Below, one piece after another: positions 1-64,000 of a DNA stretch of 64,000 nt (position 1 is its first letter; each line of letters opens with the position of its first letter). The translations under genes were made by a program, and so were the position numbers. The notes under the pieces were generated by a model. The model was given only the letters and a program-made list of their open reading frames with translations, was not told the origin of the DNA and ran no database searches. The DNA is from Gammaproteobacteria bacterium (GTDB lineage: Bacteria > Pseudomonadota > Gammaproteobacteria > Nevskiales > Nevskiaceae): NCBI GenBank assembly GCA_026398875.1, contig JAPLSB010000015.1, positions 62,001 to 126,000 of the forward strand, written 5' to 3'.

Positions 1-1
1 G

Positions 2-643
2 CTGCTGACCACCACGCCGCAACGTTTCGTCGCACTGGCCGAAGACGGCCGGGTGACGGTGGCGCCGGCCGTGCCGCAGCCGCGCTTCCGGGCCGATGCC
101 GTGCGGGCAGCGGAACTTCGCGAGCGGCTCGGTCTGGGCACGGGTCCGGCGGTGGCATTGATGCCGGGTGCCGAGTACGGCCCGGCCAAGCAGTGGCCGG
201 CCGCGCATTACGCCAGCGTGGCCGCCAGCCTTGCCCGGCGCGGTGTGCGCAGCTGGATCATCGGCTCGAAGAAGGAGCAGGCGCTGGGCGAGTCGATCGC
301 CCGGGCTGCGAAGGGCGGCGCGATCAATCTGTGCGGCAAGACCAGCCTGGTCGATGTCGTCGATCTGGCTGCCGATGCCCGCGCGGTGGTCTGCAACGAC
401 TCCGGCCCGATGCACATCGCCGCTGCAGCCGGCGCCCGGGTCATCGCGATCTATGGCTCGTCGACACCGGACCACACGCCACCGATGACCGACACCCGTG
501 CGATCCACTACCGCCGGCTGGCCTGCAGTCCGTGTTTCGAGCGGCAATGCCCGCTGAAAGCGCCCGGCGCGCATCTGGACTGCCTGATCGGCATTCACCC
601 GGATGCGATTTTGGCAAGCCTGAATGTGCTTGCAGATTTATAA
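2..643 (+). CDS. waaF: ADP-heptose:LPS heptosyltransferase II, 3' part
   Basis: This is the C-terminal 213 residues of a GT9-family heptosyltransferase. The reading frame is open to the left edge, so the true start lies outside the window. The family adds the second heptose to the LPS inner core at the cytoplasmic face of the inner membrane. Visible signatures are the MPGAEYGPAKQWP segment (heptose/ADP-binding region), the CNDSGPMHIAAA loop and a cysteine-rich tail (CSPCFERQCP), all typical of WaaF. hldE, which makes the ADP-heptose donor, lies 1.2 kb downstream on the same strand, which supports the call. The ilvE neighbour is also common beside waaF in gammaproteobacteria. Confidence 0.9.
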   Translation: MLTTTPQRFVALAEDGRVTVAPAVPQPRFRADAVRAAELRERLGLGTGPAVALMPGAEYGPAKQWPAAHYASVAASLARRGVRSWIIGSKKEQALGESIARAAKGGAINLCGKTSLVDVVDLAADARAVVCNDSGPMHIAAAAGARVIAIYGSSTPDHTPPMTDTRAIHYRRLACSPCFERQCPLKAPGAHLDCLIGIHPDAILASLNVLADL

Positions 644-644
644 T
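639..644 (+). promoter_or_regulatory. Candidate -10 box for ilvE
   Basis: A perfect TATAAT overlaps the waaF stop codon, 83 bases upstream of the chosen ilvE start. No good -35 box lies at 17 bases, so the assignment is tentative. Confidence 0.3.
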
Positions 645-727
645 GCGGCGGTTTGGCACTGCTGACACCGCGTGCCACCGCCCACTTCCGCAGCCTGCTG
701 GCACCTGAACTCCGAGGATTGATTGCA

Positions 728-1678
728 ATGACGACGATGGCCGACCGCGACGGGTTCATCTGGCTGGACGGCGAAATGGTGCCGTGGCGCGATGCCAACA
801 CCCATGTGCTGACCTATACGCTGCACTACGGCGTCGGCTGCTTCGAAGGCGTTCGTGCGTATCACACGCCGAAAGGCACGGCGATCTTCCGTCTCGAAGA
901 GCACACCAAGCGCCTGTTCAACTCGGCGAAGATCCTCGGCATGAAGATGCCGTTCGCGCCGGACGTCATCAACGAGGCCTGCCTCGAAGTGCTGCGCACC
1001 AACAAGCTGAAGGAAGCCTACCTGCGGCCGATGGTGTTCTACGGCGCCGAAGGCATGGGCCTGCGCGCTGACAATCTCAAGACCCACGTGATGGTCGCGG
1101 CCTGGACCTGGGGCGCCTACCTCGGCGCCGACAACGTCGAGCGTGGCATCCGCGTGCGCACTTCCAGCTATACCCGCCACCACGTCAATTCGATGCTGTG
1201 CCGGGCCAAGGCCAACGGCAACTACATCAACTCGATGCTGGCGCTGAACGAAGTGCTGAAGGACGGCTACGACGAAGCGATCCTGCTCGACATGAGCGGC
1301 CACATCGCCGAAGGCAGCGCCGAGAACATCTTCCTGGTCAAGGATGGCGTGCTGCACACGCCGGACCTGAACTCCTGCCTCGACGGCATCACCCGCAAGA
1401 CCATCATGCAGCTCGCTGCAGACGAAGGCATCGAGTGCCGCGAGCGGCGCATCACCCGCGACGAGCTGTACATCTGCGATGAAGCCTTCTTCACCGGCAC
1501 GGCCGCCGAAGTGATGCCGATCCGCGAAGTCGACAACCGTTCGATCGGCAACGGCAAGCGCGGGCCGATCACCGAAAAGCTGCAGCAGCTGTACGTGGCG
1601 ACGGTCAAGGGCGAACGCAGCGAGTACGCCGAATGGCGTGCCCACACCAATCCGCAGGCAGCCGCCAAGGCGGCTTGA
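728..1678 (+). CDS. ilvE: Branched-chain amino acid aminotransferase
   Basis: A class IV PLP-dependent aminotransferase of 316 residues that interconverts leucine, isoleucine and valine with their 2-oxo acids in the cytoplasm. It aligns along its full length with enterobacterial IlvE from memory: an N-terminal FIWLDGEMVPWRDA segment, LHYGVGCFEG, the PLP lysine in RAKANGNYINS, and the GTAAEVMPIREVD segment near the end. The start at 728 (Met-Thr-Thr-Met) is preferred because its N-terminus matches IlvE and a GAGG sequence lies upstream. An in-frame ATG at 653 would add 25 unlike residues, and a second ATG at 737 is possible. Confidence 0.95.
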   Translation: MTTMADRDGFIWLDGEMVPWRDANTHVLTYTLHYGVGCFEGVRAYHTPKGTAIFRLEEHTKRLFNSAKILGMKMPFAPDVINEACLEVLRTNKLKEAYLRPMVFYGAEGMGLRADNLKTHVMVAAWTWGAYLGADNVERGIRVRTSSYTRHHVNSMLCRAKANGNYINSMLALNEVLKDGYDEAILLDMSGHIAEGSAENIFLVKDGVLHTPDLNSCLDGITRKTIMQLAADEGIECRERRITRDELYICDEAFFTGTAAEVMPIREVDNRSIGNGKRGPITEKLQQLYVATVKGERSEYAEWRAHTNPQAAAKAA

Positions 1679-1719
1679 TGCTTGAGGCACGTCGGGCGGC
1701 CTGAAACGACCCGAAGCTG

Positions 1720-1812
1720 AACGCAAGGGCGCCAAGGGAAAGCCAAGAAAGGACGCAAAGAAAAGCGTTTGCTGTTCTTTGCGTCCTTTCCTCTTTTTGC
1801 GCCCCTGCGTTC
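1720..1812. repeat. Imperfect palindromic repeat, copy 1
   Basis: The left arm (1720-1762) contains the modules ACGCAAGGGCGCCAAGG and AAGAAAGGACGCAAAGAA. The right arm (1775-1812) is their near-complement, and a 12-base loop lies between. A closely related element occurs at 46751-46856, so this is a dispersed repeat and not a gene-specific terminator. It fills most of the ilvE-hldE gap. Confidence 0.85.
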
Positions 1813-1868
1813 TGTGGCTGCTTCTCAGCTTGCTGCGCAAGCCATCGCACACGACTCGACTGACCGCC

Positions 1869-3299
1869 ATGCAGACCGCCATTCCCAACTTCGATAGCGC
1901 CCGCGTTCTGGTGGTCGGCGATGTGATGCTCGATCGCTACTGGGTCGGGCCGACCGGCCGCATTTCCCCGGAAGCGCCAGTGCCGGTGGTGCGCATCCAG
2001 AAGGACGAGACCCGCCCCGGTGGTGCTGCCAACGTCGCGCTGAACATCGCGTCGCTCGGTGCGCAGGTGCGGCTGCTCGGCGTGGTCGGGCGCGACGACG
2101 CGGCGGCCAAGCTGCGCAGTGCCTTGACCGACCGCCTGGTTCAGCCCGACTTCACCGAAGCGCCGGCGTGCCCGACGATCACCAAGCTGCGCGTGCTCAG
2201 CCGCAACCAGCAGCTGATCCGTCTGGACTTCGAGGAATCGCTGGCCGTGGCCGGCGCTTTCGATCGCAGCGCGCTGCTCGGTCGCTTTCGCGCCGGCCTG
2301 GATGACGCGCAGATCGTCGTGCTGTCGGACTACGGCAAGGGCACGCTGGCCGACGCCAGCGCGATGATCGCGGAAGCCCGGGCCCGCAACCTGCCCGTGC
2401 TGGTCGACCCGAAAGGCAGTGACTGGCGGCCGTACCGCGGCGCAACGCTGATCACCCCGAACCTGTCGGAACTGGAAGCCGTGGTCGGGCCGTGCCCGGA
2501 CGAGGCGACGATCGTCGCCAAGGGCACGAAGCTTCGTGACGAACTGGGCATCGACGCCTTGCTGGTCACGCGCAGCGAAAACGGCATGACCTTGCTGGCG
2601 CCGAATCAGCCGCCGCTGCACCTGCCGACCGAAGCGCGCGAAGTGTTCGATGTCACCGGTGCCGGCGACACGGTGATCGCCACGTTCGGCGCGGCACTGG
2701 CGGCCGGCCATGACTTCGCGCACGCGGCGCGGGTTGCGAATCTGGCGGCCGGCATCGTCGTCGGCAAGCTCGGTACCGCTACCGTCACCCAGGCCGAATT
2801 GCTGCGGGCCATGCGCCGTGAGCACGAGGACGACAGCGCCGTGCTCGACGAGCCGGAATTGCTGGAGCGGGTCCGGCAGGCGCAGGCCCAGGGTCAGGTC
2901 GTGGTGATGACCAATGGCTGCTTCGATCTGCTGCATGTCGGCCACGTTCGTTATCTGGAAGCCGCCCGCAAGCTCGGCGATGTGCTGATCGTCGCCGTCA
3001 ATACCGATGATTCGGTCAAGCGGCTCAAGGGGCCGACGCGGCCGCTGAACTCGACCGATGACCGGATGCGGATGCTGGCGGCGCTGAAGTGCGTCGACTG
3101 GGTCGTGCCGTTTTCCGAAGACACGCCGCTGCGGCTGATCACCGAAGTGCTGCCCGATCTGCTGGTCAAGGGTGGCGACTACCGGCCGGAACAGGTGGCG
3201 GGTCACGACGTCGTCGCGGCCCATGGCGGCCAGACGGTGATTCTCGACTTCCATGACGGCTACTCGACGACCCGGATCATCGAACGCGCGAGAAGTTGA
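1869..3299 (+). CDS. hldE: Bifunctional D-beta-heptose 7-phosphate kinase / heptose 1-phosphate adenylyltransferase
   Basis: At 476 residues this has the size of E. coli HldE. Residues 1-320 are a PfkB/ribokinase-type sugar kinase, with the GGAANVALN glycine motif and DVTGAGDT anion hole with catalytic Asp near the end. Residues 340-476 are a nucleotidyltransferase with [16 protein letters not shown] (HxGH motif) and a KGGDY segment. The two domains carry out successive steps to ADP-glycero-manno-heptose for the LPS core, feeding the upstream WaaF. The start at 1869 is chosen because it gives the canonical N-terminus; upstream in-frame codons run into the palindromic repeat. Confidence 0.96.
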
Positions 3300-3394
3300 C
3301 CACTGGTGAAGCGCAGCCCGGCTGCGGCAGACTTTCGGCCCTGCGACCAAGACCGCACCTGCCACCGCCACTGCGTCTCCACCTCTCGCCCGCC

Positions 3395-4165
3395 ATGATC
3401 CGAACTGCCTGCTTCGCCGCTGCCGCCGTGTTGATCGCCGGTTGCGCCTCTTCCCCGTCGTCGTCCTCGGTGCCGCTCGGACCGATCGATTACGACGTGG
3501 TCTGTCGGCAGCTGGAGCAAAGCGGCAAGGCGACCGGTGCACTGCGCTGGTATCAGGCGTCGGCCGAGCGTCGCGCCTCGTACGAGCAGGTGTTCCGGCT
3601 GGCGACCGAGCGGGTCACGGCGCTGGCGCGTGGCCGGGCGGCCGGAACCTGGGCCGTGGTCGCCGATGCCGACGAGACGCTGCTCGACAATTCCAAGGCC
3701 GAGTGCGCCGATCAGGTTCAGGGCGTGACCACGCACGACCCGGATCGCTGGACGCAGTGGGTGCTGTCCGAGAAAGCCGATGCCGTGCCGGGCGCCGCCG
3801 CGTTTGCCGCGGCCGTGCACAAGCTCGGCGGTCGGCTGATCGTGGTCAGCAACCGCGAGGACGTTCCGCACCGCGCCGCGACGGCCTCCAATCTGGCCAA
3901 GGTCGGTATCCACGTCGATGTGCTGCTGCTGGCCAAGGATCGCACCGACCTCGACAAGAACAGCCGCTTCCGGCTGATCGAGGAAGTCGGCGTTGCTTCG
4001 GCGCGCTTGCCCGCGCAGAAGGTGCTGGCCTACATCGGCGACAACATCAAGGACTTCCCGTATCTGTCGCAGGTCGATATCGGCGATGCCGGCCAGTTCG
4101 GCACGCGCTACTTCCTGCTGCCGAATCCGGTCTACGGATCCTGGCAGCGCCTGCCGATGCGCTGA
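3395..4165 (+). CDS. HAD-family acid phosphatase lipoprotein (class B / e(P4)-like)
   Basis: A 256-residue protein with a lipoprotein signal peptide (hydrophobic stretch then lipobox LIAGC, lipidated Cys near residue 18). The HAD nucleophile motif VVADADETLLDNSKAE matches the DxDET motif of haemophilus lipoprotein e(P4) and related acid phosphatases. The second HAD motif is in IVVSNRE and the metal-binding end in YIGDNIKDFP. Family members release phosphate from mononucleotides at the cell surface or in the periplasm; the substrate here cannot be read from sequence. It starts 95 bases after hldE and ends tail to tail with the response regulator gene. Confidence 0.88.
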   Translation: MIRTACFAAAAVLIAGCASSPSSSSVPLGPIDYDVVCRQLEQSGKATGALRWYQASAERRASYEQVFRLATERVTALARGRAAGTWAVVADADETLLDNSKAECADQVQGVTTHDPDRWTQWVLSEKADAVPGAAAFAAAVHKLGGRLIVVSNREDVPHRAATASNLAKVGIHVDVLLLAKDRTDLDKNSRFRLIEEVGVASARLPAQKVLAYIGDNIKDFPYLSQVDIGDAGQFGTRYFLLPNPVYGSWQRLPMR

Positions 4166-4293
4166 AGCCGCCGGGCCTCTTACGGGCCGTAGCCGTTCTG
4201 GATGATGGCGCTTGCCGGCAGGTCGTGCCGGCATCGTGTCGAGTCGGGCGACGTCTGTGCAGGCCAGCGCGGGCTTCGCGATCACTGCTCCCG

Positions 4294-4926
4294 CTACAGC
4301 CAACCCTTCTGCCGAGCGAGGCGATAAGCCTCGATGCGGTTGGCGGCGCCGAGCTTGCCGATCGCTTCCGACAGGTAGTTGCGCACCGTGCCGTGTGACA
4401 GGTGCAGCTGGGCGGCGATGTCGGCGGCGGACACGCCTTCGCCGGCCAGGCGCAGCACGCGGCGCTCGCGCTCGTTGAGCGGGTCGCTCTCGCTCCAGGC
4501 GGCGACCGCGAGCTGCGGGTCGACGACCCGCACGCCGCGCTGGACCTTGCGCAGCGCGTCGGCAAGCTGCTCGGCTGGCGCGTCCTTCAGCAGATAGCCG
4601 ACCACGCCGGCGTCCAGCGCACGGCGCAGATAGCCGGCGCGCGCGAACGTGGTGACGATCACGACCTTGGTGCGGATGCCGCGTTCGGCAATCCGCACCG
4701 CCAGTTCCAGGCCGGTCAGCACCGGCATTTCGATGTCCGACACCAGCAGATCGGGCTTCAGCTCATGCACCGCCAGCCACGCCGCTTCGCCATCGGCGCA
4801 GGCACGCACCACGTCGAGATCGGGCTCGAAGTTCAGCAGCGTGGTCAGCGCGCTGCGCAGCAGCGCCTGATCCTCGGCCAGCACGATGCGCAGCGCGCCG
4901 GGCGACTTGCCATCGTCGCGGCTCAT
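4294..4926 (-). CDS. NarL/DesR-type response regulator
   Basis: A 210-residue cytoplasmic response regulator. The receiver domain (about residues 8-125) shows the acidic pair in VLAEDQ, the phospho-acceptor Asp in LLVSDIEMP and the conserved Lys in YLLKDAP. The C-terminal LuxR-type helix-turn-helix spans about 145-205 (LNERERRVLRLAGEGVSAAD, then IAAQLHLSHGTVRNYLSEA). Its start overlaps the stop of the histidine kinase by four bases (ATGA), so the two are translationally coupled and almost certainly partners. An in-frame ATG at 4959 exists but would extend 33 bases into the kinase. Confidence 0.92.
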   Translation of the reverse strand: MSRDDGKSPGALRIVLAEDQALLRSALTTLLNFEPDLDVVRACADGEAAWLAVHELKPDLLVSDIEMPVLTGLELAVRIAERGIRTKVVIVTTFARAGYLRRALDAGVVGYLLKDAPAEQLADALRKVQRGVRVVDPQLAVAAWSESDPLNERERRVLRLAGEGVSAADIAAQLHLSHGTVRNYLSEAIGKLGAANRIEAYRLARQKGWL

Positions 4927-6131
4927 GCCGCCGGCCCCCTGGCAGCAAGCGGCACGCACAGTTCCAGCCGCGTGCCGCCACCGCGTGGCGAGCGGATATC
5001 GAGCCGGCCGCCGAGCGGCGCGAGACGCTCGCGAATGCCGCGCAGGCCGTTGCCGGGCAGGCCATCGTCAATGCCGCCGCGGCCGTTGTCGTCGATCCGC
5101 AGCCATGCACTGCCGGCATCGATGCGCAAGTCGATGTCGACCTCCGAAGCGGCGGCATGGCGATGGATGTTGGTCACGGCTTCGCGCAAGCACAGCGCCA
5201 GTGCCGCATCGATGTCGGCAGGCAGCGGCGGCCAGTGGTCGCCGCCGCTCAGCTGCGTGCCGCCGGAGGCCAGCAACAGCCGGGCCGATACCCGCTCGGC
5301 GGCGAGGCCGGTGGCGCGAAAGCCGGTCACGGCAGCGCGGACTTCGGCCAGCGATTCGCGGGCAATCTGGCGCAGCTCGCGCACCTCACCGCGTGCGGCA
5401 TCGGGATCGCGATCGAACAGCCGGTCGGCCAGTTCGGACTTCATCGCGATCAGCGACAGGCTGTGGCCGAGCAGGTCGTGCAGGTCGCGGCCGATCCGCT
5501 CGCGTTCCGCCGTCGCGGCCAGCCGCCGGACCTCCTGCTGCGACAGCCGCAGTTCGGCATCGCGACGGGTATTGATCGCGAAGAACAGGTTCAGCGCTGT
5601 GATCGCGGCGGTGGTGATCGTCCAGCCCAGCACCGGGATCAGGTGCGCGCCGGCCAGCATGGCCACGGCGACGAACACCGACAGCACGGCGGCCAGCGCC
5701 AGCAGCACCGCGCGTGGCTGCAGCACGAACGGCAGCAGCGCACCGGTATAGATCAGGTACGACACCGTGGTGCCGAGCGGCACGGTCAGCAGTGCCAGCG
5801 CCGCAATGGCGGCGGTGTAGTGCCGGGCGTGGCGGCGATCGCCATACCAGGCGCGCAGATAGCCGCCGAGGAACAGCGGCACGGTTGCGTAGGTCAGCAG
5901 CGTGCGCTGCGGGTTGGCGCTGTCGGACAGCCACGGCGCGATGAACACCCAGACCAGCCAGATCAGGTTGATCAGCGGGAACCAGGCGCCACCGGAAATC
6001 GTCGGTCGGCCGTTGCCGCGTTCGATGGCGAGCGCGTTCGGGTGCGGCCGCAGCAGGCGATCGATCAGCGTCGGCCGGGCCGGATCCGCAGACGGCGGTG
6101 GATCAAGCAGCGCATCGGGCCGCGCCGTCAC
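4923..6131 (-). CDS. DesK-like sensor histidine kinase
   Basis: A 402-residue membrane kinase with four to five hydrophobic segments (about residues 45-185). These are followed by a HisKA_3 dimerisation domain with ERERIGRDLHDLLGHSLSLI, where the His of DLHD is the phosphorylation site, and a HATPase domain with REAVTNIHRHA (N box) and IDDNGRGG (G1 box). The multi-span sensor without a large extracytoplasmic loop and the LSLIAMKSELADRL helix resemble Bacillus DesK, a membrane-fluidity sensor. The signal here is unknown. The start is a GTG at 6131 that overlaps the TGA of the upstream small gene (GTGA); a longer frame to 6287 would run through that gene. Confidence 0.88.
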   Translation of the reverse strand: MTARPDALLDPPPSADPARPTLIDRLLRPHPNALAIERGNGRPTISGGAWFPLINLIWLVWVFIAPWLSDSANPQRTLLTYATVPLFLGGYLRAWYGDRRHARHYTAAIAALALLTVPLGTTVSYLIYTGALLPFVLQPRAVLLALAAVLSVFVAVAMLAGAHLIPVLGWTITTAAITALNLFFAINTRRDAELRLSQQEVRRLAATAERERIGRDLHDLLGHSLSLIAMKSELADRLFDRDPDAARGEVRELRQIARESLAEVRAAVTGFRATGLAAERVSARLLLASGGTQLSGGDHWPPLPADIDAALALCLREAVTNIHRHAAASEVDIDLRIDAGSAWLRIDDNGRGGIDDGLPGNGLRGIRERLAPLGGRLDIRSPRGGGTRLELCVPLAARGPAA

Positions 6132-6388
6132 AGCCCGCCCTCCGGCTGGCTGGCGCCATTGCCGCGCAAGACCGTCGCCGCGACATCGTGCCATTCGGCC
6201 GACTGCAACGGGCAGCTGCCGTGCGCCGATGCAGACAGCCTTTGCGCGAGCCAATCCGGCGGCCCGAGCCGATCGCCGAGCGTCCACGGCAGCCCGGCAA
6301 TCGTGAAAGCGCCGGAAATCATCAGCCCCGCCCAGCCCTTGCCCACTGCGCGGCGCAGTCGCGCCATGCCTCGCCTGTATCCGGTCAT
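6128..6388 (-). CDS. Small single-span membrane protein coupled to the DesK-like kinase
   Basis: An 86-residue protein I do not recognise. The N-terminus is basic (several Arg in the first 15 residues), followed by one hydrophobic segment (WAGLMISGAFTIAGLPW). A 50-residue tail follows that should lie outside the cytoplasm and has one Cys. The start at 6388 is favoured over 6394 because GGAGG lies at the right distance (8 bases) only for the second ATG. Its TGA overlaps the GTG of the kinase gene. The tight coupling suggests an accessory or sensory partner of the kinase; that role is inference. Confidence 0.6.
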   Translation of the reverse strand: MTGYRRGMARLRRAVGKGWAGLMISGAFTIAGLPWTLGDRLGPPDWLAQRLSASAHGSCPLQSAEWHDVAATVLRGNGASQPEGGL

Positions 6389-6493
6389 CGTCATGCCCTC
6401 CGTTGGTGAGGACAGATTAGGTTCGGCGTCGCCACGCCGGCAGTTGCCGCCGTCAGCACTGCGGAGTGACATCTGTCACCCCGATCGCGCGAT

Positions 6494-7384
6494 TCAGTCG
6501 CGGAAGCGCCGAACCAGATCGCCGTAGGCCTCGATCCGGCGATCCCGGAGGAACGGCCACCAGCGACGGACGTTTTCCGAACGGGCGAGGTCGACATCGA
6601 CGACCAGTACCTCCGGCTGATCGGTCGACGCCCGCGCCAGGAATTCGCCCTGCGGACCGGCCACGAAGCTGGTGCCCCAGAAGCGCTGGCCCGGCGTCTG
6701 GCCGGTGGGGTCGGGTTCGAAGCCGATGCGATTCGCCACTACCACCGGCAAGCCGTTGGCGACGGCATGCGCCCGCTGAATCGTCACCCAGGCTTCGCGC
6801 TGGCGTTCGCGCTCGTCTTCGGGATCTTCCGGGTTGTTGCCGATCGCGGTCGGGTACAGCAGCAGGTCGGCGCCGGCCAGCGCCATCAGCCGTGCCGCCT
6901 CGGGATACCACTGGTCCCAGCAGACCAGCAGGCCGAGCTTGCCGACACTGGTCTGGATCGGTTCGAAACCAAGGTCGCCCGGCGTGAAGTAGAACTTCTC
7001 GTAGTAGCCGGGATCGTCCGGGATATGCATCTTCCGGTACTTGCCGGCCAGCGTTCCATCGCGCTCCAGCACCACGGCGGTGTTGTGGTACAGCCCCGGT
7101 GCGCGGCGTTCGAACAGGCTGCCCACCAGCACGATGCCCAGTTCCTTGGCCAGCCGGCCGAGCCATTCGGTCGACGGGCCGGGAATGGTTTCGGCGAGGT
7201 CGAACAGATCGGTCGATTCGTGCTGGCAGAAATACAGGCTGGTGTGCAGTTCCTGCAGCAGCACCAGCTGCGCGCCGCGTGCCGCGGCCTCGCGCACGCC
7301 GGCTTCGCTGGCGGCGATGCTGACGGCGCGGTCGCTGGAACAGGCCTGCTGGACCAGGCCGACCTTGAGGATCTTGTTTGCCAT
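6494..7384 (-). CDS. aguB: N-carbamoylputrescine amidase
   Basis: A 296-residue nitrilase-superfamily enzyme that hydrolyses N-carbamoylputrescine to putrescine, CO2 and ammonia in the cytoplasm. The Glu-Lys-Cys triad is visible: Glu in LVLLQELHTSLYFC, Lys in KYRKMHIPDDPGYYEKFYF and Cys in LLVCWDQWYPEAARL. The latter two segments are highly characteristic of AguB among nitrilases. It starts 14 bases after the aguA stop on the same strand, so the two form an operon. The start at 7384 (MANKILKVGLVQQ) is preferred over an in-frame ATG 48 bases upstream that lies inside aguA. Confidence 0.95.
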   Translation of the reverse strand: MANKILKVGLVQQACSSDRAVSIAASEAGVREAAARGAQLVLLQELHTSLYFCQHESTDLFDLAETIPGPSTEWLGRLAKELGIVLVGSLFERRAPGLYHNTAVVLERDGTLAGKYRKMHIPDDPGYYEKFYFTPGDLGFEPIQTSVGKLGLLVCWDQWYPEAARLMALAGADLLLYPTAIGNNPEDPEDERERQREAWVTIQRAHAVANGLPVVVANRIGFEPDPTGQTPGQRFWGTSFVAGPQGEFLARASTDQPEVLVVDVDLARSENVRRWWPFLRDRRIEAYGDLVRRFRD

Positions 7385-7398
7385 CGTGGGTTCCTTGT

Positions 7399-8427
7399 TC
7401 AGACCAGCGCCGGAATCTGCATCGTCACGCAATGCAGGCCGCCGTACTGCTGGATCAGCGCATTGCAGTCGATGCCGATCACTTCACGGTCCGGAAAGAC
7501 CGGCCGGATCAGGTCGAGCGCCACGGCATCGAGTGGCTGGCCGTAGACCGGCACCAGCACCGCGCCGTTGAGAATCAGGAAGTTCGCGTAGCCGGCCGGC
7601 AGGCGGCGGCCGTCGTCCGGATCGTGGATCGCGGTGGGCAGCGGCAGCGCCACCAGCCGGTAAGGCTGGCCCTGCCAGTCGCGCAGTGCCCGCAGTTCGT
7701 CGGCCATCGCGGCGAGGTCATCGAAGTGGGCGTCGCTGCGATCGTCGCAACCCTGGTAGACGATGGTGCTCGGATCGCAGTAGCGGGCGATGGTGTCGAT
7801 GTGGCCGTCGGTGTCGTCGCCGATCAGGTCGCCGTGGCTCAGCCACAGCACGCGGTCGAGGCCAAGCTGGCTCTTCAGCAGATCCTCGATCTGGACTTTG
7901 CTCAGATGCGGATTGCGGGTCGGTGCCAGCAGGCAGCGTTCGGTGGTCAGCAGCGTGCCGTGACCGTCGACTTCCAGCGCGCCGCCTTCGAGCACGAAGT
8001 CGATCGTGTCCACCGGCGCCGACCAGGCGCCGTACTGGTCGAGCTTGCGGGTCAGCGCGTTGTCGCGCTCGGCCGAGAACTTGTTGCCCCAGCCGTTGAA
8101 CGTGAAGTCCAGATGCACCAGCCGGCCATCACGGACCACGGTGATCGGGCCGTGATCGCGGGCCCAGACATCATCGTTCGGCACTTCATGGACGATCAGC
8201 CGCTCGCGCGGCACGCCGGCTGCGATCAGCCGCGCCTGCAGCGCGTCGGCGCCTTCGGCAACGTTGACATGCAGGTTCTGGAAGCGGCCGATGGCGACCG
8301 CGATGGCGATGAAGTTGCGCTCGACGGCGGCGAAATGACGTGCGAAATCGCCGTCCTGGCGCGGCCAGGTCAGCATCACGGCGGCTTGCGGCGCCCACTC
8401 GGGCGGGAGGGTCTGTCGGTGGCTCAT
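7399..8427 (-). CDS. aguA: Agmatine deiminase
   Basis: A 342-residue peptidyl-arginine-deiminase-like (PPAD) enzyme that converts agmatine to N-carbamoylputrescine and ammonia. Typical features are the N-terminal MLTWPRQDGDF segment, NDDVWARDHGPI, FVLEGGALEVDG, the GDDTDGHID segment, and the catalytic Cys in GGLHCVTMQIP at the end. Together with the downstream aguB it makes putrescine from agmatine without ornithine decarboxylase. No arginine decarboxylase gene lies in the window. An exported hypothetical gene starts 443 bases upstream and ends 92 bases before aguA; whether they are cotranscribed is unclear. Confidence 0.95.
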   Translation of the reverse strand: MSHRQTLPPEWAPQAAVMLTWPRQDGDFARHFAAVERNFIAIAVAIGRFQNLHVNVAEGADALQARLIAAGVPRERLIVHEVPNDDVWARDHGPITVVRDGRLVHLDFTFNGWGNKFSAERDNALTRKLDQYGAWSAPVDTIDFVLEGGALEVDGHGTLLTTERCLLAPTRNPHLSKVQIEDLLKSQLGLDRVLWLSHGDLIGDDTDGHIDTIARYCDPSTIVYQGCDDRSDAHFDDLAAMADELRALRDWQGQPYRLVALPLPTAIHDPDDGRRLPAGYANFLILNGAVLVPVYGQPLDAVALDLIRPVFPDREVIGIDCNALIQQYGGLHCVTMQIPALV

Positions 8428-8519
8428 GCCGGAATCGGGTGCGGTCTGAAGGAGGTCAGGACCGCGATTGTCTCAGGTTGAGATGACCGTGCCGCGCGGA
8501 TCGCGCGCGCAGCCTCGCC

Positions 8520-8870
8520 TCACCCGCCGCCGGTGGCCCGCAGCTCGCCGGTATTGAACAGTGGTGCCGGCGCGCCCGGCACCACAGCGTCGACGACATG
8601 GCTGTTCTCGAAGAACACCGAAAAGCCGGCGTAGTCCCAGCGGGTGATCGGGGGCTGCGCCGCCGAGCCGCCGCCGACCGCTGCGTGGCGCTTGGCGGGC
8701 TCGCCGTAGCGACTCAGCACGGTGCGCTGCGATTCGCCACGGATCGGCAGCGCGGCGCTGGCAGTCGCCTTGGCTGGGGCCGGGGCCGGCAGATTCAGCA
8801 CGTCGGCCCGAGCGGCGGGCAGCATCGATGCGGTCAGCAACAGGCCGCAGCCGAGAAGGATGTTGCGCAT
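8520..8870 (-). CDS. Small exported protein of unknown function
   Basis: A 116-residue protein with a signal peptide (MRNILLGCGLLLTASMLPAA, cleavage near ARA-D). The mature part has a Pro/Ala-rich linker and then a short domain with SQRTVLSRYGEP, RWDYAGFSVFFENSHVVDAV. The pattern of short strands (RWDY, FSVFF, HVVDAV) resembles BamE/SmpA-like small periplasmic domains, but I cannot assign it. The start at 8870 has GGAGG upstream on the minus strand. It lies upstream of aguA in the same direction. Confidence 0.7.
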   Translation of the reverse strand: MRNILLGCGLLLTASMLPAARADVLNLPAPAPAKATASAALPIRGESQRTVLSRYGEPAKRHAAVGGGSAAQPPITRWDYAGFSVFFENSHVVDAVVPGAPAPLFNTGELRATGGG

Positions 8871-9055
8871 GGAGGAGGCCCGTCGAGTGCTCGAAAAAAA
8901 GCATAGCACCGGCGTTGCGAACCGCTTCGGACGCTCATCGCGGCACCGCCGCCGCGCGTCCGCCGGCACTGCGGGCGACCGATTCGCTGTTCGCGTTATT
9001 CGGCTGCATCCAATTTCCGCTTTCCAACGTTATAGGCGGCATCGACACGATCAAC

Positions 9056-9146
9056 GCTGGCGGCGAGCCCTTTTGAGCCGCCAGCACAGGTTCACCCAGG
9101 GGTTGGAACATTGCCGGCGGGCCGCAAGGCCTTGCCGGTTTTTTTT
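9056..9146 (+). ncRNA. Candidate small RNA ending in an intrinsic terminator
   Basis: The first element is a perfect 9-bp stem (GCTGGCGGC, 9056-9064, with GCCGCCAGC, 9077-9085). It is followed by a single-stranded stretch and a GC-rich hairpin (9114-9138, two G-U pairs and one bulge) with a run of eight T (9139-9146). No plus-strand gene lies upstream, because the nearest gene is on the minus strand, so the terminator must serve a short transcript. I found no convincing -35/-10 pair, which limits confidence. Confidence 0.35.
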
Positions 9147-9163
9147 GCCCGCCGAAGGGCAAT

Positions 9164-9195
9164 AAAAAAGCGGCTGCGCATCGCTGCGCAGCCGC
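9164..9195 (-). terminator. Intrinsic terminator of the aldehyde dehydrogenase gene
   Basis: A perfect 11-bp stem (9170-9180 with 9185-9195, loop TCGC) followed on the minus strand by six U (9164-9169). It lies 24 bases past the stop codon. Confidence 0.9.
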
Positions 9196-9218
9196 CCGGA
9201 TCTGCCGCCGAGGCCGGA

Positions 9219-10670
9219 TCAGCCCGCCGGCAGGTAGATCGACTTCAGCTGCTGGTAGGCCGCCAGCGATTCCGGACCCATCTCGCGGCCGAGGCCGGAC
9301 GCCTTGATGCCGCCGAACGGCGAGGCGAGATCGATCATGTAGCCGTTGACGCCGATGGTGCCGGTCTGCACGCGGCGGGCAATCGCCTGGGCGCGCTTGG
9401 AATCCGACGACCAGACGGTGCCGCCAAGGCCGAACTCCGAATCGTTGGCGATCTTCACCGCTTCCTCTTCATCGCGGTACTTGATGACGCTGAGCACCGG
9501 TCCGAAGATTTCTTCCTGCGCGATCACGGCGCTGTTGTCGACGTCGGCGAACACCGTCGGCTCGACGAACCAGCCGTCGCCGACGCCCTTCGGACGGCCG
9601 CCGCCGGCGACCAGGCGCGCTTCGACCTTGCCCTTGGCGATGTAGCTTTCGACGCGGGCGCGGTGCTCGGACGAGGCCAGCGGCCCGATCTGCGTGTCCT
9701 TGTCGAGACTGCTGCCGACCTTCAGGCCCTTGGCGAGGCCGGCGATCGCGTCGACGATCTCGTCGTAGCGGCTGGCCGGGGCGAGGATGCGCGACGACAG
9801 TGCGCAGATCTGGCCGTTGTTGCCGAACGACGCGAAGTGCAGGCCCGGCAGCAGGTGTTCGATGTTGACGTCGTCGAGGATGATCGCCGCCGACTTGCCA
9901 CCGAGTTCCAGGCTGACCGGACGCAGCAGGCGGCCGCAGACTTCGGCGACCTTGCGGCCGGCGCCGGTCGAACCGGTGAACGCGACCTTGTCGATGCCCG
10001 GATGCGAGACCAGGTAGGCGCCCAGTTCGCGGCCGCCCGGCACCCAGTTGATGACACCGGCCGGCACGCCGGCTTCATGCGCGGCTTCGGCAATGATGTA
10101 GCAGTCGAGCACGGTGCCCGGCGACGGCTTCAGCACGATGGTGCAGCCGGTGGCCAGCGCGGGGCCGATCTTCATCATCGACAGCACGACCGGGAAGTTC
10201 CACGGCACGATGCCGCCGACGACACCGACCGGACCCTTGCGGATCAGCGTGTCGAAACCGAGCGGCGAAGCGCGGCGCTCTTCGACCTGCATGTTCTGGG
10301 TCAGTGCGGCGTAGTAGCGCAGCAGCGCGCAGACATAGCCGCTTTCCAGCTGCTCGGACAGCGCCAGCGGCATGCCGTTCTGGGCGCTGACGGCGCGGCT
10401 CAGGCGGTCGGCGCGCTTTTCGATCGCGTCGGCAAAGCGGTTCAGCACGGCGGCGCGGTCGGCCGGCGTGGTGTCGCCCCAGGCGCCATCGAGGGCCTTG
10501 CGGGCAGCGGCGACGGCGCGGTCGATATCGGCTTCGCCGCCTTCCGGCACGTTGCCGATCGACAGGCCGGTGTTGGCGCCGATGACGTCGATGCGGGCGT
10601 CGGTCGACGGCTTGACCCAGTCGCCATCGATGTAAAAGGTGTCGTGCTTGGTGTTCTCGTCCAGCGACAT
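9219..10670 (-). CDS. NAD(P)-dependent aldehyde dehydrogenase
   Basis: A 483-residue member of the ALDH superfamily, oxidising an aldehyde to the carboxylic acid. Visible motifs are PWNFPVVLSMMKIGPALATG, the general base in ELGGKSAAIILDD, the catalytic Cys in FGNNGQICALSSR, and EEIFGPVLSV. The sequence does not reveal the substrate; aliphatic or aromatic aldehydes are possible. It is monocistronic, with its own terminator and an operator-like palindrome upstream. The start at 10670 has GGAGAGGAG just upstream; a longer frame to 10730 runs through that site. Confidence 0.93.
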   Translation of the reverse strand: MSLDENTKHDTFYIDGDWVKPSTDARIDVIGANTGLSIGNVPEGGEADIDRAVAAARKALDGAWGDTTPADRAAVLNRFADAIEKRADRLSRAVSAQNGMPLALSEQLESGYVCALLRYYAALTQNMQVEERRASPLGFDTLIRKGPVGVVGGIVPWNFPVVLSMMKIGPALATGCTIVLKPSPGTVLDCYIIAEAAHEAGVPAGVINWVPGGRELGAYLVSHPGIDKVAFTGSTGAGRKVAEVCGRLLRPVSLELGGKSAAIILDDVNIEHLLPGLHFASFGNNGQICALSSRILAPASRYDEIVDAIAGLAKGLKVGSSLDKDTQIGPLASSEHRARVESYIAKGKVEARLVAGGGRPKGVGDGWFVEPTVFADVDNSAVIAQEEIFGPVLSVIKYRDEEEAVKIANDSEFGLGGTVWSSDSKRAQAIARRVQTGTIGVNGYMIDLASPFGGIKASGLGREMGPESLAAYQQLKSIYLPAG

Positions 10671-10754
10671 GAGCGTCTCCTCTCCTGGCGTGCTGCCGTT
10701 TTTTGGGGTTTCGCAGCAGCGTCGGCGCACCTGTTACCGGCCGGGCTGCTGGAA

Positions 10755-10778
10755 ATTTAGTATGGCACGTTACTAAAT
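10755..10778. promoter_or_regulatory. Operator-like palindrome upstream of the aldehyde dehydrogenase gene
   Basis: A perfect inverted repeat, ATTTAGTA / TACTAAAT, with an 8-base spacer lies 85 bases upstream of the aldehyde dehydrogenase start. It is AT-rich in an otherwise GC-rich gap. Size and symmetry fit a TetR-type repressor site. No candidate regulator gene is adjacent. Confidence 0.5.
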
Positions 10779-10834
10779 AGTCGCCGGCATTTGCACCGGT
10801 CTTTTGGCGGGGTGTCGCGATCGGGGACGGATCG

Positions 10835-13549
10835 TCAGGTGACGCGCTGGCGGGCCCGGATTTCGGCGATCAGACCTTTCAGCTCCGGCACGCAGGAGCC
10901 GCAGTTGGTGCCGCAGCTCAGCTGCTTGCCGAGTTCGGCCGGCGTTTCGGCGCCGGCCCGGATCGCGGCCTCGATGGTCTTGCGACCGACGCCGAAGCAC
11001 GCGCAGACGGTAGCGCCGGCATCCTCGCTGCGCGCCGGGGGCTCGCCGATCAGCAAGCCGATGCGATCGGCCGGTTCGAGCTGCGCCTTGCCGAACAGGC
11101 TCGACAGCCAGGCGCGTGACGGCAGATCCGGCCGCGGCGAGACATGCAGGCAGGCCTGCAGCCGCCCATCGACCAGATGGGCAGCGCGGAACACGCCGGC
11201 GGCCACGTCCTCGTATTCGAGCCAGTCGGCGTCCGCTGCGCTGACGCCAAGCATTGCGCGGGCGCGCGTCGGCCAGTCGCCATCGCTGCGCCGCCCGGCC
11301 AGTTCGTGGCGGCTGCAGCCGTCGCCGGCGATCCGCGTCCACCACGCCGCGTCGGCGACCAGCTCCGCCGCGTCATCGCTGCGGCTCAGCGCAAAGCCAT
11401 GCCAGGCGACCGCGAACGGCTCGACCTTGACTGGCGTGTGCTTGAACTCGGGCTCGCCTGACAACGGGTCGACCAGGGGATTGACCAGCGCGCCGACGCG
11501 CGCATCGGACGCGAACCGGTCGCTCCAGTGAATCGGCACGAACACGCTGCCGCGCGGCATCTCGCCGGACAGGCGCACGCGCAGCACGCAATCGCCGTGT
11601 CGTGACGAGACGCGGGCCAGTTCCTGTTCGCGCACGCCGCACAGCAGCGCGTCCTGCGGGTGCAGATCGACGAACGGCTCGGCGACATGTGTGGCCAGAC
11701 GGGCGCTCAGCCCGGTGCGCGTCATCGTGTGCCAGTGATCGCGGACGCGGCCGGTATTCAGCACCAGCGGATAGTCGTCGTCGACCCGGCCGGCCGGCGC
11801 CTGCGGCGCGGTCGGCACGAAGCGGGCGCGGCGATCCGGCGTGTAGTAGCGGCCATCGGCGAACGGAGTCGGGCTGGCGTCGACGGCAACCGGCCAGCGC
11901 GTCGGCATCAGCGCGTCATAAGCCGAAGCGCCGAGGCCGACCAGCCCGGACAGATTCAGATAGCGCGGCGCTTCGGCGTCCGCGTTTCCGGATGCGGTCA
12001 GTCGTGCGTGCTCGTCGAAGATCTCGTGCGCCGACGTGTACGGAAACTGCGCGCCGAAGCCCCAGCGCCGCGCCACTTCGGACAGCGCCCACCAGTCCGG
12101 CCGCGCTTCGCCGATCGCCGGCAGGAAGGCGCGCTGGCGGCTGATGCAGCGTTCCGAATTGGTCACCGTGCCGTCCTTCTCGCCCCAGCCCTGGGCCGGC
12201 AGCAGCAGGTGCGCGAACGCGGTGGTATCGGTGTCGGCCATCACGTCGGACACCACCACCAGCTCGCATTTCGCCAGTGCCCGCTTGACCTTGTCGGCAT
12301 CGGGCAGGCTGACCACCGGGTTGGTCGCCATGATCCACACCGCTTTCACGCGTCCGGCGTCGATGGCATCGAACAGATCGACTGCCTTCAGCCCCGGCTG
12401 GTCGGCAATGCGCGGCGCCTGCCAGAAGTCCTGCACACGGGCACGGTGATCCGGCTGGTCGAGATCGAGATGGGCCGCCAGCATGTTCGACAGCCCGCCG
12501 ACTTCGCGGCCGCCCATCGCGTTCGGCTGGCCGGTGATCGAGAACGGCCCGGCGCCTGGCTTGCCGATGCGGCCGGTGGCCAGATGGCAGTTGATGATCG
12601 CGTTGACCTTGTCGGTGCCGCTGGATGACTGGTTGACGCCCATCGAGAACGCCGTGATCACGCGTTCGCTGCGCGCGAACAGCTGGCAGAACGCGGTCAG
12701 CGCGCCGAGATCGAGCTTGCAGGCGGCGGCCACCGAGCGCAGATCGCCGGCGGTGTTGTCGGCGATCGCTTGTGCTCGTGCGAAGCCGCTGGTGTGTGCG
12801 TCGACGAAGGCGGTGTCGATGACGCCATGCTGATGCAGGTAGCTCAGCAGGCCATTGAACAGCCAGACATCGCTGCCCGGACGGATCGGCAGATGCAGGT
12901 CGGCCATTTCGCTGGTCGCGGTGCGGCGCGGGTCGATCACCACCAGCTTCATGGCCGGATTGCGCTCGCGCGCCGCGAGCAGCCGCTGGAACAGGATCGG
13001 ATGACACCAGGCGGTGTTCGAGCCGACCAGCACGACCAGCTCGGCCTGTTCCAGATCGTCGTACGACACCGGCACGATGTCCTCGCCGAACGCCCGCTTG
13101 TGGCCGGCCACCGCCGACGACATGCAGAGCCGCGAGTTGGTGTCGATGTTGGCGGTGCCGACAAAGCCTTTCACCAGCTTGTTGGCAACGTAGTAGTCCT
13201 CGGTCAGCAGCTGGCCGGAGACATACCAGGCCACGGCATCGGGGCCATGCTGGTCGACGATTCGGCGGAAGCCATCGGCGACCGCATCGAGCGCGTCCGA
13301 CCACGACAGCCGCTGCAGCGCGCCGGCGACGCGCCTGGCCGGAAAGCGCAGCCGACCGGTCGGTACCACCGTTTCCGCCAGTGCTGCGCCCTTCACGCAC
13401 AGGCGGCCGAGGTTGGTCGGGTGCTGCGGATCGCCGGCCACGGTCACCACGCCGGAGGTATTGGTCCGCGCCAGCACGCCGCAGCCGGTGCCGCAGTACG
13501 GACAGGTGCTGGCGATGGCCTGTGGCTCGGACAGCCTTGCGTCGATCAT
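10835..13549 (-). CDS. nasA: Assimilatory nitrate reductase, catalytic subunit
   Basis: A 904-residue cytoplasmic molybdopterin oxidoreductase reducing nitrate to nitrite. The N-terminus has the 4Fe-4S motif CPYCGTGCG plus the fourth Cys in RLCVKG. The central part has NSRLCMSSAVAGHKRAFG, in which Cys is the expected Mo ligand, and GQPNAMGGREVGG, diagnostic for NasA-type enzymes. The extreme C-terminus (about 840-895) adds a BFD-type 2Fe-2S domain with CACFGVG and SCGTNCGSC. That domain is typical of NADH-linked NasA enzymes that receive electrons from an FAD partner, which fits the nasB gene immediately upstream. It is the last gene of the narK-nirB-nirD-nasB-nasA operon. Confidence 0.95.
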   Translation of the reverse strand: MIDARLSEPQAIASTCPYCGTGCGVLARTNTSGVVTVAGDPQHPTNLGRLCVKGAALAETVVPTGRLRFPARRVAGALQRLSWSDALDAVADGFRRIVDQHGPDAVAWYVSGQLLTEDYYVANKLVKGFVGTANIDTNSRLCMSSAVAGHKRAFGEDIVPVSYDDLEQAELVVLVGSNTAWCHPILFQRLLAARERNPAMKLVVIDPRRTATSEMADLHLPIRPGSDVWLFNGLLSYLHQHGVIDTAFVDAHTSGFARAQAIADNTAGDLRSVAAACKLDLGALTAFCQLFARSERVITAFSMGVNQSSSGTDKVNAIINCHLATGRIGKPGAGPFSITGQPNAMGGREVGGLSNMLAAHLDLDQPDHRARVQDFWQAPRIADQPGLKAVDLFDAIDAGRVKAVWIMATNPVVSLPDADKVKRALAKCELVVVSDVMADTDTTAFAHLLLPAQGWGEKDGTVTNSERCISRQRAFLPAIGEARPDWWALSEVARRWGFGAQFPYTSAHEIFDEHARLTASGNADAEAPRYLNLSGLVGLGASAYDALMPTRWPVAVDASPTPFADGRYYTPDRRARFVPTAPQAPAGRVDDDYPLVLNTGRVRDHWHTMTRTGLSARLATHVAEPFVDLHPQDALLCGVREQELARVSSRHGDCVLRVRLSGEMPRGSVFVPIHWSDRFASDARVGALVNPLVDPLSGEPEFKHTPVKVEPFAVAWHGFALSRSDDAAELVADAAWWTRIAGDGCSRHELAGRRSDGDWPTRARAMLGVSAADADWLEYEDVAAGVFRAAHLVDGRLQACLHVSPRPDLPSRAWLSSLFGKAQLEPADRIGLLIGEPPARSEDAGATVCACFGVGRKTIEAAIRAGAETPAELGKQLSCGTNCGSCVPELKGLIAEIRARQRVT

Positions 13550-13583
13550 CGAATCGCCATCATCAGTTTGGAGCGGGCAGGCA

Positions 13584-14804
13584 TCAGGCCAGCGCGGGTT
13601 CGCAGTAGGCGCGACCGAACAGCAGGCGCTGGCGCAGGCCGCCGATATCGCGGCGCTGCTGCATCAGTTCGAAGTACCACGGGCCGTCTGCGACATCGCC
13701 ATAGAGCACCACGCCGATGATCCGGTTGCCCCTCAGGACCAGCCGCTTGTAGACGCCGCGAGCGCGGTCGCGCAGCACCAGGTCTTCGCTGTCGGTGCCG
13801 CCGATGAAGTCGCCGGCCGAATACAGATCGATGCCGGTGACTTTCAATCGGGTGGCCGTCACCGAACCGCCATAGCGGCGATGCCCGAAGCCGGCCAGAT
13901 GGGCCGCGCAGACGCGGGCCTGCTCCCACAGCGGCGCCACCAGTCCATAGACGTGCTTGCGGTGCTGCACGCATTCGCCGACGGCGTAGACGCGCGGATC
14001 GGTGACGGTCTGCAGGTTGTCGTCGACGACGATCGCGCGCTCGACATGCAGACCCGCGGCCCGGGCCAGATCGACGTTCGGCCGGATGCCGACCGCCATC
14101 ACCACGAGGTCCGCCGCGACCTCGCTGCCATCGTTGAAGCGCACTGCAGTGGCACGGCCGTCGCCGATGATTTCCGCGGTATCGGCTTCGAGCAGGAAGC
14201 GCATGCCGCGCTGCTCCAGCGCCGCCTTCAGCAGTTTGGCCGCCGACTGATCGAGTTGCCGCTCCATCAGCCGATCCATCACGTGGACGACGGTCACCGT
14301 CATGCCCTGGCGCAACAGACCGTTGGCCGCTTCCAGGCCCAGCAGGCCGCCGCCGATGACCACCGCGTGACGATGGCTGCGGGCGGCGTCGAGCATGGCT
14401 TCGACATCGTGAATGTCGCGGAAGGCGATCACGCCGGGCAGCTGGTGGCCGGGTACGGGAATGATGAAGGGCTTGGAGCCGGTGGCGATCAGCAGGCGGT
14501 CGTAGGGCACTTGCAGACCGTCGAGTGCAGTGACCACGCGGCGCGCACGGTCGATCGCGACGACCGGGTTGCCGGTGTACAGCAGGATGCCGTGCTTCGC
14601 GTACCAGGCACGGTCGTGAGTGACGATGTCCTCGAAGCGTTTTTCGCCAGCCAGCACCGGCGACAGCAGGATGCGGTTGTAGTTGCCGTGCGGCTCGGCG
14701 CCGAACACGGTGATCTGATGCTGATCGCCATCGAGCTTCAGCAGTTCCTCGACGGTGCGGATGGCCGACATGCCATTGCCGATCACCACCAGCCGCTGCT
14801 TCAT
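13584..14804 (-). CDS. nasB: FAD-dependent NADH oxidoreductase subunit of nitrate reductase
   Basis: A 406-residue pyridine-nucleotide:disulfide oxidoreductase-type flavoprotein, similar to the N-terminal half of NirB but with no iron-sulfur or sirohaem part. It shows an N-terminal FAD-binding VVIGNGMSAIRTVEELL, a second Rossmann motif AVVIGGGLLGLEAANGL for NADH, and the VYAVGEC motif. Its position between nirD and nasA, and its length, fit the electron-transfer subunit that passes electrons from NADH to NasA. 34 bases separate it from nasA. An alternative reading, a rubredoxin-type reductase, is less likely given the context. Confidence 0.85.
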   Translation of the reverse strand: MKQRLVVIGNGMSAIRTVEELLKLDGDQHQITVFGAEPHGNYNRILLSPVLAGEKRFEDIVTHDRAWYAKHGILLYTGNPVVAIDRARRVVTALDGLQVPYDRLLIATGSKPFIIPVPGHQLPGVIAFRDIHDVEAMLDAARSHRHAVVIGGGLLGLEAANGLLRQGMTVTVVHVMDRLMERQLDQSAAKLLKAALEQRGMRFLLEADTAEIIGDGRATAVRFNDGSEVAADLVVMAVGIRPNVDLARAAGLHVERAIVVDDNLQTVTDPRVYAVGECVQHRKHVYGLVAPLWEQARVCAAHLAGFGHRRYGGSVTATRLKVTGIDLYSAGDFIGGTDSEDLVLRDRARGVYKRLVLRGNRIIGVVLYGDVADGPWYFELMQQRRDIGGLRQRLLFGRAYCEPALA

Positions 14805-14853
14805 GCGCAGCCTCTGACTGCACAGGCATTGCCGGCACCGATGCGCGGCCTGA

Positions 14854-15219
14854 TCACGAGGCTCGCACCATGATCAAGCCGTCATCGCCACAGGTGACAG
14901 CCCAGGCCTTCACCGACCAGGCGTCGTCTTCAAGACAACGGCCGCTGCGCAGGCACAGATGGTTCTTGTAGATCGGTGACGCGACGACCAGCACCGGGCC
15001 GGTTTCTGTACTCAGTTCGCCGATCAAGCCGCGGCTCAGCACGTTGGCTTGCGAGCGGACATCGAAGTTGTCCAGCGCGAAGATGCCGTCTTCCGTGCCA
15101 TCCGGGGCGACGACCCGAAACACCGCAACCTGCGCGCTGCCGACCTTCGCGGCGACGCCGGTGTTCGGCACGATGTCGTCGCGATGGCAGATGAAGGTCC
15201 AGTGCGCGGCTTCGGTCAT
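14854..15219 (-). CDS. nirD: Nitrite reductase [NAD(P)H] small subunit
   Basis: A 121-residue Rieske-fold protein. It follows the NirD pattern, with IFALDNFDVRSQANVLSRGL and the NHLCLRSGRCLEDD segment. As in other NirD proteins, the Cys-x-His iron-sulfur ligands of true Rieske proteins are absent, so it is presumed structural. It overlaps the nirB stop by four bases (ATGA), as expected for subunits made in proportion. Confidence 0.93.
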   Translation of the reverse strand: MTEAAHWTFICHRDDIVPNTGVAAKVGSAQVAVFRVVAPDGTEDGIFALDNFDVRSQANVLSRGLIGELSTETGPVLVVASPIYKNHLCLRSGRCLEDDAWSVKAWAVTCGDDGLIMVRAS

Positions 15220-17780
15220 GGCGTCACCGCCGGTTTTTTTTCCAGCGCCGATTTCGGGCGGATCTGGCCGCGTTCGTCGACGAACTGGATGTTGCTGTCA
15301 GCCTCGTCGGCGTTCACGAAATGCTTGAAGCGCTTCAGCGTTTCCGGCGTGGTGATGGCTTTCTTCCACTCGCATTCATAGGTTTCGACCTGACGCGCCA
15401 TGTCGGCTTCCAGTTCGGCGCAAAGCCCCAGGCTGTCTTCGATCACCACTTGCTTGACGTAGCCGAGGCCGCCTTCGAGGTTTTCGATCCAGGTTGCAGT
15501 GCGCTGCAGACGATCGCCGGTGCGGATGTAGAACATCAGGAAACGGTCGATCAGCTTGATCAGCGTTTCGTCATCGATGTCGCTGGCCAGCAGTTCGGCG
15601 TGGCGCGGCTTCATGCCGCCATTGCCGGCAACGTACAGATTCCAGCCTTTTTCGGTGGCGATCACGCCCACGTCCTTGCTTTGCGCTTCGGCGCATTCGC
15701 GGGTGCAGCCGCTGACCGCCATCTTGATCTTGTGCGGGCTGCGCAGGCCGCGATAGCGCTCCTCGATGCGGATCGCCATCGTCACCGAGTCCTGCACGCC
15801 GTAGCGGCACCAGGTGCTGCCGACGCAGGACTTCACGGTACGCAGGGACTTGCCATAGGCATGGCCGGACTCGAAACCGGCGGCAACCAAGGCACCCCAG
15901 ATCGCCGGCAACTGCTCGACTCTTGCGCCGAACAGATCGATGCGCTGGCCGCCGGTTATCTTGGTGTAGAGCCCGAAGTCCTTGGCCACCTGGCCGATGA
16001 CGATCAGCTTGTCCGGCGTGATCTCGCCGCCGGGGATTCGCGGCACCACCGAATAGCTGCCGTCCTTCTGGATGTTGGCGAGGTAGTAGTCGTTGGTGTC
16101 CTGCACCGAGGCGTGCTTCGGCTTGAGCACATGCTCGTTCCAGCAGCTGGCGAGGATCGAGGCGACTGCCGGCTTGCAGACATCGCAGCCGCGGCCCCGG
16201 CCATGAGCAAGGATGGTTTCGTCGAAGGTCTTCTGGCCGCCCACTTTCACCAGATGGAACAGCGCCTGGCGCGAGTGCGCGAAGTGCTCGCACAGATGGT
16301 TCAGCACCAGCACGCCGCTCTTCTTCAGCTCGGCATCGAGCACCTGCTTGACCAGCGGCAGACAGCCGCCGCACGAGGTCGCGGCCTTGGTGCACTTCTT
16401 CAAGGCGCCGAGGCTGGTCGCACCGCCGTCGATCGCCGCGCACAGATCGCCCTTCGACACGTTGTTGCACGAGCAGATCGACGCCGTTGCCGGCAGCAGA
16501 TCAACGCCCAGACCCTTCGCGCCACCGTCGACCGACGGCAGGATCAGCGACTCCGGTTGTGCCGGCAGCGGGATGCCGTTCAGCGCCATCTGCAGCAGGC
16601 TGCCGTAATCGCTGGCGTCGCCGACCAGCACCGCGCCGAGCAAGGTCTTGGCATCGCTCGATACCACCAGCTTCTTGTAGATGCCGGCGACGTCATCGCT
16701 GAACAGGTAGTTGAGGCTGCCGGGGGTGGCGCCCTGCGCATCGCCGATCGAGGCGACGTCGATGCCGAGCAGCTTGAGCTTGGTGCTCATGTCGGCACCG
16801 TTGAATTCCGGCACCTGCTTGAGCCCCTCTCCCCCCGCCCCTGTCCCGAGGGAAGAGGGGAGAAGACGAACTTGCGCTGCCACCAGGCGCGCCATGTCGT
16901 AACCGGGCGCGACCAGGCCGAAGATCTTGCCTTGCCACAGCGCGCATTCGCCGATCGCCCAGATGTCCGGATCGGAGGTCTTGCACAGGTTGTCGATCAG
17001 GATGCCGCCGCGCTCGCCGCGCATCAGGCCGGCGTTGCGTGCCAGTTCGTCACGCGGCCGGATGCCGGCGCTGAACACGATCATGTCGGTCAGCAGCTGC
17101 GAGCCGTCGGCGAACTTCATCGCGTGCCGGCCACCGACGCCGACACCGCCGCCATCGACGATTTCGAGCGTGTTCTTGCCAGTGTGCACCTGCACACCCA
17201 TCGCTTCGATCTTGCGGCGCAGCAGCCGGCCGCCCATGTCGTCGACCTGCACGGTCATCAGGCGCGGCGCGAATTCGACGACGTGGGTATCCAGGCCCAT
17301 GTCTTTCAGCGCCTTCGCGCATTCCAGCCCGAGCAGGCCGCCACCGACGACCACGCCGATCCTCGATTTCGCGCCCCAGTCGCGCATCGCTTCAAGGTCT
17401 TCGATGGTCCGGTAGACCAGGCAGCCGTCACGATCGCGGCCGGTCACCGCCGGCACGAACGGATACGAGCCGGTGGCCAGCACGATGCGGTCGTAGGGCA
17501 CCCGTTCGCCATTGGCGAGCACGACCTGCTTCGCTGCGCGGTCGATATCGACGGCCTTGGCGTTGAGCTTCAGCGTGAGGTTCGGCTGCTCGAAAAAGCC
17601 GGGGCTGACCAGCGACAGATCGTCGGCGGTCTTGCCGCTGAAGAATTCCGACAGATGCACACGGTCGTAGGCCGGGCGTGGCTCTTCGCAGAGCACGGTG
17701 ATGTGCAGATCCGGCGTGCCGGCCAGTTCTTCGAGCAGCTTGTGGCCGACCATGCCATTGCCGATGACAACAAGCTTCAT
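15216..17780 (-). CDS. nirB: Nitrite reductase [NAD(P)H] large subunit
   Basis: An 854-residue enzyme that reduces nitrite to ammonia in the cytoplasm. The order is FAD domain (VVIGNGMVGHKLLEEL), NADH domain (VVVGGGLLGLECAKAL), BFD 2Fe-2S domain (CSCNNVSKGDLC, SCGGCLPL), then sirohaem and 4Fe-4S domain with CVGSTWC and SGCTREC. Full length and active-site motifs are intact. Compared with E. coli NirB recalled from memory, about 15 extra residues occur near 305-320, encoded by an in-frame palindromic repeat (see separate entry). It follows narK by 34 bases. Confidence 0.96.
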   Translation of the reverse strand: MKLVVIGNGMVGHKLLEELAGTPDLHITVLCEEPRPAYDRVHLSEFFSGKTADDLSLVSPGFFEQPNLTLKLNAKAVDIDRAAKQVVLANGERVPYDRIVLATGSYPFVPAVTGRDRDGCLVYRTIEDLEAMRDWGAKSRIGVVVGGGLLGLECAKALKDMGLDTHVVEFAPRLMTVQVDDMGGRLLRRKIEAMGVQVHTGKNTLEIVDGGGVGVGGRHAMKFADGSQLLTDMIVFSAGIRPRDELARNAGLMRGERGGILIDNLCKTSDPDIWAIGECALWQGKIFGLVAPGYDMARLVAAQVRLLPSSLGTGAGGEGLKQVPEFNGADMSTKLKLLGIDVASIGDAQGATPGSLNYLFSDDVAGIYKKLVVSSDAKTLLGAVLVGDASDYGSLLQMALNGIPLPAQPESLILPSVDGGAKGLGVDLLPATASICSCNNVSKGDLCAAIDGGATSLGALKKCTKAATSCGGCLPLVKQVLDAELKKSGVLVLNHLCEHFAHSRQALFHLVKVGGQKTFDETILAHGRGRGCDVCKPAVASILASCWNEHVLKPKHASVQDTNDYYLANIQKDGSYSVVPRIPGGEITPDKLIVIGQVAKDFGLYTKITGGQRIDLFGARVEQLPAIWGALVAAGFESGHAYGKSLRTVKSCVGSTWCRYGVQDSVTMAIRIEERYRGLRSPHKIKMAVSGCTRECAEAQSKDVGVIATEKGWNLYVAGNGGMKPRHAELLASDIDDETLIKLIDRFLMFYIRTGDRLQRTATWIENLEGGLGYVKQVVIEDSLGLCAELEADMARQVETYECEWKKAITTPETLKRFKHFVNADEADSNIQFVDERGQIRPKSALEKKPAVTP
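16822..16865. repeat. Palindromic unit inserted in frame within nirB
   Basis: A C-rich arm (CCCCTCTCCC) and a G-rich arm (GGGAAGAGGGG) flank a short spacer inside the coding sequence. On the gene strand this encodes the low-similarity residues RLLPSSLGTGAGGEGLK, between the conserved LVAAQV and the conserved PEFNGADMSTKL. It resembles the CCCCTCTCCC...GGGAGAGGGG palindromic units scattered in intergenic DNA of many proteobacteria. No second copy was noticed in this window. Confidence 0.7.
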
Positions 17781-17814
17781 GCGGGTACTCCCTGGATCCT
17801 GAAGGTCATCGGGT

Positions 17815-19158
17815 TCACGCGGTGAGCGTCTGGCGCTCGGCCATCGCCTGCTCGAATAGCTGCTGTTCCCGCGTCTTGTGCTCGGTGCTGAAGCGCACGG
17901 CCAGCGCGCAGACCGCCGAGACGGTTACCAGCCCGCCGAGGATCAGCAGGCAGCTCGGTGTATCCGGCGTTGCTTTCAGCAGGAAGCCGGCAGCCACTGC
18001 ACCGACATTGCCGCCGGCACCGATGATTCCAGCGACGCCACCGAGCGCATTGCGATCGATAAACGGCACCAGCGCGTAGGTCGCGCCGCAGGCCATGTGG
18101 GTGAACAGGCCGAAGCTCAGCATCGCGACGATGGCAAGGGCCGCGCTGTCCATCCGCGCCCACCACAGCAGGCCCAGCCCTTCGCCGAGCATCAGCACGA
18201 ACAGCAGCAGGGTGCGGCCATCGAGCCCGCGGATCCGGGCGATGCGATCAGACGCGATGCCCCCGAGCGCACGGGCAAACAGCGCCAGCAAGCCGAAGCT
18301 GCCGGCCGCAAGGCCGGCGGCCTTCAGGCTCAGGCCGAAGCGTTCGACGTAATAGAGCGCTGCGACGTTGTGGATGAAGATCTCCACGCCGAAGCAGGCG
18401 CCATAGGTGATGAACAGCAGCCAGACCCGGTAGTTGCCGCAGGCGCGCTTGAAGCTGCGCAGGCCGGCCTTCCTGCCGCCGTCCGGCATCAGGCCGGTGG
18501 CGCGCAGGCTGGCGTAGTTGCCGGCCGGGCAGTCCTGCGTGTATCGCCAGTAGACCCAGGCCATCACCAGCATCAGCACACCCGGCACCAGCAGCGCGAT
18601 GCGCCAGCCCGCGGATTGCTCGGCCCCGAGCAGCAACAGCGCGGCGACGATCAGCGGCATCAGCGTCTGCGTCGCACCGCCGCCGGCATTGCCCCAGCCA
18701 GCCGCTGCGGCGTTCGCGGTGCCGACGACATTGGGCGCGAACATCACGCTGGTGTGGTACTGCGTGATCACGAAGCTGGCGCCGATCGCGCCGATCGCCA
18801 GCCGGAAGAACAGGAAGCTTTCGTAGCTCTGCGCGGTGGCCACGCCGAACACCGGAATGGCGCCGAACAGCAGCAGGCCGGTGTAGGCCTTGCGCGGACC
18901 ATAACGATCGCAGAGCGGGCCGATCAGCAGCCGCACCAGGATCGTCACTGCAACCGCTGCGATGTTGATGTTGGCAATCTGATCGCGGCTCAGCCCGAAT
19001 TCGCCCTTGATGACCGGCATCAGCGGCGCGCAGGCGAACCACGCGAAGAAGCAGACGAAGAACGCCATCCAGCTGAAGTGGAAGGCACGCATCGCGGGCG
19101 ATGACAGGTCGCGCAGGCGAATGCGGGTGGCTTTGGCAAGCGGTGCAGCAGCAGTCAT
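17815..19158 (-). CDS. narK: NarK/NasA-type nitrate/nitrite transporter (MFS)
   Basis: A 447-residue major facilitator protein with about 12 hydrophobic segments. The nitrate-nitrite porter signatures are present in both halves: AAAGWGNAGGGATQTLMPLI and GIIGAGGNVGAVAAG. It imports nitrate for the assimilatory enzymes encoded downstream. The start at 19158 is preferred to 19170 because GGAG lies six bases upstream. As first gene of the operon it carries the regulatory leader (19159-19241) and the sigma-54-type promoter. Confidence 0.94.
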   Translation of the reverse strand: MTAAAPLAKATRIRLRDLSSPAMRAFHFSWMAFFVCFFAWFACAPLMPVIKGEFGLSRDQIANINIAAVAVTILVRLLIGPLCDRYGPRKAYTGLLLFGAIPVFGVATAQSYESFLFFRLAIGAIGASFVITQYHTSVMFAPNVVGTANAAAAGWGNAGGGATQTLMPLIVAALLLLGAEQSAGWRIALLVPGVLMLVMAWVYWRYTQDCPAGNYASLRATGLMPDGGRKAGLRSFKRACGNYRVWLLFITYGACFGVEIFIHNVAALYYVERFGLSLKAAGLAAGSFGLLALFARALGGIASDRIARIRGLDGRTLLLFVLMLGEGLGLLWWARMDSAALAIVAMLSFGLFTHMACGATYALVPFIDRNALGGVAGIIGAGGNVGAVAAGFLLKATPDTPSCLLILGGLVTVSAVCALAVRFSTEHKTREQQLFEQAMAERQTLTA

Positions 19159-19186
19159 GGTCGGCTCCATCGAGGGACGTGAGATG

Positions 19187-19240
19187 CGCGGACGCCATTG
19201 GCCGCAGGACAACAACTCACGTGATTGCCGTTAACCACGT
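19187..19240 (-). promoter_or_regulatory. ANTAR-type two-hairpin leader of the nitrate assimilation operon
   Basis: Read on the minus strand, hairpin 1 is ACGTGGTT-AACGGC-AATCACGT (19240-19219), eight pairs with one G-U. Hairpin 2 is TGCGGCC-AATGGC-GTCCGCG (19206-19187) with one mismatch. Both loops have six bases, A first and G fourth, as described for RNA targets of ANTAR proteins such as NasT. The 3' arm of hairpin 1 (ACGTGAG, 19222-19216) can instead pair with CTCACGT (19183-19177) close to the ribosome site. I see no U tract, so classical attenuation is not evident in this leader. Confidence 0.6.
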
Positions 19241-19250
19241 CCCATCGCCA

Positions 19251-19266
19251 CGCAAAGGCTGTGCCG
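19251..19266 (-). promoter_or_regulatory. Sigma-54-type promoter of narK-nirBD-nasBA
   Basis: On the minus strand the sequence CGGCACAGCCTTTGCG has GG and GC at the -24/-12 spacing (12 bases) and matches TGGCACG-N4-TTGCW except at its first and last bases. The predicted RNA start falls at about 19240, exactly where hairpin 1 of the leader begins. Confidence 0.6.
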
Positions 19267-19463
19267 CGCGCTTCGGCCCCGGATAGCCCAGGACGGATCG
19301 CGCCGGGCCGCCGCTGCGCACCGCATCGATGCACTACAGCCGTGCGCCGCACCTGTTTGGCGCTTGCAGCCCGCGATGCGCCGGCGGTCGTGGTGCTGCT
19401 GGCCCGGTGTCGCGTGTTCGCGAGCGGATGACGGCCTGTCCGTTTCGACGTACGCACAACCAT

Positions 19464-19479
19464 TGGCAGGCTTTTTGCT
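19464..19479 (+). promoter_or_regulatory. Sigma-54-type promoter of the TPR gene operon
   Basis: TGGCAGGCTTTTTGCT matches the -24/-12 consensus at every position except the sixth (G for C), with GG and GC 12 bases apart. The predicted RNA start is near 19490, upstream of the two-hairpin element. Confidence 0.65.
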
Positions 19480-19507
19480 GCCGCTCGATCAGGCGTGCCA
19501 ACGCTCG

Positions 19508-19553
19508 CAGCCCGGCCATTGCCGCCCGCGCTGCTCCGGACACCGAGGTCCCG
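19508..19553 (+). promoter_or_regulatory. ANTAR-type two-hairpin leader of the TPR gene operon
   Basis: Hairpin 1 has arms CAGCCCGGCC (19508-19517) and GCCCGCGCTG (19524-19533) around the loop ATTGCC; eight of ten positions pair. Hairpin 2 is GGAC-ACCGAG-GTCC (19538-19551). Both loops have A first and G fourth. No clear intrinsic terminator follows before the first coding sequence. Confidence 0.5.
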
Positions 19554-19607
19554 TTCCCCAGCTGGATGTTGCTGGCGGATCCACCTACCTCTGTCCGGAC
19601 TTTCGCG

Positions 19608-19718
19608 ATGCACCAGACCACCCCGCGCACCCATCACTTGCTGGAAACGGCCGCCATCATCGCGGCTGCAATGCTTCAGCTTGCCGCTGTTGTCCTGTGG
19701 CTTCAGGACCTGCGCTGA
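19608..19718 (+). CDS. Possible 36-residue single-span membrane peptide
   Basis: A short frame encoding a polar N-terminus (MHQTTPRTHH) and one hydrophobic helix (LLETAAIIAAAMLQLAAVVL). It lies between the two-hairpin leader and the first TPR-cluster gene and ends 10 bases before it. The helix-like composition and position support a real peptide, but there is no clear ribosome site, so this is tentative. Confidence 0.35.
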   Translation: MHQTTPRTHHLLETAAIIAAAMLQLAAVVLWLQDLR

Positions 19719-19728
19719 GCCCGCCCCG

Positions 19729-21357
19729 ATGAACCGTCTGCTCGCGCTCATGGCGGCTGTGCTGCTGACCCTCGGCAGCGTGCTGACGTATGCGGCACAG
19801 GCTGCCGCGCCGGAGACGGTGATCGGCGAGGCGCTGGCGCTCGATCTGGCTGCCCGTCGCCTGACCGGCGCGCCGCAAGCGGGTTTCACCGTCTATATCG
19901 GCAGTGCAGCAAGCGACCGCTGGCTGCGTGAAGTCTGGGTGCAGGTCGATCGCCAGCCGATGACCCGCTACCTGTTCTCGCAGGCCGAGAGCGAAGCGCT
20001 GCGCAGCGGTGGCCTGCACCTGCTGCTGGCCGACACGCTGACGCCGGGCCAGCATCGGGTGCGCGCTCAGGCCGCCGCCGTGGGGCTCGACCCGCGCCGC
20101 AATGACGACCGCAGCCGCGCCCAGGTCGAAATCGTCATCGATCAGGGTGAAGCGCCCATCGAACTGGAACTGTCCTGGGCCACGGCTGCGTATGTCGGCA
20201 ACACCGCGCTGAAAGCCGCGGTGCGGCAACCAACGGCCGCGGCCGATCCTGCCAGCGCCGTCGCGGCTTCGGACCCGCGCCTGCGGGCCATCCGCTTTCT
20301 CGATGCCACCGGTCGCCGCTATCGCGCCGAGCTGGCATTTCGCCAGTTGCAGATGACCATGCCGTCTGTCGAGCGTCCGCTACGGGTGACTTACAGCGCT
20401 GCGGCGACGCCCGCGAGCCTTGGCAGTGCCGGGCCCTGCGAAGCCGCGCCCAGCCTGTCCTGCGACCGTATCAACGCCACGCTCGGCTATACGCTGCTCG
20501 ATCAGAGCCAAGGCCTGAAGGCAGCCGAAGCGTTCCGCCGCGTGCGGGCGCCCGGGCCGTACGCGACGGCGGCGCTGCTCGGCCTTGGCTGGGCGCTGCT
20601 GGCACCGCCGGACGGCGAGGCCGCTGCGGAAACGGCTGCCGAGCAGCCCGGCCGCGCGTCCCGTCATCCGCTGCGGACGATGCCGCCGAAGGAACGCGAC
20701 GCCGCGATCCGCGCCGCGCTGGTGCCGTGGATCGAGCTGATCGGTCGCGACCCGACCGATCCGGCGGTGCAGGAAGGGCTGGTCGCGATTGCCTGGGCGC
20801 TGAGCACGCTCGGTGCGCAAGTGCAGGCGCAGGACTACTACAACCGCGCGATCAGCCAGCTGACCGAGGTGCTCGGTCACATCGACAAGGCCAAAGCCGA
20901 GCTGGCCACCACGCCGCTGCTGGCCGGCGTCATCGCCAATACGCCGAGCGAGGCCTGGCACTGGTACCTGGCCGATCGCCTGCCCGATCCGCGCTGGTGG
21001 GTGCTGCCGATCAGCGCCGCGCCGGAGACCTTTCACCTGGAAGCGCTGCTGCAACAGCCGGCGTTCCGCGAACGGCTGATGACGCTGCGCGATCTTCACG
21101 AAGCGAAGGCGTCGCTGCTCGAACAGCGGGCGCGCCTGACCACGCTGGCCAGCCCGGATGCAGGCGCGCGGGTCGCCGACATCGACCGGCTGCTGCCGGC
21201 ACTCGATGCCGGCATCGCCGAGCAGATCGGCCAGGCCGACCGGCTGGCGCTGGCGCAGCTGCTGGCAATCAAGAAGCAGACCCAGCAGACGCTGGTCGAG
21301 GCACGCTTCGGACTGGCGCAGCTCTATGACCGGGTGGCCGAGGTCACCACGCCATGA
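19729..21357 (+). CDS. Exported helical-repeat protein of the TPR cluster
   Basis: A 542-residue protein with a signal peptide (MNRLLALMAAVLLTLGSVLT). The mature part is Ala/Leu/Arg-rich and predicted mostly helical. It has TPR-like segments near residues 250-300 (TLGYTLLDQSQGLKAAEAF) and 340-385 (DYYNRAISQLTEVLGHIDKA), and a coiled-coil-like C-terminal quarter rich in Glu, Gln and Leu (EAKASLLEQRARLTTLA). I do not recognise a family with certainty. It overlaps the next gene by four bases (ATGA). Clusters of large TPR proteins like this accompany Glt/Agl-type trans-envelope machines; that link is inference. Confidence 0.75.
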   Translation: MNRLLALMAAVLLTLGSVLTYAAQAAAPETVIGEALALDLAARRLTGAPQAGFTVYIGSAASDRWLREVWVQVDRQPMTRYLFSQAESEALRSGGLHLLLADTLTPGQHRVRAQAAAVGLDPRRNDDRSRAQVEIVIDQGEAPIELELSWATAAYVGNTALKAAVRQPTAAADPASAVAASDPRLRAIRFLDATGRRYRAELAFRQLQMTMPSVERPLRVTYSAAATPASLGSAGPCEAAPSLSCDRINATLGYTLLDQSQGLKAAEAFRRVRAPGPYATAALLGLGWALLAPPDGEAAAETAAEQPGRASRHPLRTMPPKERDAAIRAALVPWIELIGRDPTDPAVQEGLVAIAWALSTLGAQVQAQDYYNRAISQLTEVLGHIDKAKAELATTPLLAGVIANTPSEAWHWYLADRLPDPRWWVLPISAAPETFHLEALLQQPAFRERLMTLRDLHEAKASLLEQRARLTTLASPDAGARVADIDRLLPALDAGIAEQIGQADRLALAQLLAIKKQTQQTLVEARFGLAQLYDRVAEVTTP

Positions 21358-24221
21358 ACCGTCGACACGCGCTGCTTGTGTTGCTCGCGGTCGCGCTGGC
21401 CGCTCGCGGCGCGCCGGGCGCCGATCCCGTTGCCACGGTCGGCTCGACGACGGAAACCAACGGTCTTGAGCGCAACGGCCGCTTCGTCGTGCGCACGCCA
21501 TCGATCCTGCGGCCGGGCATCGATCAGCGGGTGCCGCCGAACGCGCTGGCGGCGATCGCCCAGTACGACCGCATCCTGGAAATCCCGACCAGTGCCGCGA
21601 ACCGCGCCGAGGCCCTGCGCCGCGCGGCCGATCTGCGCGTGCAGCGCGCCGACATCGATGGCGAGATCAACGAGCCGGTATTGCGCAGGGCCATCGCGCT
21701 GTATCAGGCGCTGCTTCGCGAGTCGCCGGACCATCCGTACAACGATCGCGCGCTGTACCAGCTGGCGCGCGCGCAGCAGGCCGTTGGCGAAGTCGATGCC
21801 GCAATCGCCAGCCTGCAGGCGCTGGGTCAGCGCTACCCCCAGTCGATACGCACACCGGACGGCGTGTTCCGCGCGGCTGAGCTGCTGTTTCAGCGCAACC
21901 GCTTTGCCGAGGCCGAGGCGGCTTATCGTCAGGTCCTGGCACTGGGGCCATCGACCCCGTACTTCGCGCCGGCGCAGTACAAGTTCGGCTGGTCGCTGGT
22001 GCGTCAGGAGCGCTACGCGGACGCCACCGCGCCGTTCTTCGCGATCCTTGACCGCGAACTGCCGCCCGGCACGCTTGAAGATTCGCAACAGGCGCTTGCA
22101 GCGCTGCCGCCAGCACGCGCCGACGCGGTGCGTGACGTGCTGAATGTCACCGGCCGTGCACTGGCGGCACTCGGTGGCGGTCGCGGCCTGAACGAACGCT
22201 TCGCGCAGGCCGGCAGCGAGCCGCGCTTCGCTACCTTGCTGTACGCGGCGCTCGCCGCGCAGCTGCTCGAACGGCAGCGCCATCACGATGCTGCCGAGGT
22301 CGATCTGGCCTTCGTCGAGCGGCATCCGCAGCACCCGCGAGCACCAGAATTCGAGGCGCGGGCGATGGCCGCGTACCAGCAGGCGGGTTCCGCCGAAATG
22401 CTGATCGCGGCCAAGCGCCGCTATGTCGAGCGTTACGCACCGGGCAGTGGCTATTGGGGCAGTGCCACGCCGAGTGCGGAGGTGATGACCACCGTTCGCG
22501 ACAGCCTGACCGATCTCGCGCGCCATCACCATGCGCGGGCTCAGACGCGCGCGGACCGCGACGGCGAAGCCCGGCGTCGCGATTTCCTGACTGCCGCCGA
22601 CGGCTATGCGCGCGCGCTGGCGCTGTTCCCGGATCATCCGCAAGCCGCCGAGCTGGCGCTGGCGCAAGCCGATGCCCTGTTCGATGGCGGTCAGCTCGAA
22701 GCTGCCGCGCGCCAGTACGAACGCGCCGCCTATGCGCTGCCGGGCAGCCGGACGGCTAGTCAGTCTCCGGCGACGGCGCTGGCTGCGGTGCAGGCCTGGC
22801 AGCGGCTGGCGAATGAAAGCAGCGGCGCTGCGAAGTCCGCCGCGCTGAAGGAATCCGTCCGCGCCAGCCTGCAGCTGGCCGAAGTATTCCCGACGCATCC
22901 GCAGTGGGCGTTGATCCTGACTCGCGCCGCTGGCGACCTGCTGGCCGGCAATGATCCCGACGGCGCGTCCACGGTCGCCAGCCGGGTGTTGGCGGCCCGA
23001 CCGCCGGCGGCAGCGGAACTGCGGCAGCAACTGCTGGGTATGGTCGCCGATGCCCGCTACCGCCAGAAGCGCTTCGCCGACGCCGAAGCCGCCTACGGCG
23101 AGCTGCTGGCTCTGCTGCCGGCCAACGATGCGCAGCGGCCGCCGGTGGCCGAGCGGCTGGCGGCTGCGGTTTATGAACAGGCCCTTGCCGCGCGTGCTGC
23201 CGGCGATCTCGCTGGTGCGGCGATCGCCTTCCAGCGCGTTGGCGTGCGGGTGCCGGATGCTGCGATTCGCGCCGCCGCCGACTACGACGCGGCCTCCGCC
23301 TATGTCGAGCTGCAGGACTGGACGCGAGCCGCCGACAGCCTGGAAGCGTTCCGCACCCGCTTTCCGGAGCACGCGCTGGCGCTTGATGCGGAGAAAAAGC
23401 TGGCGCTGGTCTACACCCGGAACAGCCAGCCGGCACGCGCCGCGGAGGTCTTTGGCCGCATCGCGCAGCACGAGACGCTGTCGACCGATCTGCGCCGCGA
23501 GGCGCTGTGGCTGTCGGCCAACGACTACCGCCGTGCCGGCGACAGTCGTGCCGCGGCCTTGCAGTTCGAGCGCTATGTGGACCGCTATCCGCAGCCGCTC
23601 GATCAGGCTCAGCAGGCGCGCCGCCATCTGGCCGACATCGCCAGCAGCCAGCTGCGCGATCCGGCGCGCCTGCGGTTCTGGCTGCAGTCGATCGTCGATG
23701 CCGATGGCGACGCGCCGGCCGGACCGCTTGCAGCCGACGCGCTGGCTCGGCGCATCGCTGCCGAGGCCAGTCTTGAACTGGGGCAGGCGGGTGCGGCGCA
23801 GGCCAGTGCGCTGCGCTTGGGCCTGCCGCTGGAAAAGAGCCTGCCGATGCGCCGCACCGCAATCGAGCGCGCGCTGCGCCTGCTTGATCGCGCCGCCGCC
23901 TACGGCCTTGCCGACGTGACCACGGCCGCGACTCATGAACGGGCAACGGTGTGGCGGGCGTTCGCGCGCGCGATCGTGCAATCGGAGCGGCCGGGTGGTC
24001 TGTCGGCCGAAGCGCTGGAGCAGTACCAGCTGCTGCTCGAAGAGCAGGCCAACCCTTTCGAAGAAAAGGCCATGCAGGCGCATGAAACCAATCTCGCTTA
24101 TCTGCGCCAGGGCGTCTGGAACGAGTGGGTGCGCAAAAGCAGCCTTGCGCTCAGCGAGATCGCCCCGGCCCGTTACGGCAAGAACGTTCGTCTGGAGGAT
24201 CGTTATGACGCGATGCACTGA
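21354..24221 (+). CDS. Large exported TPR protein
   Basis: A 955-residue protein with a signal peptide (MNRRHALLVLLAVALAARG) and TPR-type repeats along most of its length. Examples are YQALLRESPDHPYNDRALYQ, AEAAYRQVLALGPSTPYFAP, ARALALFPDHPQAAELALAQ and RYVDRYPQPLDQAQQARRHL. Length and organisation resemble periplasmic TPR scaffolds such as GltD/AgmU-like proteins of gliding-type machines or YbgF/BamD-like adaptors; no catalytic domain is visible. Translational coupling on both sides indicates a shared complex with its neighbours. No MotA/TolQ-like motor subunit is adjacent. Confidence 0.82.
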   Translation: MNRRHALLVLLAVALAARGAPGADPVATVGSTTETNGLERNGRFVVRTPSILRPGIDQRVPPNALAAIAQYDRILEIPTSAANRAEALRRAADLRVQRADIDGEINEPVLRRAIALYQALLRESPDHPYNDRALYQLARAQQAVGEVDAAIASLQALGQRYPQSIRTPDGVFRAAELLFQRNRFAEAEAAYRQVLALGPSTPYFAPAQYKFGWSLVRQERYADATAPFFAILDRELPPGTLEDSQQALAALPPARADAVRDVLNVTGRALAALGGGRGLNERFAQAGSEPRFATLLYAALAAQLLERQRHHDAAEVDLAFVERHPQHPRAPEFEARAMAAYQQAGSAEMLIAAKRRYVERYAPGSGYWGSATPSAEVMTTVRDSLTDLARHHHARAQTRADRDGEARRRDFLTAADGYARALALFPDHPQAAELALAQADALFDGGQLEAAARQYERAAYALPGSRTASQSPATALAAVQAWQRLANESSGAAKSAALKESVRASLQLAEVFPTHPQWALILTRAAGDLLAGNDPDGASTVASRVLAARPPAAAELRQQLLGMVADARYRQKRFADAEAAYGELLALLPANDAQRPPVAERLAAAVYEQALAARAAGDLAGAAIAFQRVGVRVPDAAIRAAADYDAASAYVELQDWTRAADSLEAFRTRFPEHALALDAEKKLALVYTRNSQPARAAEVFGRIAQHETLSTDLRREALWLSANDYRRAGDSRAAALQFERYVDRYPQPLDQAQQARRHLADIASSQLRDPARLRFWLQSIVDADGDAPAGPLAADALARRIAAEASLELGQAGAAQASALRLGLPLEKSLPMRRTAIERALRLLDRAAAYGLADVTTAATHERATVWRAFARAIVQSERPGGLSAEALEQYQLLLEEQANPFEEKAMQAHETNLAYLRQGVWNEWVRKSSLALSEIAPARYGKNVRLEDRYDAMH

Positions 24222-24876
24222 CGTGCTGTCGATGGCGATGGCGGCCGTGCTGCTGACCGCCTGCAGCAGCGCACCGGTGCGCAAGCCTGCGCCGCTGCGC
24301 GCCAGCAAGCCGGCTTCGCCGCCGCCGCTTGCCGTCGCGGCACCGGCGCTTGCGCCATCGGCCAGCGGCAAGCCGCCGGCCGACGAGCGCTTCCGCAATG
24401 CCTTGGGCCTGATGGCTGACCATCGCCCGCAGGAAGCCCAGGCCGCGCTGCAAAGTCTGCTGAAGGACTACCCGGACTTGTCCGGCCCGCTGACCGATGC
24501 CGGGATTCTTTACGCACGCGCCGGACAGCGCGACAAGGCGATGGCCCACTTCGCGCGCGCCATTCAGGCCAATCCGGCCAATGTCGTGGCCTTGAACTGG
24601 AATGGTGCGCTGGTTCGCGACAGCGGCGATTTCACTCGCGCCGAAGCGCTCTGGCGGCAGGCGCTGGCAGTGCAGCCGGACTATCCGGCTGCGCTCCTGA
24701 ATCTGGCGATCTTGTACGACGTGTCGATGCATCGCCCGCAGGATGCGCTGACTTGCTACCGCCGCTATCTGGCCCTGATCGGCAAGGACGATCTGATCGT
24801 CAGCGCCTGGGTGCGCGAACTCGAAGGACGGTCTTCGCAGATGGCCGCCGCAGGCGCTGAAGGGGTGGCGCGATGA
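24205..24876 (+). CDS. TPR lipoprotein
   Basis: A 223-residue protein with a lipoprotein signal (lipobox LLTAC, Cys near residue 20), a Pro/Ala-rich linker (about 25-55) and at least three TPR units (LMADHRPQEAQAALQSLLKD, GILYARAGQRDKAMAHFARA, DSGDFTRAEALWRQALAVQP). The start at 24205 has TGGAGG seven bases upstream and overlaps the preceding gene by 17 bases. A longer frame upstream lies entirely within that gene. It is probably anchored to the outer membrane and contacts the large TPR protein; this is inference. Confidence 0.85.
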   Translation: MTRCTDVLSMAMAAVLLTACSSAPVRKPAPLRASKPASPPPLAVAAPALAPSASGKPPADERFRNALGLMADHRPQEAQAALQSLLKDYPDLSGPLTDAGILYARAGQRDKAMAHFARAIQANPANVVALNWNGALVRDSGDFTRAEALWRQALAVQPDYPAALLNLAILYDVSMHRPQDALTCYRRYLALIGKDDLIVSAWVRELEGRSSQMAAAGAEGVAR

Positions 24877-25190
24877 ACTCGGCGTGCCGGCTTGCCGCCC
24901 TGCTGCCGATGCTGGCGTACGGCGTTCAGGCCGCCCCGCACGTGACATCGGCTGCGCCGCCGTCGGCACCGCGCGAGATCGGCACCACCATCGTCGGCGA
25001 CAGCGATGCCGCAATTGGCCTGTACCTGACGCCGTGGAGCGATGAAGCGCCGCTGCCACCGAGCGGCAGTCCGGCCAACTTCACGATCGAGCCGACCGAG
25101 GCCGACCCGCTCGCCGATCGCGCCCGCAGCGAAGCGCTGGAGAGCATCGACAGTCACCGACGTGCGCGGCGTCAGTCGTATGGCAACTGA
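24873..25190 (+). CDS. Small exported protein ending the TPR operon
   Basis: A 105-residue protein with a signal peptide (cleavage near VQA-AP) and a short mature part containing EIGTTIVGDSDAAIGLYLTP and an acidic/basic tail. I do not recognise a named family, although the IVG...IGLYLTPW pattern looks conserved and not random. It overlaps the TPR lipoprotein gene by four bases (ATGA), so it belongs to the same operon. The sigma-54-type promoter of the next gene lies 140 bases downstream. Confidence 0.7.
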   Translation: MNSACRLAALLPMLAYGVQAAPHVTSAAPPSAPREIGTTIVGDSDAAIGLYLTPWSDEAPLPPSGSPANFTIEPTEADPLADRARSEALESIDSHRRARRQSYGN

Positions 25191-25330
25191 ATGCTCACCC
25201 TCAACGCCTGTGCATGGTGTCGCGGAGCGCGGTCGCCGATTGCGGCGCGCACGGCCGATGCGGATTGCACTGCTTGCCGCGCCGGTCGGCGTGACGCCGC
25301 CGCCGTCATGGGTGTGGCGAACGTCAAACG

Positions 25331-25346
25331 TGGCATATCAATTGCT
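25331..25346 (+). promoter_or_regulatory. Sigma-54-type promoter of the OmpA-cupredoxin gene
   Basis: TGGCATATCAATTGCT matches the -24/-12 consensus, with GG and GC 12 bases apart. The predicted RNA start is near 25357, 16 bases before the first leader hairpin. Confidence 0.75.
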
Positions 25347-25372
25347 TAATTGATTTCACAGCAGCAGCACAA

Positions 25373-25414
25373 GATCGGCCAACGACGCCTGATCCACGGA
25401 CGATGAAGTCCATG
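25373..25414 (+). promoter_or_regulatory. ANTAR-type two-hairpin leader of the OmpA-cupredoxin gene
   Basis: Hairpin 1 has arms GATCGGCC and GCCTGATC around the loop AACGAC (25381-25386), with a mismatch at the second pair from the loop. Hairpin 2 has arms CACGGAC and GTCCATG around GATGAA (25402-25407). G is fourth in both loops; the first base is A in one and G in the other. The 3' arm of hairpin 2 (25408-25414) is also the start of the terminator stem, so hairpin 2 and the terminator are mutually exclusive. Confidence 0.7.
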
Positions 25415-25455
25415 CGCGAGGAGAGGATCCGTTCTCCATGCGCGTGGACTTTTTT
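25408..25455 (+). terminator. Leader terminator upstream of the OmpA-cupredoxin gene
   Basis: The left arm GTCCATGCGCG-A-GGAGAG (25408-25425) pairs with 25432-25449 around the loop GATCCG, with one A-A mismatch and a few G-U pairs. Six T follow (25450-25455). It lies 35 bases before the start codon, inside the leader, so it must act as an attenuator. Confidence 0.88.
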
Positions 25456-25489
25456 CTTTGCCCTAAACGATCAAGCCATCTGGAGCCTT

Positions 25490-26878
25490 ATGAAATCCTT
25501 CACGCGCCGTCTGATCCCCGCCGTGATCGCGGCAAGCCTGCTCAGCCCGATGTTCAGTTCGCCGGCCAGCGCCGACGACCTCGCGCCGTACCATCTCGCG
25601 CCAATGGGCTCGTACGTGCTGGCCGATGACGGCCGCGGCACCGGCAATGGCATCGGCGGAACGCTGGCGCTGGGTGCTCATCTCGCGGCACTGGTCGACC
25701 TCGAACTGCGCGGCAGTTTCATCAACTTCGGCAGCCAGGATGGTTCGGGTTCGTCGAAGCTTGGCGCCGGTGGCTTCGGCGTCAACGTCTACCTGTTCCG
25801 CGCCATCGGCGGCAGCGGCCTGTACATCCATGGCGACGTGCAGGGCAGCAAGCGAACGCTGTATCACTACGGTGCCGGCTACGAATTGATGTTCGGCGGC
25901 TTCGGGCTGCGCGCCGAAGGCCTGATCCGCAACGAGCAGTTCGAGCATCACGAGCCGATGATCAACGTCGGCCTGCGCATTCCGTTTGGCAGCAATCCGC
26001 CGAAGCCGGTGTTCGTGCCGCCACCGCCGCCGCCGCCGAAGGAGGAAGCGGTGATCGCGCCGCCACCGCCGCCGCCTCCACAGCCGCCGCCGTGCCAGGG
26101 CAGCGAGGCCGGTTCGTCGTTGTCGCTCGATGGCTGCAACAAGGGCGACAACATCGTGCTGCGCGGGGTCAACTTCGAATTCGACAAGGACGTGCTGACC
26201 GTCAACGCGACTGTCCTGCTCGATCAGGTGGCCGCCGCGCTGGCCCGTCGCCCGGATATCAAGGTCGAGATCGGTGGCCATACCGATGCCAAGGGATCGG
26301 TGGCCTACAACAAGAAGCTTTCCGAACGCCGCGCCGCGTCGGTGCGCGCCTATCTGGTGCAGAAAGGCGTCAGCGAAGATCGGATCACGTCCGTCGGCTA
26401 CGGCAAGGTCGTCGCCATCGCGACCAATGACACCGACGAGGGTCGCGCGCTCAATCGACGCGTGGAGTTGACCGTCACCGATGCTGATCGCGCGGCCGGT
26501 GGCGTGATCAGCGAACAGGCAGGCAAGGCCGACCAAGTGGTGCTGCCGCCGGTCGAGGACCAGATGCCGGCCGATGGAGCCGCTGCAATGGCGCCGGCGC
26601 CGGTCGCGACGGCACCTGCTGCAGCAGCGGCGCTCGCCAACGCGGCAGTGTCGATCATCGATTACGAATACCAGCCCAAGCTGATCACGGTGAAAGCGGG
26701 TGGCACGGTGACGTGGACCAACAACGATCGCGTCACGCACACGGTCCGTTTCGATGACACCGAAATCAAGGTGAAGTCGGCGGGCACCTACAGCCGGAGC
26801 TACCCACAGCCCGGCACCTTCGAATATCGCTGCGGCATACATCCCACGATGTTCGGTTCCGTGGTGGTTGTCCCCTGA
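25490..26878 (+). CDS. OmpA-family outer-membrane protein with C-terminal type 1 copper domain
   Basis: A 462-residue exported protein in four parts: a signal peptide (about 1-28), a small beta-barrel-like N-terminal domain (30-165), a proline-rich hinge (about 170-205, runs of up to seven Pro), and an OmpA C-terminal peptidoglycan-binding domain (about 220-335, with NFEFDKDVLT, GHTDAKGS, NKKLSERRAASVRAYL and NRRVELTV). A fifth segment (about 385-462) is a plastocyanin-like domain with VKAGGTVTWTNND and the full copper ligand set His417, Cys448, His451 and Met454 in CGIHPTM. So an electron-transfer or copper domain is tethered to the outer membrane and cell wall. The gene has its own sigma-54-type promoter and attenuated leader. 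Confidence 0.9.
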   Translation: MKSFTRRLIPAVIAASLLSPMFSSPASADDLAPYHLAPMGSYVLADDGRGTGNGIGGTLALGAHLAALVDLELRGSFINFGSQDGSGSSKLGAGGFGVNVYLFRAIGGSGLYIHGDVQGSKRTLYHYGAGYELMFGGFGLRAEGLIRNEQFEHHEPMINVGLRIPFGSNPPKPVFVPPPPPPPKEEAVIAPPPPPPPQPPPCQGSEAGSSLSLDGCNKGDNIVLRGVNFEFDKDVLTVNATVLLDQVAAALARRPDIKVEIGGHTDAKGSVAYNKKLSERRAASVRAYLVQKGVSEDRITSVGYGKVVAIATNDTDEGRALNRRVELTVTDADRAAGGVISEQAGKADQVVLPPVEDQMPADGAAAMAPAPVATAPAAAAALANAAVSIIDYEYQPKLITVKAGGTVTWTNNDRVTHTVRFDDTEIKVKSAGTYSRSYPQPGTFEYRCGIHPTMFGSVVVVP

Positions 26879-27046
26879 CGATGGTCGCCGCCATCAACGG
26901 TTCGCTGGCGGAAGCGGGGTCATGCATGAAACGCCTTACAGCTCGGGTTTACTGGAATGAAAGCACAGACTTTCGATTCACCATCAGCAACACGCGCCTT
27001 GCAGGTCACGGCAAGGACTGCCATCAGCCGTGACAAGGCCGGCGCG

Positions 27047-27637
27047 ATGAAACACGCGAACCGCGGCTTGCGGGTGATGCTGGTCGATGACGATCAAGCC
27101 CGACTCGCGATGATGGAACAGGCGCTGGTCGCCGAAGGCCACGTGATCGTCGTGCGTCTCGATGCGCAGGCCGACCTGCTGGCCGGCGTGACCCTGCATC
27201 AGCCCGACGTGATCTTCATCGATGTCGATGCGCCGAGTCGCGACACGCTGGAATCGCTGGGACAGATTCACCGCGAACGGCCACGACCGATCGTGCTGTT
27301 CGCAGCGCGCAGCGATGCCGAAACCGCGCATCGAGCGGTTCATGCCGGAGTCAGTGCCTATGTCGTCGACGGCCTGCATCCGACGCGCCTGAGCGCGCTG
27401 CTGGATGTCGCGATCGCACGCTTCGAAGTGCATCAGGCGCTGAGTCGCGAATTGTCGGCGGCCAATGCGCGGCTTGCCGACCAGCGCGACATCGAGAAGG
27501 CCAAGGGCATGCTGATGAAGCGGCGCAAGATCGACGAGGACGAGGCGTACGGAATGCTTCGCAAGATGGCGATGGACCGCAAGCAGAGAATCGGCGATTA
27601 CGCGCGCCTGCTGCTGGCCGCGTCCGATCTGCTGTAG
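27047..27637 (+). CDS. nasT: Nitrate-responsive ANTAR antiterminator
   Basis: A 196-residue cytoplasmic regulator. The N-terminal pseudo-receiver domain (about 8-125) contains MLVDDDQARL and VIFIDVDAPSRD. The C-terminal ANTAR RNA-binding domain (about 140-193) has RDIEKAKGMLMKRRKIDEDE and AYGMLRKMAMD, a near-perfect fit to the family pattern. In known systems NasT binds two-hairpin leaders of nitrate assimilation genes and blocks terminators; NasS holds it inactive until nitrate or nitrite binds. Four candidate targets lie nearby. The start at 27047 is preferred, but an in-frame ATG at 26957 would add 30 residues. nasS starts 20 bases later. Confidence 0.92.
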   Translation: MKHANRGLRVMLVDDDQARLAMMEQALVAEGHVIVVRLDAQADLLAGVTLHQPDVIFIDVDAPSRDTLESLGQIHRERPRPIVLFAARSDAETAHRAVHAGVSAYVVDGLHPTRLSALLDVAIARFEVHQALSRELSAANARLADQRDIEKAKGMLMKRRKIDEDEAYGMLRKMAMDRKQRIGDYARLLLAASDLL

Positions 27638-27657
27638 GTCGAACCTGGATCGGCCTG

Positions 27658-28911
27658 ATGATGAACGGTCTCGAAAAGAGCAGGGTTCGCCTCGGCATGC
27701 TGCCGCTCGCCGATGCCGCGCCCCTGATCGTCGCGCGGTCCTGCGGCTTTTTCGCGCGGCATGGTCTGGACGTGGAGTTGAGTGTCGAGCGTGCCTGGGC
27801 GGCGTTGCGTGACAAGGTCGCCGCCGGCGTGCTCGATGGCGGCCAGATGCTGGCGCCGATGCCGATTGCTGCAACGCTCGGTCTTGATGGCGTGGCGGTG
27901 CCGATGGTCACGGCGATGGTGATGAGCCTGAATGGCAACTCGATCACCGTATCGCGCGCGCTGCACGCCCGCATGGTTCGCTATCTGCCGGAAGGGCCGA
28001 CCGCCGGAAGCTGCGCCACGGCACTTGCTGCCGTGATTGCAGAGCAGCGCGAACGCGGCGGACGCCGCCCGATCTTTGCGCATGTATTCCCGTTTTCGGC
28101 GCACCACTATGAGCTGCGCATGTGGCTGGCCAGCGCCGATATCGATCCGGACAACGATGTGCAGCTCTGCGTCGTGCCACCGTCGCAGATGGTCAGCGAG
28201 CTGGAATCCGGTCGTATCGATGGCTACTGCGTCGGCGAACCGTGGAATGAAGTGGCGCTGCAGCGGGGCGTCGGTGTTGCTGTTGCCAGCAAGCACGAGA
28301 TCTGGAACAACAGCCCCGAAAAGGTGCTCGGCGTCACTCGCGACTGGGCGCAGGAACACCCGAACACGCATCGCGCGATGGTGGCGGCGATGATCGAGGC
28401 GGCACGCTGGCTCGATATCGAAGACAACCGTCACGAAGCCGCGACCCTATTGGTGAGCGAGCACATGCTTGATGCACCGGCTGCGAGCATCTTCGCGTCA
28501 TTGCGCATGCGCACCGGTGGCATCGTGTTCCACCGTGGCGCGGCAACCTATCCATGGCGGTCTCATGCCGTGTGGTTCATTCTCCAGATGCTGCGCTGGA
28601 AGCAATGCTGGCTGGCGCCGAACTTCTCCGATATCGCTTTCGATGTCTATCGCTGCGAAACCTACCGTGAAGCTGCGGCCCTTGTCGGCGAGCCTTGTCC
28701 ACGGGCCGACTACAAATCGGAAGGCGCGCGCTTCATTGGCTCGCCGACGCCGTCCACCGATGGTGGTTCGATCATGCTGGGACCGGATGCGATGCTCGAC
28801 GGCAGCATCTTCGATGCCGCGGATCCACTGGGCTGGCTGAAACTCCAGCGTCATGGCCTGCCAACGGTTGGTTATGCCTCACTGCTGTCGGCGAATGTTC
28901 GTCATTCCTGA
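27658..28911 (+). CDS. nasS: Nitrate/nitrite sensor protein NasS
   Basis: A 417-residue protein resembling the substrate-binding subunits NrtA/CynA of nitrate ABC transporters but without a signal peptide, as expected for the cytoplasmic sensor NasS. Recognisable segments are VRLGMLPLADAAPLIVARSCGFFARHGL (only its first part is cited: VRLGMLPLADAAPLIVA), ESGRIDGYCVGEPWNEVAL and NNSPEKVLGVTRDWA. It should bind nitrate or nitrite and release NasT. The order here is nasT-nasS, whereas nasS-nasT is the more familiar arrangement. No transporter ATPase or permease genes are adjacent. Confidence 0.92.
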   Translation: MMNGLEKSRVRLGMLPLADAAPLIVARSCGFFARHGLDVELSVERAWAALRDKVAAGVLDGGQMLAPMPIAATLGLDGVAVPMVTAMVMSLNGNSITVSRALHARMVRYLPEGPTAGSCATALAAVIAEQRERGGRRPIFAHVFPFSAHHYELRMWLASADIDPDNDVQLCVVPPSQMVSELESGRIDGYCVGEPWNEVALQRGVGVAVASKHEIWNNSPEKVLGVTRDWAQEHPNTHRAMVAAMIEAARWLDIEDNRHEAATLLVSEHMLDAPAASIFASLRMRTGGIVFHRGAATYPWRSHAVWFILQMLRWKQCWLAPNFSDIAFDVYRCETYREAAALVGEPCPRADYKSEGARFIGSPTPSTDGGSIMLGPDAMLDGSIFDAADPLGWLKLQRHGLPTVGYASLLSANVRHS

Positions 28912-28976
28912 GATTGTGAACATCGAACGGGCGGGCTTGCACAAGCTGTAGAAATCGACATCGATATCAAGTCTGT

Positions 28977-28992
28977 TGGCATGACCATTGCA
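28977..28992 (+). promoter_or_regulatory. Sigma-54-type promoter of the DUF3034-haemoglobin operon
   Basis: TGGCATGACCATTGCA has GG (28978-28979) and GC (28990-28991) at the -24/-12 spacing and matches the consensus at all key positions. The predicted RNA start is near 29003. Confidence 0.78.
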
Positions 28993-29040
28993 GTCAACAG
29001 ACGGTGAAACAGTAGTTCGTCAAGCAGCACAATCAAGAAT

Positions 29041-29079
29041 CCAGCCAATGCTGACTGGGTTCATGGACACCGGAGTCCA
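29041..29079 (+). promoter_or_regulatory. ANTAR-type two-hairpin leader of the DUF3034-haemoglobin operon
   Basis: Hairpin 1 is CCAGCC-AATGCT-GACTGG with a mismatch at the second pair from the loop; three further pairs extend it outwards. Hairpin 2 is TGGAC-ACCGGA-GTCCA, perfectly paired. Both loops have six bases with A first and G fourth. The last bases of hairpin 2 (TCCA, 29076-29079) are the first bases of the downstream terminator stem. This is the clearest of the four leaders. Confidence 0.78.
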
Positions 29080-29115
29080 CGCACAGGCAATGCAGCCTGC
29101 GCGTGGATTTTTTTT
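29076..29115 (+). terminator. Leader terminator upstream of the DUF3034-haemoglobin operon
   Basis: TCCACGC-A-CAGGC (29076-29088) pairs with GCCTG-C-GCGTGGA (29095-29107) around the loop AATGCA, with a single A-C mismatch. Eight T follow (29108-29115). It lies 67 bases before the start codon and competes with hairpin 2. Confidence 0.92.
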
Positions 29116-29182
29116 GGCCTTCATTCCAGCCGGACTGATTCGCCATGCACCCGTGGGTACATCCATAACATCAGGAGTCAGC

Positions 29183-30256
29183 ATGAACGGCACTATCAGG
29201 GGATTCGGTTGCAAGTCAGGCATTGTTCTCGCGTTCGCAGCGGGAATCTTTGCGTGTTCCAGTCCGGCGCAGGCCGGCATTTACGATGCCGGCAAGGTGC
29301 TGGCAACCAGCGGCGTCAACATCACCGATGGCGCGGCTGGTGGCGGCATCACGCCATGGGCGGTGATCGCCGGTTATGAAACCAATCAGGGCATCAACGG
29401 CAGCATCCACTACACCTACGCGAATCTGCCGAACTACAGCCTGAATTCGCTAGGCGCATCGGTGGGCTTCTACGATCGCTTCGAACTGTCGTATGCCTAC
29501 GACCTTCTTCCGACCGGTAGCACGTTCAATACCGTTGGCTTGCTGACCAATACGCTGGCCGGCGTCGTGACCCCGGACAGTGGCATTGATCCATTCAATA
29601 CCTCGATCCGGATGGATATCTTTGGTGCCAAGCTGCGCGTGTTTGGTGAATCGATCTACGACTCCGATAGCCTGCTTCCGCAGGTAGCACTCGGTGGCTT
29701 CTACAAGATCAATCACAACGAAGAGCTGATGAAGACGCTGCTGGCCAACAAGACCAAGGACTTCGAGGCTTACGTTGCAATCACCAAGATCTTTTTCCCG
29801 CTCGATCTGCTGGTCAACGTCACGGTGCGTTACACCGCTGCCAACCAGACTGGCCTGACCGGGTTCGGCGGGCCCAACAAGAACAAGCGCGAGTTCCGTC
29901 CGGAGGTGTCGCTTGCATACCTGCTGGCCAAGAACATCGCCATCGGAGCCGAGTATGCGGCGCACGGCAAGAACACCGATGGTCGCGGCGTGGCCGTCGG
30001 CGGCAACATCGATACCTCGGTGCTCGGTTCGATCACCGGTGCACTGAACAACATCGGTGTTGCCGGGCCGGTCGGCAGTCTTGCGAACAATCTCAACGAC
30101 ACGCTGACGCAACGGGAAAGCGACTGGTTCGATGTGTTCTTCGCCTACTTCCCGACCAAGAATCTGTCGTTCGTCGCGGCCTACGCGAACCTCGGCAACA
30201 TCACGCTGACCCCCAAGCAGACCGGTGCGTACTTCTCGGTGCAGGCGAGCTTCTAG
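29183..30256 (+). CDS. DUF3034 family outer-membrane protein
   Basis: A 357-residue exported protein (signal peptide about 1-32, ending PAQAG). It carries the DUF3034 pattern from its start (GKVLATSGVNITDGAAGGGI, TPWAVIAGYETNQG) through many alternating aromatic/hydrophobic beta strands (FELSYAYDLL, LRVFGESIYDSD) to a C-terminal Phe (SVQASF), which is typical of outer-membrane barrels. The function of the family is not established. It is the first gene of a five-gene operon of redox proteins and follows the attenuated leader. A clear ribosome site (AGGAG) precedes 29183. Confidence 0.88.
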   Translation: MNGTIRGFGCKSGIVLAFAAGIFACSSPAQAGIYDAGKVLATSGVNITDGAAGGGITPWAVIAGYETNQGINGSIHYTYANLPNYSLNSLGASVGFYDRFELSYAYDLLPTGSTFNTVGLLTNTLAGVVTPDSGIDPFNTSIRMDIFGAKLRVFGESIYDSDSLLPQVALGGFYKINHNEELMKTLLANKTKDFEAYVAITKIFFPLDLLVNVTVRYTAANQTGLTGFGGPNKNKREFRPEVSLAYLLAKNIAIGAEYAAHGKNTDGRGVAVGGNIDTSVLGSITGALNNIGVAGPVGSLANNLNDTLTQRESDWFDVFFAYFPTKNLSFVAAYANLGNITLTPKQTGAYFSVQASF

Positions 30257-30306
30257 TCGCTTCGCTGTGGTGCGCGTGGTTCGTCATTCATTCCAGGAGA
30301 AAGCAC

Positions 30307-30783
30307 ATGAAGTCATTCAACCGGTTGCTGGCAGGCGGGGCACTGTGTCTGTTATCGATCTCGACCTTCGCCGGGTCCGAGACGCCGGAAGGCAAGGTTC
30401 AGGCGACCTATCCGCCGATTTCATCGGACGCCTATGAAAAGTTCGGTGGCAAGTACGGCATGGATCGCTGGGTGGAGTCGTTGTTCAAGTACATCATGCT
30501 CGACAATCGCATCAACTACATCTTTGCCGAGCACGGCAAGATCGATCGTCAGATCAAGCTGAACCAGCAGCTTGTGGCCGTGATGCTCGGTGCACCAGGC
30601 GTGGAGTATCAGGGCGCGAGCATGAGCGCCGCGCATGCGGAAATGGGCATCACGCTGACGCAGTTCAATGCCGTTGTCGAGGATGCCTATCTGGCCTGCG
30701 AGGATCTGCGTACGCCGTACCACACCTGCAATCAGCTGATTGCAGCGCTTGCTCCATTCAAGCGCTCCATCGTCACACGCTGA
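30307..30783 (+). CDS. Exported group I truncated haemoglobin
   Basis: A 158-residue protein made of a Sec signal peptide (MKSFNRLLAGGALCLLSIST, cleavage near TFA-GS) and a full truncated globin domain. The globin has YEKFGGKYGMDRWVESLF, the proximal His (residue 110) in GASMSAAHAEMGITLTQF, and a C-terminal helix. Two extra Cys (131 and 141) could form a disulfide, which would fit an oxidising compartment. Most truncated haemoglobins are cytoplasmic and handle oxygen or nitric oxide, so an exported one is unusual. It lies 50 bases after the DUF3034 gene in the same operon. Confidence 0.9.
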   Translation: MKSFNRLLAGGALCLLSISTFAGSETPEGKVQATYPPISSDAYEKFGGKYGMDRWVESLFKYIMLDNRINYIFAEHGKIDRQIKLNQQLVAVMLGAPGVEYQGASMSAAHAEMGITLTQFNAVVEDAYLACEDLRTPYHTCNQLIAALAPFKRSIVTR

Positions 30784-30973
30784 CGGCTACACAAGAGCCG
30801 GCCGTCACCTGTTGCGGATCAGAGCCCGGCACTTGCACGCACGTGCAGTGACCGGGCTCACCGTGTTGCTGATGGGGCGCCTGACTGCGCCTTGTTGGCT
30901 GATGCAACGGTTGTTGGCGGCTATCAACGAATGCTGGTCCAGTCGCAGTTGCTTTCCCTTTCGAGATCGACAC

Positions 30974-31552
30974 ATGCGTTTGACTTCACACGATCACCCG
31001 GCAGTTGGATCGACGCCTTCGCGACGTTCGCTGCTGAGATTCATCGGCGCGCTGGCAGGTGGGCTGCTGCTGCCACGGCTATCGTCAGCCGAGGATTTGT
31101 GGACGACCTACCAGACCCCGGCTGCATTTCTTGCTGAAGCCTTTGGGACGCCGCCGGCGCCTGCCGTCCTCGCATTGGACGCGGCAAAGCAGAGTCAGCT
31201 CAGTACCGTTTTTGGCCGTGCCTATCCGCAGTCGCAGTTGCGTTACTGGCGTGCCGGCGGCCGCAGCGCGTGGATCCTTGATGACATCGGCAAGCAGGGC
31301 TATCAGATCACCACCGCCGGTTTCGTGGTCAAGGATGGCGGCATCGATTTCGCGCGCGTTCTGATTTATCGGGAGTCGCGCGGCGAGCAGATTGCCGAGC
31401 CGTCATGGCTGAAGAAGCTGGTCGGGCGCAGGCTCGCCGGCGTGGCGCTTGATCAGCCGATCGACAACGTCTCCGGCGCAACCCTGTCGGTGAAGATGAT
31501 GCAGCGCATGGCGGCGACGGCGCTGCTGCTTGATGCCGTCGCGAAGGTCTGA
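30974..31552 (+). CDS. Exported FMN-binding protein (covalent flavin)
   Basis: A 192-residue protein with a twin-arginine-like signal (SRRSLLRFIGALAGGLLLP, cleavage near SSA-ED) and an FMN_bind domain (about 105-185). The flavinylation site is DNVSGATLS, with Thr170 the expected acceptor of FMN attached by ApbE, whose gene is two genes downstream. It should carry covalently bound FMN in the periplasm and pass electrons. The start at 30974 is used because it gives a clean signal peptide; a longer frame from 30740 overlaps the haemoglobin gene. 190 bases separate it from that gene. Confidence 0.9.
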   Translation: MRLTSHDHPAVGSTPSRRSLLRFIGALAGGLLLPRLSSAEDLWTTYQTPAAFLAEAFGTPPAPAVLALDAAKQSQLSTVFGRAYPQSQLRYWRAGGRSAWILDDIGKQGYQITTAGFVVKDGGIDFARVLIYRESRGEQIAEPSWLKKLVGRRLAGVALDQPIDNVSGATLSVKMMQRMAATALLLDAVAKV

Positions 31553-31554
31553 CC

Positions 31555-32451
31555 ATGTCCGCTCAGACCCGTCCCCCTGTCGATCCGGCGCAGGCCGAAG
31601 GCGCTGCGGTTGCGGACACCGCCGCGTCGGTTTCGGTAGCGGCGCATGACAGCAGGCCGGCCAAGGCATTGCCGCGGCCCAACACCCGGCCTGCGTTCAC
31701 CGCGCAACTGCGCAAGTGGCACCAGCGTTTTGGCCTTGCCGCATCACTGTTCCTGATCTGGCTGGGCAGCAGTGGCGCGATCCTGAGTCGCAGCGACCAG
31801 TTCGGATTCGATGCGATGCGGGTTCGCTGGGACTGGCTGACGGCGTTGTACGGGCTCAGTGCGGAAGCGCCGCGGATGGGCTTCGAGGCACAGGGCCACT
31901 GGATGGCCGCGACTCGGGAAAGCACCTTGCTTGACGCGCGCGTGGTCGAGCCGCGGATTCCGCCGCCGATCGGCTTCGTGCCGCTTGCTGGCGTGACCGG
32001 CAGGCAACTGGTGATTGGCACATCCGAGAGTCTGGTGATCGTCGGTGAAGACGGGGTACGGGTCGATGAACTGCGCGCGCCGATTCTTCCGGTGGCGTCG
32101 CTGCGCCGCATCGGAACGACGGTCGACGGTGGCATCGCGGTTCAGGACTTCGACGCCTTCGAAAGCCGCGATGGCGGCAACACCTGGGTTGCGGTGCTGC
32201 CGCAGTCGGTCAAGTGGTCGCATCCGGCACCGTTGCCGGGCGCGCAGCGGAAGGCGATCGAGCAGTTCGCGAAGCCATCGGTGCTGGTCGAGCAGGTCCT
32301 GATCGACCTGCACAGCGGCCGCCTGTTCGGACCGATCGGCGCATGGATCATCACGCTGGTTGGCGTGCTGGCGCTCGGGCTTTCGATCAGTGGCGTCTGG
32401 TCGTGGTGGCGGATCCGGCAAAGCCGCCAGCGGACTGTGAAGCGCGGATGA
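31555..32451 (+). CDS. PepSY-associated transmembrane protein
   Basis: A 298-residue inner-membrane protein with a polar N-terminal 55 residues, a first helix (FGLAASLFLIWLGSSGAIL), a periplasmic domain of about 170 residues, and a second helix (IGAWIITLVGVLALGLSISG) ending in WSWWRIRQ. This two-helix PepSY_TM layout, with His in LRKWHQRFG and in DLHSGRLFG just before each helix, is typical of proteins that pass electrons across the membrane to flavoproteins. It begins two bases after the FMN-binding gene and overlaps apbE by four bases (ATGA). Confidence 0.85.
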   Translation: MSAQTRPPVDPAQAEGAAVADTAASVSVAAHDSRPAKALPRPNTRPAFTAQLRKWHQRFGLAASLFLIWLGSSGAILSRSDQFGFDAMRVRWDWLTALYGLSAEAPRMGFEAQGHWMAATRESTLLDARVVEPRIPPPIGFVPLAGVTGRQLVIGTSESLVIVGEDGVRVDELRAPILPVASLRRIGTTVDGGIAVQDFDAFESRDGGNTWVAVLPQSVKWSHPAPLPGAQRKAIEQFAKPSVLVEQVLIDLHSGRLFGPIGAWIITLVGVLALGLSISGVWSWWRIRQSRQRTVKRG

Positions 32452-33500
32452 GCGCATCGCATGAATGGATGCCAGAGGGTGCACGGCGAACCGCGCGGGT
32501 GAATTCGTTCAGTCATTTCCTGGTGCGGCAGACGGCCTATCGCGCACGCTTCATCGCGATGGGGACCGAGGTCACGATCACGGTTGCGTCCGATCGCCGT
32601 TCCAAGGCGTCAGTCGAGTGGGCGATGAACGAGGCGCGCAAGCAGCTCATCGACTTTGGTCGCGATGCCTGGGCCTGGGGTGCTGGTGCCGTGGCGGATT
32701 TCAATCGGCAACTGGCAGCAGGCGGCCAGGCGGAGATTCCACCGCACCTGCACGGCCTGTTCGCCAAGGCCTGGGATATCCACCGCAGCAGTGGCGGTCT
32801 GTTCGAGCCGCGGCTGGCCGCACTGATACGGCTATGGGGTTTCGACGATCCCGCAAGGATGCGCCGCGCGCCGCCCGAAGCCACGGAAATCGCCCGGCTG
32901 CACGAGGCGCTCAGGGCAGCGCCGTCATTCGATGGCGGCAAGCACTACGGCCCGGCGCCGCAGACGGGTTGGGATTTCGGCGCACTGGGCAAGGGTTACA
33001 TCGTCGACAAGGCGATCGAAGTGCTGGTCAGCGCCGGTCATGTCAACGCCTTCATCGACGCGGGTGGTCATGTTGCCGTGCGCGGCTCACGTGACGACCG
33101 CCCGTGGCGCACCGGCATTCGCGACCCGTTCGAGTCTGGCGAGCAGGCCTACGTGCTGGCCAGTGTCCAGCCAGGCGATGCTTCGGTGGTCACGCATGGC
33201 GATGATCAGCGTGGTTTCGAGTTCGAAGGTCGACGCTATTCGCATCTGCTCGACCCGGCGAGCGGCTGGCCGGTGCACGGCCTGCGAGCGCTGACCGTGG
33301 TCCACGAGGACGGTGCGCTGGCCGATGCCGCCGGCGCGGCCTTGTTCGTTGCCGGCGCCGAGGCGTGGCCGGCGTTGGCGGCGCGGCTGGGATTGCGACG
33401 CGTGCTGGCCTTGAACGCCGATGGCACGGCCTGCGTCACGCGCGCGCTGGCAAGCGCGTTGTCGTGGAAGCGCGCGATACCGGTGCGGCTGGTCGACTGA
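32448..33500 (+). CDS. apbE: FAD:protein FMN transferase
   Basis: A 350-residue ApbE-family enzyme that transfers FMN from FAD to a Thr in exported flavoproteins. It shows the RFIAMGTEVTITVASD N-terminal strand, FEPRLAALIRLWGF, DFGALGKGYIVDKA (FAD-binding) and the metal-binding HLLDPASGWPVHGL. No clear signal peptide or lipobox is seen at the chosen start, so it may act inside or at the membrane; ApbE enzymes are more often exported. The target is almost certainly the FMN-binding protein two genes upstream. It is the last gene of the operon. Confidence 0.93.
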   Translation: MSASHEWMPEGARRTARVNSFSHFLVRQTAYRARFIAMGTEVTITVASDRRSKASVEWAMNEARKQLIDFGRDAWAWGAGAVADFNRQLAAGGQAEIPPHLHGLFAKAWDIHRSSGGLFEPRLAALIRLWGFDDPARMRRAPPEATEIARLHEALRAAPSFDGGKHYGPAPQTGWDFGALGKGYIVDKAIEVLVSAGHVNAFIDAGGHVAVRGSRDDRPWRTGIRDPFESGEQAYVLASVQPGDASVVTHGDDQRGFEFEGRRYSHLLDPASGWPVHGLRALTVVHEDGALADAAGAALFVAGAEAWPALAARLGLRRVLALNADGTACVTRALASALSWKRAIPVRLVD

Positions 33501-33823
33501 AGGCGCGCCGGCACCGGGCGGCGGCGACGTCGTGACCGAAGTTGCCGTACTGCGGATGCCCGCGCGGGCCCGCAGCGGCGCTGGCGTTCCGCCACTGGCC
33601 GGCGTCCGGCAGTGCTCAGCGCGACCGCCAGGATCCGGAACAAGCTCCGAGCAAGACCGTTGCCCGGAACCGCCGTTCGGCTGAACGGCGCGTACACGGC
33701 TGCGCGCCGCGCGATCGAGCCCCCTGAGGCGCAACTAATCGTCGCGCCGCCGCTTGGCAGTGCCGCCGCTTGGCTCTAAGCTCTGGCTATACAAAACCTA
33801 TTCAATACGGATACGCCACGCCG
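33501..33823. other. Gap between apbE and the MerR-type regulator
   Basis: 323 bases with no supported gene. A perfect 8-bp hairpin (CGCCGTTC 33671-33678 with GAACGGCG 33683-33690) has no U tract. The last 60 bases become AT-rich and hold the direct repeats described separately. Confidence 0.5.
33788..33808 (+). promoter_or_regulatory. Direct repeats upstream of the MerR-type regulator gene
   Basis: TATACAAAAC and TATTCAATAC are repeated in the same orientation with an 11-base period, one helical turn. They lie 16-36 bases upstream of the start codon. CarH/LitR-type regulators bind 11-bp direct repeats, so this may be an autoregulatory site. Confidence 0.4.
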
Positions 33824-34810
33824 ATGCCTGCCAACCCGACGAACCAAGTGGCGACGCCGCCCGACAGCGGTCTGTACCGAATCGCCGCCGTGTCATCGCT
33901 GACCGGCATTCCGGTGCCGACGATCCGCATCTGGGAGCTGCGCTATCAGGCGGTGCAGCCGGTGCGCAGCGGCGGCAACAGTCGGCTGTATGCCCGTGCC
34001 GATGTCGATCGCCTGCTGCTGCTGAAGGCGGCCGTCGATGCCGGCTTCCAGATCGGCACCGTGGCGCAGCTGAGTGACGGGCAACTTCGCGAGCGTATTC
34101 AGGCCGTGCCCTACCGGCCGGCAGCGGTAGCGAGCGGGCGCGCGCAGGCGGTGGTCGTCGGCGAGTTGCTGGCCACGCGACTGGCCGCTGTGGACAACGG
34201 TGATGCGCTGGACATCGCGGCAGTCGTCGGCGATCTCGACAGTCTGCCGGCAGCGTTGCCGAAGGCCGACTGCCTGCTGGCCGAACTGGCGACGCTGACT
34301 ACGAGTGCCGTGCAGGCGCTGCGCCGCGCGCGCGTGGCCGTACGGCCGCAGGTGACGATCGTGCTGTACAGCTACGCGACGCGACGCACGCTGGCGCAGC
34401 TCGGCGAGGAGGGTGTGATCGCCCTGAGCGCGCCGTCGGACCCGCTGCATCTGCTGCGCGTATGCCGGCTTGCCTGCGGCAGCGAGGATGGTGGCCGCTC
34501 GCTGATCGAACGGCTGTTGCGGTCGCCAGCGGCGCCGCGCCGCTATGACCCGCTGTTTCTGGAGAGCTTGCGCGACATGCCGTCGCAAGTGCAGTGCGAA
34601 TGCCCGAATCACCTTGCCGAGCTGCTCGGCAGGCTCGGCGCGTTCGAGCAGTACAGCCTCGGTTGCGAAAGCCGCAATCAGGCCGATGCGCACATCCATT
34701 CGCGGCTGTACGCCGCCGCCGCGCACTGCCGTGAGGTGCTCGAGCACGTGCTCGGTGAAGTGCTGGATCACGAAGGCATCGCCCAGCCGGCAGGCGGGGC
34801 GGCCGCATAA
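33824..34810 (+). CDS. MerR-family regulator, CarH/LitR-like
   Basis: A 328-residue regulator. Residues about 13-82 are a MerR helix-turn-helix domain: YRIAAVSSLTGIPVPTIRIW, the WELRYQ motif and RLYARADVDRLLLLK, closest to the CarH/LitR subgroup that controls light-induced genes. The C-terminal 240 residues are alpha/beta-like but lack an ExHxxG B12-binding motif that I can see, so a cobalamin photosensor role is uncertain. The start at 33824 is chosen over 33770 because the latter would place the direct-repeat promoter region inside the coding sequence. No carotenoid or photolyase genes are adjacent. Confidence 0.82.
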   Translation: MPANPTNQVATPPDSGLYRIAAVSSLTGIPVPTIRIWELRYQAVQPVRSGGNSRLYARADVDRLLLLKAAVDAGFQIGTVAQLSDGQLRERIQAVPYRPAAVASGRAQAVVVGELLATRLAAVDNGDALDIAAVVGDLDSLPAALPKADCLLAELATLTTSAVQALRRARVAVRPQVTIVLYSYATRRTLAQLGEEGVIALSAPSDPLHLLRVCRLACGSEDGGRSLIERLLRSPAAPRRYDPLFLESLRDMPSQVQCECPNHLAELLGRLGAFEQYSLGCESRNQADAHIHSRLYAAAAHCREVLEHVLGEVLDHEGIAQPAGGAAA

Positions 34811-34813
34811 AAA

Positions 34814-34832
34814 AGCCGGCACGAGGCCGGCT
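34814..34832 (-). terminator. Hairpin directly after the MerR-type gene
   Basis: A perfect 7-bp stem (AGCCGGC / GCCGGCT, loop ACGAG) preceded by a run of A that reads as a U tract only on the minus strand. On the plus strand it is followed by GAAGATTT. It may act for both strands; no minus-strand gene needs it. Confidence 0.45.
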
Positions 34833-34891
34833 GAAGATTTCATGGGCTACTTGGGGGAGCAGCGGCGGCAAGATGCCGGGCTGCCCAAATG

Positions 34892-34920
34892 TTGTCAAGG
34901 TTTAGAGTAGCTTTTAGGTA
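34892..34920 (+). promoter_or_regulatory. Candidate sigma-70 promoter upstream of the PNPOx-like gene
   Basis: TTGTCA and TAGGTA with a 17-base spacer lie in a short AT-rich stretch 160 bases upstream of the coding sequence at 35080. The gap 34833-35079 holds nothing else that I can identify. Confidence 0.35.
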
Positions 34921-35079
34921 AACAAAGATTGATTTGTCCGGGAAACTCTGCGAAGGTGCAATCAGACCGGTAAGAAGTAGCGCCACGCGGGCTGGTCGGG
35001 GCGGCGGTCAACGCGGCCCGGCGGCACGGCCTGGATCTTCGTCGCGGCGCGGTCATCGAATACGCAGAGGAGCGCAGTC

Positions 35080-35721
35080 ATGCTGCAAGTCATCGGATCG
35101 CAAACGTCGAACATCCCGGACGCATTGCCGCTGCACGGCTTCGACGAGGACGCCGCCTTCCTCGAGTACCTGCTCGACGATGTCTGGGACATCCTTGCGC
35201 AGGGCGTTCGGGTGAGCTTCGCGGCGGCGCACACGCCGACGTTGGCCACCGTGCGCAACGGCATCCCGACCGTCCGCACCGTGGTGCTGCGTGCCGTGTC
35301 GCGCAACACCGCGATGATCTTCGTCCATGCCGATCGTCGCAGCGGCAAGGTGCAGGAACTGAGCGTGCAGCCGGCCTGCTCGCTGCACATCTACGATCAC
35401 GGCAGACGCGTGCAGCTGCGGATCGAGGCACATGCCAGCGTCCACGTCGATGACGAGATCGCCGACGGCGAGTGGACGCGGCTGCGCAATCAGTACCGCG
35501 CCCAACTGCGACGCGCGGCAGCGGCCGGTGCGGCTCAATTGCTGCCGGAGCCGGGCATCGATGATGTCGATGGCCTCGCCGAAGCCGGACGTCGCGAAGA
35601 CTTTGCAGCGATCGCCTTGCATGTGTCGGCGATCGAGTGGCAGCACATCAGCTCGCGCGGTGCGCAGCGGGCGCGCTTCGAGATCGGCGAAAGCCCGAGC
35701 GGTTTCTGGCTCGACGTCTGA
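35080..35721 (+). CDS. Pyridoxamine 5'-phosphate oxidase-like flavoprotein
   Basis: A 213-residue protein with the FMN-binding split-barrel fold of the PNPOx family. It shows TVRNGIPTVRTVVLRAVSRN, MIFVHADRRSGKVQEL and a C-terminal WQHISSRGAQRARFE that matches the PNPOx C-terminal segment (usually W...RLHDR). It lacks the exact catalytic residues of PdxH that I would expect, so it may be another flavin-dependent oxidoreductase of the superfamily. It is monocistronic and convergent with cysS, separated by a small hairpin (35728-35745). Confidence 0.8.
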   Translation: MLQVIGSQTSNIPDALPLHGFDEDAAFLEYLLDDVWDILAQGVRVSFAAAHTPTLATVRNGIPTVRTVVLRAVSRNTAMIFVHADRRSGKVQELSVQPACSLHIYDHGRRVQLRIEAHASVHVDDEIADGEWTRLRNQYRAQLRRAAAAGAAQLLPEPGIDDVDGLAEAGRREDFAAIALHVSAIEWQHISSRGAQRARFEIGESPSGFWLDV

Positions 35722-35752
35722 AGCGCGGGCGGCCGCAGTGCCGCCTGGCGTC

Positions 35753-37129
35753 TCAGACGCGACGCCAGCGCTGGCCGTCCTTCGAGTCCTCGATCAGCAC
35801 GCCGCGTGCCTTCATCGTGTCGCGAATGCGGTCGGCTTCCGGATAGTTCTTCGCGGTCTTGGCGGCAATGCGCGCCGCCAGTGCGGCCTCGATCTCCGCT
35901 TCGTCCGGGCCGTCGCCGGCACTGCTGGCTGATTGGCTGAACCAGGCCGCCGGCGTCTGCTGCAGCAGGCCGAGTACGGCGCCCGCATCCTTGATCTGAG
36001 CCACCAGCGCGGTACGCTCGCCGAGATCGACAGCCTTGTTGAGCTGCTTCGCCAGCTCGAACAGCTCGGCCAGCGCGGCCGGCGTGTTCAGGTCGTCTTC
36101 CAGCGCAGCGATGAAGGCCGCGGGCGCCACGGCGTCGCTGCCTGGAACGTCGCCGGCGTCGCGCAGCGCGCCATACAGGCGATCGAGCTTGCGCCGTGCA
36201 TCGGCCAGCGCCTCGTCGTTCCAGTCCAGCGGCTGCCGATAGTGGCCGGTCAGCAACGCCAGCCGCACCGCTTCACCCGGTGCGGTCTTCAGGATCTCGC
36301 GAATCAGCTTCACGTTGCCGAGCGACTTCGACATCTTCTCGGCGTCCATGGTCAGGAAGCCGTTGTGCAGCCAGTAGCGCGCGAAGGTCTTGCCATCGTG
36401 CGCGGCCGTCGACTGGGCGCGCTCGTTCTCGTGATGCGGAAAGACCAGATCGTGGCCACCGCCGTGAATGTCGATGGTGTCGCCGAGCAGCGCTTCGGCC
36501 ATCGCCGAGCACTCGATGTGCCAGCCCGGACGACCACGGCCCCACGGCGATGGCCAGCCCGGCTGGTCGTCGGTTGACGGCTTCCAGAGCACGAAATCGC
36601 CGGCGTCCTTCTTGTACGGCGCGACTTCGACGCGGGCGCCGGCGATCAGCTCGCGGCGGTCACGCTTCGACAGCTCGCCATACCCGGCGTAGCTCGCGAC
36701 GTTGAACAGCACGTGGCCTTGGGCTGCATAGGCCGAGCCGTTGGCGATCAGCCGCTCGACCATCGAGATGATGTGCGCGAGGTGTTCGGTGACCTTCGGC
36801 TCGAAGGTCGGCCGCAGCACGCCAAGCGCGTCGAGATCCTCGTGATAGATGTCGGTGTAGCGGCGGGTGATGACGCCGATCTCCACACCTTCCTTCGCTG
36901 CCGCCGCATTGATCTTGTCGTCGATGTCGGTGATGTTGCGGGTGTAGTCGACGCGCGGATAACGGCGACGCAGCACGCGCGCCAGCACGTCGAAGACCAC
37001 GGCCGGCCGGGCGTTGCCGATATGCGCGAACGAGTAGACGGTCGGGCCGCAGACATACATCGTCACCCGCTCCGGATTCAGCGGGACAAACGCTTCCTTG
37101 CGGCCGGACAGGGTGTTGTGCAGTTGCAT
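35753..37129 (-). CDS. cysS: Cysteinyl-tRNA synthetase
   Basis: A class I aminoacyl-tRNA synthetase of 458 residues (E. coli about 461) that charges tRNA-Cys. It contains MYVCGPTVYSFAHIGNARP, with the zinc-ligand Cys and the HIGH-like motif; further zinc ligands in ECSAMAEALLGDTIDIHGGG; and EKMSKSLGN, the KMSKS loop. The C-terminal DALR-type helical domain ends in the typical RIRDTMKARGVLIEDSKDG. The start at 37129 (MQLHNTLSGRKE) is canonical; the frame continues upstream but the added residues are unlike any CysS. Confidence 0.98.
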   Translation of the reverse strand: MQLHNTLSGRKEAFVPLNPERVTMYVCGPTVYSFAHIGNARPAVVFDVLARVLRRRYPRVDYTRNITDIDDKINAAAAKEGVEIGVITRRYTDIYHEDLDALGVLRPTFEPKVTEHLAHIISMVERLIANGSAYAAQGHVLFNVASYAGYGELSKRDRRELIAGARVEVAPYKKDAGDFVLWKPSTDDQPGWPSPWGRGRPGWHIECSAMAEALLGDTIDIHGGGHDLVFPHHENERAQSTAAHDGKTFARYWLHNGFLTMDAEKMSKSLGNVKLIREILKTAPGEAVRLALLTGHYRQPLDWNDEALADARRKLDRLYGALRDAGDVPGSDAVAPAAFIAALEDDLNTPAALAELFELAKQLNKAVDLGERTALVAQIKDAGAVLGLLQQTPAAWFSQSASSAGDGPDEAEIEAALAARIAAKTAKNYPEADRIRDTMKARGVLIEDSKDGQRWRRV

Positions 37130-37240
37130 GGGGGTTCGATCAGGAAAAAGCCGCGCAAGGATAGCGATGAGGCGCGGGTCTTGCAGTCGCAGCCGTGCTG
37201 CCGGCGACAATGCCGGCTGGACTCGCTGACGCGTACGGAT

Positions 37241-37882
37241 ATGACGCTCGATACCTGGTTGGCCTTCTTCGTTGCCGCGTGGCTGATCTGCCTGTCGCCC
37301 GGCCCGGGCGTGCTGTCCTGCGTGACCGCTGGCTTGCAGCATGGCCTTCGCGCGGCGCTGTGGAACATCGCCGGCCTGCAGGCCGGCGCCACGGTGACCT
37401 TGATCGTGGTTGGCGTCGGTCTCGGTGCCGTGCTGGCCGCGTCGCCGCTGGCGTTCACCGCGATCAAGTGGTTCGGCGCCGCCTACCTGGTCTATCTCGG
37501 CGTGCAGCAATGGCGCTCGTCGGAAGCGCCGATCCGGGCGCCGGAGGAGTCAGCACCGGGGATCGCGGCGGCGAATGTGTCGCGAACGCTGTTCGTCAGA
37601 GGGCTGATCGTCAACTCGACGAATCCCAAGGGCATCCTGTTCACCGCGTCGGTGCTGCCGCAGTTCATCGACCCGCAGGCGCCGCAGCTGATCCAGTTCG
37701 TGATCGTCTGGTGCACGCTGCTGTTTACCGACGTCTGCTGCATGAGCGGCTATACGGCGCTCGGTCTGCAGGCGCTGCGCGGGCTGCAGAATCCAGTCGT
37801 CGCGCGGTGGACCAACCGCGTATTTGGCGCCCTGTTCGTGCTGGCCGGTGTCGGCCTCGCGGTATTCAAGCACGCCGCCTGA
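37241..37882 (+). CDS. LysE/RhtB-family amino acid exporter
   Basis: A 213-residue inner-membrane protein with five to six hydrophobic segments. The LysE/RhtB signature CLSPGPGVLSCVTAGLQHG near residue 17 and NPKGILFTASVLPQFID in the second half are clear. The family exports amino acids or derivatives such as homoserine, threonine or lysine; the substrate is not readable from sequence. It is divergent from cysS and ends at a strong bidirectional terminator shared with the gene to its right. Confidence 0.9.
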   Translation: MTLDTWLAFFVAAWLICLSPGPGVLSCVTAGLQHGLRAALWNIAGLQAGATVTLIVVGVGLGAVLAASPLAFTAIKWFGAAYLVYLGVQQWRSSEAPIRAPEESAPGIAAANVSRTLFVRGLIVNSTNPKGILFTASVLPQFIDPQAPQLIQFVIVWCTLLFTDVCCMSGYTALGLQALRGLQNPVVARWTNRVFGALFVLAGVGLAVFKHAA

Positions 37883-37910
37883 GCCCGCGGAGTCGCGAAG
37901 CGACCGAAAC

Positions 37911-37938
37911 GAAAAAGACCGCCGAAGCGGTCTTTTTC
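37911..37938. terminator. Bidirectional intrinsic terminator
   Basis: A perfect inverted repeat, GAAAAAGACCGC and GCGGTCTTTTTC, around the loop CGAA. It supplies a U tract on both strands and serves the convergent LysE-family and repeat-protein genes. Confidence 0.93.
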
Positions 37939-37955
37939 ATGCTGCCGATTACGAA

Positions 37956-38360
37956 TCAGTCCCGGCGGTCGGCCCGGTTCTGCTGGCGTCGGGTCTGACG
38001 CTCGGCGCGATTGCCCTGGCGCAGCCCCTGGCGCTCGGCCCGATTGCCCTGACGCTCGATCTGGCGTTCGGCCCGGTTGTCCTGACGGTCACCAGCGCGG
38101 CCCTGGGCCTCGTCGACCGCGTCGCGCGCGTTCTGATAGCGGCCCTCGTTGTTTTCCTGAATGCGGTCGACGGCTTCGGCGCGGTTGCCTTGGCGAAATT
38201 CCTGGCGGTCGGCGCGATTGCCCTGCCGTTCGACCTGGCGCTCGGCACGATTCTGCTGGCGCTTGGCCTGACGTTCGGCGGCGCTGTCGGCCGAGGCTGC
38301 GGTTGCGGTCAGTGCCAGCAGGGCAGCGGCAACGATCGACGTGATGACATTCTTGTTCAT
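37956..38360 (-). CDS. Exported Arg/Gln/Asn-rich repeat protein
   Basis: A 134-residue protein with a signal peptide (MNKNVITSIVAAALLALTAT, cleavage ASA-DS). The mature part is built from about ten copies of a five- to eight-residue unit of the form RQxNRAERQ (for example RQQNRAERQVERQGNRADRQ), interrupted by DRIQENNEGRYQNARDAVDE. It is strongly basic yet includes regular Glu/Asp, and it is probably helical or disordered. I do not know its function. A purine-rich ribosome site precedes 38360. The repeat structure would make its length unstable by slippage. Confidence 0.8.
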   Translation of the reverse strand: MNKNVITSIVAAALLALTATAASADSAAERQAKRQQNRAERQVERQGNRADRQEFRQGNRAEAVDRIQENNEGRYQNARDAVDEAQGRAGDRQDNRAERQIERQGNRAERQGLRQGNRAERQTRRQQNRADRRD

Positions 38361-38490
38361 GGTGGCTCTCCTTCGGGGATCGGGTGCTGCTTCGGTCGCG
38401 ATCAGGCAGTGCGAGCGGCCCAGCAACGCCGACTTTAGCCAGGGCGCCTGAACGCAGGCTGAGTGCCCGTTGCCGCCGCCGACGATCTGG

Positions 38491-39063
38491 TCAGTCGGCA
38501 GGCGTCGTGGTCACTTCCGGGCGCCGACCGTAACGGGTCATCAGATCCAGCGTGTGGATGCCCTCGACACCCTTGGCGCGGTCTTCGAAGAAGAACTTGA
38601 GGCTGTGCCAGATGGTCGGGAACGCGATGTCATCCCATGGAATCTCGTCCTCGCGCATCAGCCGGGTTTCCGAGCTTTCCGAGGTCACGGCATGGTGCGG
38701 GCTGCGCATCTGCCCGCGGTAGATCATGTAGATCTGCGACACGTAAGGCACGTTGATCACGGCCAGCAGCCCGCCGATATCGACTTCGGCCTGCGATTCT
38801 TCCAGCGTCTCGCGGGCCGCGCCCTGGGCGCTGGTCTCGCTCATCTCGAGAAAGCCGGCCGGGAAAGTCCACAGGCCGAAGCGCGGTTCGATGTTGCGCC
38901 GACACATCAGCACCTTGTCTTCCCATACCGGCACGCAGCCGGCGATCACCTTGGGGTTCTGGTAGTGGATGGTCTCGCAGGCCGGGCAGACGGCGCGCGG
39001 CAGATGGTCGCCAGGCGGGATGTGGTGATCCACGGCGTGGCCGCAGGCAGAGCAGAATTTCAT
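38491..39063 (-). CDS. Nudix hydrolase with N-terminal zinc ribbon
   Basis: A 190-residue protein. Four Cys in FCSACGHA and AVCPACETIHYQNP form a zinc ribbon like that of NudC-type NADH pyrophosphatases. The Nudix box follows as GFLEMSETSAQGAARETLEE, with the metal-binding REtxEE core intact. It should hydrolyse a nucleoside diphosphate linked to another group; the substrate is unknown, and the diagnostic SQPWPFPxS motif of NudC is absent. It is monocistronic as far as can be seen. Confidence 0.88.
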   Translation of the reverse strand: MKFCSACGHAVDHHIPPGDHLPRAVCPACETIHYQNPKVIAGCVPVWEDKVLMCRRNIEPRFGLWTFPAGFLEMSETSAQGAARETLEESQAEVDIGGLLAVINVPYVSQIYMIYRGQMRSPHHAVTSESSETRLMREDEIPWDDIAFPTIWHSLKFFFEDRAKGVEGIHTLDLMTRYGRRPEVTTTPAD

Positions 39064-39194
39064 GCGGTCGATGCGGGTGGGGGACGCGAAACGGCGTCCG
39101 TCGTGAGGTTATCAGAGGCCTTCGCCCTGCGGCCTCCGGATCCGCGCTTTCCTTAAGCCGGCAGGCATCATCAACGCCAGTCTTCCTTCGAACA

Positions 39195-40349
39195 ATGCCC
39201 GCCATGAACCGATCCCTGCTGTCGATGGCCATCGCACCGCTGCTGCTGTCCTGCGCCGTGTCTGCGGCTCAGCCGCGCGACACGCCGGCAGCAGCGGCCG
39301 ATGCGGCCTTGCCGTATCGGCTGAAAGTGGTCGCGGAAGGCCTCGAGTTTCCGTGGAGCCTCGCCTTCCTGCCCGATGGCCGGATGCTGGTCACCGAACG
39401 TCCAGGCCGGCTGCGGATCGTCGCGGCCGATGGCGCGCTGTCGCCGCCGGTCACCGGCGTGCCGCCGGTATTCGCGCAGCGCCAGGGCGGCTTGCTGGAC
39501 GTGGTGCTCGATCCGGCTTTCGAGCAGAACCGCTGGGTCTACCTGTCCTATGCCGAGCCGGATGGCGCCGGGCTGGCCGGTACGGCCGTCGCCCGCGGCA
39601 AGCTGGTCGGCAATGCGCTGGAAGCGGTGGAGGTGATCTACCGGCAGGTGCCGAAGTCCGAGGGCGGGCTGCATTTCGGCTCGCGGCTGGCATTTGCGCC
39701 GGACGGCACGCTGTTCATCACCCAGGGCGACCGCTACCTGCACAAGGATCTGGCGCAGACCCTCGACAACGATTTCGGCAAGACCGTGCGGATCCATCCG
39801 GACGGCTCGATCCCGACCAACAATCCGTTCGTCAAGACGCCCGGCGCGCGACCGGAGATCTGGTCCTACGGCCACCGCAACATGCAGGGCGCGGCGATCC
39901 ATCCGGTGACCGGCGCGCTATGGACCCACGAGCACGGCGCGATGGGTGGTGACGAGGTCAATCTCGATCAAGCGGGCAGGAACTATGGCTGGCCGGTGAT
40001 CACCTGGGGCATCAACTACGACGGACAGCCGATCGGCATCGGCAGTGAGAAAGCGGGCATGGAACAGCCGCTGACCTACTGGAAGCCGTCGATCGCGCCG
40101 AGCGGCATGGCTTTCTACACGGCCGACAAGTTTCCGGGCTGGCGCGGCAACCTGTTTGTCGGCTCGATGAAGTTCGGCTACCTGAATCGCATCGAGCTGG
40201 ACGGCACGCGGGTGATCAACGAGCAGCCGCTGCTGAAGGAACTCGACGCCCGGATCCGCTGCGTGCGGCAGGGACCGGATGGGTTCCTCTACGTCACCAC
40301 GGATTCGCCGACCGGCGCAGTGCTGCGCCTGGAACCGCCGCGCCGCTGA
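39195..40349 (+). CDS. Exported PQQ-dependent sugar dehydrogenase family protein
   Basis: A 384-residue protein (381 if the second ATG at 39204 is used) with a signal peptide ending near VSAAQP and a six-bladed beta-propeller of the soluble glucose dehydrogenase (GSDH/YliI) family. Blade motifs include FPWSLAFLPDGRMLVTERPG, HFGSRLAFAPDGTLFITQGD, RPEIWSYGHRNMQGAAIHP and LWTHEHGAMGGDEVN, which include residues that bind PQQ and calcium in the family. It probably oxidises an aldose sugar in the periplasm. No PQQ synthesis genes are in the window. It is convergent with exbD across a U-less hairpin. Confidence 0.92.
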   Translation: MPAMNRSLLSMAIAPLLLSCAVSAAQPRDTPAAAADAALPYRLKVVAEGLEFPWSLAFLPDGRMLVTERPGRLRIVAADGALSPPVTGVPPVFAQRQGGLLDVVLDPAFEQNRWVYLSYAEPDGAGLAGTAVARGKLVGNALEAVEVIYRQVPKSEGGLHFGSRLAFAPDGTLFITQGDRYLHKDLAQTLDNDFGKTVRIHPDGSIPTNNPFVKTPGARPEIWSYGHRNMQGAAIHPVTGALWTHEHGAMGGDEVNLDQAGRNYGWPVITWGINYDGQPIGIGSEKAGMEQPLTYWKPSIAPSGMAFYTADKFPGWRGNLFVGSMKFGYLNRIELDGTRVINEQPLLKELDARIRCVRQGPDGFLYVTTDSPTGAVLRLEPPRR

Positions 40350-40351
40350 AC

Positions 40352-40376
40352 CGGCCGCGACCTTGCGTCGCGGCCG
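40352..40376. other. Strong hairpin without U tract between convergent genes
   Basis: A perfect 10-bp stem (CGGCCGCGAC / GTCGCGGCCG, loop CTTGC) lies between the stop codons of the PQQ-type dehydrogenase and exbD genes. Neither strand has a T run after it. Confidence 0.7.
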
Positions 40377-40391
40377 AATACCGCGAACCGC

Positions 40392-40859
40392 TCAGGGAAC
40401 CGGGACGATGCCCGCTTCGCCGCCGCCCGCGCCGAGCTTGGCGGACTTCAGGCTGACCTTCGAGAAACCCGAAGCGCTGACCAGGCCGATCAGGTCGACG
40501 ACGCGGCCGTAGTCGATCTTGGCATCGCCCTGCACGAACACCAGCTGGTCGGGATCGATCGCCGACAGCTTGATCAGCTCCGGCTGCAGGGATTCCGGGG
40601 TGACCTGGAAGCGCGCGACCTGGTCGGCAGTGATGAAGTAGTTGCCGGCGGCATCGATCTCGACGACCGTCGGTTCCTTCGGGTTCTCGGCCGGTGTCGA
40701 GCTTGCCTTCGGCAGGGTCACCGGCAGCTGCGACATCATCAACGGCGAGGTCACCATGAAAATGATCAGCAGCACCAGCATCACGTCGACCATCGGGGTG
40801 ATGTTGATTTCGGCGACCGGCGACAGGGCGTCATCGCCGTAATGCTTTTTCTTGGCCAT
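40392..40859 (-). CDS. ExbD/TolR-family protein without an adjacent ExbB
   Basis: A 155-residue inner-membrane protein with a short cytoplasmic N-terminus, one membrane helix carrying the proton-path Asp (NITPMVDVMLVLLIIFMVTS) and a periplasmic domain (KEPTVVEIDAAGNYFITADQ, YGRVVDLIGLVSASGFSKVS). Such proteins work with an ExbB/TolQ pentamer to energise TonB, Tol-Pal or gliding-type machines. Here the gene stands alone, divergent from the nucleotidase gene, with no exbB or tonB in the window. It could complete a motor encoded elsewhere, possibly for the TPR cluster at 19.7-25.2 kb; this is speculation. Confidence 0.93.
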   Translation of the reverse strand: MAKKKHYGDDALSPVAEINITPMVDVMLVLLIIFMVTSPLMMSQLPVTLPKASSTPAENPKEPTVVEIDAAGNYFITADQVARFQVTPESLQPELIKLSAIDPDQLVFVQGDAKIDYGRVVDLIGLVSASGFSKVSLKSAKLGAGGGEAGIVPVP

Positions 40860-41166
40860 CGGGATTCGTTCTCGGGTTTCTGAAATCCAAAGCAAACTGC
40901 GCGCCGGGTCGCTGCGACAGGAGCCGTGGGGGGATGCAACGAGTTTATCCCGCTGTCTCGGCGATCGTCTAACCGCCGTCCACGGGCATTTTCCGGTTTG
41001 CAGCGGTCGCGGGGACGCTTGCTGGGCAGGTGCCGTCTGCAATCCGCCTGAAATGATCCGGATGCGTGATGACAGATTCGTGAAGCTCGGCGCGCCCGCA
41101 ACGACTCATCGTGATGACGCTTTATCCTGCGGAATCCTTGCTGTCGGCACCGAGCCTGCCCGCGCC
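40860..41166. other. Divergent intergenic region between exbD and the 5'-nucleotidase gene
   Basis: 307 bases that must hold the promoters of both divergent genes. I see no convincing -35/-10 pair, palindrome, repeat or small gene in it. Confidence 0.4.
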
Positions 41167-42951
41167 ATGTCGAAATCTTCCGCTGCCATGTTCCGCCGGC
41201 AAGCCGCCGCTGCCGCTGCAGCGCTCGCGGTTCTGCTGTCGACGGCAGGGTGTGCTGCGCGTGCGCCGCTGGCGGCGCCGCCGGTTGCCATTCGGCTGAT
41301 CGCGATCAACGATTTTCACGGTCAGCTGCTGCCGCCGGACAGCGCCACCGCGCTGCCCGGGCCGGAAGCCGGCACGTCGGTCAGCGTGCCGCTGGGCGGT
41401 GCGGCCTATCTGGCCACGGCGGTTACCCAGTTGAAGGCCGAGAACCCGCGCCATGTCGTCGTGGCCGCCGGTGACCTGATTTCCGCAAGCCCGCTGGAAA
41501 GCGCCTTGTTCCACGACGAGCCCGCGATCGCCGCGCTCGATGCAATCGGTCTGCAGATCAGCAGCGTCGGCAATCACGAGTTCGACGCTGGCCGCGCCGC
41601 GCTGCTGCGGATGCAGCGCGGCGGCTGTGCCCCCGATGGCCAGATCGGCGTCGATACCTGCATCGGCGGCCGCTACCCGGGCGCCGGCTTCCAGTACCTG
41701 GCGGCCAATGTCATCGACGAGGCCAGCAATGCGCCGCTGCTGCCGGCGACGGCGATCCGCCGTTTCGAGGTCGGCGGCGGGCGCGCACTGGCGGTCGGCT
41801 TCATTGGCCTGACCTTGAAAGCCACACCGGAGCTGGTGTCGCGGCCCGGCATCGTCGGCCTGCGCTTCGACGATGAGGCCGCCACCATCAACCGCGAAGT
41901 GGCCGGCCTGCGCGCCGCCGGCATCGAAGCGATCGTGGTGCTGATCCACGAGGGCGGCGCGATCGCGTCGCCGCTGGCCTACAACGATTCCGCCTGCCCG
42001 GGCTTCAGCGGCGATATCGAGGCCATCGTCGCCGCACTCGATCCGGCGGTCGACGTGGTGATCAGCGGCCACACCCATCGCGCCTACAACTGCCGCATTG
42101 CCAGCCGCGATCCGGCTCGAACCGTGCTGCTGACCAGTTCCGGAAGCGGCGGCCGCTTCGTCGGCGTGCTCGATCTCGAACTCGATCCGGCGAGCGGCGA
42201 CATCATTGCCAGTCGTGCCGACATCCAGCCGGTGGTCAACGACCGCCCGGGTAATCAGGCGCCGATGCGTTATCCGCCTCAAGCGCCCAATGCCGGCGTG
42301 GCGACGCTGGCCGACGACTTCCGCCAACGCGCGCTGCCGTTGACCTCGCGGCCGGTCGGCCGCATCGCGACGGCGCTGGGATGCGATCGCAACGAGGCCG
42401 GCGAGATGTCACTGGGCCTGGTGATCGCCGATGCCCAGATCGCCTACGCCGCGCAGTCCGAGGAGACGCGCGCGGAGATCGCGTTCATGAATCCGGGTGG
42501 CGTCCGCGCTGATCTCAAGCCGCTCGATGCCGCCGGCACCGTCAGCTACGGACAGGTCTACAGCGTGCAGCCGTTCGGCGGCGATCTGGTGACGATGAGC
42601 CTGAGCGGTGCGCAGATCGATGCGCTGCTCGAACTGCAGTGGCGAGTGAAGGGGGAGCCGTCCGTGCTGCTGCCATCGCGGGGCTTCCGCTATCGCTGGG
42701 ATGCGGCCCGACCGGTGGGCGAGCGGGTCGATCCGGCGTCGATCACGCTGAATGGTGCGGTGATCGACCCGGCGCGCCGCTACCGCGTCAACGTCAACGG
42801 CTTTCTGGCCAATGGCGGCGATGGCTTTGCGGTGTTGACCGCTGGCACCGAACGACAGGCCTTCGGCCTGGACCGGGATGCGCTGATCGACTACCTGACA
42901 CGGTTCGGGCCGGTCGCCGCGCCGGCCGATATCCGCATCGAGCGTCGCTGA
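41167..42951 (+). CDS. 5'-nucleotidase/UshA-family lipoprotein
   Basis: A 594-residue exported enzyme with a lipoprotein signal (lipobox STAGC, Cys near 29). The metallophosphatase domain shows the di-metal motifs NDFHG, GNHEFD, and GHTHRAYNC. The C-terminal 5'-nucleotidase substrate domain follows, with MNPGGVRADL, GDLVTMSLSG and NGFLANGGDGFAVL. It hydrolyses extracellular nucleotides or UDP-sugars, releasing phosphate and nucleoside. The start at 41167 gives the signal peptide; the long upstream frame has no such features. Convergent with prlC. Confidence 0.92.
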   Translation: MSKSSAAMFRRQAAAAAAALAVLLSTAGCAARAPLAAPPVAIRLIAINDFHGQLLPPDSATALPGPEAGTSVSVPLGGAAYLATAVTQLKAENPRHVVVAAGDLISASPLESALFHDEPAIAALDAIGLQISSVGNHEFDAGRAALLRMQRGGCAPDGQIGVDTCIGGRYPGAGFQYLAANVIDEASNAPLLPATAIRRFEVGGGRALAVGFIGLTLKATPELVSRPGIVGLRFDDEAATINREVAGLRAAGIEAIVVLIHEGGAIASPLAYNDSACPGFSGDIEAIVAALDPAVDVVISGHTHRAYNCRIASRDPARTVLLTSSGSGGRFVGVLDLELDPASGDIIASRADIQPVVNDRPGNQAPMRYPPQAPNAGVATLADDFRQRALPLTSRPVGRIATALGCDRNEAGEMSLGLVIADAQIAYAAQSEETRAEIAFMNPGGVRADLKPLDAAGTVSYGQVYSVQPFGGDLVTMSLSGAQIDALLELQWRVKGEPSVLLPSRGFRYRWDAARPVGERVDPASITLNGAVIDPARRYRVNVNGFLANGGDGFAVLTAGTERQAFGLDRDALIDYLTRFGPVAAPADIRIERR

Positions 42952-42952
42952 C

Positions 42953-42986
42953 GCCCGCCCGCCGCTGCAGGCAGCGGCGGGCGGGC
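42953..42986. other. Very strong hairpin without U tract between convergent genes
   Basis: A perfect 16-base inverted repeat (42953-42968 with 42971-42986, AG between) separates the nucleotidase stop from the prlC stop. It is almost pure G+C and has no T run on either side. Confidence 0.75.
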
Positions 42987-43001
42987 CAGGTCAGGCAAGC
43001 G

Positions 43002-45041
43002 TCAGGCGGTCAGGCCGGAATGGCGCAGCAGCGCATCGACTTCCGGCTTGCGGCCACGGAAGGCGATGAACAGGTCCATCGCGTCCTGCGAACCGCCATT
43101 GGCCAGCACGGTGTCGCGGAAGCGGCGGCCGGTGTCCGGCGAAAAGTCCGATTCCTCGAACGCCGCGAAGGCGTCGGCCGACAGCACTTCGGCCCACTTG
43201 TAGCTGTAGTAGCCGGCTGCGTAGCCCCCGGCAAAGATGTGGCCGAACGAGTTCGGCATCCGGTTCCAGGCCGGCGGCGGGAACACGCTGACTTCGGCCC
43301 GCGTTGCCGCCAGCCGATCGAGGATCGACACGCCATCCGCCGTGTCGCGGTGCAGGCGCAGGTCGAACAGCGCGAACTCGATCTGGCGCAAGGTCTGCAA
43401 CCCGGCCTGGAAGCCGCGCCCGGCCTGCAGCTTGGCGAGCAGCGCGTCCGGAATCACCTCGCCGGTCTGCCAGTGGCGCGCGAACCCGTTCAGCGTGGCG
43501 CGGTCGTAGGCCCAGTTCTCCATGAACTGGCTGGGCAGCTCGACGGCATCCCAGGCCACGCCGCGAATGCCCGACACCGAGGCCTCGTCGACCCGGGTCA
43601 GCAGGTGGTGCAGGCCGTGGCCGAACTCGTGGAACAAGGTCAGCACTTCATCGTGCGTCAGCAGCGCCGGCTGGTCGCCGAGCGGCGGCGTGAAGTTGCA
43701 GGTCAGGTAGGCGACGGGGCGCTGCAGGCCGCTGTCGGTGCGGCGGCGGACCAGGCATTCGTCCATCCAGGCACCGCCGCGCTTGTCCTGGCGCGCGAAC
43801 GGATCGAGATAGAACAGGCCGATCTCGCTGCCGTCGGCTTCGGCCAGCCGCCAGGTGCTGACGTCCTTGTGCCAGGTCTCGATGCCGGTGGCTTCCTCGA
43901 TGGTCACGCCGTACATGCGCTCGACCACCTCGAACATGCCGCGGATCACCTGCGGTGCCGGGAAGTACGGGCGCAGTTCCTCTTCCGAATAGCCAAGCTG
44001 CTGCTCCTTGAGCTTCTCCGAGTAGTACGCGGTATCCCACGGTGCCAGGTCGGTCAGGCCGTCGCGTTCGCGAGCGAAGTTGCGCAGCGCATCGAGTTCG
44101 GCCTGCGCGAACGGCCGGGCCTTGGCGGAAAGCTCAAGCAGGAAGCTTTCGACGGCGTCCGGTGACTCCGCCATCTTGGTCGCCAGCGAGTATTCGGCGT
44201 AGTTGTTGAAGCCCAGCAGGCGCGCCTGCTCGTCGCGCAGGCTGATGATTTCCTGCATCAGCGGCGTGTTGTCGAACTTTCCGCCGTGCGGGCCGAGTTC
44301 GGACGCGCGGGTGGCATAGGCTTCGTACAGCTCGAAGCGCAGGTCACGGTTGTCGGCGTAGGAAATCACCGCGTCGAAGCTCGGGAAATCCAGCGTCAGC
44401 AGCCAGCCGTCGAGGCCCTTGGCCTTGGCCTTTTCGGCGGCCTGCGCCTTGCCTTCGTCGGTCATGCCGGCGAGCAGCGCTTCATCGGTCACTTGCTTGG
44501 ACCAGGCCTGCACGGCATCCATCAGGTTCTCTTCGAACTTGGTCTGGATCTCCGACAGGCGCAGCGCGATGGTCTTGTAGCGCGCCTTCTGCGCTTCCGG
44601 CAGTGCGATACCGGACAGCTTGAAATCGCGGATCGCATCACTCAGCACCTTGCGGCGGGTGGGCGAGAACGCTGCTGCCGCCGGGCTTGCGGCCAGGCGT
44701 TCATAGGCGCGGTACAGCGACTCGTTCTGCGACAGCTCCAGCCCGTACTCGGTGATCTTCGGCTGGGTGGCGTTGAAGGCCTTGCGCCATTCGGCGGTCG
44801 AGTTGACGCCGAACAGGTGCTGGATCGGTCCCCAGGCGTGGCCCAGGCGATCGCTGAATTCCTCCTGCGGCTCGATCAGCGTTTCCCAGCTTGGCGGCGT
44901 TTCGCTGGCCAGCAGGGTGGTCAGCGCGTTGCGGTTCTCGGCCAGCACCGCGTCGATCGCCGGCTCGGCATGCTCCGGAAGGATCGACGAGAACGCGGGC
45001 AGGGTGTTCGGCGCAGCGGGAGCGAGCAGGGGATTGGTCAT
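43002..45041 (-). CDS. prlC: Oligopeptidase A
   Basis: A 679-residue cytoplasmic zinc metallopeptidase of family M3. The active site is FHEFGHGLHHLL (HExGH with zinc-binding His residues), followed by SGIRGVAWDAVELPSQFMEN with the third zinc ligand Glu region. The N-terminal NPLLAPAAPNTLPAFSSILP and the length match E. coli PrlC (680). It degrades peptides, including cleaved signal peptides. Confidence 0.97.
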   Translation of the reverse strand: MTNPLLAPAAPNTLPAFSSILPEHAEPAIDAVLAENRNALTTLLASETPPSWETLIEPQEEFSDRLGHAWGPIQHLFGVNSTAEWRKAFNATQPKITEYGLELSQNESLYRAYERLAASPAAAAFSPTRRKVLSDAIRDFKLSGIALPEAQKARYKTIALRLSEIQTKFEENLMDAVQAWSKQVTDEALLAGMTDEGKAQAAEKAKAKGLDGWLLTLDFPSFDAVISYADNRDLRFELYEAYATRASELGPHGGKFDNTPLMQEIISLRDEQARLLGFNNYAEYSLATKMAESPDAVESFLLELSAKARPFAQAELDALRNFARERDGLTDLAPWDTAYYSEKLKEQQLGYSEEELRPYFPAPQVIRGMFEVVERMYGVTIEEATGIETWHKDVSTWRLAEADGSEIGLFYLDPFARQDKRGGAWMDECLVRRRTDSGLQRPVAYLTCNFTPPLGDQPALLTHDEVLTLFHEFGHGLHHLLTRVDEASVSGIRGVAWDAVELPSQFMENWAYDRATLNGFARHWQTGEVIPDALLAKLQAGRGFQAGLQTLRQIEFALFDLRLHRDTADGVSILDRLAATRAEVSVFPPPAWNRMPNSFGHIFAGGYAAGYYSYKWAEVLSADAFAAFEESDFSPDTGRRFRDTVLANGGSQDAMDLFIAFRGRKPEVDALLRHSGLTA

Positions 45042-45255
45042 TGCAGGGTCGCGAGGCGGGAGCGGGTGGCTGCAGGCGGTGTTGGGGCCGGCCGGTCGAT
45101 TTTCGAGGCACGCATCGTCGCACGCACCTGCGCGGGCGGAAAATCACGACTGCCAATCGCTGGCATAGCGGGGGCCGTGGCGTGCTGACGTCACGAGCGG
45201 CCGGGGGCAGCGCGGTATCATGCGCCGCGTCGTCATGTCCCCTTCGAACACGAGA

Positions 45256-46185
45256 ATGTCCCCTGTGCGCAAGTATCTGATCCTGTTCGCTGCCCTGTTG
45301 CTGGCTGCCTGTTCCGGTCAGCAGATCGTCAACGACCTGACCACCGACAAGGGCTTCGGCCTGTCATCGAACATCGCTTTCGATTCAGCCACCGGCCTGA
45401 AGCTCGATGTCTACGCGCCGAGCAATACCGCCAACGCGCCGGTGGTGATCTTCTTCTATGGCGGCCGCTGGACCGAGGGAAAGAAGGAGGACTACAAGTT
45501 CGTCGGTCAGGCGCTGGCGGCGCGCGGCATGGTCGCCGTGATTCCGGACTACCGCCTGTATCCGCAGGTCCGCTATCCGAAGTTCCTGCAGGACAACGCC
45601 CGCGCCGTGCGCTGGGTGCATGAACAGATCGGCCAGTACGGCGGCGACCCGAACAAGATCGTGCTGCTCGGCCATTCGTCCGGCGCCTACAACGCGGCGA
45701 TGCTGACCTTGAACCCGGAGCTGCTGAAGGGCGTCGGCGGCGACCGGACCTGGCTGCGCGGCACCATCGGCCTGGCCGGCCCATACGACTTCCTGCCGAT
45801 CACCGATCCCGATCTGCGCGACATCTTCGGCGCGCCGGAAAACTACGACCAGACCCAGCCGGTGCTGTACCCGGATGGCAAGAACCCGCCGATGCTGCTG
45901 ATGCACGGCCAGGACGACACCATCGTCTTCGTCAAGAACACCGAAAGCCTGGCCGCCCGCATCCAGCAGGCCAACGGCCCGGTCGAAACGGTGATCTATC
46001 CGAAGATGAGCCACCGCAAGATCATCGCCTCGGTCGCCACCTCGTCGATCGTGCAGATCGCCGTTGGCCAGAGCGATGTCGCGTTCTACATCAACGACTT
46101 CGTCAAGCGGATGACCAGCGCCACCGCCAAGCCGGTGCAGCCGCCGGCGCCGGGCGGCCTGCAGACGATCGTGCCAACACCCTGA
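45256..46185 (+). CDS. Alpha/beta-hydrolase lipoprotein (BD-FAE/esterase-like)
   Basis: A 309-residue lipoprotein (lipobox LLLAAC, Cys about residue 18) with an esterase domain. The oxyanion-hole motif is FFYGGRW (HGG-like with Tyr), the nucleophile elbow GHSSGAYNAAML, and the late Asp/His lie in HGQDDTIVF and PKMSHRKII. The fold resembles bifunctional feruloyl/acetyl esterases and kynurenine formamidase-like enzymes. The substrate is unknown. It ends eight bases before the carbonic anhydrase gene, so the two are likely cotranscribed. Confidence 0.85.
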   Translation: MSPVRKYLILFAALLLAACSGQQIVNDLTTDKGFGLSSNIAFDSATGLKLDVYAPSNTANAPVVIFFYGGRWTEGKKEDYKFVGQALAARGMVAVIPDYRLYPQVRYPKFLQDNARAVRWVHEQIGQYGGDPNKIVLLGHSSGAYNAAMLTLNPELLKGVGGDRTWLRGTIGLAGPYDFLPITDPDLRDIFGAPENYDQTQPVLYPDGKNPPMLLMHGQDDTIVFVKNTESLAARIQQANGPVETVIYPKMSHRKIIASVATSSIVQIAVGQSDVAFYINDFVKRMTSATAKPVQPPAPGGLQTIVPTP

Positions 46186-46192
46186 TCGAGCC

Positions 46193-46720
46193 GTGATCCG
46201 CGCTTATCGCGGTCGGCTGCCGCGACTGGGCAATGACGCCTACGTCGACGAACAGGCCTGCGTGATCGGTGACGTCGAGGCCGGTGACGACGTCTCGATC
46301 TGGCCGATGGCCGTGGTCCGTGGCGACGTCAATTTCATCCGCATCGGCCATCGCACGAACGTGCAAGACGGTGCGGTGCTGCATGTCACTCACGATGGCC
46401 CGCTGCTGCCGGGCGGCATGGGTCTGATCATCGGCGATGATGTCACCATCGGCCATCAGGCGATCCTGCATGGCTGCACGATTGGCAACCGCTGCCTGAT
46501 CGGCATGGGTGCGAAGGTGCTCGACCGCGTGGTCATCGAGGATGATGTGCTGCTTGGCGCCGGCAGCCTGGTGTCGCCCGGCAAGCGTCTGGAATCCGGC
46601 TGGCTGTACCGCGGCAGCCCGGCGGTCGCGGCGCGCAAGCTGACCGAGACGGAAATCGCCAATCTGCGCTACTCCGCGGCGCATTACGTCCGCGTCAAGA
46701 ACCACTATCTGCAGGGCTGA
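46193..46720 (+). CDS. Gamma-class carbonic anhydrase family protein
   Basis: A 175-residue left-handed beta-helix protein with hexapeptide repeats. Zinc-binding His are expected in FIRIGHRTNVQDGAVLHV and VTIGHQAILHGCTIGN, as in YrdA/Cam-type proteins. The start is a GTG at 46193 (read as Met-Ile-Arg), which gives the family's usual N-terminus. Many YrdA-type members show little measurable carbonic anhydrase activity, so the biochemical role is not certain. Confidence 0.92.
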   Translation: MIRAYRGRLPRLGNDAYVDEQACVIGDVEAGDDVSIWPMAVVRGDVNFIRIGHRTNVQDGAVLHVTHDGPLLPGGMGLIIGDDVTIGHQAILHGCTIGNRCLIGMGAKVLDRVVIEDDVLLGAGSLVSPGKRLESGWLYRGSPAVAARKLTETEIANLRYSAAHYVRVKNHYLQG

Positions 46721-46750
46721 TCCGCATGGCTGCGCGCGAACAAGCAAACC

Positions 46751-46856
46751 GTTAAACGCAAAGGCGCAAGGAAAAGCCAAGAAAGGACGCAAAGAAAAGC
46801 CTTCGATTTCTTGTCCTTTGCGTCCTTTCCTTTCCCTTTGCGCCTTTGCGTTTAAC
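46751..46856. repeat. Imperfect palindromic repeat, copy 2
   Basis: The left arm (46751-46794) has GTTAAACGCAAAGGCGCAAG and AAGAAAGGACGCAAAG. The right arm (46815-46856) is nearly its reverse complement, with about 20 bases between. The same AACGCAAGGGCGC / AAAGGACGCAAAG modules are found at 1720-1812. It lies in the gap before gpmA and ends 68 bases before its start. Confidence 0.88.
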
Positions 46857-46924
46857 TTTTGACTTCGCCGTCAGCTTTTGATTTGGCTTCACCCGAACCA
46901 CCCAACACCCACAAGCGCCCCGAC

Positions 46925-47689
46925 ATGACTGCCCAAACGACTCGCAAACTCGTCCTGCTGCGCCACGGCCAGAGCCAGTGGAACCTCGAAAACCGCTTCA
47001 CCGGCTGGGTCGATGTCGACCTCACCGAGCAGGGCCGCGCCGAAGCGAAAGCCGGCGGCGAACTGATGCTGGCCGAAGGCCTGAAGTTCGATTGCGCACA
47101 CACTTCGGTGCTGAAGCGCGCGATCCGCACGCTGAACACCGCGCTCGACGCGATGGATCAGCAGTGGATTCCGGTGACCAAGACCTGGCGCCTGAACGAG
47201 CGCCATTACGGCGCGCTGCAGGGTCTGGACAAGGCCGAGACCACCGCCAAGCACGGCGAGGCGCAGGTCAAGGTCTGGCGCCGCAGCTACGACATTCCGC
47301 CGCCGTCGATGACGCTCGACGATCCGGGCCATCCGGCCAACGACGCGCGCTACACCAAGCTCGACGTCAACGCGCTGCCGGGCACCGAATCGCTGGCCAC
47401 GACACTCGACCGCGTGCTGCCGTACTGGCATGACGCCATCGCCCCGCAGCTCAAGGCTGGCCAGACGGTGCTGGTCGCCGCCCACGGCAATTCCCTGCGC
47501 GCGCTGTATAAGTACCTGACCGGTGCCAGCGAAGCGGAGATCCTCGAGATCAACATCCCGACCGGCATTCCGCTGCTGTTCGAGCTCGACGAGCAGCTGA
47601 AGGTCGTCAGCCACCGCTACCTGGGCGATCCGGCAGCGGCCAAGGCGGCCGCCGAAGCGGTGGCCAATCAGGCCAAGGCCAAGGGCTGA
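46925..47689 (+). CDS. gpmA: 2,3-bisphosphoglycerate-dependent phosphoglycerate mutase
   Basis: A 254-residue glycolytic enzyme interconverting 3- and 2-phosphoglycerate. The phospho-histidine motif is [20 protein letters not shown], followed by [28 protein letters not shown] and the second catalytic His in [14 protein letters not shown]. The start at 46925 matches GpmA N-termini; an upstream in-frame ATG at 46859 would add 22 residues directly after the palindromic repeat. Convergent with the cyclase gene. Confidence 0.97.
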
Positions 47690-47699
47690 GATTGCACCC

Positions 47700-47731
47700 G
47701 CAACCTGCGACGGCTCAGCGTCGCAGGTTGC
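47700..47731. other. Strong hairpin without U tract between gpmA and the cyclase gene
   Basis: A perfect 13-bp stem (47700-47712 with 47719-47731, loop GCTCAG) begins 10 bases after the gpmA stop. Its right arm overlaps the last codons of the convergent cyclase gene. No T run follows on either strand. Confidence 0.7.
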
Positions 47732-49127
47732 GCAGCCGTTCGCGGATGCCGCTGCCTTCGGCTTCGTCGCCGTCGTCCGGCGGCTCCACGGCATATAGCG
47801 GCCACTTGCTCGGCACGCCCTTCAGGGTGTGCACACCGCGCTCGCGGAACTCGAAGCGGCCACCGATCACGACATCGCGCAAGGTCCGCGACACCAGCAC
47901 TTCGCCAGCGTCGGCCAGCCCGAGCACGCGGGCACCGATGTGCACGGCCATGCCGCCGATCCGGCCTTCCTCGCGCAGTTCGACCTCGCCGATGTGCATC
48001 GCCACGCGAATGTCGAGGCCGAGCCGGGCCATCGCCGGCGGCAGCGCCTGCGCGCAGTCGATCGCCGCGCTCGGCATCGTGAACATGGCCAGGTTGCCAT
48101 CGCCGGCCGAATCGACCAGCCGTCCACCATGGGCATCGATGGCGTCACGGACGATGCGATCGTGCAGGTCGAGCTTGTCGCGCCAGACGGTGTCGCCGAG
48201 CTTCGCCAGCTGCTTGGTCGAATCGACAATGTCGGTAAACAGCAGCGTCGCCAGTGCTCGTTCGGCGCTGCTTTGCGGCCGGCGACCGGTGACGAACTCC
48301 TCGATCGCCGCGTGGATCTCGTCGGCGCCTTCCCAGAGCATGTCGGCGTCGGCACCGGGCAGCTCGATGTAACGGGCACCGGCGATGTGGTCGGCGACGT
48401 AGCGGCTTTGCGCGGCCGGGAAGATCGCCAGATCGCGACGGCCGAAGACCAGCGTCGGCACGGTGATGCGCGGCAGGATGTGGCGGGCATCGAGGCTCGC
48501 GGAAATCTGCAGGTTTTCGACCACCGCGCGCGGGCTCGCCATCGCCCGATGCAGCTTGGTGTACCAGCGCAAGGTAGCCGGGTTGTCGGCCTGGCTGGGG
48601 TCGAAGGCGGCCGCGAACTCGGTGCGGCCCCAGCCTTGGGCAATCATCTCGACCAGCGCCGTGCCGACTTCGGACGGGTGACCCTGCGGATAATCCGGCC
48701 GCTGCGCAAAACAGGCGCTGGTGAACACGAAGATCAGCCCGGACACCCGTTCCGGATGCCGCTGCGTGAACTCCAGCAGCAACGGGCCGGCATCGATGCT
48801 GCCCATCAGTACGGCCTGTTTCGATTCGCAGGCGTCGAGCACCGCGACCAGGTCTTCGCACCAGTGGTCGACCATCGTGCCGCCGTCGAGTGGACGGGCA
48901 TCGGAAAGGCCGCAGCCGCGGCGATCGAAGCGGATCAGCCGCGTGCACGCGGCCAGCCGGCGCATCGAGCGGGCCGCGGCCGGCTCTTCCCAGAAGATGT
49001 CCAGGTGACTCCAGACGCCGGTGGTGTGGACCAGGTCGCGGCCGCGCACGCCCGGCGGCGGGCCCAGCGTCTGGTAGGCCACGCGGTCGGCGCCAAGTGC
49101 GGCGAACTGGGTTTCGGGAAGATCCAA
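47715..49127 (-). CDS. Alpha/beta-hydrolase fused to class III nucleotidyl cyclase domain
   Basis: About 470 residues in two domains. The N-terminal half is an alpha/beta-hydrolase (LIRFDRRGCGLSDARPLDGG; nucleophile-elbow position in LMGSIDAGPLLLEF, where the usual Ser is replaced by Asp or shifted). The C-terminal part (about 290-470) is a cyclase domain with LLFTDIVDSTKQLAKLGD and SAGDGNLAMF. It also has GGMAVHIGARVLGLADAGEV, as in mycobacterial-type hydrolase-cyclases. The Lys that selects adenine in related proteins (VK before TTGDG) reads VD here. The start is uncertain: no ATG fits, and TTG at 49127 gives the family-like N-terminus LPETQFAALGADRVAYQ. Confidence 0.8.
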   Translation of the reverse strand: MDLPETQFAALGADRVAYQTLGPPPGVRGRDLVHTTGVWSHLDIFWEEPAAARSMRRLAACTRLIRFDRRGCGLSDARPLDGGTMVDHWCEDLVAVLDACESKQAVLMGSIDAGPLLLEFTQRHPERVSGLIFVFTSACFAQRPDYPQGHPSEVGTALVEMIAQGWGRTEFAAAFDPSQADNPATLRWYTKLHRAMASPRAVVENLQISASLDARHILPRITVPTLVFGRRDLAIFPAAQSRYVADHIAGARYIELPGADADMLWEGADEIHAAIEEFVTGRRPQSSAERALATLLFTDIVDSTKQLAKLGDTVWRDKLDLHDRIVRDAIDAHGGRLVDSAGDGNLAMFTMPSAAIDCAQALPPAMARLGLDIRVAMHIGEVELREEGRIGGMAVHIGARVLGLADAGEVLVSRTLRDVVIGGRFEFRERGVHTLKGVPSKWPLYAVEPPDDGDEAEGSGIRERLRNLRR

Positions 49128-49327
49128 GGCAGGCAGTGACGAGGTGAAGGCGCTGATGATGCACGCGCCGCGCCGATGCGTGCTGACGGGCCGTTCATTC
49201 GGCTTCGACGATGGGGCAAATGGCTGGAACGCAAGGGACCGCGAGCGCAGAATACGAGTCCTCGTCGTGCCCGACCGCCCGAGCAGGGAATCATCTCCCC
49301 GGCTTCGCCCGGAATCTGGACGCCACC

Positions 49328-50716
49328 ATGTCTCGCCTGATCTCGCCGGCCTTCCGCAGTGAAGTGCTGGCCAACCTACGCCTCGCGCTGCCGCTGATCG
49401 CCGCACAGATTGCCGCCGTTGGCATGGGCACGATCGATACCCTCTACGCCGGCCAGCTCGGGCCGCGCGCGCTGGCCGCCGTGGCCGTGGCAGTCAATGT
49501 CTACAACCTGTTCCTGATCTTCTTCATGGGCCTGCTGATGGCCTGCTCGCCGATCACCGCGCAGATGTTCGGCGCCCGCCGGCCGGCGGCCGAGCTCGGC
49601 GGTTTCCTGCGTCGTTCGCAGCGTTTCGGGGTGATCTCGGGGCTGCTGTGGACCGGCCTGCTGAATCTTGCCGGCCCGACCGTGCTGCGCCAGCTGAACC
49701 TGTCGGCGGAGACGACGACGGATGCGATCGGCTTCCTGCGCTGGTTCTCGATGGCCGGCTTCATGACCGCGATCTGGTTCGTGCTGCGCTTCTCGGCGGA
49801 AGGTCTCGGCCAGGTGCGGCCGATCGTCATTGCCGGGCTGGTCGGGCTGGCCGCCAATGCGCTGTTCGGCTGGTTGCTGGTGTTCGGCCATGCCGGCTTG
49901 CCGGCGCTCGGCATCAACGGCCTGGGGCTGGCGTCGACCCTGGCCACCGGCCTGATGGTGGCGGTGCTGCTGGCGCAATACCGGCGCGTGCCGGTGCTGC
50001 GCGAAGCGCTGCAGGCTTCGCGTGATCGCCTTGCTGCAGTCGGCGAGGGTGGCCGCGACATCCTCAAGCTCGGCCTGCCGATCGCCGCGATCATCACTGC
50101 CGAAGGGGGGCTGTTCGTGCTGATGGCGCTGCTGATGGCGCGCTTCGGCGAAACCACCGTTGCCGCCTACCAGGTGGCGATCAATTTTTCGTCGCTGGTG
50201 TTCATGATCCCGCTCGGCGTCGGCATGGCCACAACCGTGCGCGTCGGCCACGCCGCCGGTGCCGGCGATCATGCGGCGGCGCGCTGGCGCGGCTTCGTGG
50301 GCTTGAGTCTCGGCACGGTGAACGCGGCGTCGAACGCGGCGATCATGCTGCTGTTCACCAGCCTGATCATCAGCCTGTACACGGCCGATCCGGTGATCGC
50401 CGGGCAGGCCGGCGGCTTCCTGCTGATTTCGGCGGCGTTCCAGCTGTTCGACGGCGTGCAGGCCACGGCCAACGGCGCTCTGCGCGGCCTCAAGGACACG
50501 CGCATGCCGATGCTGCTGACGCTGGTCTCGTACTGGGCGATCGGCATGCCGGTCGCATGGTGGCTGGCGTTCCGCAGTGGTCACGGCCCGGACGGCCTGT
50601 GGTGGGGGCTGACGGCCGGTCTGGCCGCTGCGGCAGTCGGGCTGACGCTGCGCTTCGCCTACAAGTCCGCGAAGCTGGTCCGGCGAGCGTCGGCTGGCGC
50701 GGCGCTCAACGCCTGA
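49328..50716 (+). CDS. MATE-family multidrug efflux transporter
   Basis: A 462-residue inner-membrane protein with about 12 helices in two MatE repeats. It resembles NorM: LALPLIAAQIAAVGMGTIDT at the start, then MGLLMACSPITAQMFGARRP, and in the second half LKLGLPIAAIITAEGGLFVL and ANGALRGLKDTRMPM. It exports cationic drugs or metabolites in exchange for sodium or protons. The next gene starts 10 bases later and is probably cotranscribed. The divergent cyclase gene's true start may lie within 200 bases upstream. Confidence 0.93.
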   Translation: MSRLISPAFRSEVLANLRLALPLIAAQIAAVGMGTIDTLYAGQLGPRALAAVAVAVNVYNLFLIFFMGLLMACSPITAQMFGARRPAAELGGFLRRSQRFGVISGLLWTGLLNLAGPTVLRQLNLSAETTTDAIGFLRWFSMAGFMTAIWFVLRFSAEGLGQVRPIVIAGLVGLAANALFGWLLVFGHAGLPALGINGLGLASTLATGLMVAVLLAQYRRVPVLREALQASRDRLAAVGEGGRDILKLGLPIAAIITAEGGLFVLMALLMARFGETTVAAYQVAINFSSLVFMIPLGVGMATTVRVGHAAGAGDHAAARWRGFVGLSLGTVNAASNAAIMLLFTSLIISLYTADPVIAGQAGGFLLISAAFQLFDGVQATANGALRGLKDTRMPMLLTLVSYWAIGMPVAWWLAFRSGHGPDGLWWGLTAGLAAAAVGLTLRFAYKSAKLVRRASAGAALNA

Positions 50717-50726
50717 AGCGGGTGCC

Positions 50727-52370
50727 GTGGCTGATCTCGATCCGCGGCTGACTGAACTGCGCGCCGTTGCGCAGGCTGGCGATCTGGCACGCGCCGCACG
50801 GCTCGCCGAGGCCCTGATCGCCGACGGCAGCTTGCGCGAGCCCTTGCCGTTTCGCGTCCTCGGCGCTGCCCGCGAAGCACAGGGACGGCTGGCCGAAGCG
50901 GCGCAGGCGCTGCTCGGTGCGCTGCGCCTGGATGATCGCCACGTGCCGACGCTGACCGCCTACGGCCAGGTTCGCGCGCGGCTCGGGCAACTCGATGAAG
51001 CGCAGGCGGCGCTGCAGCGCGCCGTTGCGCTCGACGGTCACGACGCCGGTGCGCAGTTCGCGCTTGGCTGGACGCTGGAGAATCGCGGCGAGGTCGACGC
51101 GGCGCTGGTCGCTTACGGGCATGCCGCCGCGCGCGAACCGCGCCACGCATCGGCCCATGCCCATGCCGCGGCACTGTCGGTGCGCCGGGCGCGCTGGGCG
51201 GCGGCCCGCAGCCATGCCGAGGCCGCGCTCGCCATCGATGGCGGATCGGCGGTGGCGCAGATCGCGCTGGCGCAGGCCGATCTCGGCGAGCAGCAGCCGG
51301 CACGCGCCGAAGCGCGGCTGCGGGCGCTGCTGGCTGCACCATGGGGCCTGTCCGCGCAGACGGCCGCCGTGGCGCGGTCGGCGCTCGGTGACAGCCTGCA
51401 CGCGCAAGCGCAGTCGGCACCGGCCTTCGCTGCCTGGCAGGACGCGAACATGGCGCTGCGCCAGCTGCACGCTGCGCGTTTCGCGCCTGGTGCGGGCAGC
51501 GAGCGCGGTCTGGCGTTGGCGGCGCGGCTGACGGCGGCCTATGCGCCAGGGCAGCGAAGGCCGTGGCCTGCGCAGCCGGCGCCGACCGGGATGCCGGCCG
51601 GGCTGCCGGCCGCAGGGCACGCCTTCATCGTCGGCTTTCCGCGCTCCGGCACGACGTTGCTCGGTCAGGTGCTCGGCAGCCATCCGTCGATCACCACGCT
51701 CGACGAGGTCGAACTGCTGTCGGCGGCGGCCGGCGATCTGCTCGGCAGCGAAGCCGGTCTGGCGGCGCTCGATGCCGGTGACCCGGCGCTGCTGGCGCGC
51801 TACCGCGCCGATTACTGGCGTGCCGTCGAAGCCAGGCTCGGCGCGCTGGCCGGCCAGGTGTTCATCGACAAGCTGCCGACCTACCTGCTCGGCCTGCCGC
51901 TGCTGGCGCGGCTGTTTCCGCAGGCGCGGTTCATCGTCGTGCGGCGCGATCCGCGCGATGTCGTGCTGAGCTGTTTCCGGCACCTGTTCGTGATCAATCC
52001 GTCGACCTGGGAGTTTCTCGATCTGTTTGATGCGGCGCGCTTCTTCGACGCCACCCAGCGGCTGGCCGAACACTGGCTGGCAACCTTGCCGATCAGCGCG
52101 CAGATCGTTCGCCACGAGGATCTGGTCGACGATTTCGATGGCACCACGCGCCATTTGTGCGCCTTCCTCGGCCTCGACTGGGACGCTGCAACGCGGGATT
52201 TCGCGGCGGCCTCGGCGACGCGGCCGGTGCGCACGGTCAGCAGCGGGCAAGTCAGCCGCGGCTTGTATCGGGACGGTGCCGGGCAGTGGCGTGCCTATCG
52301 CGAACAACTGGCGCCGGTGCTGCCGCTGCTTGCACCGTGGGTCGCGGCCTGGGGTTATCCGCCGGACTGA
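50727..52370 (+). CDS. TPR-containing sulfotransferase family protein
   Basis: A 547-residue protein starting at GTG. Residues 1-270 hold TPR-like helical repeats (EALIADGSLREPLPFRVLGA, AQAALQRAVALDGHDAGAQF, ALVAYGHAAAREPRHASAHA). Residues 290-547 form a sulfotransferase domain with the PAPS 5'-phosphosulfate loop FIVGFPRSGTTLLGQVLGSH, FIDKLPTYLLGLPLL and a 3'-phosphate site in RFIVVRRDPRDVVLSCF. This TPR-sulfotransferase architecture is common in proteobacteria, but its acceptor is generally unknown. No signal peptide is visible. Confidence 0.88.
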   Translation: MADLDPRLTELRAVAQAGDLARAARLAEALIADGSLREPLPFRVLGAAREAQGRLAEAAQALLGALRLDDRHVPTLTAYGQVRARLGQLDEAQAALQRAVALDGHDAGAQFALGWTLENRGEVDAALVAYGHAAAREPRHASAHAHAAALSVRRARWAAARSHAEAALAIDGGSAVAQIALAQADLGEQQPARAEARLRALLAAPWGLSAQTAAVARSALGDSLHAQAQSAPAFAAWQDANMALRQLHAARFAPGAGSERGLALAARLTAAYAPGQRRPWPAQPAPTGMPAGLPAAGHAFIVGFPRSGTTLLGQVLGSHPSITTLDEVELLSAAAGDLLGSEAGLAALDAGDPALLARYRADYWRAVEARLGALAGQVFIDKLPTYLLGLPLLARLFPQARFIVVRRDPRDVVLSCFRHLFVINPSTWEFLDLFDAARFFDATQRLAEHWLATLPISAQIVRHEDLVDDFDGTTRHLCAFLGLDWDAATRDFAAASATRPVRTVSSGQVSRGLYRDGAGQWRAYREQLAPVLPLLAPWVAAWGYPPD

Positions 52371-52486
52371 TGCGGCGGTTGCGCGAAAGATTCCAAGGTC
52401 ATGAAAAACAGTGCTCGGCCGTGTTCTTGATCTGACCTCGGCGGCGCGCATGATGTCGATCCCGCTGAACACCACAGGAGAACGAC

Positions 52487-53122
52487 ATGACATTGCGACT
52501 GGGCGACATCGTCCCGGACTTCACCGCCGAGACCACCGAAGGCCCGATCCGCTTCCATGACTGGCTGGGCACGTCGTGGGGCGTGCTGTTCAGCCATCCG
52601 AAGAACTACACGCCGGTGTGCACGACCGAGCTGGGCTACACCGCCAAGCTGAAGCCGGAATTCGAGCGTCGCAACGTCAAGGCGATCGGCCTGTCGGTCG
52701 ACAAGCTCGAAGACCATCACGGCTGGGCGAAAGACATCGAGGAAACCCAGGGCGCGGCGCTGAACTTTCCGCTGATCGCCGATGCCGACCGCAAGGTCGC
52801 CGACCTCTACGACATGATCCACCCGAACGCGTCCGACAGCTTCACGGTGCGCAGCGTGTTCGTCATCGACCCGAACAAGAAGCTGCGCCTGAGCCTGACC
52901 TATCCGGCGTCCACCGGGCGCAACTTCGACGAGATCCTGCGGGTGATCGACAGCCTGCAGCTGACCGACAAGCACAAGGTCGCCACGCCGGTGAACTGGA
53001 AGCAGGGCGAGGACGTGATCATCGTGCCGGCGCTGAAGAACGAGGACGCCGCCAAGCTGTTCCCGGACGGCTGGAAAACCCTGAAGCCGTACCTGCGCGT
53101 GGTGCCGCAGCCGAAGGGCTGA
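52487..53122 (+). CDS. 1-Cys peroxiredoxin (Prx6 type)
   Basis: A 211-residue cytoplasmic thiol peroxidase. The peroxidatic Cys is in FSHPKNYTPVCTTELGYTAK, with the Prx6-type extension at the C-terminus (NWKQGEDVIIVPALKNEDAA). No resolving Cys is evident, which fits 1-Cys enzymes. A good ribosome site (AGGAG) precedes 52487. It reduces hydrogen peroxide or alkyl hydroperoxides. Confidence 0.95.
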   Translation: MTLRLGDIVPDFTAETTEGPIRFHDWLGTSWGVLFSHPKNYTPVCTTELGYTAKLKPEFERRNVKAIGLSVDKLEDHHGWAKDIEETQGAALNFPLIADADRKVADLYDMIHPNASDSFTVRSVFVIDPNKKLRLSLTYPASTGRNFDEILRVIDSLQLTDKHKVATPVNWKQGEDVIIVPALKNEDAAKLFPDGWKTLKPYLRVVPQPKG

Positions 53123-53134
53123 GGCCGGTCACGG

Positions 53135-53821
53135 TCAGTCGACCTGAATGCCTTCGCGGGCGATCACCCGTTCCACCGCCGGGATCGCCCGCAGGCCGTC
53201 GACCAGGGCAGCAAAGTTTGGATAGTCGCGGCGCATGTCGATGCCGCAGCGGTTGCCCCAGCGGTAGTGCACGACCAGCATCGCGTCGACGACGCTGAAC
53301 GAGTCGCCGATCGCAAAGCGCCGGCCGGCCAGCTTCGCATCCAGCTCCGCATAGCCGGCACGCACGGTGATGCGGCCCTGTTCGCCAATCGCTGCGTGGG
53401 CGGCCTTGTCGGCGGATGTCGTGAAGCGCTCCGGCCGGAACACGGTCCGCACACCGGTCTGGTGCATCGTCGTCGCCAGCCAGCTCAAGAATTCGACGGT
53501 GCGGATCGCGGCGATCGGATCGCTCGCCATCAAGCCGGCCTCCGGATGGCGGCTGGCCAGAAACAGCAGGATCGCGGTCGATTCGGTCAGGATCTGCGCG
53601 CGGCCGTCGGCATCGCGAAAGCTCAGTGCCGGCACCCGTCCGCGCGGGTTGATCGCCAGATACTCGGGCTTGCGATTGGCGCCATCGGCAATCACCACGC
53701 GCACCGGTTCCCAGACGACGCCACAGCGTTCACCCAGCAGCTCCAGCGCGATGTGCGGCGCCAGCGAGCAGGCGCCTGGGGAGTGGAACAGCTGATAGGT
53801 CGGGGCGGCGTCGGTCGGCAT
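53135..53821 (-). CDS. Glutathione S-transferase family protein
   Basis: A 228-residue protein with an N-terminal thioredoxin-like domain (YQLFHSPGACSLAPHIALEL) and NPRGRVPALSFRDADG. It also has LTESTAILLFLASR, where the cis-Pro and Glu/Ser contact glutathione in the family. The C-terminal domain is helical (FLSWLATTMHQTGVRTVFRP). The SPGACSLAPH segment is typical of beta-class GSTs. The start at 53821 is favoured over 53926 for its family-like N-terminus. Convergent with the peroxiredoxin gene, 12 bases apart. Confidence 0.9.
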   Translation of the reverse strand: MPTDAAPTYQLFHSPGACSLAPHIALELLGERCGVVWEPVRVVIADGANRKPEYLAINPRGRVPALSFRDADGRAQILTESTAILLFLASRHPEAGLMASDPIAAIRTVEFLSWLATTMHQTGVRTVFRPERFTTSADKAAHAAIGEQGRITVRAGYAELDAKLAGRRFAIGDSFSVVDAMLVVHYRWGNRCGIDMRRDYPNFAALVDGLRAIPAVERVIAREGIQVD

Positions 53822-54023
53822 CGGCGTCTTCGAGGTGGCGTGGGCGAAGGCCGCAGTGTGCCGCTGCGACAACTGCGCGTCATCGCGGGCATGCCCGCCG
53901 GGCCGGCTGAAAAGCGCGCCGGCCACGCTAATATGAATCGGCGTTCAGCGCGCTTTCAGGTGACGGCCGTCAGGCTGCGTCCGCGTGTTCACGCCCCCTT
54001 GCCAACCGATCAGGAAATTCACG

Positions 54024-54524
54024 ATGCGTGCAGCTCTCGTTGCTCTGATGTTCGTTACGGCCACCGGCGCTGCGCTGGCCGACTGGAAGAAGGACTTGAA
54101 GGATGCCGCCAAGCAGCAGGCGGGCGCGAAGCTCGAACAGACGCTCGGCCTGCCGAACCCGGCACCGGCCGGTTCGGCGGTCTACTTCATCAACCTGAAG
54201 TCCGGCGCGACCATTGCCAGCCCGACGCTGGTCCAGTTCGGCCTGAAGGGCGCCGGCGTGTCGCCGGCCGGTCTGCAGAGCACCGACACCGGCCATCACG
54301 TGCTGCTGGTCGATGATCCGCAGTACGACGCCACGCTCGCGCTGCCGCTGGACAACCCGAAGATCAAGCATTTCGACAAGGGCCAGACCGAGACCGCGCT
54401 GACGCTGTCGCCGGGCACCCACACGCTGCAGCTGATCCTGGCCGACTGGAAGCAGCAGTCGTTCAACCCGGCGGTGGTGTCGGAGCGGATCACCGTCACG
54501 GTGTCCGGCACGGCAAAGAAGTAA
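54024..54524 (+). CDS. Exported DUF4399 protein
   Basis: A 166-residue protein with a signal peptide (MRAALVALMFVTATGAALA, cleavage before DWKK). A charged Lys/Gln-rich stretch leads to a DUF4399 domain: SAVYFINLKSGATIASPTLV, FGLKGAGVSPAGL, TDTGHHVLLVDD, KHFDKGQTETALTLSPGTHT and LQLILADWKQQSFNP. The conserved His pair in GHHVLL is present. The function of this small periplasmic beta-sandwich family is not established. It is monocistronic. Confidence 0.88.
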   Translation: MRAALVALMFVTATGAALADWKKDLKDAAKQQAGAKLEQTLGLPNPAPAGSAVYFINLKSGATIASPTLVQFGLKGAGVSPAGLQSTDTGHHVLLVDDPQYDATLALPLDNPKIKHFDKGQTETALTLSPGTHTLQLILADWKQQSFNPAVVSERITVTVSGTAKK

Positions 54525-54614
54525 GGCCGATCGGCGGCGGGGAAATCGGCATTGTTGCGTTGCGGCATGTAGGCTTGCCGCTCCATTTCCGTTACCCGCC
54601 GCCGAGGTTTTCCG

Positions 54615-55028
54615 ATGCAGATCGTCCAGCTCTCACAGGACTCGTCCCGTTCCGTTGCTGACCTCTACGCAGCGCTGGCCGATCACGATCGCCTGGGCGG
54701 CGTGCTCGGTGTGCCGGTCAAGCGGATCAAGGCCGGCAAGTCCGCGCCGAATGGCGTCGGTTCGGTGCGGCGCATCGGCATGGGCCCGCTGGCGATCGAG
54801 GAAACGGTCGTCGGCGCGGTGACCGACAAGTCGATCGACTACAAGATCACCAAGGGCGGCTGGCCGCTGAAGAACCACCACGGTCGCCTCGTGTTCAAGG
54901 CGCTGCCCGGTGGCGGCAGCCAGGTGCAGTGGCGCATCGAGTTCGACGGTGCCGTTCCGGGCGCTGCAGCGCTGGTCAAGCAGCTGCTCGGCCTCGCGAT
55001 CGGCCGCGGTCTGCGCAAGCTCGCCTGA
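54615..55028 (+). CDS. SRPBCC-fold (polyketide cyclase/START-like) protein
   Basis: A 137-residue protein with the helix-grip pattern: RSVADLYAALADHDRLGGVL, GVGSVRRIGMGPLAIEETVV, SIDYKITKGGWPLKNHHGRL and a long C-terminal helix ending GLAIGRGLRKLA. The fold binds hydrophobic ligands; nothing in the sequence or neighbours identifies one. The stop is only four bases from the stop of the convergent UDG-like gene, so there is no room for a terminator between them. Confidence 0.85.
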   Translation: MQIVQLSQDSSRSVADLYAALADHDRLGGVLGVPVKRIKAGKSAPNGVGSVRRIGMGPLAIEETVVGAVTDKSIDYKITKGGWPLKNHHGRLVFKALPGGGSQVQWRIEFDGAVPGAAALVKQLLGLAIGRGLRKLA

Positions 55029-55032
55029 TCGT

Positions 55033-55695
55033 TCAGCGCCGCCGGGTGCTGGCCGCACGTAGCGTGCTGGCCAGCTGCCCGACGCCGGCCACGAATTCGG
55101 TGACGCCGCCGTAAGCGGGATGGCGCAGCGCCACGTGCGCGTAGCCCAAGCGCGTCAGTGCTTCCGACGACTTGTTGCCAACCGCTGCAAGCACGGCATC
55201 TGGCAAGGCGGCACGCAATGCCGCCAGCACCGGTTCGCCGGCCGCCAGTTCGCCGCGGGTCGGCGTTCGGTTCGAATGCGGCTCGCCGGGCGCATGCGGA
55301 TGCAGCGGGAAAGCGTTCCAGAGGAACGTCTGGTCGGCGAGCTGCTGTTCGTACAGTGTCCGCCAGACCACGCGCGCCGATGGTTCACTCCACGGACGGG
55401 CGCGCGTCGACAGCCGAGGCGTGGCCGCGATGCCCGGAATGCTGCCGTCGATCAGCAAGGCCTCCGAGGTGAATGGAATGCCCGAAATGCGGCAGCCCTG
55501 GTATCCCGCCGCTTCGCCGATCAGCACCAGACGCAGACCGGGCCGCGCGGCATGCGCGCGGAGATGGGCCAGTCGGCGATCCGGGCCGTTGTCGTCTGAA
55601 TCATCGTGGTTGGCTTGCGACCACGAGTTGAAACTGCCGGGCAGCGTCGGCAGACATCGCAGCGCGTCTTGCAGGGCATCGAACAGGTGAGTCAT
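55033..55695 (-). CDS. Uracil-DNA glycosylase superfamily protein
   Basis: A 220-residue protein with UDG-fold motifs: LVLIGEAAGYQGCRISGIPF near residue 57 (the water-activating loop region, with Glu where UDGs have Asp/Glu/Asn) and FLWNAFPLHPHAP. The late segment VALRHPAYGG corresponds to the HPSP-like leucine/His motif. The family includes proteins not shown to be glycosylases, so enzymatic activity is not proved by the sequence. Confidence 0.82.
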   Translation of the reverse strand: MTHLFDALQDALRCLPTLPGSFNSWSQANHDDSDDNGPDRRLAHLRAHAARPGLRLVLIGEAAGYQGCRISGIPFTSEALLIDGSIPGIAATPRLSTRARPWSEPSARVVWRTLYEQQLADQTFLWNAFPLHPHAPGEPHSNRTPTRGELAAGEPVLAALRAALPDAVLAAVGNKSSEALTRLGYAHVALRHPAYGGVTEFVAGVGQLASTLRAASTRRR

Positions 55696-55948
55696 CGCGG
55701 ACGGACAGGGCTGCGTGCGGAAAGGTCGGCGAAGGATGCCCGATCACCGGCCCTGATCCGCACCGAAAAAGCGCGGTAACTCAGGCAAGACATGAATCCC
55801 AAGTCGTGAACATCGTGCGAATTCGCCACTTGCGCCACCAGCGCTCTAGCGCTGATCCTTGGTAAACGCCGGCGCGCGTCGGCTTCGCCATCGGTGAAGT
55901 TGCCTGCATACGCCGCCAGAAGACGACCTGCCAGGACTCGCTGAAACG

Positions 55949-56851
55949 ATGGATTCGACTGACGAACTGATACATAGCCTCTATCGCGGCGCCGTCGAGG
56001 ACGAGTGGCAGGACTACCGCAGCCGCGCGCTGGCACATGTCTGCGAACGTCTCGGCGTCAGCTCCGCTGCATGGTGGTCGCGTGGCGTCGGCACCCGCGG
56101 CGGCGAACTGACCCAGCACCAGGCAGCGCATGTCACCGTTCAGGCGCTCAATGCGCTGGTGTTTCCGGTCGGCCAGCAGCAGGCAACACTCGACATGTCG
56201 GGGCGTGGCTACAACGGCGTGGCACTGCAGTACACGCACCGCGACGTCGGTGTGGTCAGCACCTTGCTGCTGCAGTTCCCGACCGATCGCAAGCAGCCGT
56301 CGAGTGAAAACCTGCGCCGCGTGCTGGCGCATCTCGTCGAGGCCGGCACGCTGGCGCTGCGCCAGTTCATTCGCCGGGACGACTGGCTGCAAGCCATGGG
56401 CCGCCCCAACCGCGGTTCGGCGGCGATGACCGATTCCGAAGGCACGTTGTTCGCAGCCAGCGAGCGTTTCATCGAGATGTTCGGCCACGATGCCGGCGCA
56501 GCGCTGGTGAAGCTGCCGTTCGAGTTGCCGGAAGCGGTGCTTGGCGACGACGGCGGCGAGTTCGTTCATGGCCCGATCCACCTGCGCGTGCGTCGCTGCG
56601 GCCAGCTGTATCTGATCTATGCCCGCAAGCCGCTGCCGCTGGATTCGCTGTCACCGCGCGAGCAGGAAATCGCCCGCGCGCTCGGCAACGGGAAGACGCT
56701 GAAGTCGATTGCCCGCCAGTACGGCATCGCCGTGTCGACCGTGGCCAACCACACCACCCGCATCTACCGGAAGCTGGCGATCTATCGCCGCGAGGACCTG
56801 ATCGACCTGGTCCGGATGCGCGCCCAGACCAGCCCCGCCAAAAAAAGCTGA
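55949..56851 (+). CDS. LuxR-family transcriptional regulator
   Basis: A 300-residue regulator. The N-terminal 170 residues look GAF/PAS-like with no recognisable ligand motif (SAAMTDSEGTLFAASERFIE resembles a PAS start). The C-terminal helix-turn-helix (about 228-290) has SLSPREQEIARALGNGKTLK, SIARQYGIAVSTVANHTTRI and YRKLAIYRREDL, a standard LuxR DNA-binding domain. There is no receiver domain, so it is not a two-component regulator. The gap upstream (55696-55948) should contain its promoter; nothing definite was seen there. Convergent with the lipase-like gene across a perfect hairpin. Confidence 0.85.
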   Translation: MDSTDELIHSLYRGAVEDEWQDYRSRALAHVCERLGVSSAAWWSRGVGTRGGELTQHQAAHVTVQALNALVFPVGQQQATLDMSGRGYNGVALQYTHRDVGVVSTLLLQFPTDRKQPSSENLRRVLAHLVEAGTLALRQFIRRDDWLQAMGRPNRGSAAMTDSEGTLFAASERFIEMFGHDAGAALVKLPFELPEAVLGDDGGEFVHGPIHLRVRRCGQLYLIYARKPLPLDSLSPREQEIARALGNGKTLKSIARQYGIAVSTVANHTTRIYRKLAIYRREDLIDLVRMRAQTSPAKKS

Positions 56852-56854
56852 AAC

Positions 56855-56904
56855 TGCCTCGGCTTGCCGAAGTGCCGTGAATGGCACTTCGGCAAGCCGA
56901 GGCA
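56855..56904. other. Perfect 22-bp hairpin between convergent genes
   Basis: The left arm (56855-56876, TGCCTCGGCTTGCCGAAG...) and right arm (56883-56904) are exact reverse complements around the six-base loop GTGAAT. It sits four bases after the stop of the LuxR-type gene and 18 bases before the stop of the lipase-like gene. A run of seven A on the plus strand at 56840-56846 gives a displaced U tract for the minus strand only. Confidence 0.85.
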
Positions 56905-56922
56905 TTGGCTCGTGTTGCGGCT

Positions 56923-58527
56923 TCAGCAGCCGGCGCGGATGTCGCCGCAGGTCTGTTCCGCGCCGCGGCGAGTCGTGAAGCTGCGTGCGGAGCGGAAGTG
57001 GAAGCTGGTGCGTGCGCGCCACTTGGCGTCATCGAGCAGTCGCGCGTCGGCGTCGGCATGGCCGGCTTCGCCGCTGCGCTTCAGCCAGCGGTCGAGCCAG
57101 GCCAGCGTGTAGTGCTCGGCCATCGGCCGGCCCCAGCCGCCGCGGCAGCGGCCGCCGGTGGTGTCCGGGCACCAGCTGCTGGTCGGAAAGGTCGGAATGA
57201 GGCTCCATTCGAAGTGCGTGCTGCCACGGATGGTCAGCTCGTAGCTCGGTACGCCGGCTGCCTTCCAGGCTGCAAAGCCGGTCAGATGGCCGTCCGGGTC
57301 TGGTGGCGACAGCAGCGGCAGCGCGACGATGCCGTATTCCGACGACTGCCCCATCGTCGGCACGCGCGGCGCCCAGCGCGGCTCGTCGCGGGTGATCAGC
57401 TGGTCGATCACCGGTCGGGTCAGCAGTTCCGGCAGGCGGTCGAACAGCGCGCCGCCGGCACCGCCCGGCGTGCCGTCGGCCGGCGAGATCAGACCATCCC
57501 AGGCCACCGCGACATCGACCGGATTGCGGCTGTCGAGCCGGCCCGGCCACGGGTCCGCGCCCGGCGCGCCATAGCCCTGCACAACCGACACGCCGACGGC
57601 GCCGAGCGAGTGTCCGACGATGCCGAGCCGGTTCAGGTCCAGCGACGCGTGGAACGGATTGATCGCCGCCGTGCGGGTCGGGTAGGTGCCGGCGCAGCTG
57701 CGCTCGTGCGGGTACGGCTTGGCTGGACGCGAGCGCAGGAAATCGATGGCGTTGACCAGCCCGGTCCAAAACACGCTCGGGTTGATGTTGGTGCCCTGCT
57801 GCAGGCTCGGCGTGGCGAAGTCCGACCGTCCCTGACCGCGCGGGTCGAAGGTCAGCACCATGTAGCCGGCGCGCACCAGCGCCTGTGCCATCCACCAGTA
57901 CGCGGTTTCCGGCGCCTGGATCGAGCCGTTCTCGATGACCACGCCCGGCACCCGCTGGCCCGGCGCCAGGCCGCGCGGCTTCCAGACGCGGCCGGACAGG
58001 CGTGCGCAGCCGTCGTCGTAGAACACCACTGGCTCGACTTCCGCCTCGCGCCGGTAGAACGGATCGACCGACGGCCAGCGGTACGGGTCGCCAGCGCACT
58101 GGCTGGCGTAGCTGGAGCACAGCGGCAACGCCACCGGAATGCCGAGCGGCAGATAGATCGCGTTGGCCGGGTCCTGGCGGATCAGTGCGGCGATCTGGTC
58201 CAGCGCGACCAGCACCGGATTCGGACCGGGGCCGCGCAGCGCATCGGCCGCTGAGGCCTGCGCGGGCGTGTAGGCCAACACCCAGCTTGGATCGGCGAGA
58301 TCGCGCAGCAGCAGACTCGTGGTGTTCAGCCCGCTCTGGGTGATCAGCCGAGCCATGAACGCCGGGTTGGTAACCTGCTCGGTTGGTGCTTCCAGCACCT
58401 TGGCGTGATTGGCGGTCTCGCGCGCCGTCCACGCCAGCGACGGATAGGCGGGGCCTTCCGGCACGGCGGTGACCGCCAGCGGCAGCAGGGCTGCCGCCAT
58501 CGGCACGAGACATAGCAAACGTTTCAT
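56923..58527 (-). CDS. Secreted alpha/beta-hydrolase (lipase/esterase-like)
   Basis: A 534-residue exported protein with signal peptide MKRLLCLVPMAAALLPLAVT. The catalytic fold begins near residue 185 (GVVIENGSIQAPETAYWW) and has MVLTFDPRGQGRSD, the nucleophile in IVGHSLGAVGVSVVQG and a late His in RGSTHFEWS. Eight or more Cys in the mature part suggest disulfides, consistent with export. Substrate unknown. A GGAGG ribosome site precedes 58527. Divergent from the ABC transporter operon. Confidence 0.85.
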   Translation of the reverse strand: MKRLLCLVPMAAALLPLAVTAVPEGPAYPSLAWTARETANHAKVLEAPTEQVTNPAFMARLITQSGLNTTSLLLRDLADPSWVLAYTPAQASAADALRGPGPNPVLVALDQIAALIRQDPANAIYLPLGIPVALPLCSSYASQCAGDPYRWPSVDPFYRREAEVEPVVFYDDGCARLSGRVWKPRGLAPGQRVPGVVIENGSIQAPETAYWWMAQALVRAGYMVLTFDPRGQGRSDFATPSLQQGTNINPSVFWTGLVNAIDFLRSRPAKPYPHERSCAGTYPTRTAAINPFHASLDLNRLGIVGHSLGAVGVSVVQGYGAPGADPWPGRLDSRNPVDVAVAWDGLISPADGTPGGAGGALFDRLPELLTRPVIDQLITRDEPRWAPRVPTMGQSSEYGIVALPLLSPPDPDGHLTGFAAWKAAGVPSYELTIRGSTHFEWSLIPTFPTSSWCPDTTGGRCRGGWGRPMAEHYTLAWLDRWLKRSGEAGHADADARLLDDAKWRARTSFHFRSARSFTTRRGAEQTCGDIRAGC

Positions 58528-58656
58528 CGGTGCTCCTCCGTTGTGGTTGTTGTCGTGCCGAGGATCGGGGCTGGCCGCCTGCGCTGCAATGGCAAAACGG
58601 CGTCAGAAAATCGGCCTTACCCGCGTGCACCACCGCCTTGCGGCAGACTGCGCGCC

Positions 58657-59553
58657 ATGACGAATTCCGCCGCAACGCCGATCCTCGAAGTCCGCGATCT
58701 GGTCAAGCATTTCAAGCAGGTTCACGCCGTCAACGGCCTGAGCTTCGATGTCCGTCCCGGCACCTGTTTCGGCCTGCTCGGTCCGAACGGTGCCGGCAAG
58801 AGCACCACCATCGAGATCTGCGAAGGCCTGCTGACGCCCACGGCCGGGACGGTCCGCTACAAGGGCGAGCCGCTAGGGCCGAAGTACCGCGAGCGGGTCG
58901 GCATCCAGTTCCAGTCGACGGCGCTCCAGGATCACCTGACGGTGATCGAGAACCTGCGATTCTTCAGCGCGCTGTACCCGGTGCGCCGGCCGATCGACGA
59001 ACTGATCGCGCTGTGCCGGCTCGAGGATTTCCTCGATCGCGATTCGAAGAAGCTCAGTGGCGGCCAGCGGCAACGGCTGCTGCTGGCGATCGCGCTGGTC
59101 AATGATCCGGAACTGCTGTTCCTCGACGAGCCAACCACCGGGCTCGATCCGCAGGCGCGGCGCAACTTCTGGGATCTGGTCACCGACATCAAGGCGGCCG
59201 GCCGCACCATCGTGCTGACCACGCACTACATGGAAGAGGCCTACCTGCTGTGCGACGAGATCGTCATCGTCGATCACGGCCGGATCATTGCGCAGGGCGT
59301 GCCGAGCCAGCTGCTGGCCGAGCACTTCAACGACTCGATGCTCGAAGTGCCGGCTGCCGAAGCACACAAGATCGCCGCCACCGGCCTGACCGGTTTGGCC
59401 AAGGGAGAAACCGTGGAAATCCAGACGGCCGACGTCAATGCCGCCGTCGCCGCGCTGCTCGCCGGTGGCGTGTCGCTGGCGCAGTTGCGGATCCGCCCCC
59501 GCACGCTCGAAGACCTGTTCATCGAGCTGACTGGACGAGGCCTGCGCGAATGA
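58657..59553 (+). CDS. ABC transporter ATP-binding protein (DrrA/NodI-like)
   Basis: A 298-residue ATPase with Walker A GPNGAGKS, Q-loop QFQSTALQDHLT, signature LSGGQRQRLLLAIAL, Walker B LLFLDEPTTGLDP and switch His in LTTHYMEEAYLL. The C-terminal 70 residues after the ATPase core (TLEDLFIELTGRGLRE) are typical of drug/polysaccharide exporter ATPases of the ABC-2 type. It overlaps the permease gene by four bases (ATGA). The start at 58657 is chosen for its match to family N-termini. Confidence 0.93.
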   Translation: MTNSAATPILEVRDLVKHFKQVHAVNGLSFDVRPGTCFGLLGPNGAGKSTTIEICEGLLTPTAGTVRYKGEPLGPKYRERVGIQFQSTALQDHLTVIENLRFFSALYPVRRPIDELIALCRLEDFLDRDSKKLSGGQRQRLLLAIALVNDPELLFLDEPTTGLDPQARRNFWDLVTDIKAAGRTIVLTTHYMEEAYLLCDEIVIVDHGRIIAQGVPSQLLAEHFNDSMLEVPAAEAHKIAATGLTGLAKGETVEIQTADVNAAVAALLAGGVSLAQLRIRPRTLEDLFIELTGRGLRE

Positions 59554-60581
59554 AGGCCATGTTCCGTCGCATTGCTGCCGCCACCTGGGCGCGCAGCCTG
59601 GAATTCGTTCGCGATCGCAGTTCGCTGGGCTGGAATCTGGTGTTCCCGATCCTGATGGTGATCGGGCTGGCGTTCGTGTTCTCGGGGCCCGGCCAGCCGC
59701 TGTTCAAGGTGGCGGTGATCGCGCCGTCAGACGCGAAGCTCGATGCCAGCCTGCATCCGTTCCTCGGCACGCCGCAGGTGCAGTTCTATCGCGAGGACAC
59801 GCTGGCGGCCGCACTGCCGAAGGTGCAGCGCCACCGGATCGATCTGCTGGTCGATTTCACCGCGCAGTCGCCGCACTACTGGGTCAACACGCAGTCGCCG
59901 AAAGGCCAGCTGCTGGAGCGGCTGATCACCGGCAGTGGCGGCGCGGCCCTGGTGCGCGAGGAAACCACTGGCCGCGAGATCCGCTACGTCGACTGGGTCG
60001 CGCCCGGCATCCTCGGCATGAACATGATGTTCGCCTGCCTGTTCGGCATCGGCTACGTGATCGTCCGCTACCGCAAGAACGGTTATCTGAAGCGCCTCAA
60101 TGCGACACCGCTGCGCGCGGTCGAATTCCTGATCGCCCAATTGCTGAGTCGCCTGCTGCTGATCCTGGTCGTCAACATCGGCGTGTTCGCGGCCTGCCGG
60201 CTGCTGCTCGACCTGCGCATGGAAGGCAGTTACCTCGACCTGCTGGTGGTTGTTGCGCTCGGCGCGTTCTCGATGATCGCGATGGGGCTCGTGGTATCGG
60301 CACGGCTGGCCAGCGAAGAACTGGCCGGCGGCATCCTCAACGTGTTGTCGACACCGATGATGGTCGTCTGCGGCGTGTTCTTTTCGATGGATGGTTCGCC
60401 GCGCGCGCTGCAGATCGCCGCCGACCTGCTGCCGCTGACGCACCTGCTCAGTGCTGCGCGGGCGATCATGCTCGACGGCGCCGGACTGGCGCAGCTCGGC
60501 TATCCGATCGCGGCGATGGCGGCGATGAGCGCGTTGTACCTGAGCCTGGGCGCGCTGCTGTTCAAGTGGCGGCAGGACTGA
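59550..60581 (+). CDS. ABC-2 type transporter permease
   Basis: A 343-residue inner-membrane protein. The first helix (LGWNLVFPILMVIGLAFVFS) is followed by a periplasmic domain of about 130 residues. Five more helices, including GMNMMFACLFGIGYVIVRYR and RLLLILVVNIGVFAACRLL, form the ABC2_membrane domain. It is the partner of the ATPase upstream; the two halves probably form a homodimeric exporter of unknown substrate. Confidence 0.92.
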   Translation: MKAMFRRIAAATWARSLEFVRDRSSLGWNLVFPILMVIGLAFVFSGPGQPLFKVAVIAPSDAKLDASLHPFLGTPQVQFYREDTLAAALPKVQRHRIDLLVDFTAQSPHYWVNTQSPKGQLLERLITGSGGAALVREETTGREIRYVDWVAPGILGMNMMFACLFGIGYVIVRYRKNGYLKRLNATPLRAVEFLIAQLLSRLLLILVVNIGVFAACRLLLDLRMEGSYLDLLVVVALGAFSMIAMGLVVSARLASEELAGGILNVLSTPMMVVCGVFFSMDGSPRALQIAADLLPLTHLLSAARAIMLDGAGLAQLGYPIAAMAAMSALYLSLGALLFKWRQD

Positions 60582-60608
60582 ACCGGCGCCGCGCCGATTC
60601 GCCAAACC

Positions 60609-60614
60609 TATAAT
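60609..60614 (+). promoter_or_regulatory. Candidate -10 box for the metallo-beta-lactamase-fold gene
   Basis: A perfect TATAAT lies 28 bases before the start codon in the 60-base gap after the ABC permease. No good -35 box is apparent. Confidence 0.4.
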
Positions 60615-60641
60615 CCGGCCGACCCGATCCCGAGCATCGCC

Positions 60642-61625
60642 ATGCCTGCAGCCCTTCCCGCCACCGTCGACTACGCGCACGGCATCACCTGCATCGATAC
60701 CGAACAGGTTCGCCCCGGCCAGGCCTGCTGCTACCTGATCGGCAGCGGCCAGCGCAGCGGCACGGCGCAGTACGCCTTCGTCGACTGCGGGACCTCGCTG
60801 TCGGTGCCCGGCATCAAGGCCGTGCTCGCGGCACGCGGCATCGGGCTGGACCAGATCGCCTACGTGATGCCGACGCACGTCCATCTCGATCACGCCGGCG
60901 GTGCCGGCCTGCTGATGCGCGAATGCGGGCACGCGAAGCTGGTTGTGCACCCGCGCGGAGCGAAACATCTGATCGACCCGGCAGCACTGATCGCCGGTGC
61001 GACCGCCGTCTATGGTCCTAAGCAGATGGCCGCGATGTATGGCGAGATCGTGCCGATCGACGCGTCACGGGTGATCGTCGCCGACGATGGCTACCGGCTT
61101 GATTTCGACGGTCGCGAGCTGCTGTTCATCGACGCGCCCGGCCACGCCCGCCATCACTACGCGATCTGGGACGAACAGAGCCGCGGCTGGTTCGCCGGCG
61201 ATACCTTCGGCCTGTCGTACCGGGTGTTCGACGGCCCGAACGGCGCCACCCTGCTGCCGACGACGACGCCGGTGCAGTTCGAGCCGGATGCCTGGCTGCA
61301 GACGATCGACCGCTTCATGGCCGCCGATCCGGACTGGATGTACCTGACCCACTACGGTCGGGTCGGCAATGTCCAGCAGCTGGCGGCCGATCTTCGCGGC
61401 GATCTGGCGATGTATCAGAGCATCGCGCTGCATCTGGCCGATGCGCCGGATCGGCATGCCCGGATCGTCGAGGCGCTGACCCTGCATGCGCTGGAAGAAC
61501 TGGCGGCGATGGCGGCACCGGTCAGCGATGACACCGCGCGCGACTGGCTGGCCTTCGACCTGGAACTGAACGCGCAGGGCCTTGGTGTCTGGCTCGATCG
61601 GCAGAAGCTGAAAGCCGCCGCCTGA
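60642..61625 (+). CDS. Metallo-beta-lactamase-fold hydrolase
   Basis: A 327-residue cytoplasmic protein with the metal-binding motif THVHLDHAGG, the third His in APGHARHHYAIW and the bridging Asp in WFAGDTFGLSYR. These give a complete di-metal site like that of glyoxalase II-type or phosphorylcholine-esterase-like members. The C-terminal 100 residues (after MYLTHYGRVGNVQQL) are helical and not assigned. Substrate unknown. Convergent with the HAD phosphatase gene. Confidence 0.88.
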   Translation: MPAALPATVDYAHGITCIDTEQVRPGQACCYLIGSGQRSGTAQYAFVDCGTSLSVPGIKAVLAARGIGLDQIAYVMPTHVHLDHAGGAGLLMRECGHAKLVVHPRGAKHLIDPAALIAGATAVYGPKQMAAMYGEIVPIDASRVIVADDGYRLDFDGRELLFIDAPGHARHHYAIWDEQSRGWFAGDTFGLSYRVFDGPNGATLLPTTTPVQFEPDAWLQTIDRFMAADPDWMYLTHYGRVGNVQQLAADLRGDLAMYQSIALHLADAPDRHARIVEALTLHALEELAAMAAPVSDDTARDWLAFDLELNAQGLGVWLDRQKLKAAA

Positions 61626-61654
61626 TTGCCGTGCAGGGCGGGTCGCGACCCGCC

Positions 61655-62335
61655 TTACAGCAGCTGGTCAACCAGTGCTGCAAATGATTCGGCTTCGATT
61701 TCCGGCGCATGTTCTTCATGCGCCCAGGCAACACCTTCGGCATTGATCCAGCCGGCGCGCAGCCCGGCCCGGCGCGCGCCGACCACATCGGCATGGGCGT
61801 CATCGCCGATGTGCAGCACGGCGTCCGGCGGCAGCGCCAACGCCGTGCAGGCGGCGTGGAAGATCGTCGGATCGGGCTTCGCGGCGCCGAAATCGCTGGC
61901 TGACAGCGCGCCGCGAAAATGCTGGTCCAGGCCGATCGCGCGCAGATCGGCATTGCCATTGGAAATCGCCACGATCGGGTAGCGCGCTGCCAGCCTTGCC
62001 AATGCCTCGGCGGCGCCGTCGTACAGGCTCACTCGCTGGCGCGCGGCCATGAAGATTGCGTAGACCGTTTCGGTATGGCCGGTGTCGTGGCCGCAATCGC
62101 CGAGCATCTGCCGGAACATCTCGCGGCGGATGAAGCCGAGATCGTGGGCGCGCTGCGGATGCGCGCTGACGATGCGCTGACGCAGCGCCATCCGGCCCTC
62201 GCTGCTCCAGGCCTCGAGTACCGATGGCGCGTGCTCGGCGAACCAGGCGTTGGCGGCGGCTTCGGCTCCGCGAATGGTCGGCCAGACCGGCCACAGCGTG
62301 TCGTCGAGATCGAGCGTGATGGCCTTGAACGTCAT
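61655..62335 (-). CDS. HAD-superfamily phosphatase (YigB-like)
   Basis: A 226-residue enzyme with motif I ITLDLDDTLWPVWPTI, motif II VAISNGNADLRAIGLD, motif III Lys in FGAAKPDPTIF and motif IV HIGDDAHADVVGARRAG. The alpha-helical cap lies after motif I. Overall it resembles E. coli YigB, an FMN phosphatase, more than other HAD proteins; the substrate is inferred. The start at 62335 is the family-like Met-Thr-Phe-Lys. Confidence 0.88.
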   Translation of the reverse strand: MTFKAITLDLDDTLWPVWPTIRGAEAAANAWFAEHAPSVLEAWSSEGRMALRQRIVSAHPQRAHDLGFIRREMFRQMLGDCGHDTGHTETVYAIFMAARQRVSLYDGAAEALARLAARYPIVAISNGNADLRAIGLDQHFRGALSASDFGAAKPDPTIFHAACTALALPPDAVLHIGDDAHADVVGARRAGLRAGWINAEGVAWAHEEHAPEIEAESFAALVDQLL

Positions 62336-62447
62336 GACAGCGGGCTTCCGGTAATGGGCCGCGAGTATATCGACGGGCGTCGGCCGATCCGGTCGGCGCG
62401 CGCAGTGATTGCGGTAACGTAGCCCACGCCTCGGGAGGAGCCCCGTC

Positions 62448-64000
62448 ATGACTGAAACCCAAACCGTCGAACGCATTCATCACCGCGCCTGCAATCTTTG
62501 CGAAGCGATCTGCGGGCTGGAAATCCGCGTGGCCGGCGAGCAGATCCTGTCGATCCGTCCGGACGATGCCGACCCGCTGTCGCAGGGCCACATCTGCCCG
62601 AAGGCGGTCGCGCTGAAGGATCTGTTCGATGACCCCGACCGGCTGCGCAAGCCGATCCGGCGCACCGCCGACGGCTGGGTCGAGATGGAATGGGACGCCG
62701 CGTTCGATCTGGTCGCCGACCGGCTGTGCGCGGTTGTCGAGGAGCACGGCCCGGATGCCGTCGCCAACTACCTCGGCAACCCGACGGTGCACAACTATGG
62801 CGGCCTGACCCATGGCCCGCGCTTCCTGTCGACGATCAAGACCCGAAACCGCTTTTCGGCGACCTCGGTCGACCAGCTGCCGCATCAGCTGCTGGCCTAC
62901 TGGATGTACGGCCACCAGCTGATGGTGCCGATCGCCGATATCGACCGCTGCGACTATCTGCTGGTCCTCGGTGCGAATCCGATGGCGTCGAACGGCAGCC
63001 TGATGACCGTGCCGGCGTTCCCGAAGCGGCTGAAGGCGCTGCAGGCGCGCGGCGGGAAGATGGTGCTGCTCGACCCGCGCCGCACCGAAACCGCCGAAGT
63101 GGCCGACGAGCATCTGTTCATCCGCCCGGGCACCGATGCCGCGTTCCTGGCCGGCCTGCTGAAGGTGATCGATGCCGAGAATCTTGGCCGTCCGGGTCGG
63201 CTCGCCGCGTTCGAGGACGGCCTGGAAGTGGCGCTGGCCGACATCGGTGCGCTGAGCCTCGATGCGCTGGCTGCGCACTGCGGCATTCCGGTTGCGACCA
63301 TCGAGCGCATCGCCCGTGAATTCGCTGCAGCACCGCGCGCGGCGGCCTACGGCCGCATGGGCGTGTCGACGCAGGCGCGCGGCACCTTGTGCCAGTGGCT
63401 GATCCAGCTGCTGAACATCGCCACCGGCAATCTCGATCGCGAAGGCGGCGCGATGTTCACCCGGCCAGCGGTCGATCTGATCGACAACCCGACGTCGAAG
63501 CCCGGCAGTTTCGGTCGCTGGAAAAGCCGCGTGCGTGGTCTGCCGGAATTCGGCGGCGAGCTGCCGGTGGCCGCGCTTGCCGAGGAAATCCTCACCGAAG
63601 GCGAAGGCCAGGTCCGGGCGCTGATTACCGTGGCCGGCAATCCGGTGCTGTCGACACCGAACGGTGCGCAGCTCGACCGGGCACTCGACAGCCTCGCGTT
63701 CATGGTGTCGGTCGACTTCTACCTGAACGAGACGACGCGCCATGCCGACGTGATCCTGCCGCCGACCTGCACGCTGGAGCACGATCACTACGACCTGATC
63801 TTTCATGCCTTCGCGGTGCGCAACACCGCGCGCTACAGCGCGCCGCTGTTCGAGCGGCCCGCGCATGCGCGCCACGACTGGGAAATCTTCGAAGCGCTTG
63901 GCGACCGCATTGCCGCCCGGCTCGGAGCCAAGCGCAGCCCGCATCCGCGGCCTGATCAGGTCATCGACATGGGCCTGCAGATCGGCCCTTACAGTGCGAT
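62448..64000 (+). CDS. Molybdopterin-dependent oxidoreductase, 5' part
   Basis: The first 517 codons of a large oxidoreductase cut by the right edge of the window. GGGAGGAG seven bases upstream supports the ATG at 62448. The N-terminus has a 4Fe-4S motif, CNLCEAICG plus HICPKA, and then molybdopterin-binding segments LLVLGANPMASNG, LDPRRTETAEVADEHLFIRP, and TVAGNPVLSTPNGAQLD. The late segment HADVILPPTCTLEHDHYDL is typical of the family. The expected Mo-ligand region (SATSVDQLPH) shows neither Cys nor selenocysteine, so this is unlikely to be a classical formate dehydrogenase; the substrate is unknown. Confidence 0.9.
   Translation, partial: MTETQTVERIHHRACNLCEAICGLEIRVAGEQILSIRPDDADPLSQGHICPKAVALKDLFDDPDRLRKPIRRTADGWVEMEWDAAFDLVADRLCAVVEEHGPDAVANYLGNPTVHNYGGLTHGPRFLSTIKTRNRFSATSVDQLPHQLLAYWMYGHQLMVPIADIDRCDYLLVLGANPMASNGSLMTVPAFPKRLKALQARGGKMVLLDPRRTETAEVADEHLFIRPGTDAAFLAGLLKVIDAENLGRPGRLAAFEDGLEVALADIGALSLDALAAHCGIPVATIERIAREFAAAPRAAAYGRMGVSTQARGTLCQWLIQLLNIATGNLDREGGAMFTRPAVDLIDNPTSKPGSFGRWKSRVRGLPEFGGELPVAALAEEILTEGEGQVRALITVAGNPVLSTPNGAQLDRALDSLAFMVSVDFYLNETTRHADVILPPTCTLEHDHYDLIFHAFAVRNTARYSAPLFERPAHARHDWEIFEALGDRIAARLGAKRSPHPRPDQVIDMGLQIGPYSA

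Follow-up and report, generated by a model that had tools for sequence, protein, structure and literature searches.

A candidate nitrate/nitrite-inducible envelope redox module containing an exported truncated haemoglobin in a freshwater relative of Nevskia

The window analysed here is a 64,000-nucleotide stretch of the genome of a freshwater bacterium related to Nevskia. Five genes are located on its forward strand. The first (29183–30256) encodes an exported DUF3034 protein (Pfam PF11231, 4.8e-78), and the second (30307–30783) encodes an exported truncated haemoglobin of the group 1 type. The third (30974–31552) encodes an FMN-binding, NqrC-like protein with a twin-arginine signal (SRRSLLR) and the flavinylation motif DNVSGATLS. 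The fourth (31555–32451) encodes a short PepSY_TM protein (PF03929, 2.3e-14) with two conserved histidines (WHQRFG and DLHSG), and the fifth (32448–33500) encodes an ApbE flavin transferase (PF02424, 5e-53) without a recognisable signal peptide. The genes are separated by 50, 190, and 2 bases and end in a 4-base overlap (ATGA), exactly as in the preliminary description. Pfam matches, motifs, and structural models also agree with the kinds of envelope protein named there.

The DUF3034 protein is predicted to be a 12-stranded outer-membrane beta-barrel. Its AlphaFold model (pLDDT 72) aligns with closed 12-stranded barrels, the best VIA matches being FapF (Z 19.7) and KdgM (Z 18.9). A role as an amyloid secretor, suggested by the top match to FapF, was dropped because unrelated 12-stranded barrels score nearly equally. 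No amyloid-subunit gene was recognised among the window genes examined.

The exported globin adjoins DUF3034 at nearly every locus examined. It has a Sec-type signal peptide, a Bac_globin match of 23.3 bits (8e-5; cut-off 21), and an invariant proximal histidine (H110), and its profile matches trHbN chains at 1e-25 to 1e-28. By alignment, the distal residues are Phe at B10, Gln at E7, and Asn at E11. Most truncated globins have Tyr at B10 (PMC4720485), a common and not universal feature. Here the Phe aligns with Tyr25 of the Tetrahymena globin, a difference that casts doubt on tight O2 binding and on NO dioxygenation of the classical kind.

The FMN_bind match of the third protein (0.002, 19.1 bits) falls below the gathering cut-off of 22. 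This weak call is backed by the SGAT-type motif, in which G168, A169, and T170 are invariant in 30 sequences, and by an AlphaFold model (pLDDT 86) with NqrC as its best PDB match. NqrC and FMN domains are matched with a Foldseek probability of 0.98, but with an E of 0.018 and a TM of 0.46, and the modelled fold is tentatively described as NqrC-like. A Tat motif on the FMN protein and a local ApbE without a signal peptide are associated (18/19 versus 3/11). The combination present in the window makes it possible that flavin is attached before export, and ApbE here probably works in the cytoplasm.

In alignment, both histidine motifs of the PepSY protein fall on terminal helices, the first and the last, of FoxB, the PepSY protein of Pseudomonas aeruginosa (PDB 7ABW; PMC10979944). 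Unlike FoxB, the window protein has only two transmembrane helices, no recognisable PepSY repeat, and a genetic tie to an FMN protein. A PepSY_TM protein, an ApbE, and an exported SGAT-motif substrate are likewise clustered in the PepSY-like flavinylated systems (PMC8238504). Those systems usually, though not universally, have a DUF2271 substrate, with DUF4198 and links to iron, whereas the substrate here is FMN_bind/NqrC-like and the ApbE lacks a signal peptide. A globin, DUF3034, and NasT control have not been described for them.

Upstream of the DUF3034 gene, positions 29037–29115 of the forward strand have the form of a textbook ANTAR antiterminator, with two consecutive hexaloop hairpins of the A1/G4 type, the second overlapping a terminator. 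Hairpin P1 (29037–29062) carries the loop C[AATGCT]G, with A1, G4, and a closing C:G pair. It is supported by direct reading, by covariation in an alignment of leaders from 16 relatives (six pairs changed on both sides), and by 76 bits with model R1, which was built from DUF3034 leaders only. Hairpin P2 (29064–29079) reads TGGAC[ACCGGA]GTCCA, also with a closing C:G pair. Its 3’ arm, GTCCA, serves as the 5’ arm of the intrinsic terminator (29076–29115; TCCACGCACAGGC..GCCTGCGCGTGGA then T8), so that P2 and the terminator are mutually exclusive. An Rfam scan of the region gave spurious sub-threshold matches only. A simple promoter and terminator scan was set aside; it missed the terminator at 29.1 kb owing to the interrupted stem.

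A second antiterminator/terminator site of this kind (25371–25458, forward strand; R1 35.7 bits, E 2e-6 over the whole genome) precedes a gene for an OmpA-type protein with a C-terminal cupredoxin. Its P2 loop is GATGAA, with a nucleotide other than A in position 1, and the site is conserved in relatives. The gene (25490–26878, forward strand; the listed ORF start at 25403 falls inside the leader) encodes a type 1 Cu ligand set of H, C, H, and M. The module is therefore larger than the five genes first proposed, as the OmpA-cupredoxin gene is under common control. A possible third, degenerate site (19509–19551, forward strand; P2 GGAC[ACCGAG]GTCC without a T tract; R1 E 0.03–0.09) precedes an operon of exported-protein and TPR genes (19729–24876), and the homologous genes of relatives have clear sites.

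Between the first two sites, on the same strand, are genes for a NasT-like receiver-ANTAR antiterminator protein (26957–27637) and a NasS-like nitrate/nitrite sensor (27658–28911; NMT1_2, no signal peptide). These are likely the regulators of the module. The NasS-NasT complex dissociates with nitrate or nitrite (PMC3795266), and a SELEX motif for NasR is identical to the two-hairpin leader motif (PMC7496416). The leader resembles those of nas operons in its hairpins, closing pairs, and terminator overlap, and differs in its target, which is an envelope redox operon and not nitrate reductase genes.

An assimilatory cluster on the reverse strand (10835–19215) lies 6–15 kb upstream. It is composed of nasA (10835–13549), an NADH reductase gene (13584–14804), nirB (15216–17780), and a narK-type MFS gene (17815–19215). 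A clear ANTAR site was expected before this narK-nirB-nasA operon, but the search turned up no more than one unconvincing hairpin with a hexaloop. Elsewhere R1 sites precede the OmpA-cupredoxin gene in many relatives, nirB in one relative (L179), nrtA-like genes in five (L180, L193, L124, L051, and L039), and a Vitreoscilla-type globin gene in L124. The ANTAR sites flanking nasT-nasS, the nearby nas genes, and the motif before nirB and nrtA of relatives indicate that the module is very probably induced by nitrate or nitrite. The link to nitrate or nitrite use raised in the preliminary description is thus strong. That description had overlooked the leader, the second site, nasT-nasS, the OmpA-cupredoxin gene, the nas/nir genes, and the lack of a signal peptide on ApbE.

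Conservation was assessed in the window genome and 60 relatives. The FMN protein and a globin-linked DUF3034 occupy the identical 28 of the 61 genomes, a conservation far beyond chance. The gene order DUF3034, globin, FMN protein, PepSY is kept at every sufficiently complete locus, often with ApbE next. The proposal that the five genes form one conserved unit is upheld by this order and co-occurrence. Failure of the genes to co-occur in relatives, which the preliminary description named as a refutation, was looked for and not seen. nirB is present in 28/28 module genomes and in 8/33 others (Fisher p 1.7e-10, phylogeny not corrected). In 15 of the 28 module genomes it is no more than about 25 kb away from the module.

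The 190-base gap between the globin and FMN genes contains strong hairpins, and Solimonas has NasT and a separate ANTAR site between the two halves, before the FMN gene. Both features suggest two transcription units. They would also fit independent genes that are merely co-located, with DUF3034-globin and FMN-PepSY-ApbE sharing regulation only. This is highly improbable given that the two halves share one and the same set of 28 genomes and stay adjacent in two bacterial orders.

DUF3034 and the globin have neither an FMN nor a PepSY partner in most Pseudomonadota, so a function of the globin independent of this reductase exists. Outside the clade, about 33 of 42 DUF3034-globin loci contain a cupredoxin and a dCache-HAMP-GGDEF-EAL receptor. 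The R1 scan found no ANTAR site in about 40 DUF3034 loci lacking the FMN part (best E 0.047). Like these clusters, the window module has DUF3034, an exported globin, and a type 1 Cu ligand set in its cupredoxin. It differs in having FMN-PepSY-ApbE in place of the c-di-GMP receptor, in its ANTAR site, and in the globin cysteine pair. FMN-PepSY-ApbE is a clade-specific addition to a widespread DUF3034-globin-cupredoxin core. This raises the alternative that globin, cupredoxin, and barrel form a periplasmic sensor of O2, NO, or redox state. In most Pseudomonadota such a sensor would act on c-di-GMP turnover, and here it would have been rewired to, or be reset by, the FMN-PepSY chain. Sensing is quite unlikely in the window, where GGDEF, EAL, kinase, and chemoreceptor genes are all missing from the module and where there would be little call for a sensor to have its own flavin chain and ApbE.

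In Zhongshania, Solimonas, and further genomes of the Nevskia group, the module is bordered by ExbB-ExbD-TonB and TPR genes. These genes bear on a second alternative, the reductive acquisition of iron or copper. While nitrate is assimilated, by enzymes with a high demand for iron, the PepSY-FMN chain would reduce periplasmic Fe(III) or Cu(II), present as ions or as chelates. In this scheme the globin and the cupredoxin would be carriers or haem/copper handlers, and TonB-ExbBD would energise outer-membrane uptake. PepSY/ApbE clusters and FoxB do have ties to the reduction of iron, to control by Fur, and to TonB receptors (PMC8238504), and the genes under common control include one for a type 1 Cu protein. 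Even so, the operon lacks genes for a metal transporter, a siderophore receptor, or VIT1, its control is by NasT and nitrate and not visibly by Fur, ExbB-ExbD-TonB has been lost from the window locus, and no described PepSY iron system includes a globin. Metal acquisition is considered unlikely, and a plain iron-reduction system was weighed and kept as a rival.

The reading preferred here, to which we give an even chance, is a cell-envelope electron chain that is induced by nitrate or nitrite. Nitrate or nitrite would free NasT from NasS, and NasT would bind the two-hairpin leader RNA and block the terminator, allowing read-through both of the five-gene operon from DUF3034 to ApbE and of the OmpA-cupredoxin gene; this step as a whole is very likely. 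Cytoplasmic ApbE would next place FMN on the SGAT motif of the FMN protein before its export via Tat, which is reasonably likely. The two-helix PepSY protein would pass membrane electrons via b haem to the periplasmic FMN, as is likely from the precedent of FoxB and other PepSY/ApbE clusters. The FMN protein may then reduce the exported globin, the cupredoxin, or both, with chances evenly balanced. Finally, and with a chance somewhat below even, the chain would serve to keep the periplasmic globin ferrous, able to turn over NO or nitrite-derived reactive nitrogen arising in nitrate assimilation. It would then amount to a split flavohaemoglobin working outside the cytoplasm. DUF3034 would provide the globin with a channel or a scaffold in the outer membrane. 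The first three steps rest on sequence; the last two, which concern the passage of electrons to the globin and a purpose in NO/nitrite chemistry, are what we infer. The full reading, a split extracytoplasmic flavohaemoglobin with a nitrate-switched, quinol-fed PepSY-haem/FMN chain set on a core otherwise coupled to c-di-GMP signalling, is possible and tentative.

The same quinol-haem-FMN-globin architecture could instead be respiratory and not protective, with the globin as a periplasmic terminal reductase of nitrite, NO, or O2. A like proposal was made for the truncated-globin cytochromes of cable bacteria, as reported in PMC11976967. This is very improbable here, as the linked nitrate genes are assimilatory (nasA, nirB) and a small single-haem globin is unlikely to act as a high-flux reductase.

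Counted against the NO chain are the Phe at B10, the window nas operon without a clear ANTAR site, the many DUF3034-globin loci without FMN or PepSY, and the suggested two transcription units. So too are Zhongshania and Spongiibacter, which retain the four genes and in which no ANTAR site or local NasT was found. The TPR genes of the neighbourhood and, in relatives, ExbB-ExbD-TonB are left unexplained by it.

The closest working analogue of the proposed NO chain is the cytoplasmic, NasT-controlled Bjgb-Flp pair, in which a globin and a flavoprotein remove NO formed in nitrate assimilation (PMC4724949). In the Bradyrhizobium narK-bjgb-flp-nasC operon, as in the window, a globin and a flavoprotein reductase are co-expressed with nitrate assimilation genes under NasS-NasT. 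That system has a cytoplasmic single-domain globin (PF00042) and an FAD/NADH flavoprotein, whereas the window has an exported truncated globin (Bac_globin), a covalent-FMN-type protein (FMN_bind), a PepSY protein, an outer-membrane barrel, and a cupredoxin. The window module is an analogue of the Bjgb-Flp system and not a member.

Bacterial globins have mostly been assigned cytoplasmic roles. If the reading is true, an exported globin that has its own flavin chain fed from the membrane and an RNA switch for nitrate would act in defence or as a reductase system in the compartment where external nitrite and NO arrive first. The module also offers a case of possible cytoplasmic flavin attachment ahead of Tat export. 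An incomplete literature search returned no relevant published description of DUF3034 with a globin, of PepSY with a truncated haemoglobin, or of ANTAR with a truncated haemoglobin, in keeping with the earlier impression that the module is undescribed. DUF3034 gains a partner (the exported globin), a predicted fold, and a testable regulation. One retron paper prints DUF3034 where the context points to DUF3037.

The module is composed of five plus-strand genes, located and spaced as in the preliminary description. They encode a DUF3034 protein (29183-30256), a globin (30307-30783), an FMN protein (30974-31552), a PepSY protein (31555-32451) and ApbE (32448-33500). A Pfam search of the module proteins confirmed DUF3034, Bac_globin, PepSY_TM and ApbE, and the FMN protein scored slightly below the curated cut-off for FMN_bind. 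In the model of DUF3034, 12 strands form an outer-membrane barrel. The globin carries a signal peptide, its proximal His is invariant, and its distal residues, by alignment to a Tetrahymena truncated globin, are Phe (B10), Gln (E7) and Asn (E11). The PepSY protein is of a short type, with two transmembrane segments, and its two conserved His align with FoxB of P. aeruginosa (PDB 7ABW). The globin-FMN gap (30784-30973) contains two strong RNA hairpins (z -2.0) and no T tract, a possible attenuator or processing site.

Among 30 FMN-protein orthologues, the GAT of the flavinylation motif is invariant and usually preceded by Ser. The AlphaFold model (pLDDT 86) has NqrC as its top match, with modest scores. 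A strong hydrophobic signal segment was seen in 0 of the 20 ApbE proteins examined. At 18 of the 19 loci where ApbE is local, the FMN protein carries an RR or KR Tat-like motif; of the complete loci lacking a local ApbE, 3 of 11 do so (p 2e-4, kinship ignored). These sequences suggest that in this clade the FMN protein is flavinylated in the cytoplasm and exported by Tat.

DUF3034 is present in 31 of 61 genomes (this one and 60 relatives). Exactly 28 of the 31 have a strong match to the module FMN protein; the remaining three come from a single genus in a different family. The FMN-protein profile, run against named genomes, found 37 loci in Nevskia, Solimonas, Hydrocarboniphaga, Panacagrimonas, Sinimarinibacterium, Stenotrophobium and relatives, and also in Zhongshania and Spongiibacter. 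Its relatedness to these records puts the window genome in the Nevskia group. The order DUF3034-globin-FMN protein-PepSY is kept in loci not interrupted by a contig end, about half of which have ApbE downstream. A few Solimonas have nasT inserted between globin and FMN protein, and Sinimarinibacterium sp. CAU 1509 has the DUF3034-globin pair duplicated in tandem (L127:227-3984). A second, more distant FMN-protein paralogue lies outside the module in seven relatives (G013:C40, G006:C106, G017:C4, G035:C50, G043:C1, G049:C12 and G022:C7; E 1e-45 to 1e-62). Nevskia-like modules also occur in two moss-derived records titled Rhodospirillales and Verrucomicrobia (L113, L133), which are probably mislabelled or misbinned.

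The DUF3034 leader contains two hairpins, P1 (29037-29062, hexaloop AATGCT) and P2 (29064-29079, hexaloop ACCGGA). The 3' arm of P2 also forms part of an intrinsic terminator, whose T8 tract ends at 29115. The same motif was selected by NasR in SELEX: hexaloops with A1 and G4 closed by a C:G pair, and overlap of the second hairpin with the terminator (PMC7496416). Sixteen leaders, including that of the window, align with compensatory changes at six P1 pairs, and the signal drops off in sliding controls. A covariance model, R1, was trained on DUF3034 leaders only. In a whole-genome search it found the DUF3034-leader site and one other (25371-25458, E 2e-6), before the OmpA-cupredoxin gene (25490-26878); one further match, at 19509, is degenerate and a doubtful ANTAR site. 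Matches recur at both positions in relatives, and further ones precede nirB, nrtA-like genes, a Vitreoscilla-type globin and an exported-protein family. These further sites are absent from the model and test its meaning independently. The R1 search found no site at about 40 DUF3034 loci of other Pseudomonadota, which are without the FMN part. The NasT-like (26957-27637) and NasS-like (27658-28911) genes lie between the two ANTAR sites of the window. Nitrate or nitrite binding separates NasS from NasT, and NasT binds leader RNA (PMC3795266).

NasA, the NADH reductase, NirB and a NarK-type transporter are encoded in the window on the minus strand (10.8-19.2 kb); no clear ANTAR site was found for this nas operon. 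nirB is present in 28 of 28 module genomes versus 8 of 33 without the module (Fisher p 1.7e-10, kinship ignored). In 15 of the 28, its coordinates place it no more than about 25 kb from the module. There is good support for reading the genes as an envelope redox module linked to nitrate.

Induction of the module by nitrate or nitrite is strongly predicted. By analogy with the families, the PepSY haem would take electrons from quinol and hand them to FMN, from which they may go on to the globin, the cupredoxin or both. A purpose in NO or nitrite-derived chemistry is proposed tentatively. Of known systems, Bjgb-Flp comes nearest in its logic: a cytoplasmic globin-flavoprotein pair under the control of NasT that removes NO made by NasC (PMC4724949). 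The module globin has lost Tyr B10, which speaks against its being a classical NO dioxygenase. The strongest competing reading is reductive metal uptake, since PepSY-ApbE clusters frequently have links to iron (PMC8238504) and several relatives carry TonB-ExbB-ExbD genes next to the module. The module can be classed as a flavin system of the PepSY-ApbE kind that includes an exported globin and is controlled by NasT.

In the phylum sample, a truncated globin adjoins every intact DUF3034 gene. The pair mostly occurs with a dCache-HAMP-GGDEF-EAL receptor and a cupredoxin (ligands H, C, H and M), often annotated as a methylamine utilization protein. Given this pairing, the core is the barrel, exported globin and cupredoxin, to which the module clade has itself added the FMN-PepSY-ApbE part and control by NasT. 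Cysteine pairs differ between the globins of the module clade and of the wider phylum. The DUF3034-globin-cupredoxin-dCache-GGDEF-EAL cluster is widespread (L061, L062, L063 and phylum loci L064-L101) and apparently undescribed in the literature searched.

Upstream in the window (19729-24876, plus strand) are genes for an exported 540-aa protein with no Pfam match, a 955-aa TPR protein and a TPR lipoprotein. Many relatives have homologues of these genes next to the module, those of the 540-aa protein preceded by ANTAR sites. In seven loci (L103, L104, L105, L112, L115, L118 and L121), ExbB-ExbD-ExbD-TonB genes separate the TPR lipoprotein gene from the OmpA-cupredoxin or DUF3034 gene. The window is without these genes in the corresponding interval (24876-25371), which holds only a small ORF for an exported product (24874-25191). 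Near the module, L034:12109-12771 (-), L181:12858-13373 (+) and L121:5991-6401 (-) encode small exported proteins that consist almost entirely of Leu/Gly/Ser/Pro repeats, two of the three preceded by ANTAR sites. SLT transglycosylase genes lie close to ANTAR-like R1 matches in two relatives (L182:1158-2429 (-) and L186:3446-4468 (-)).
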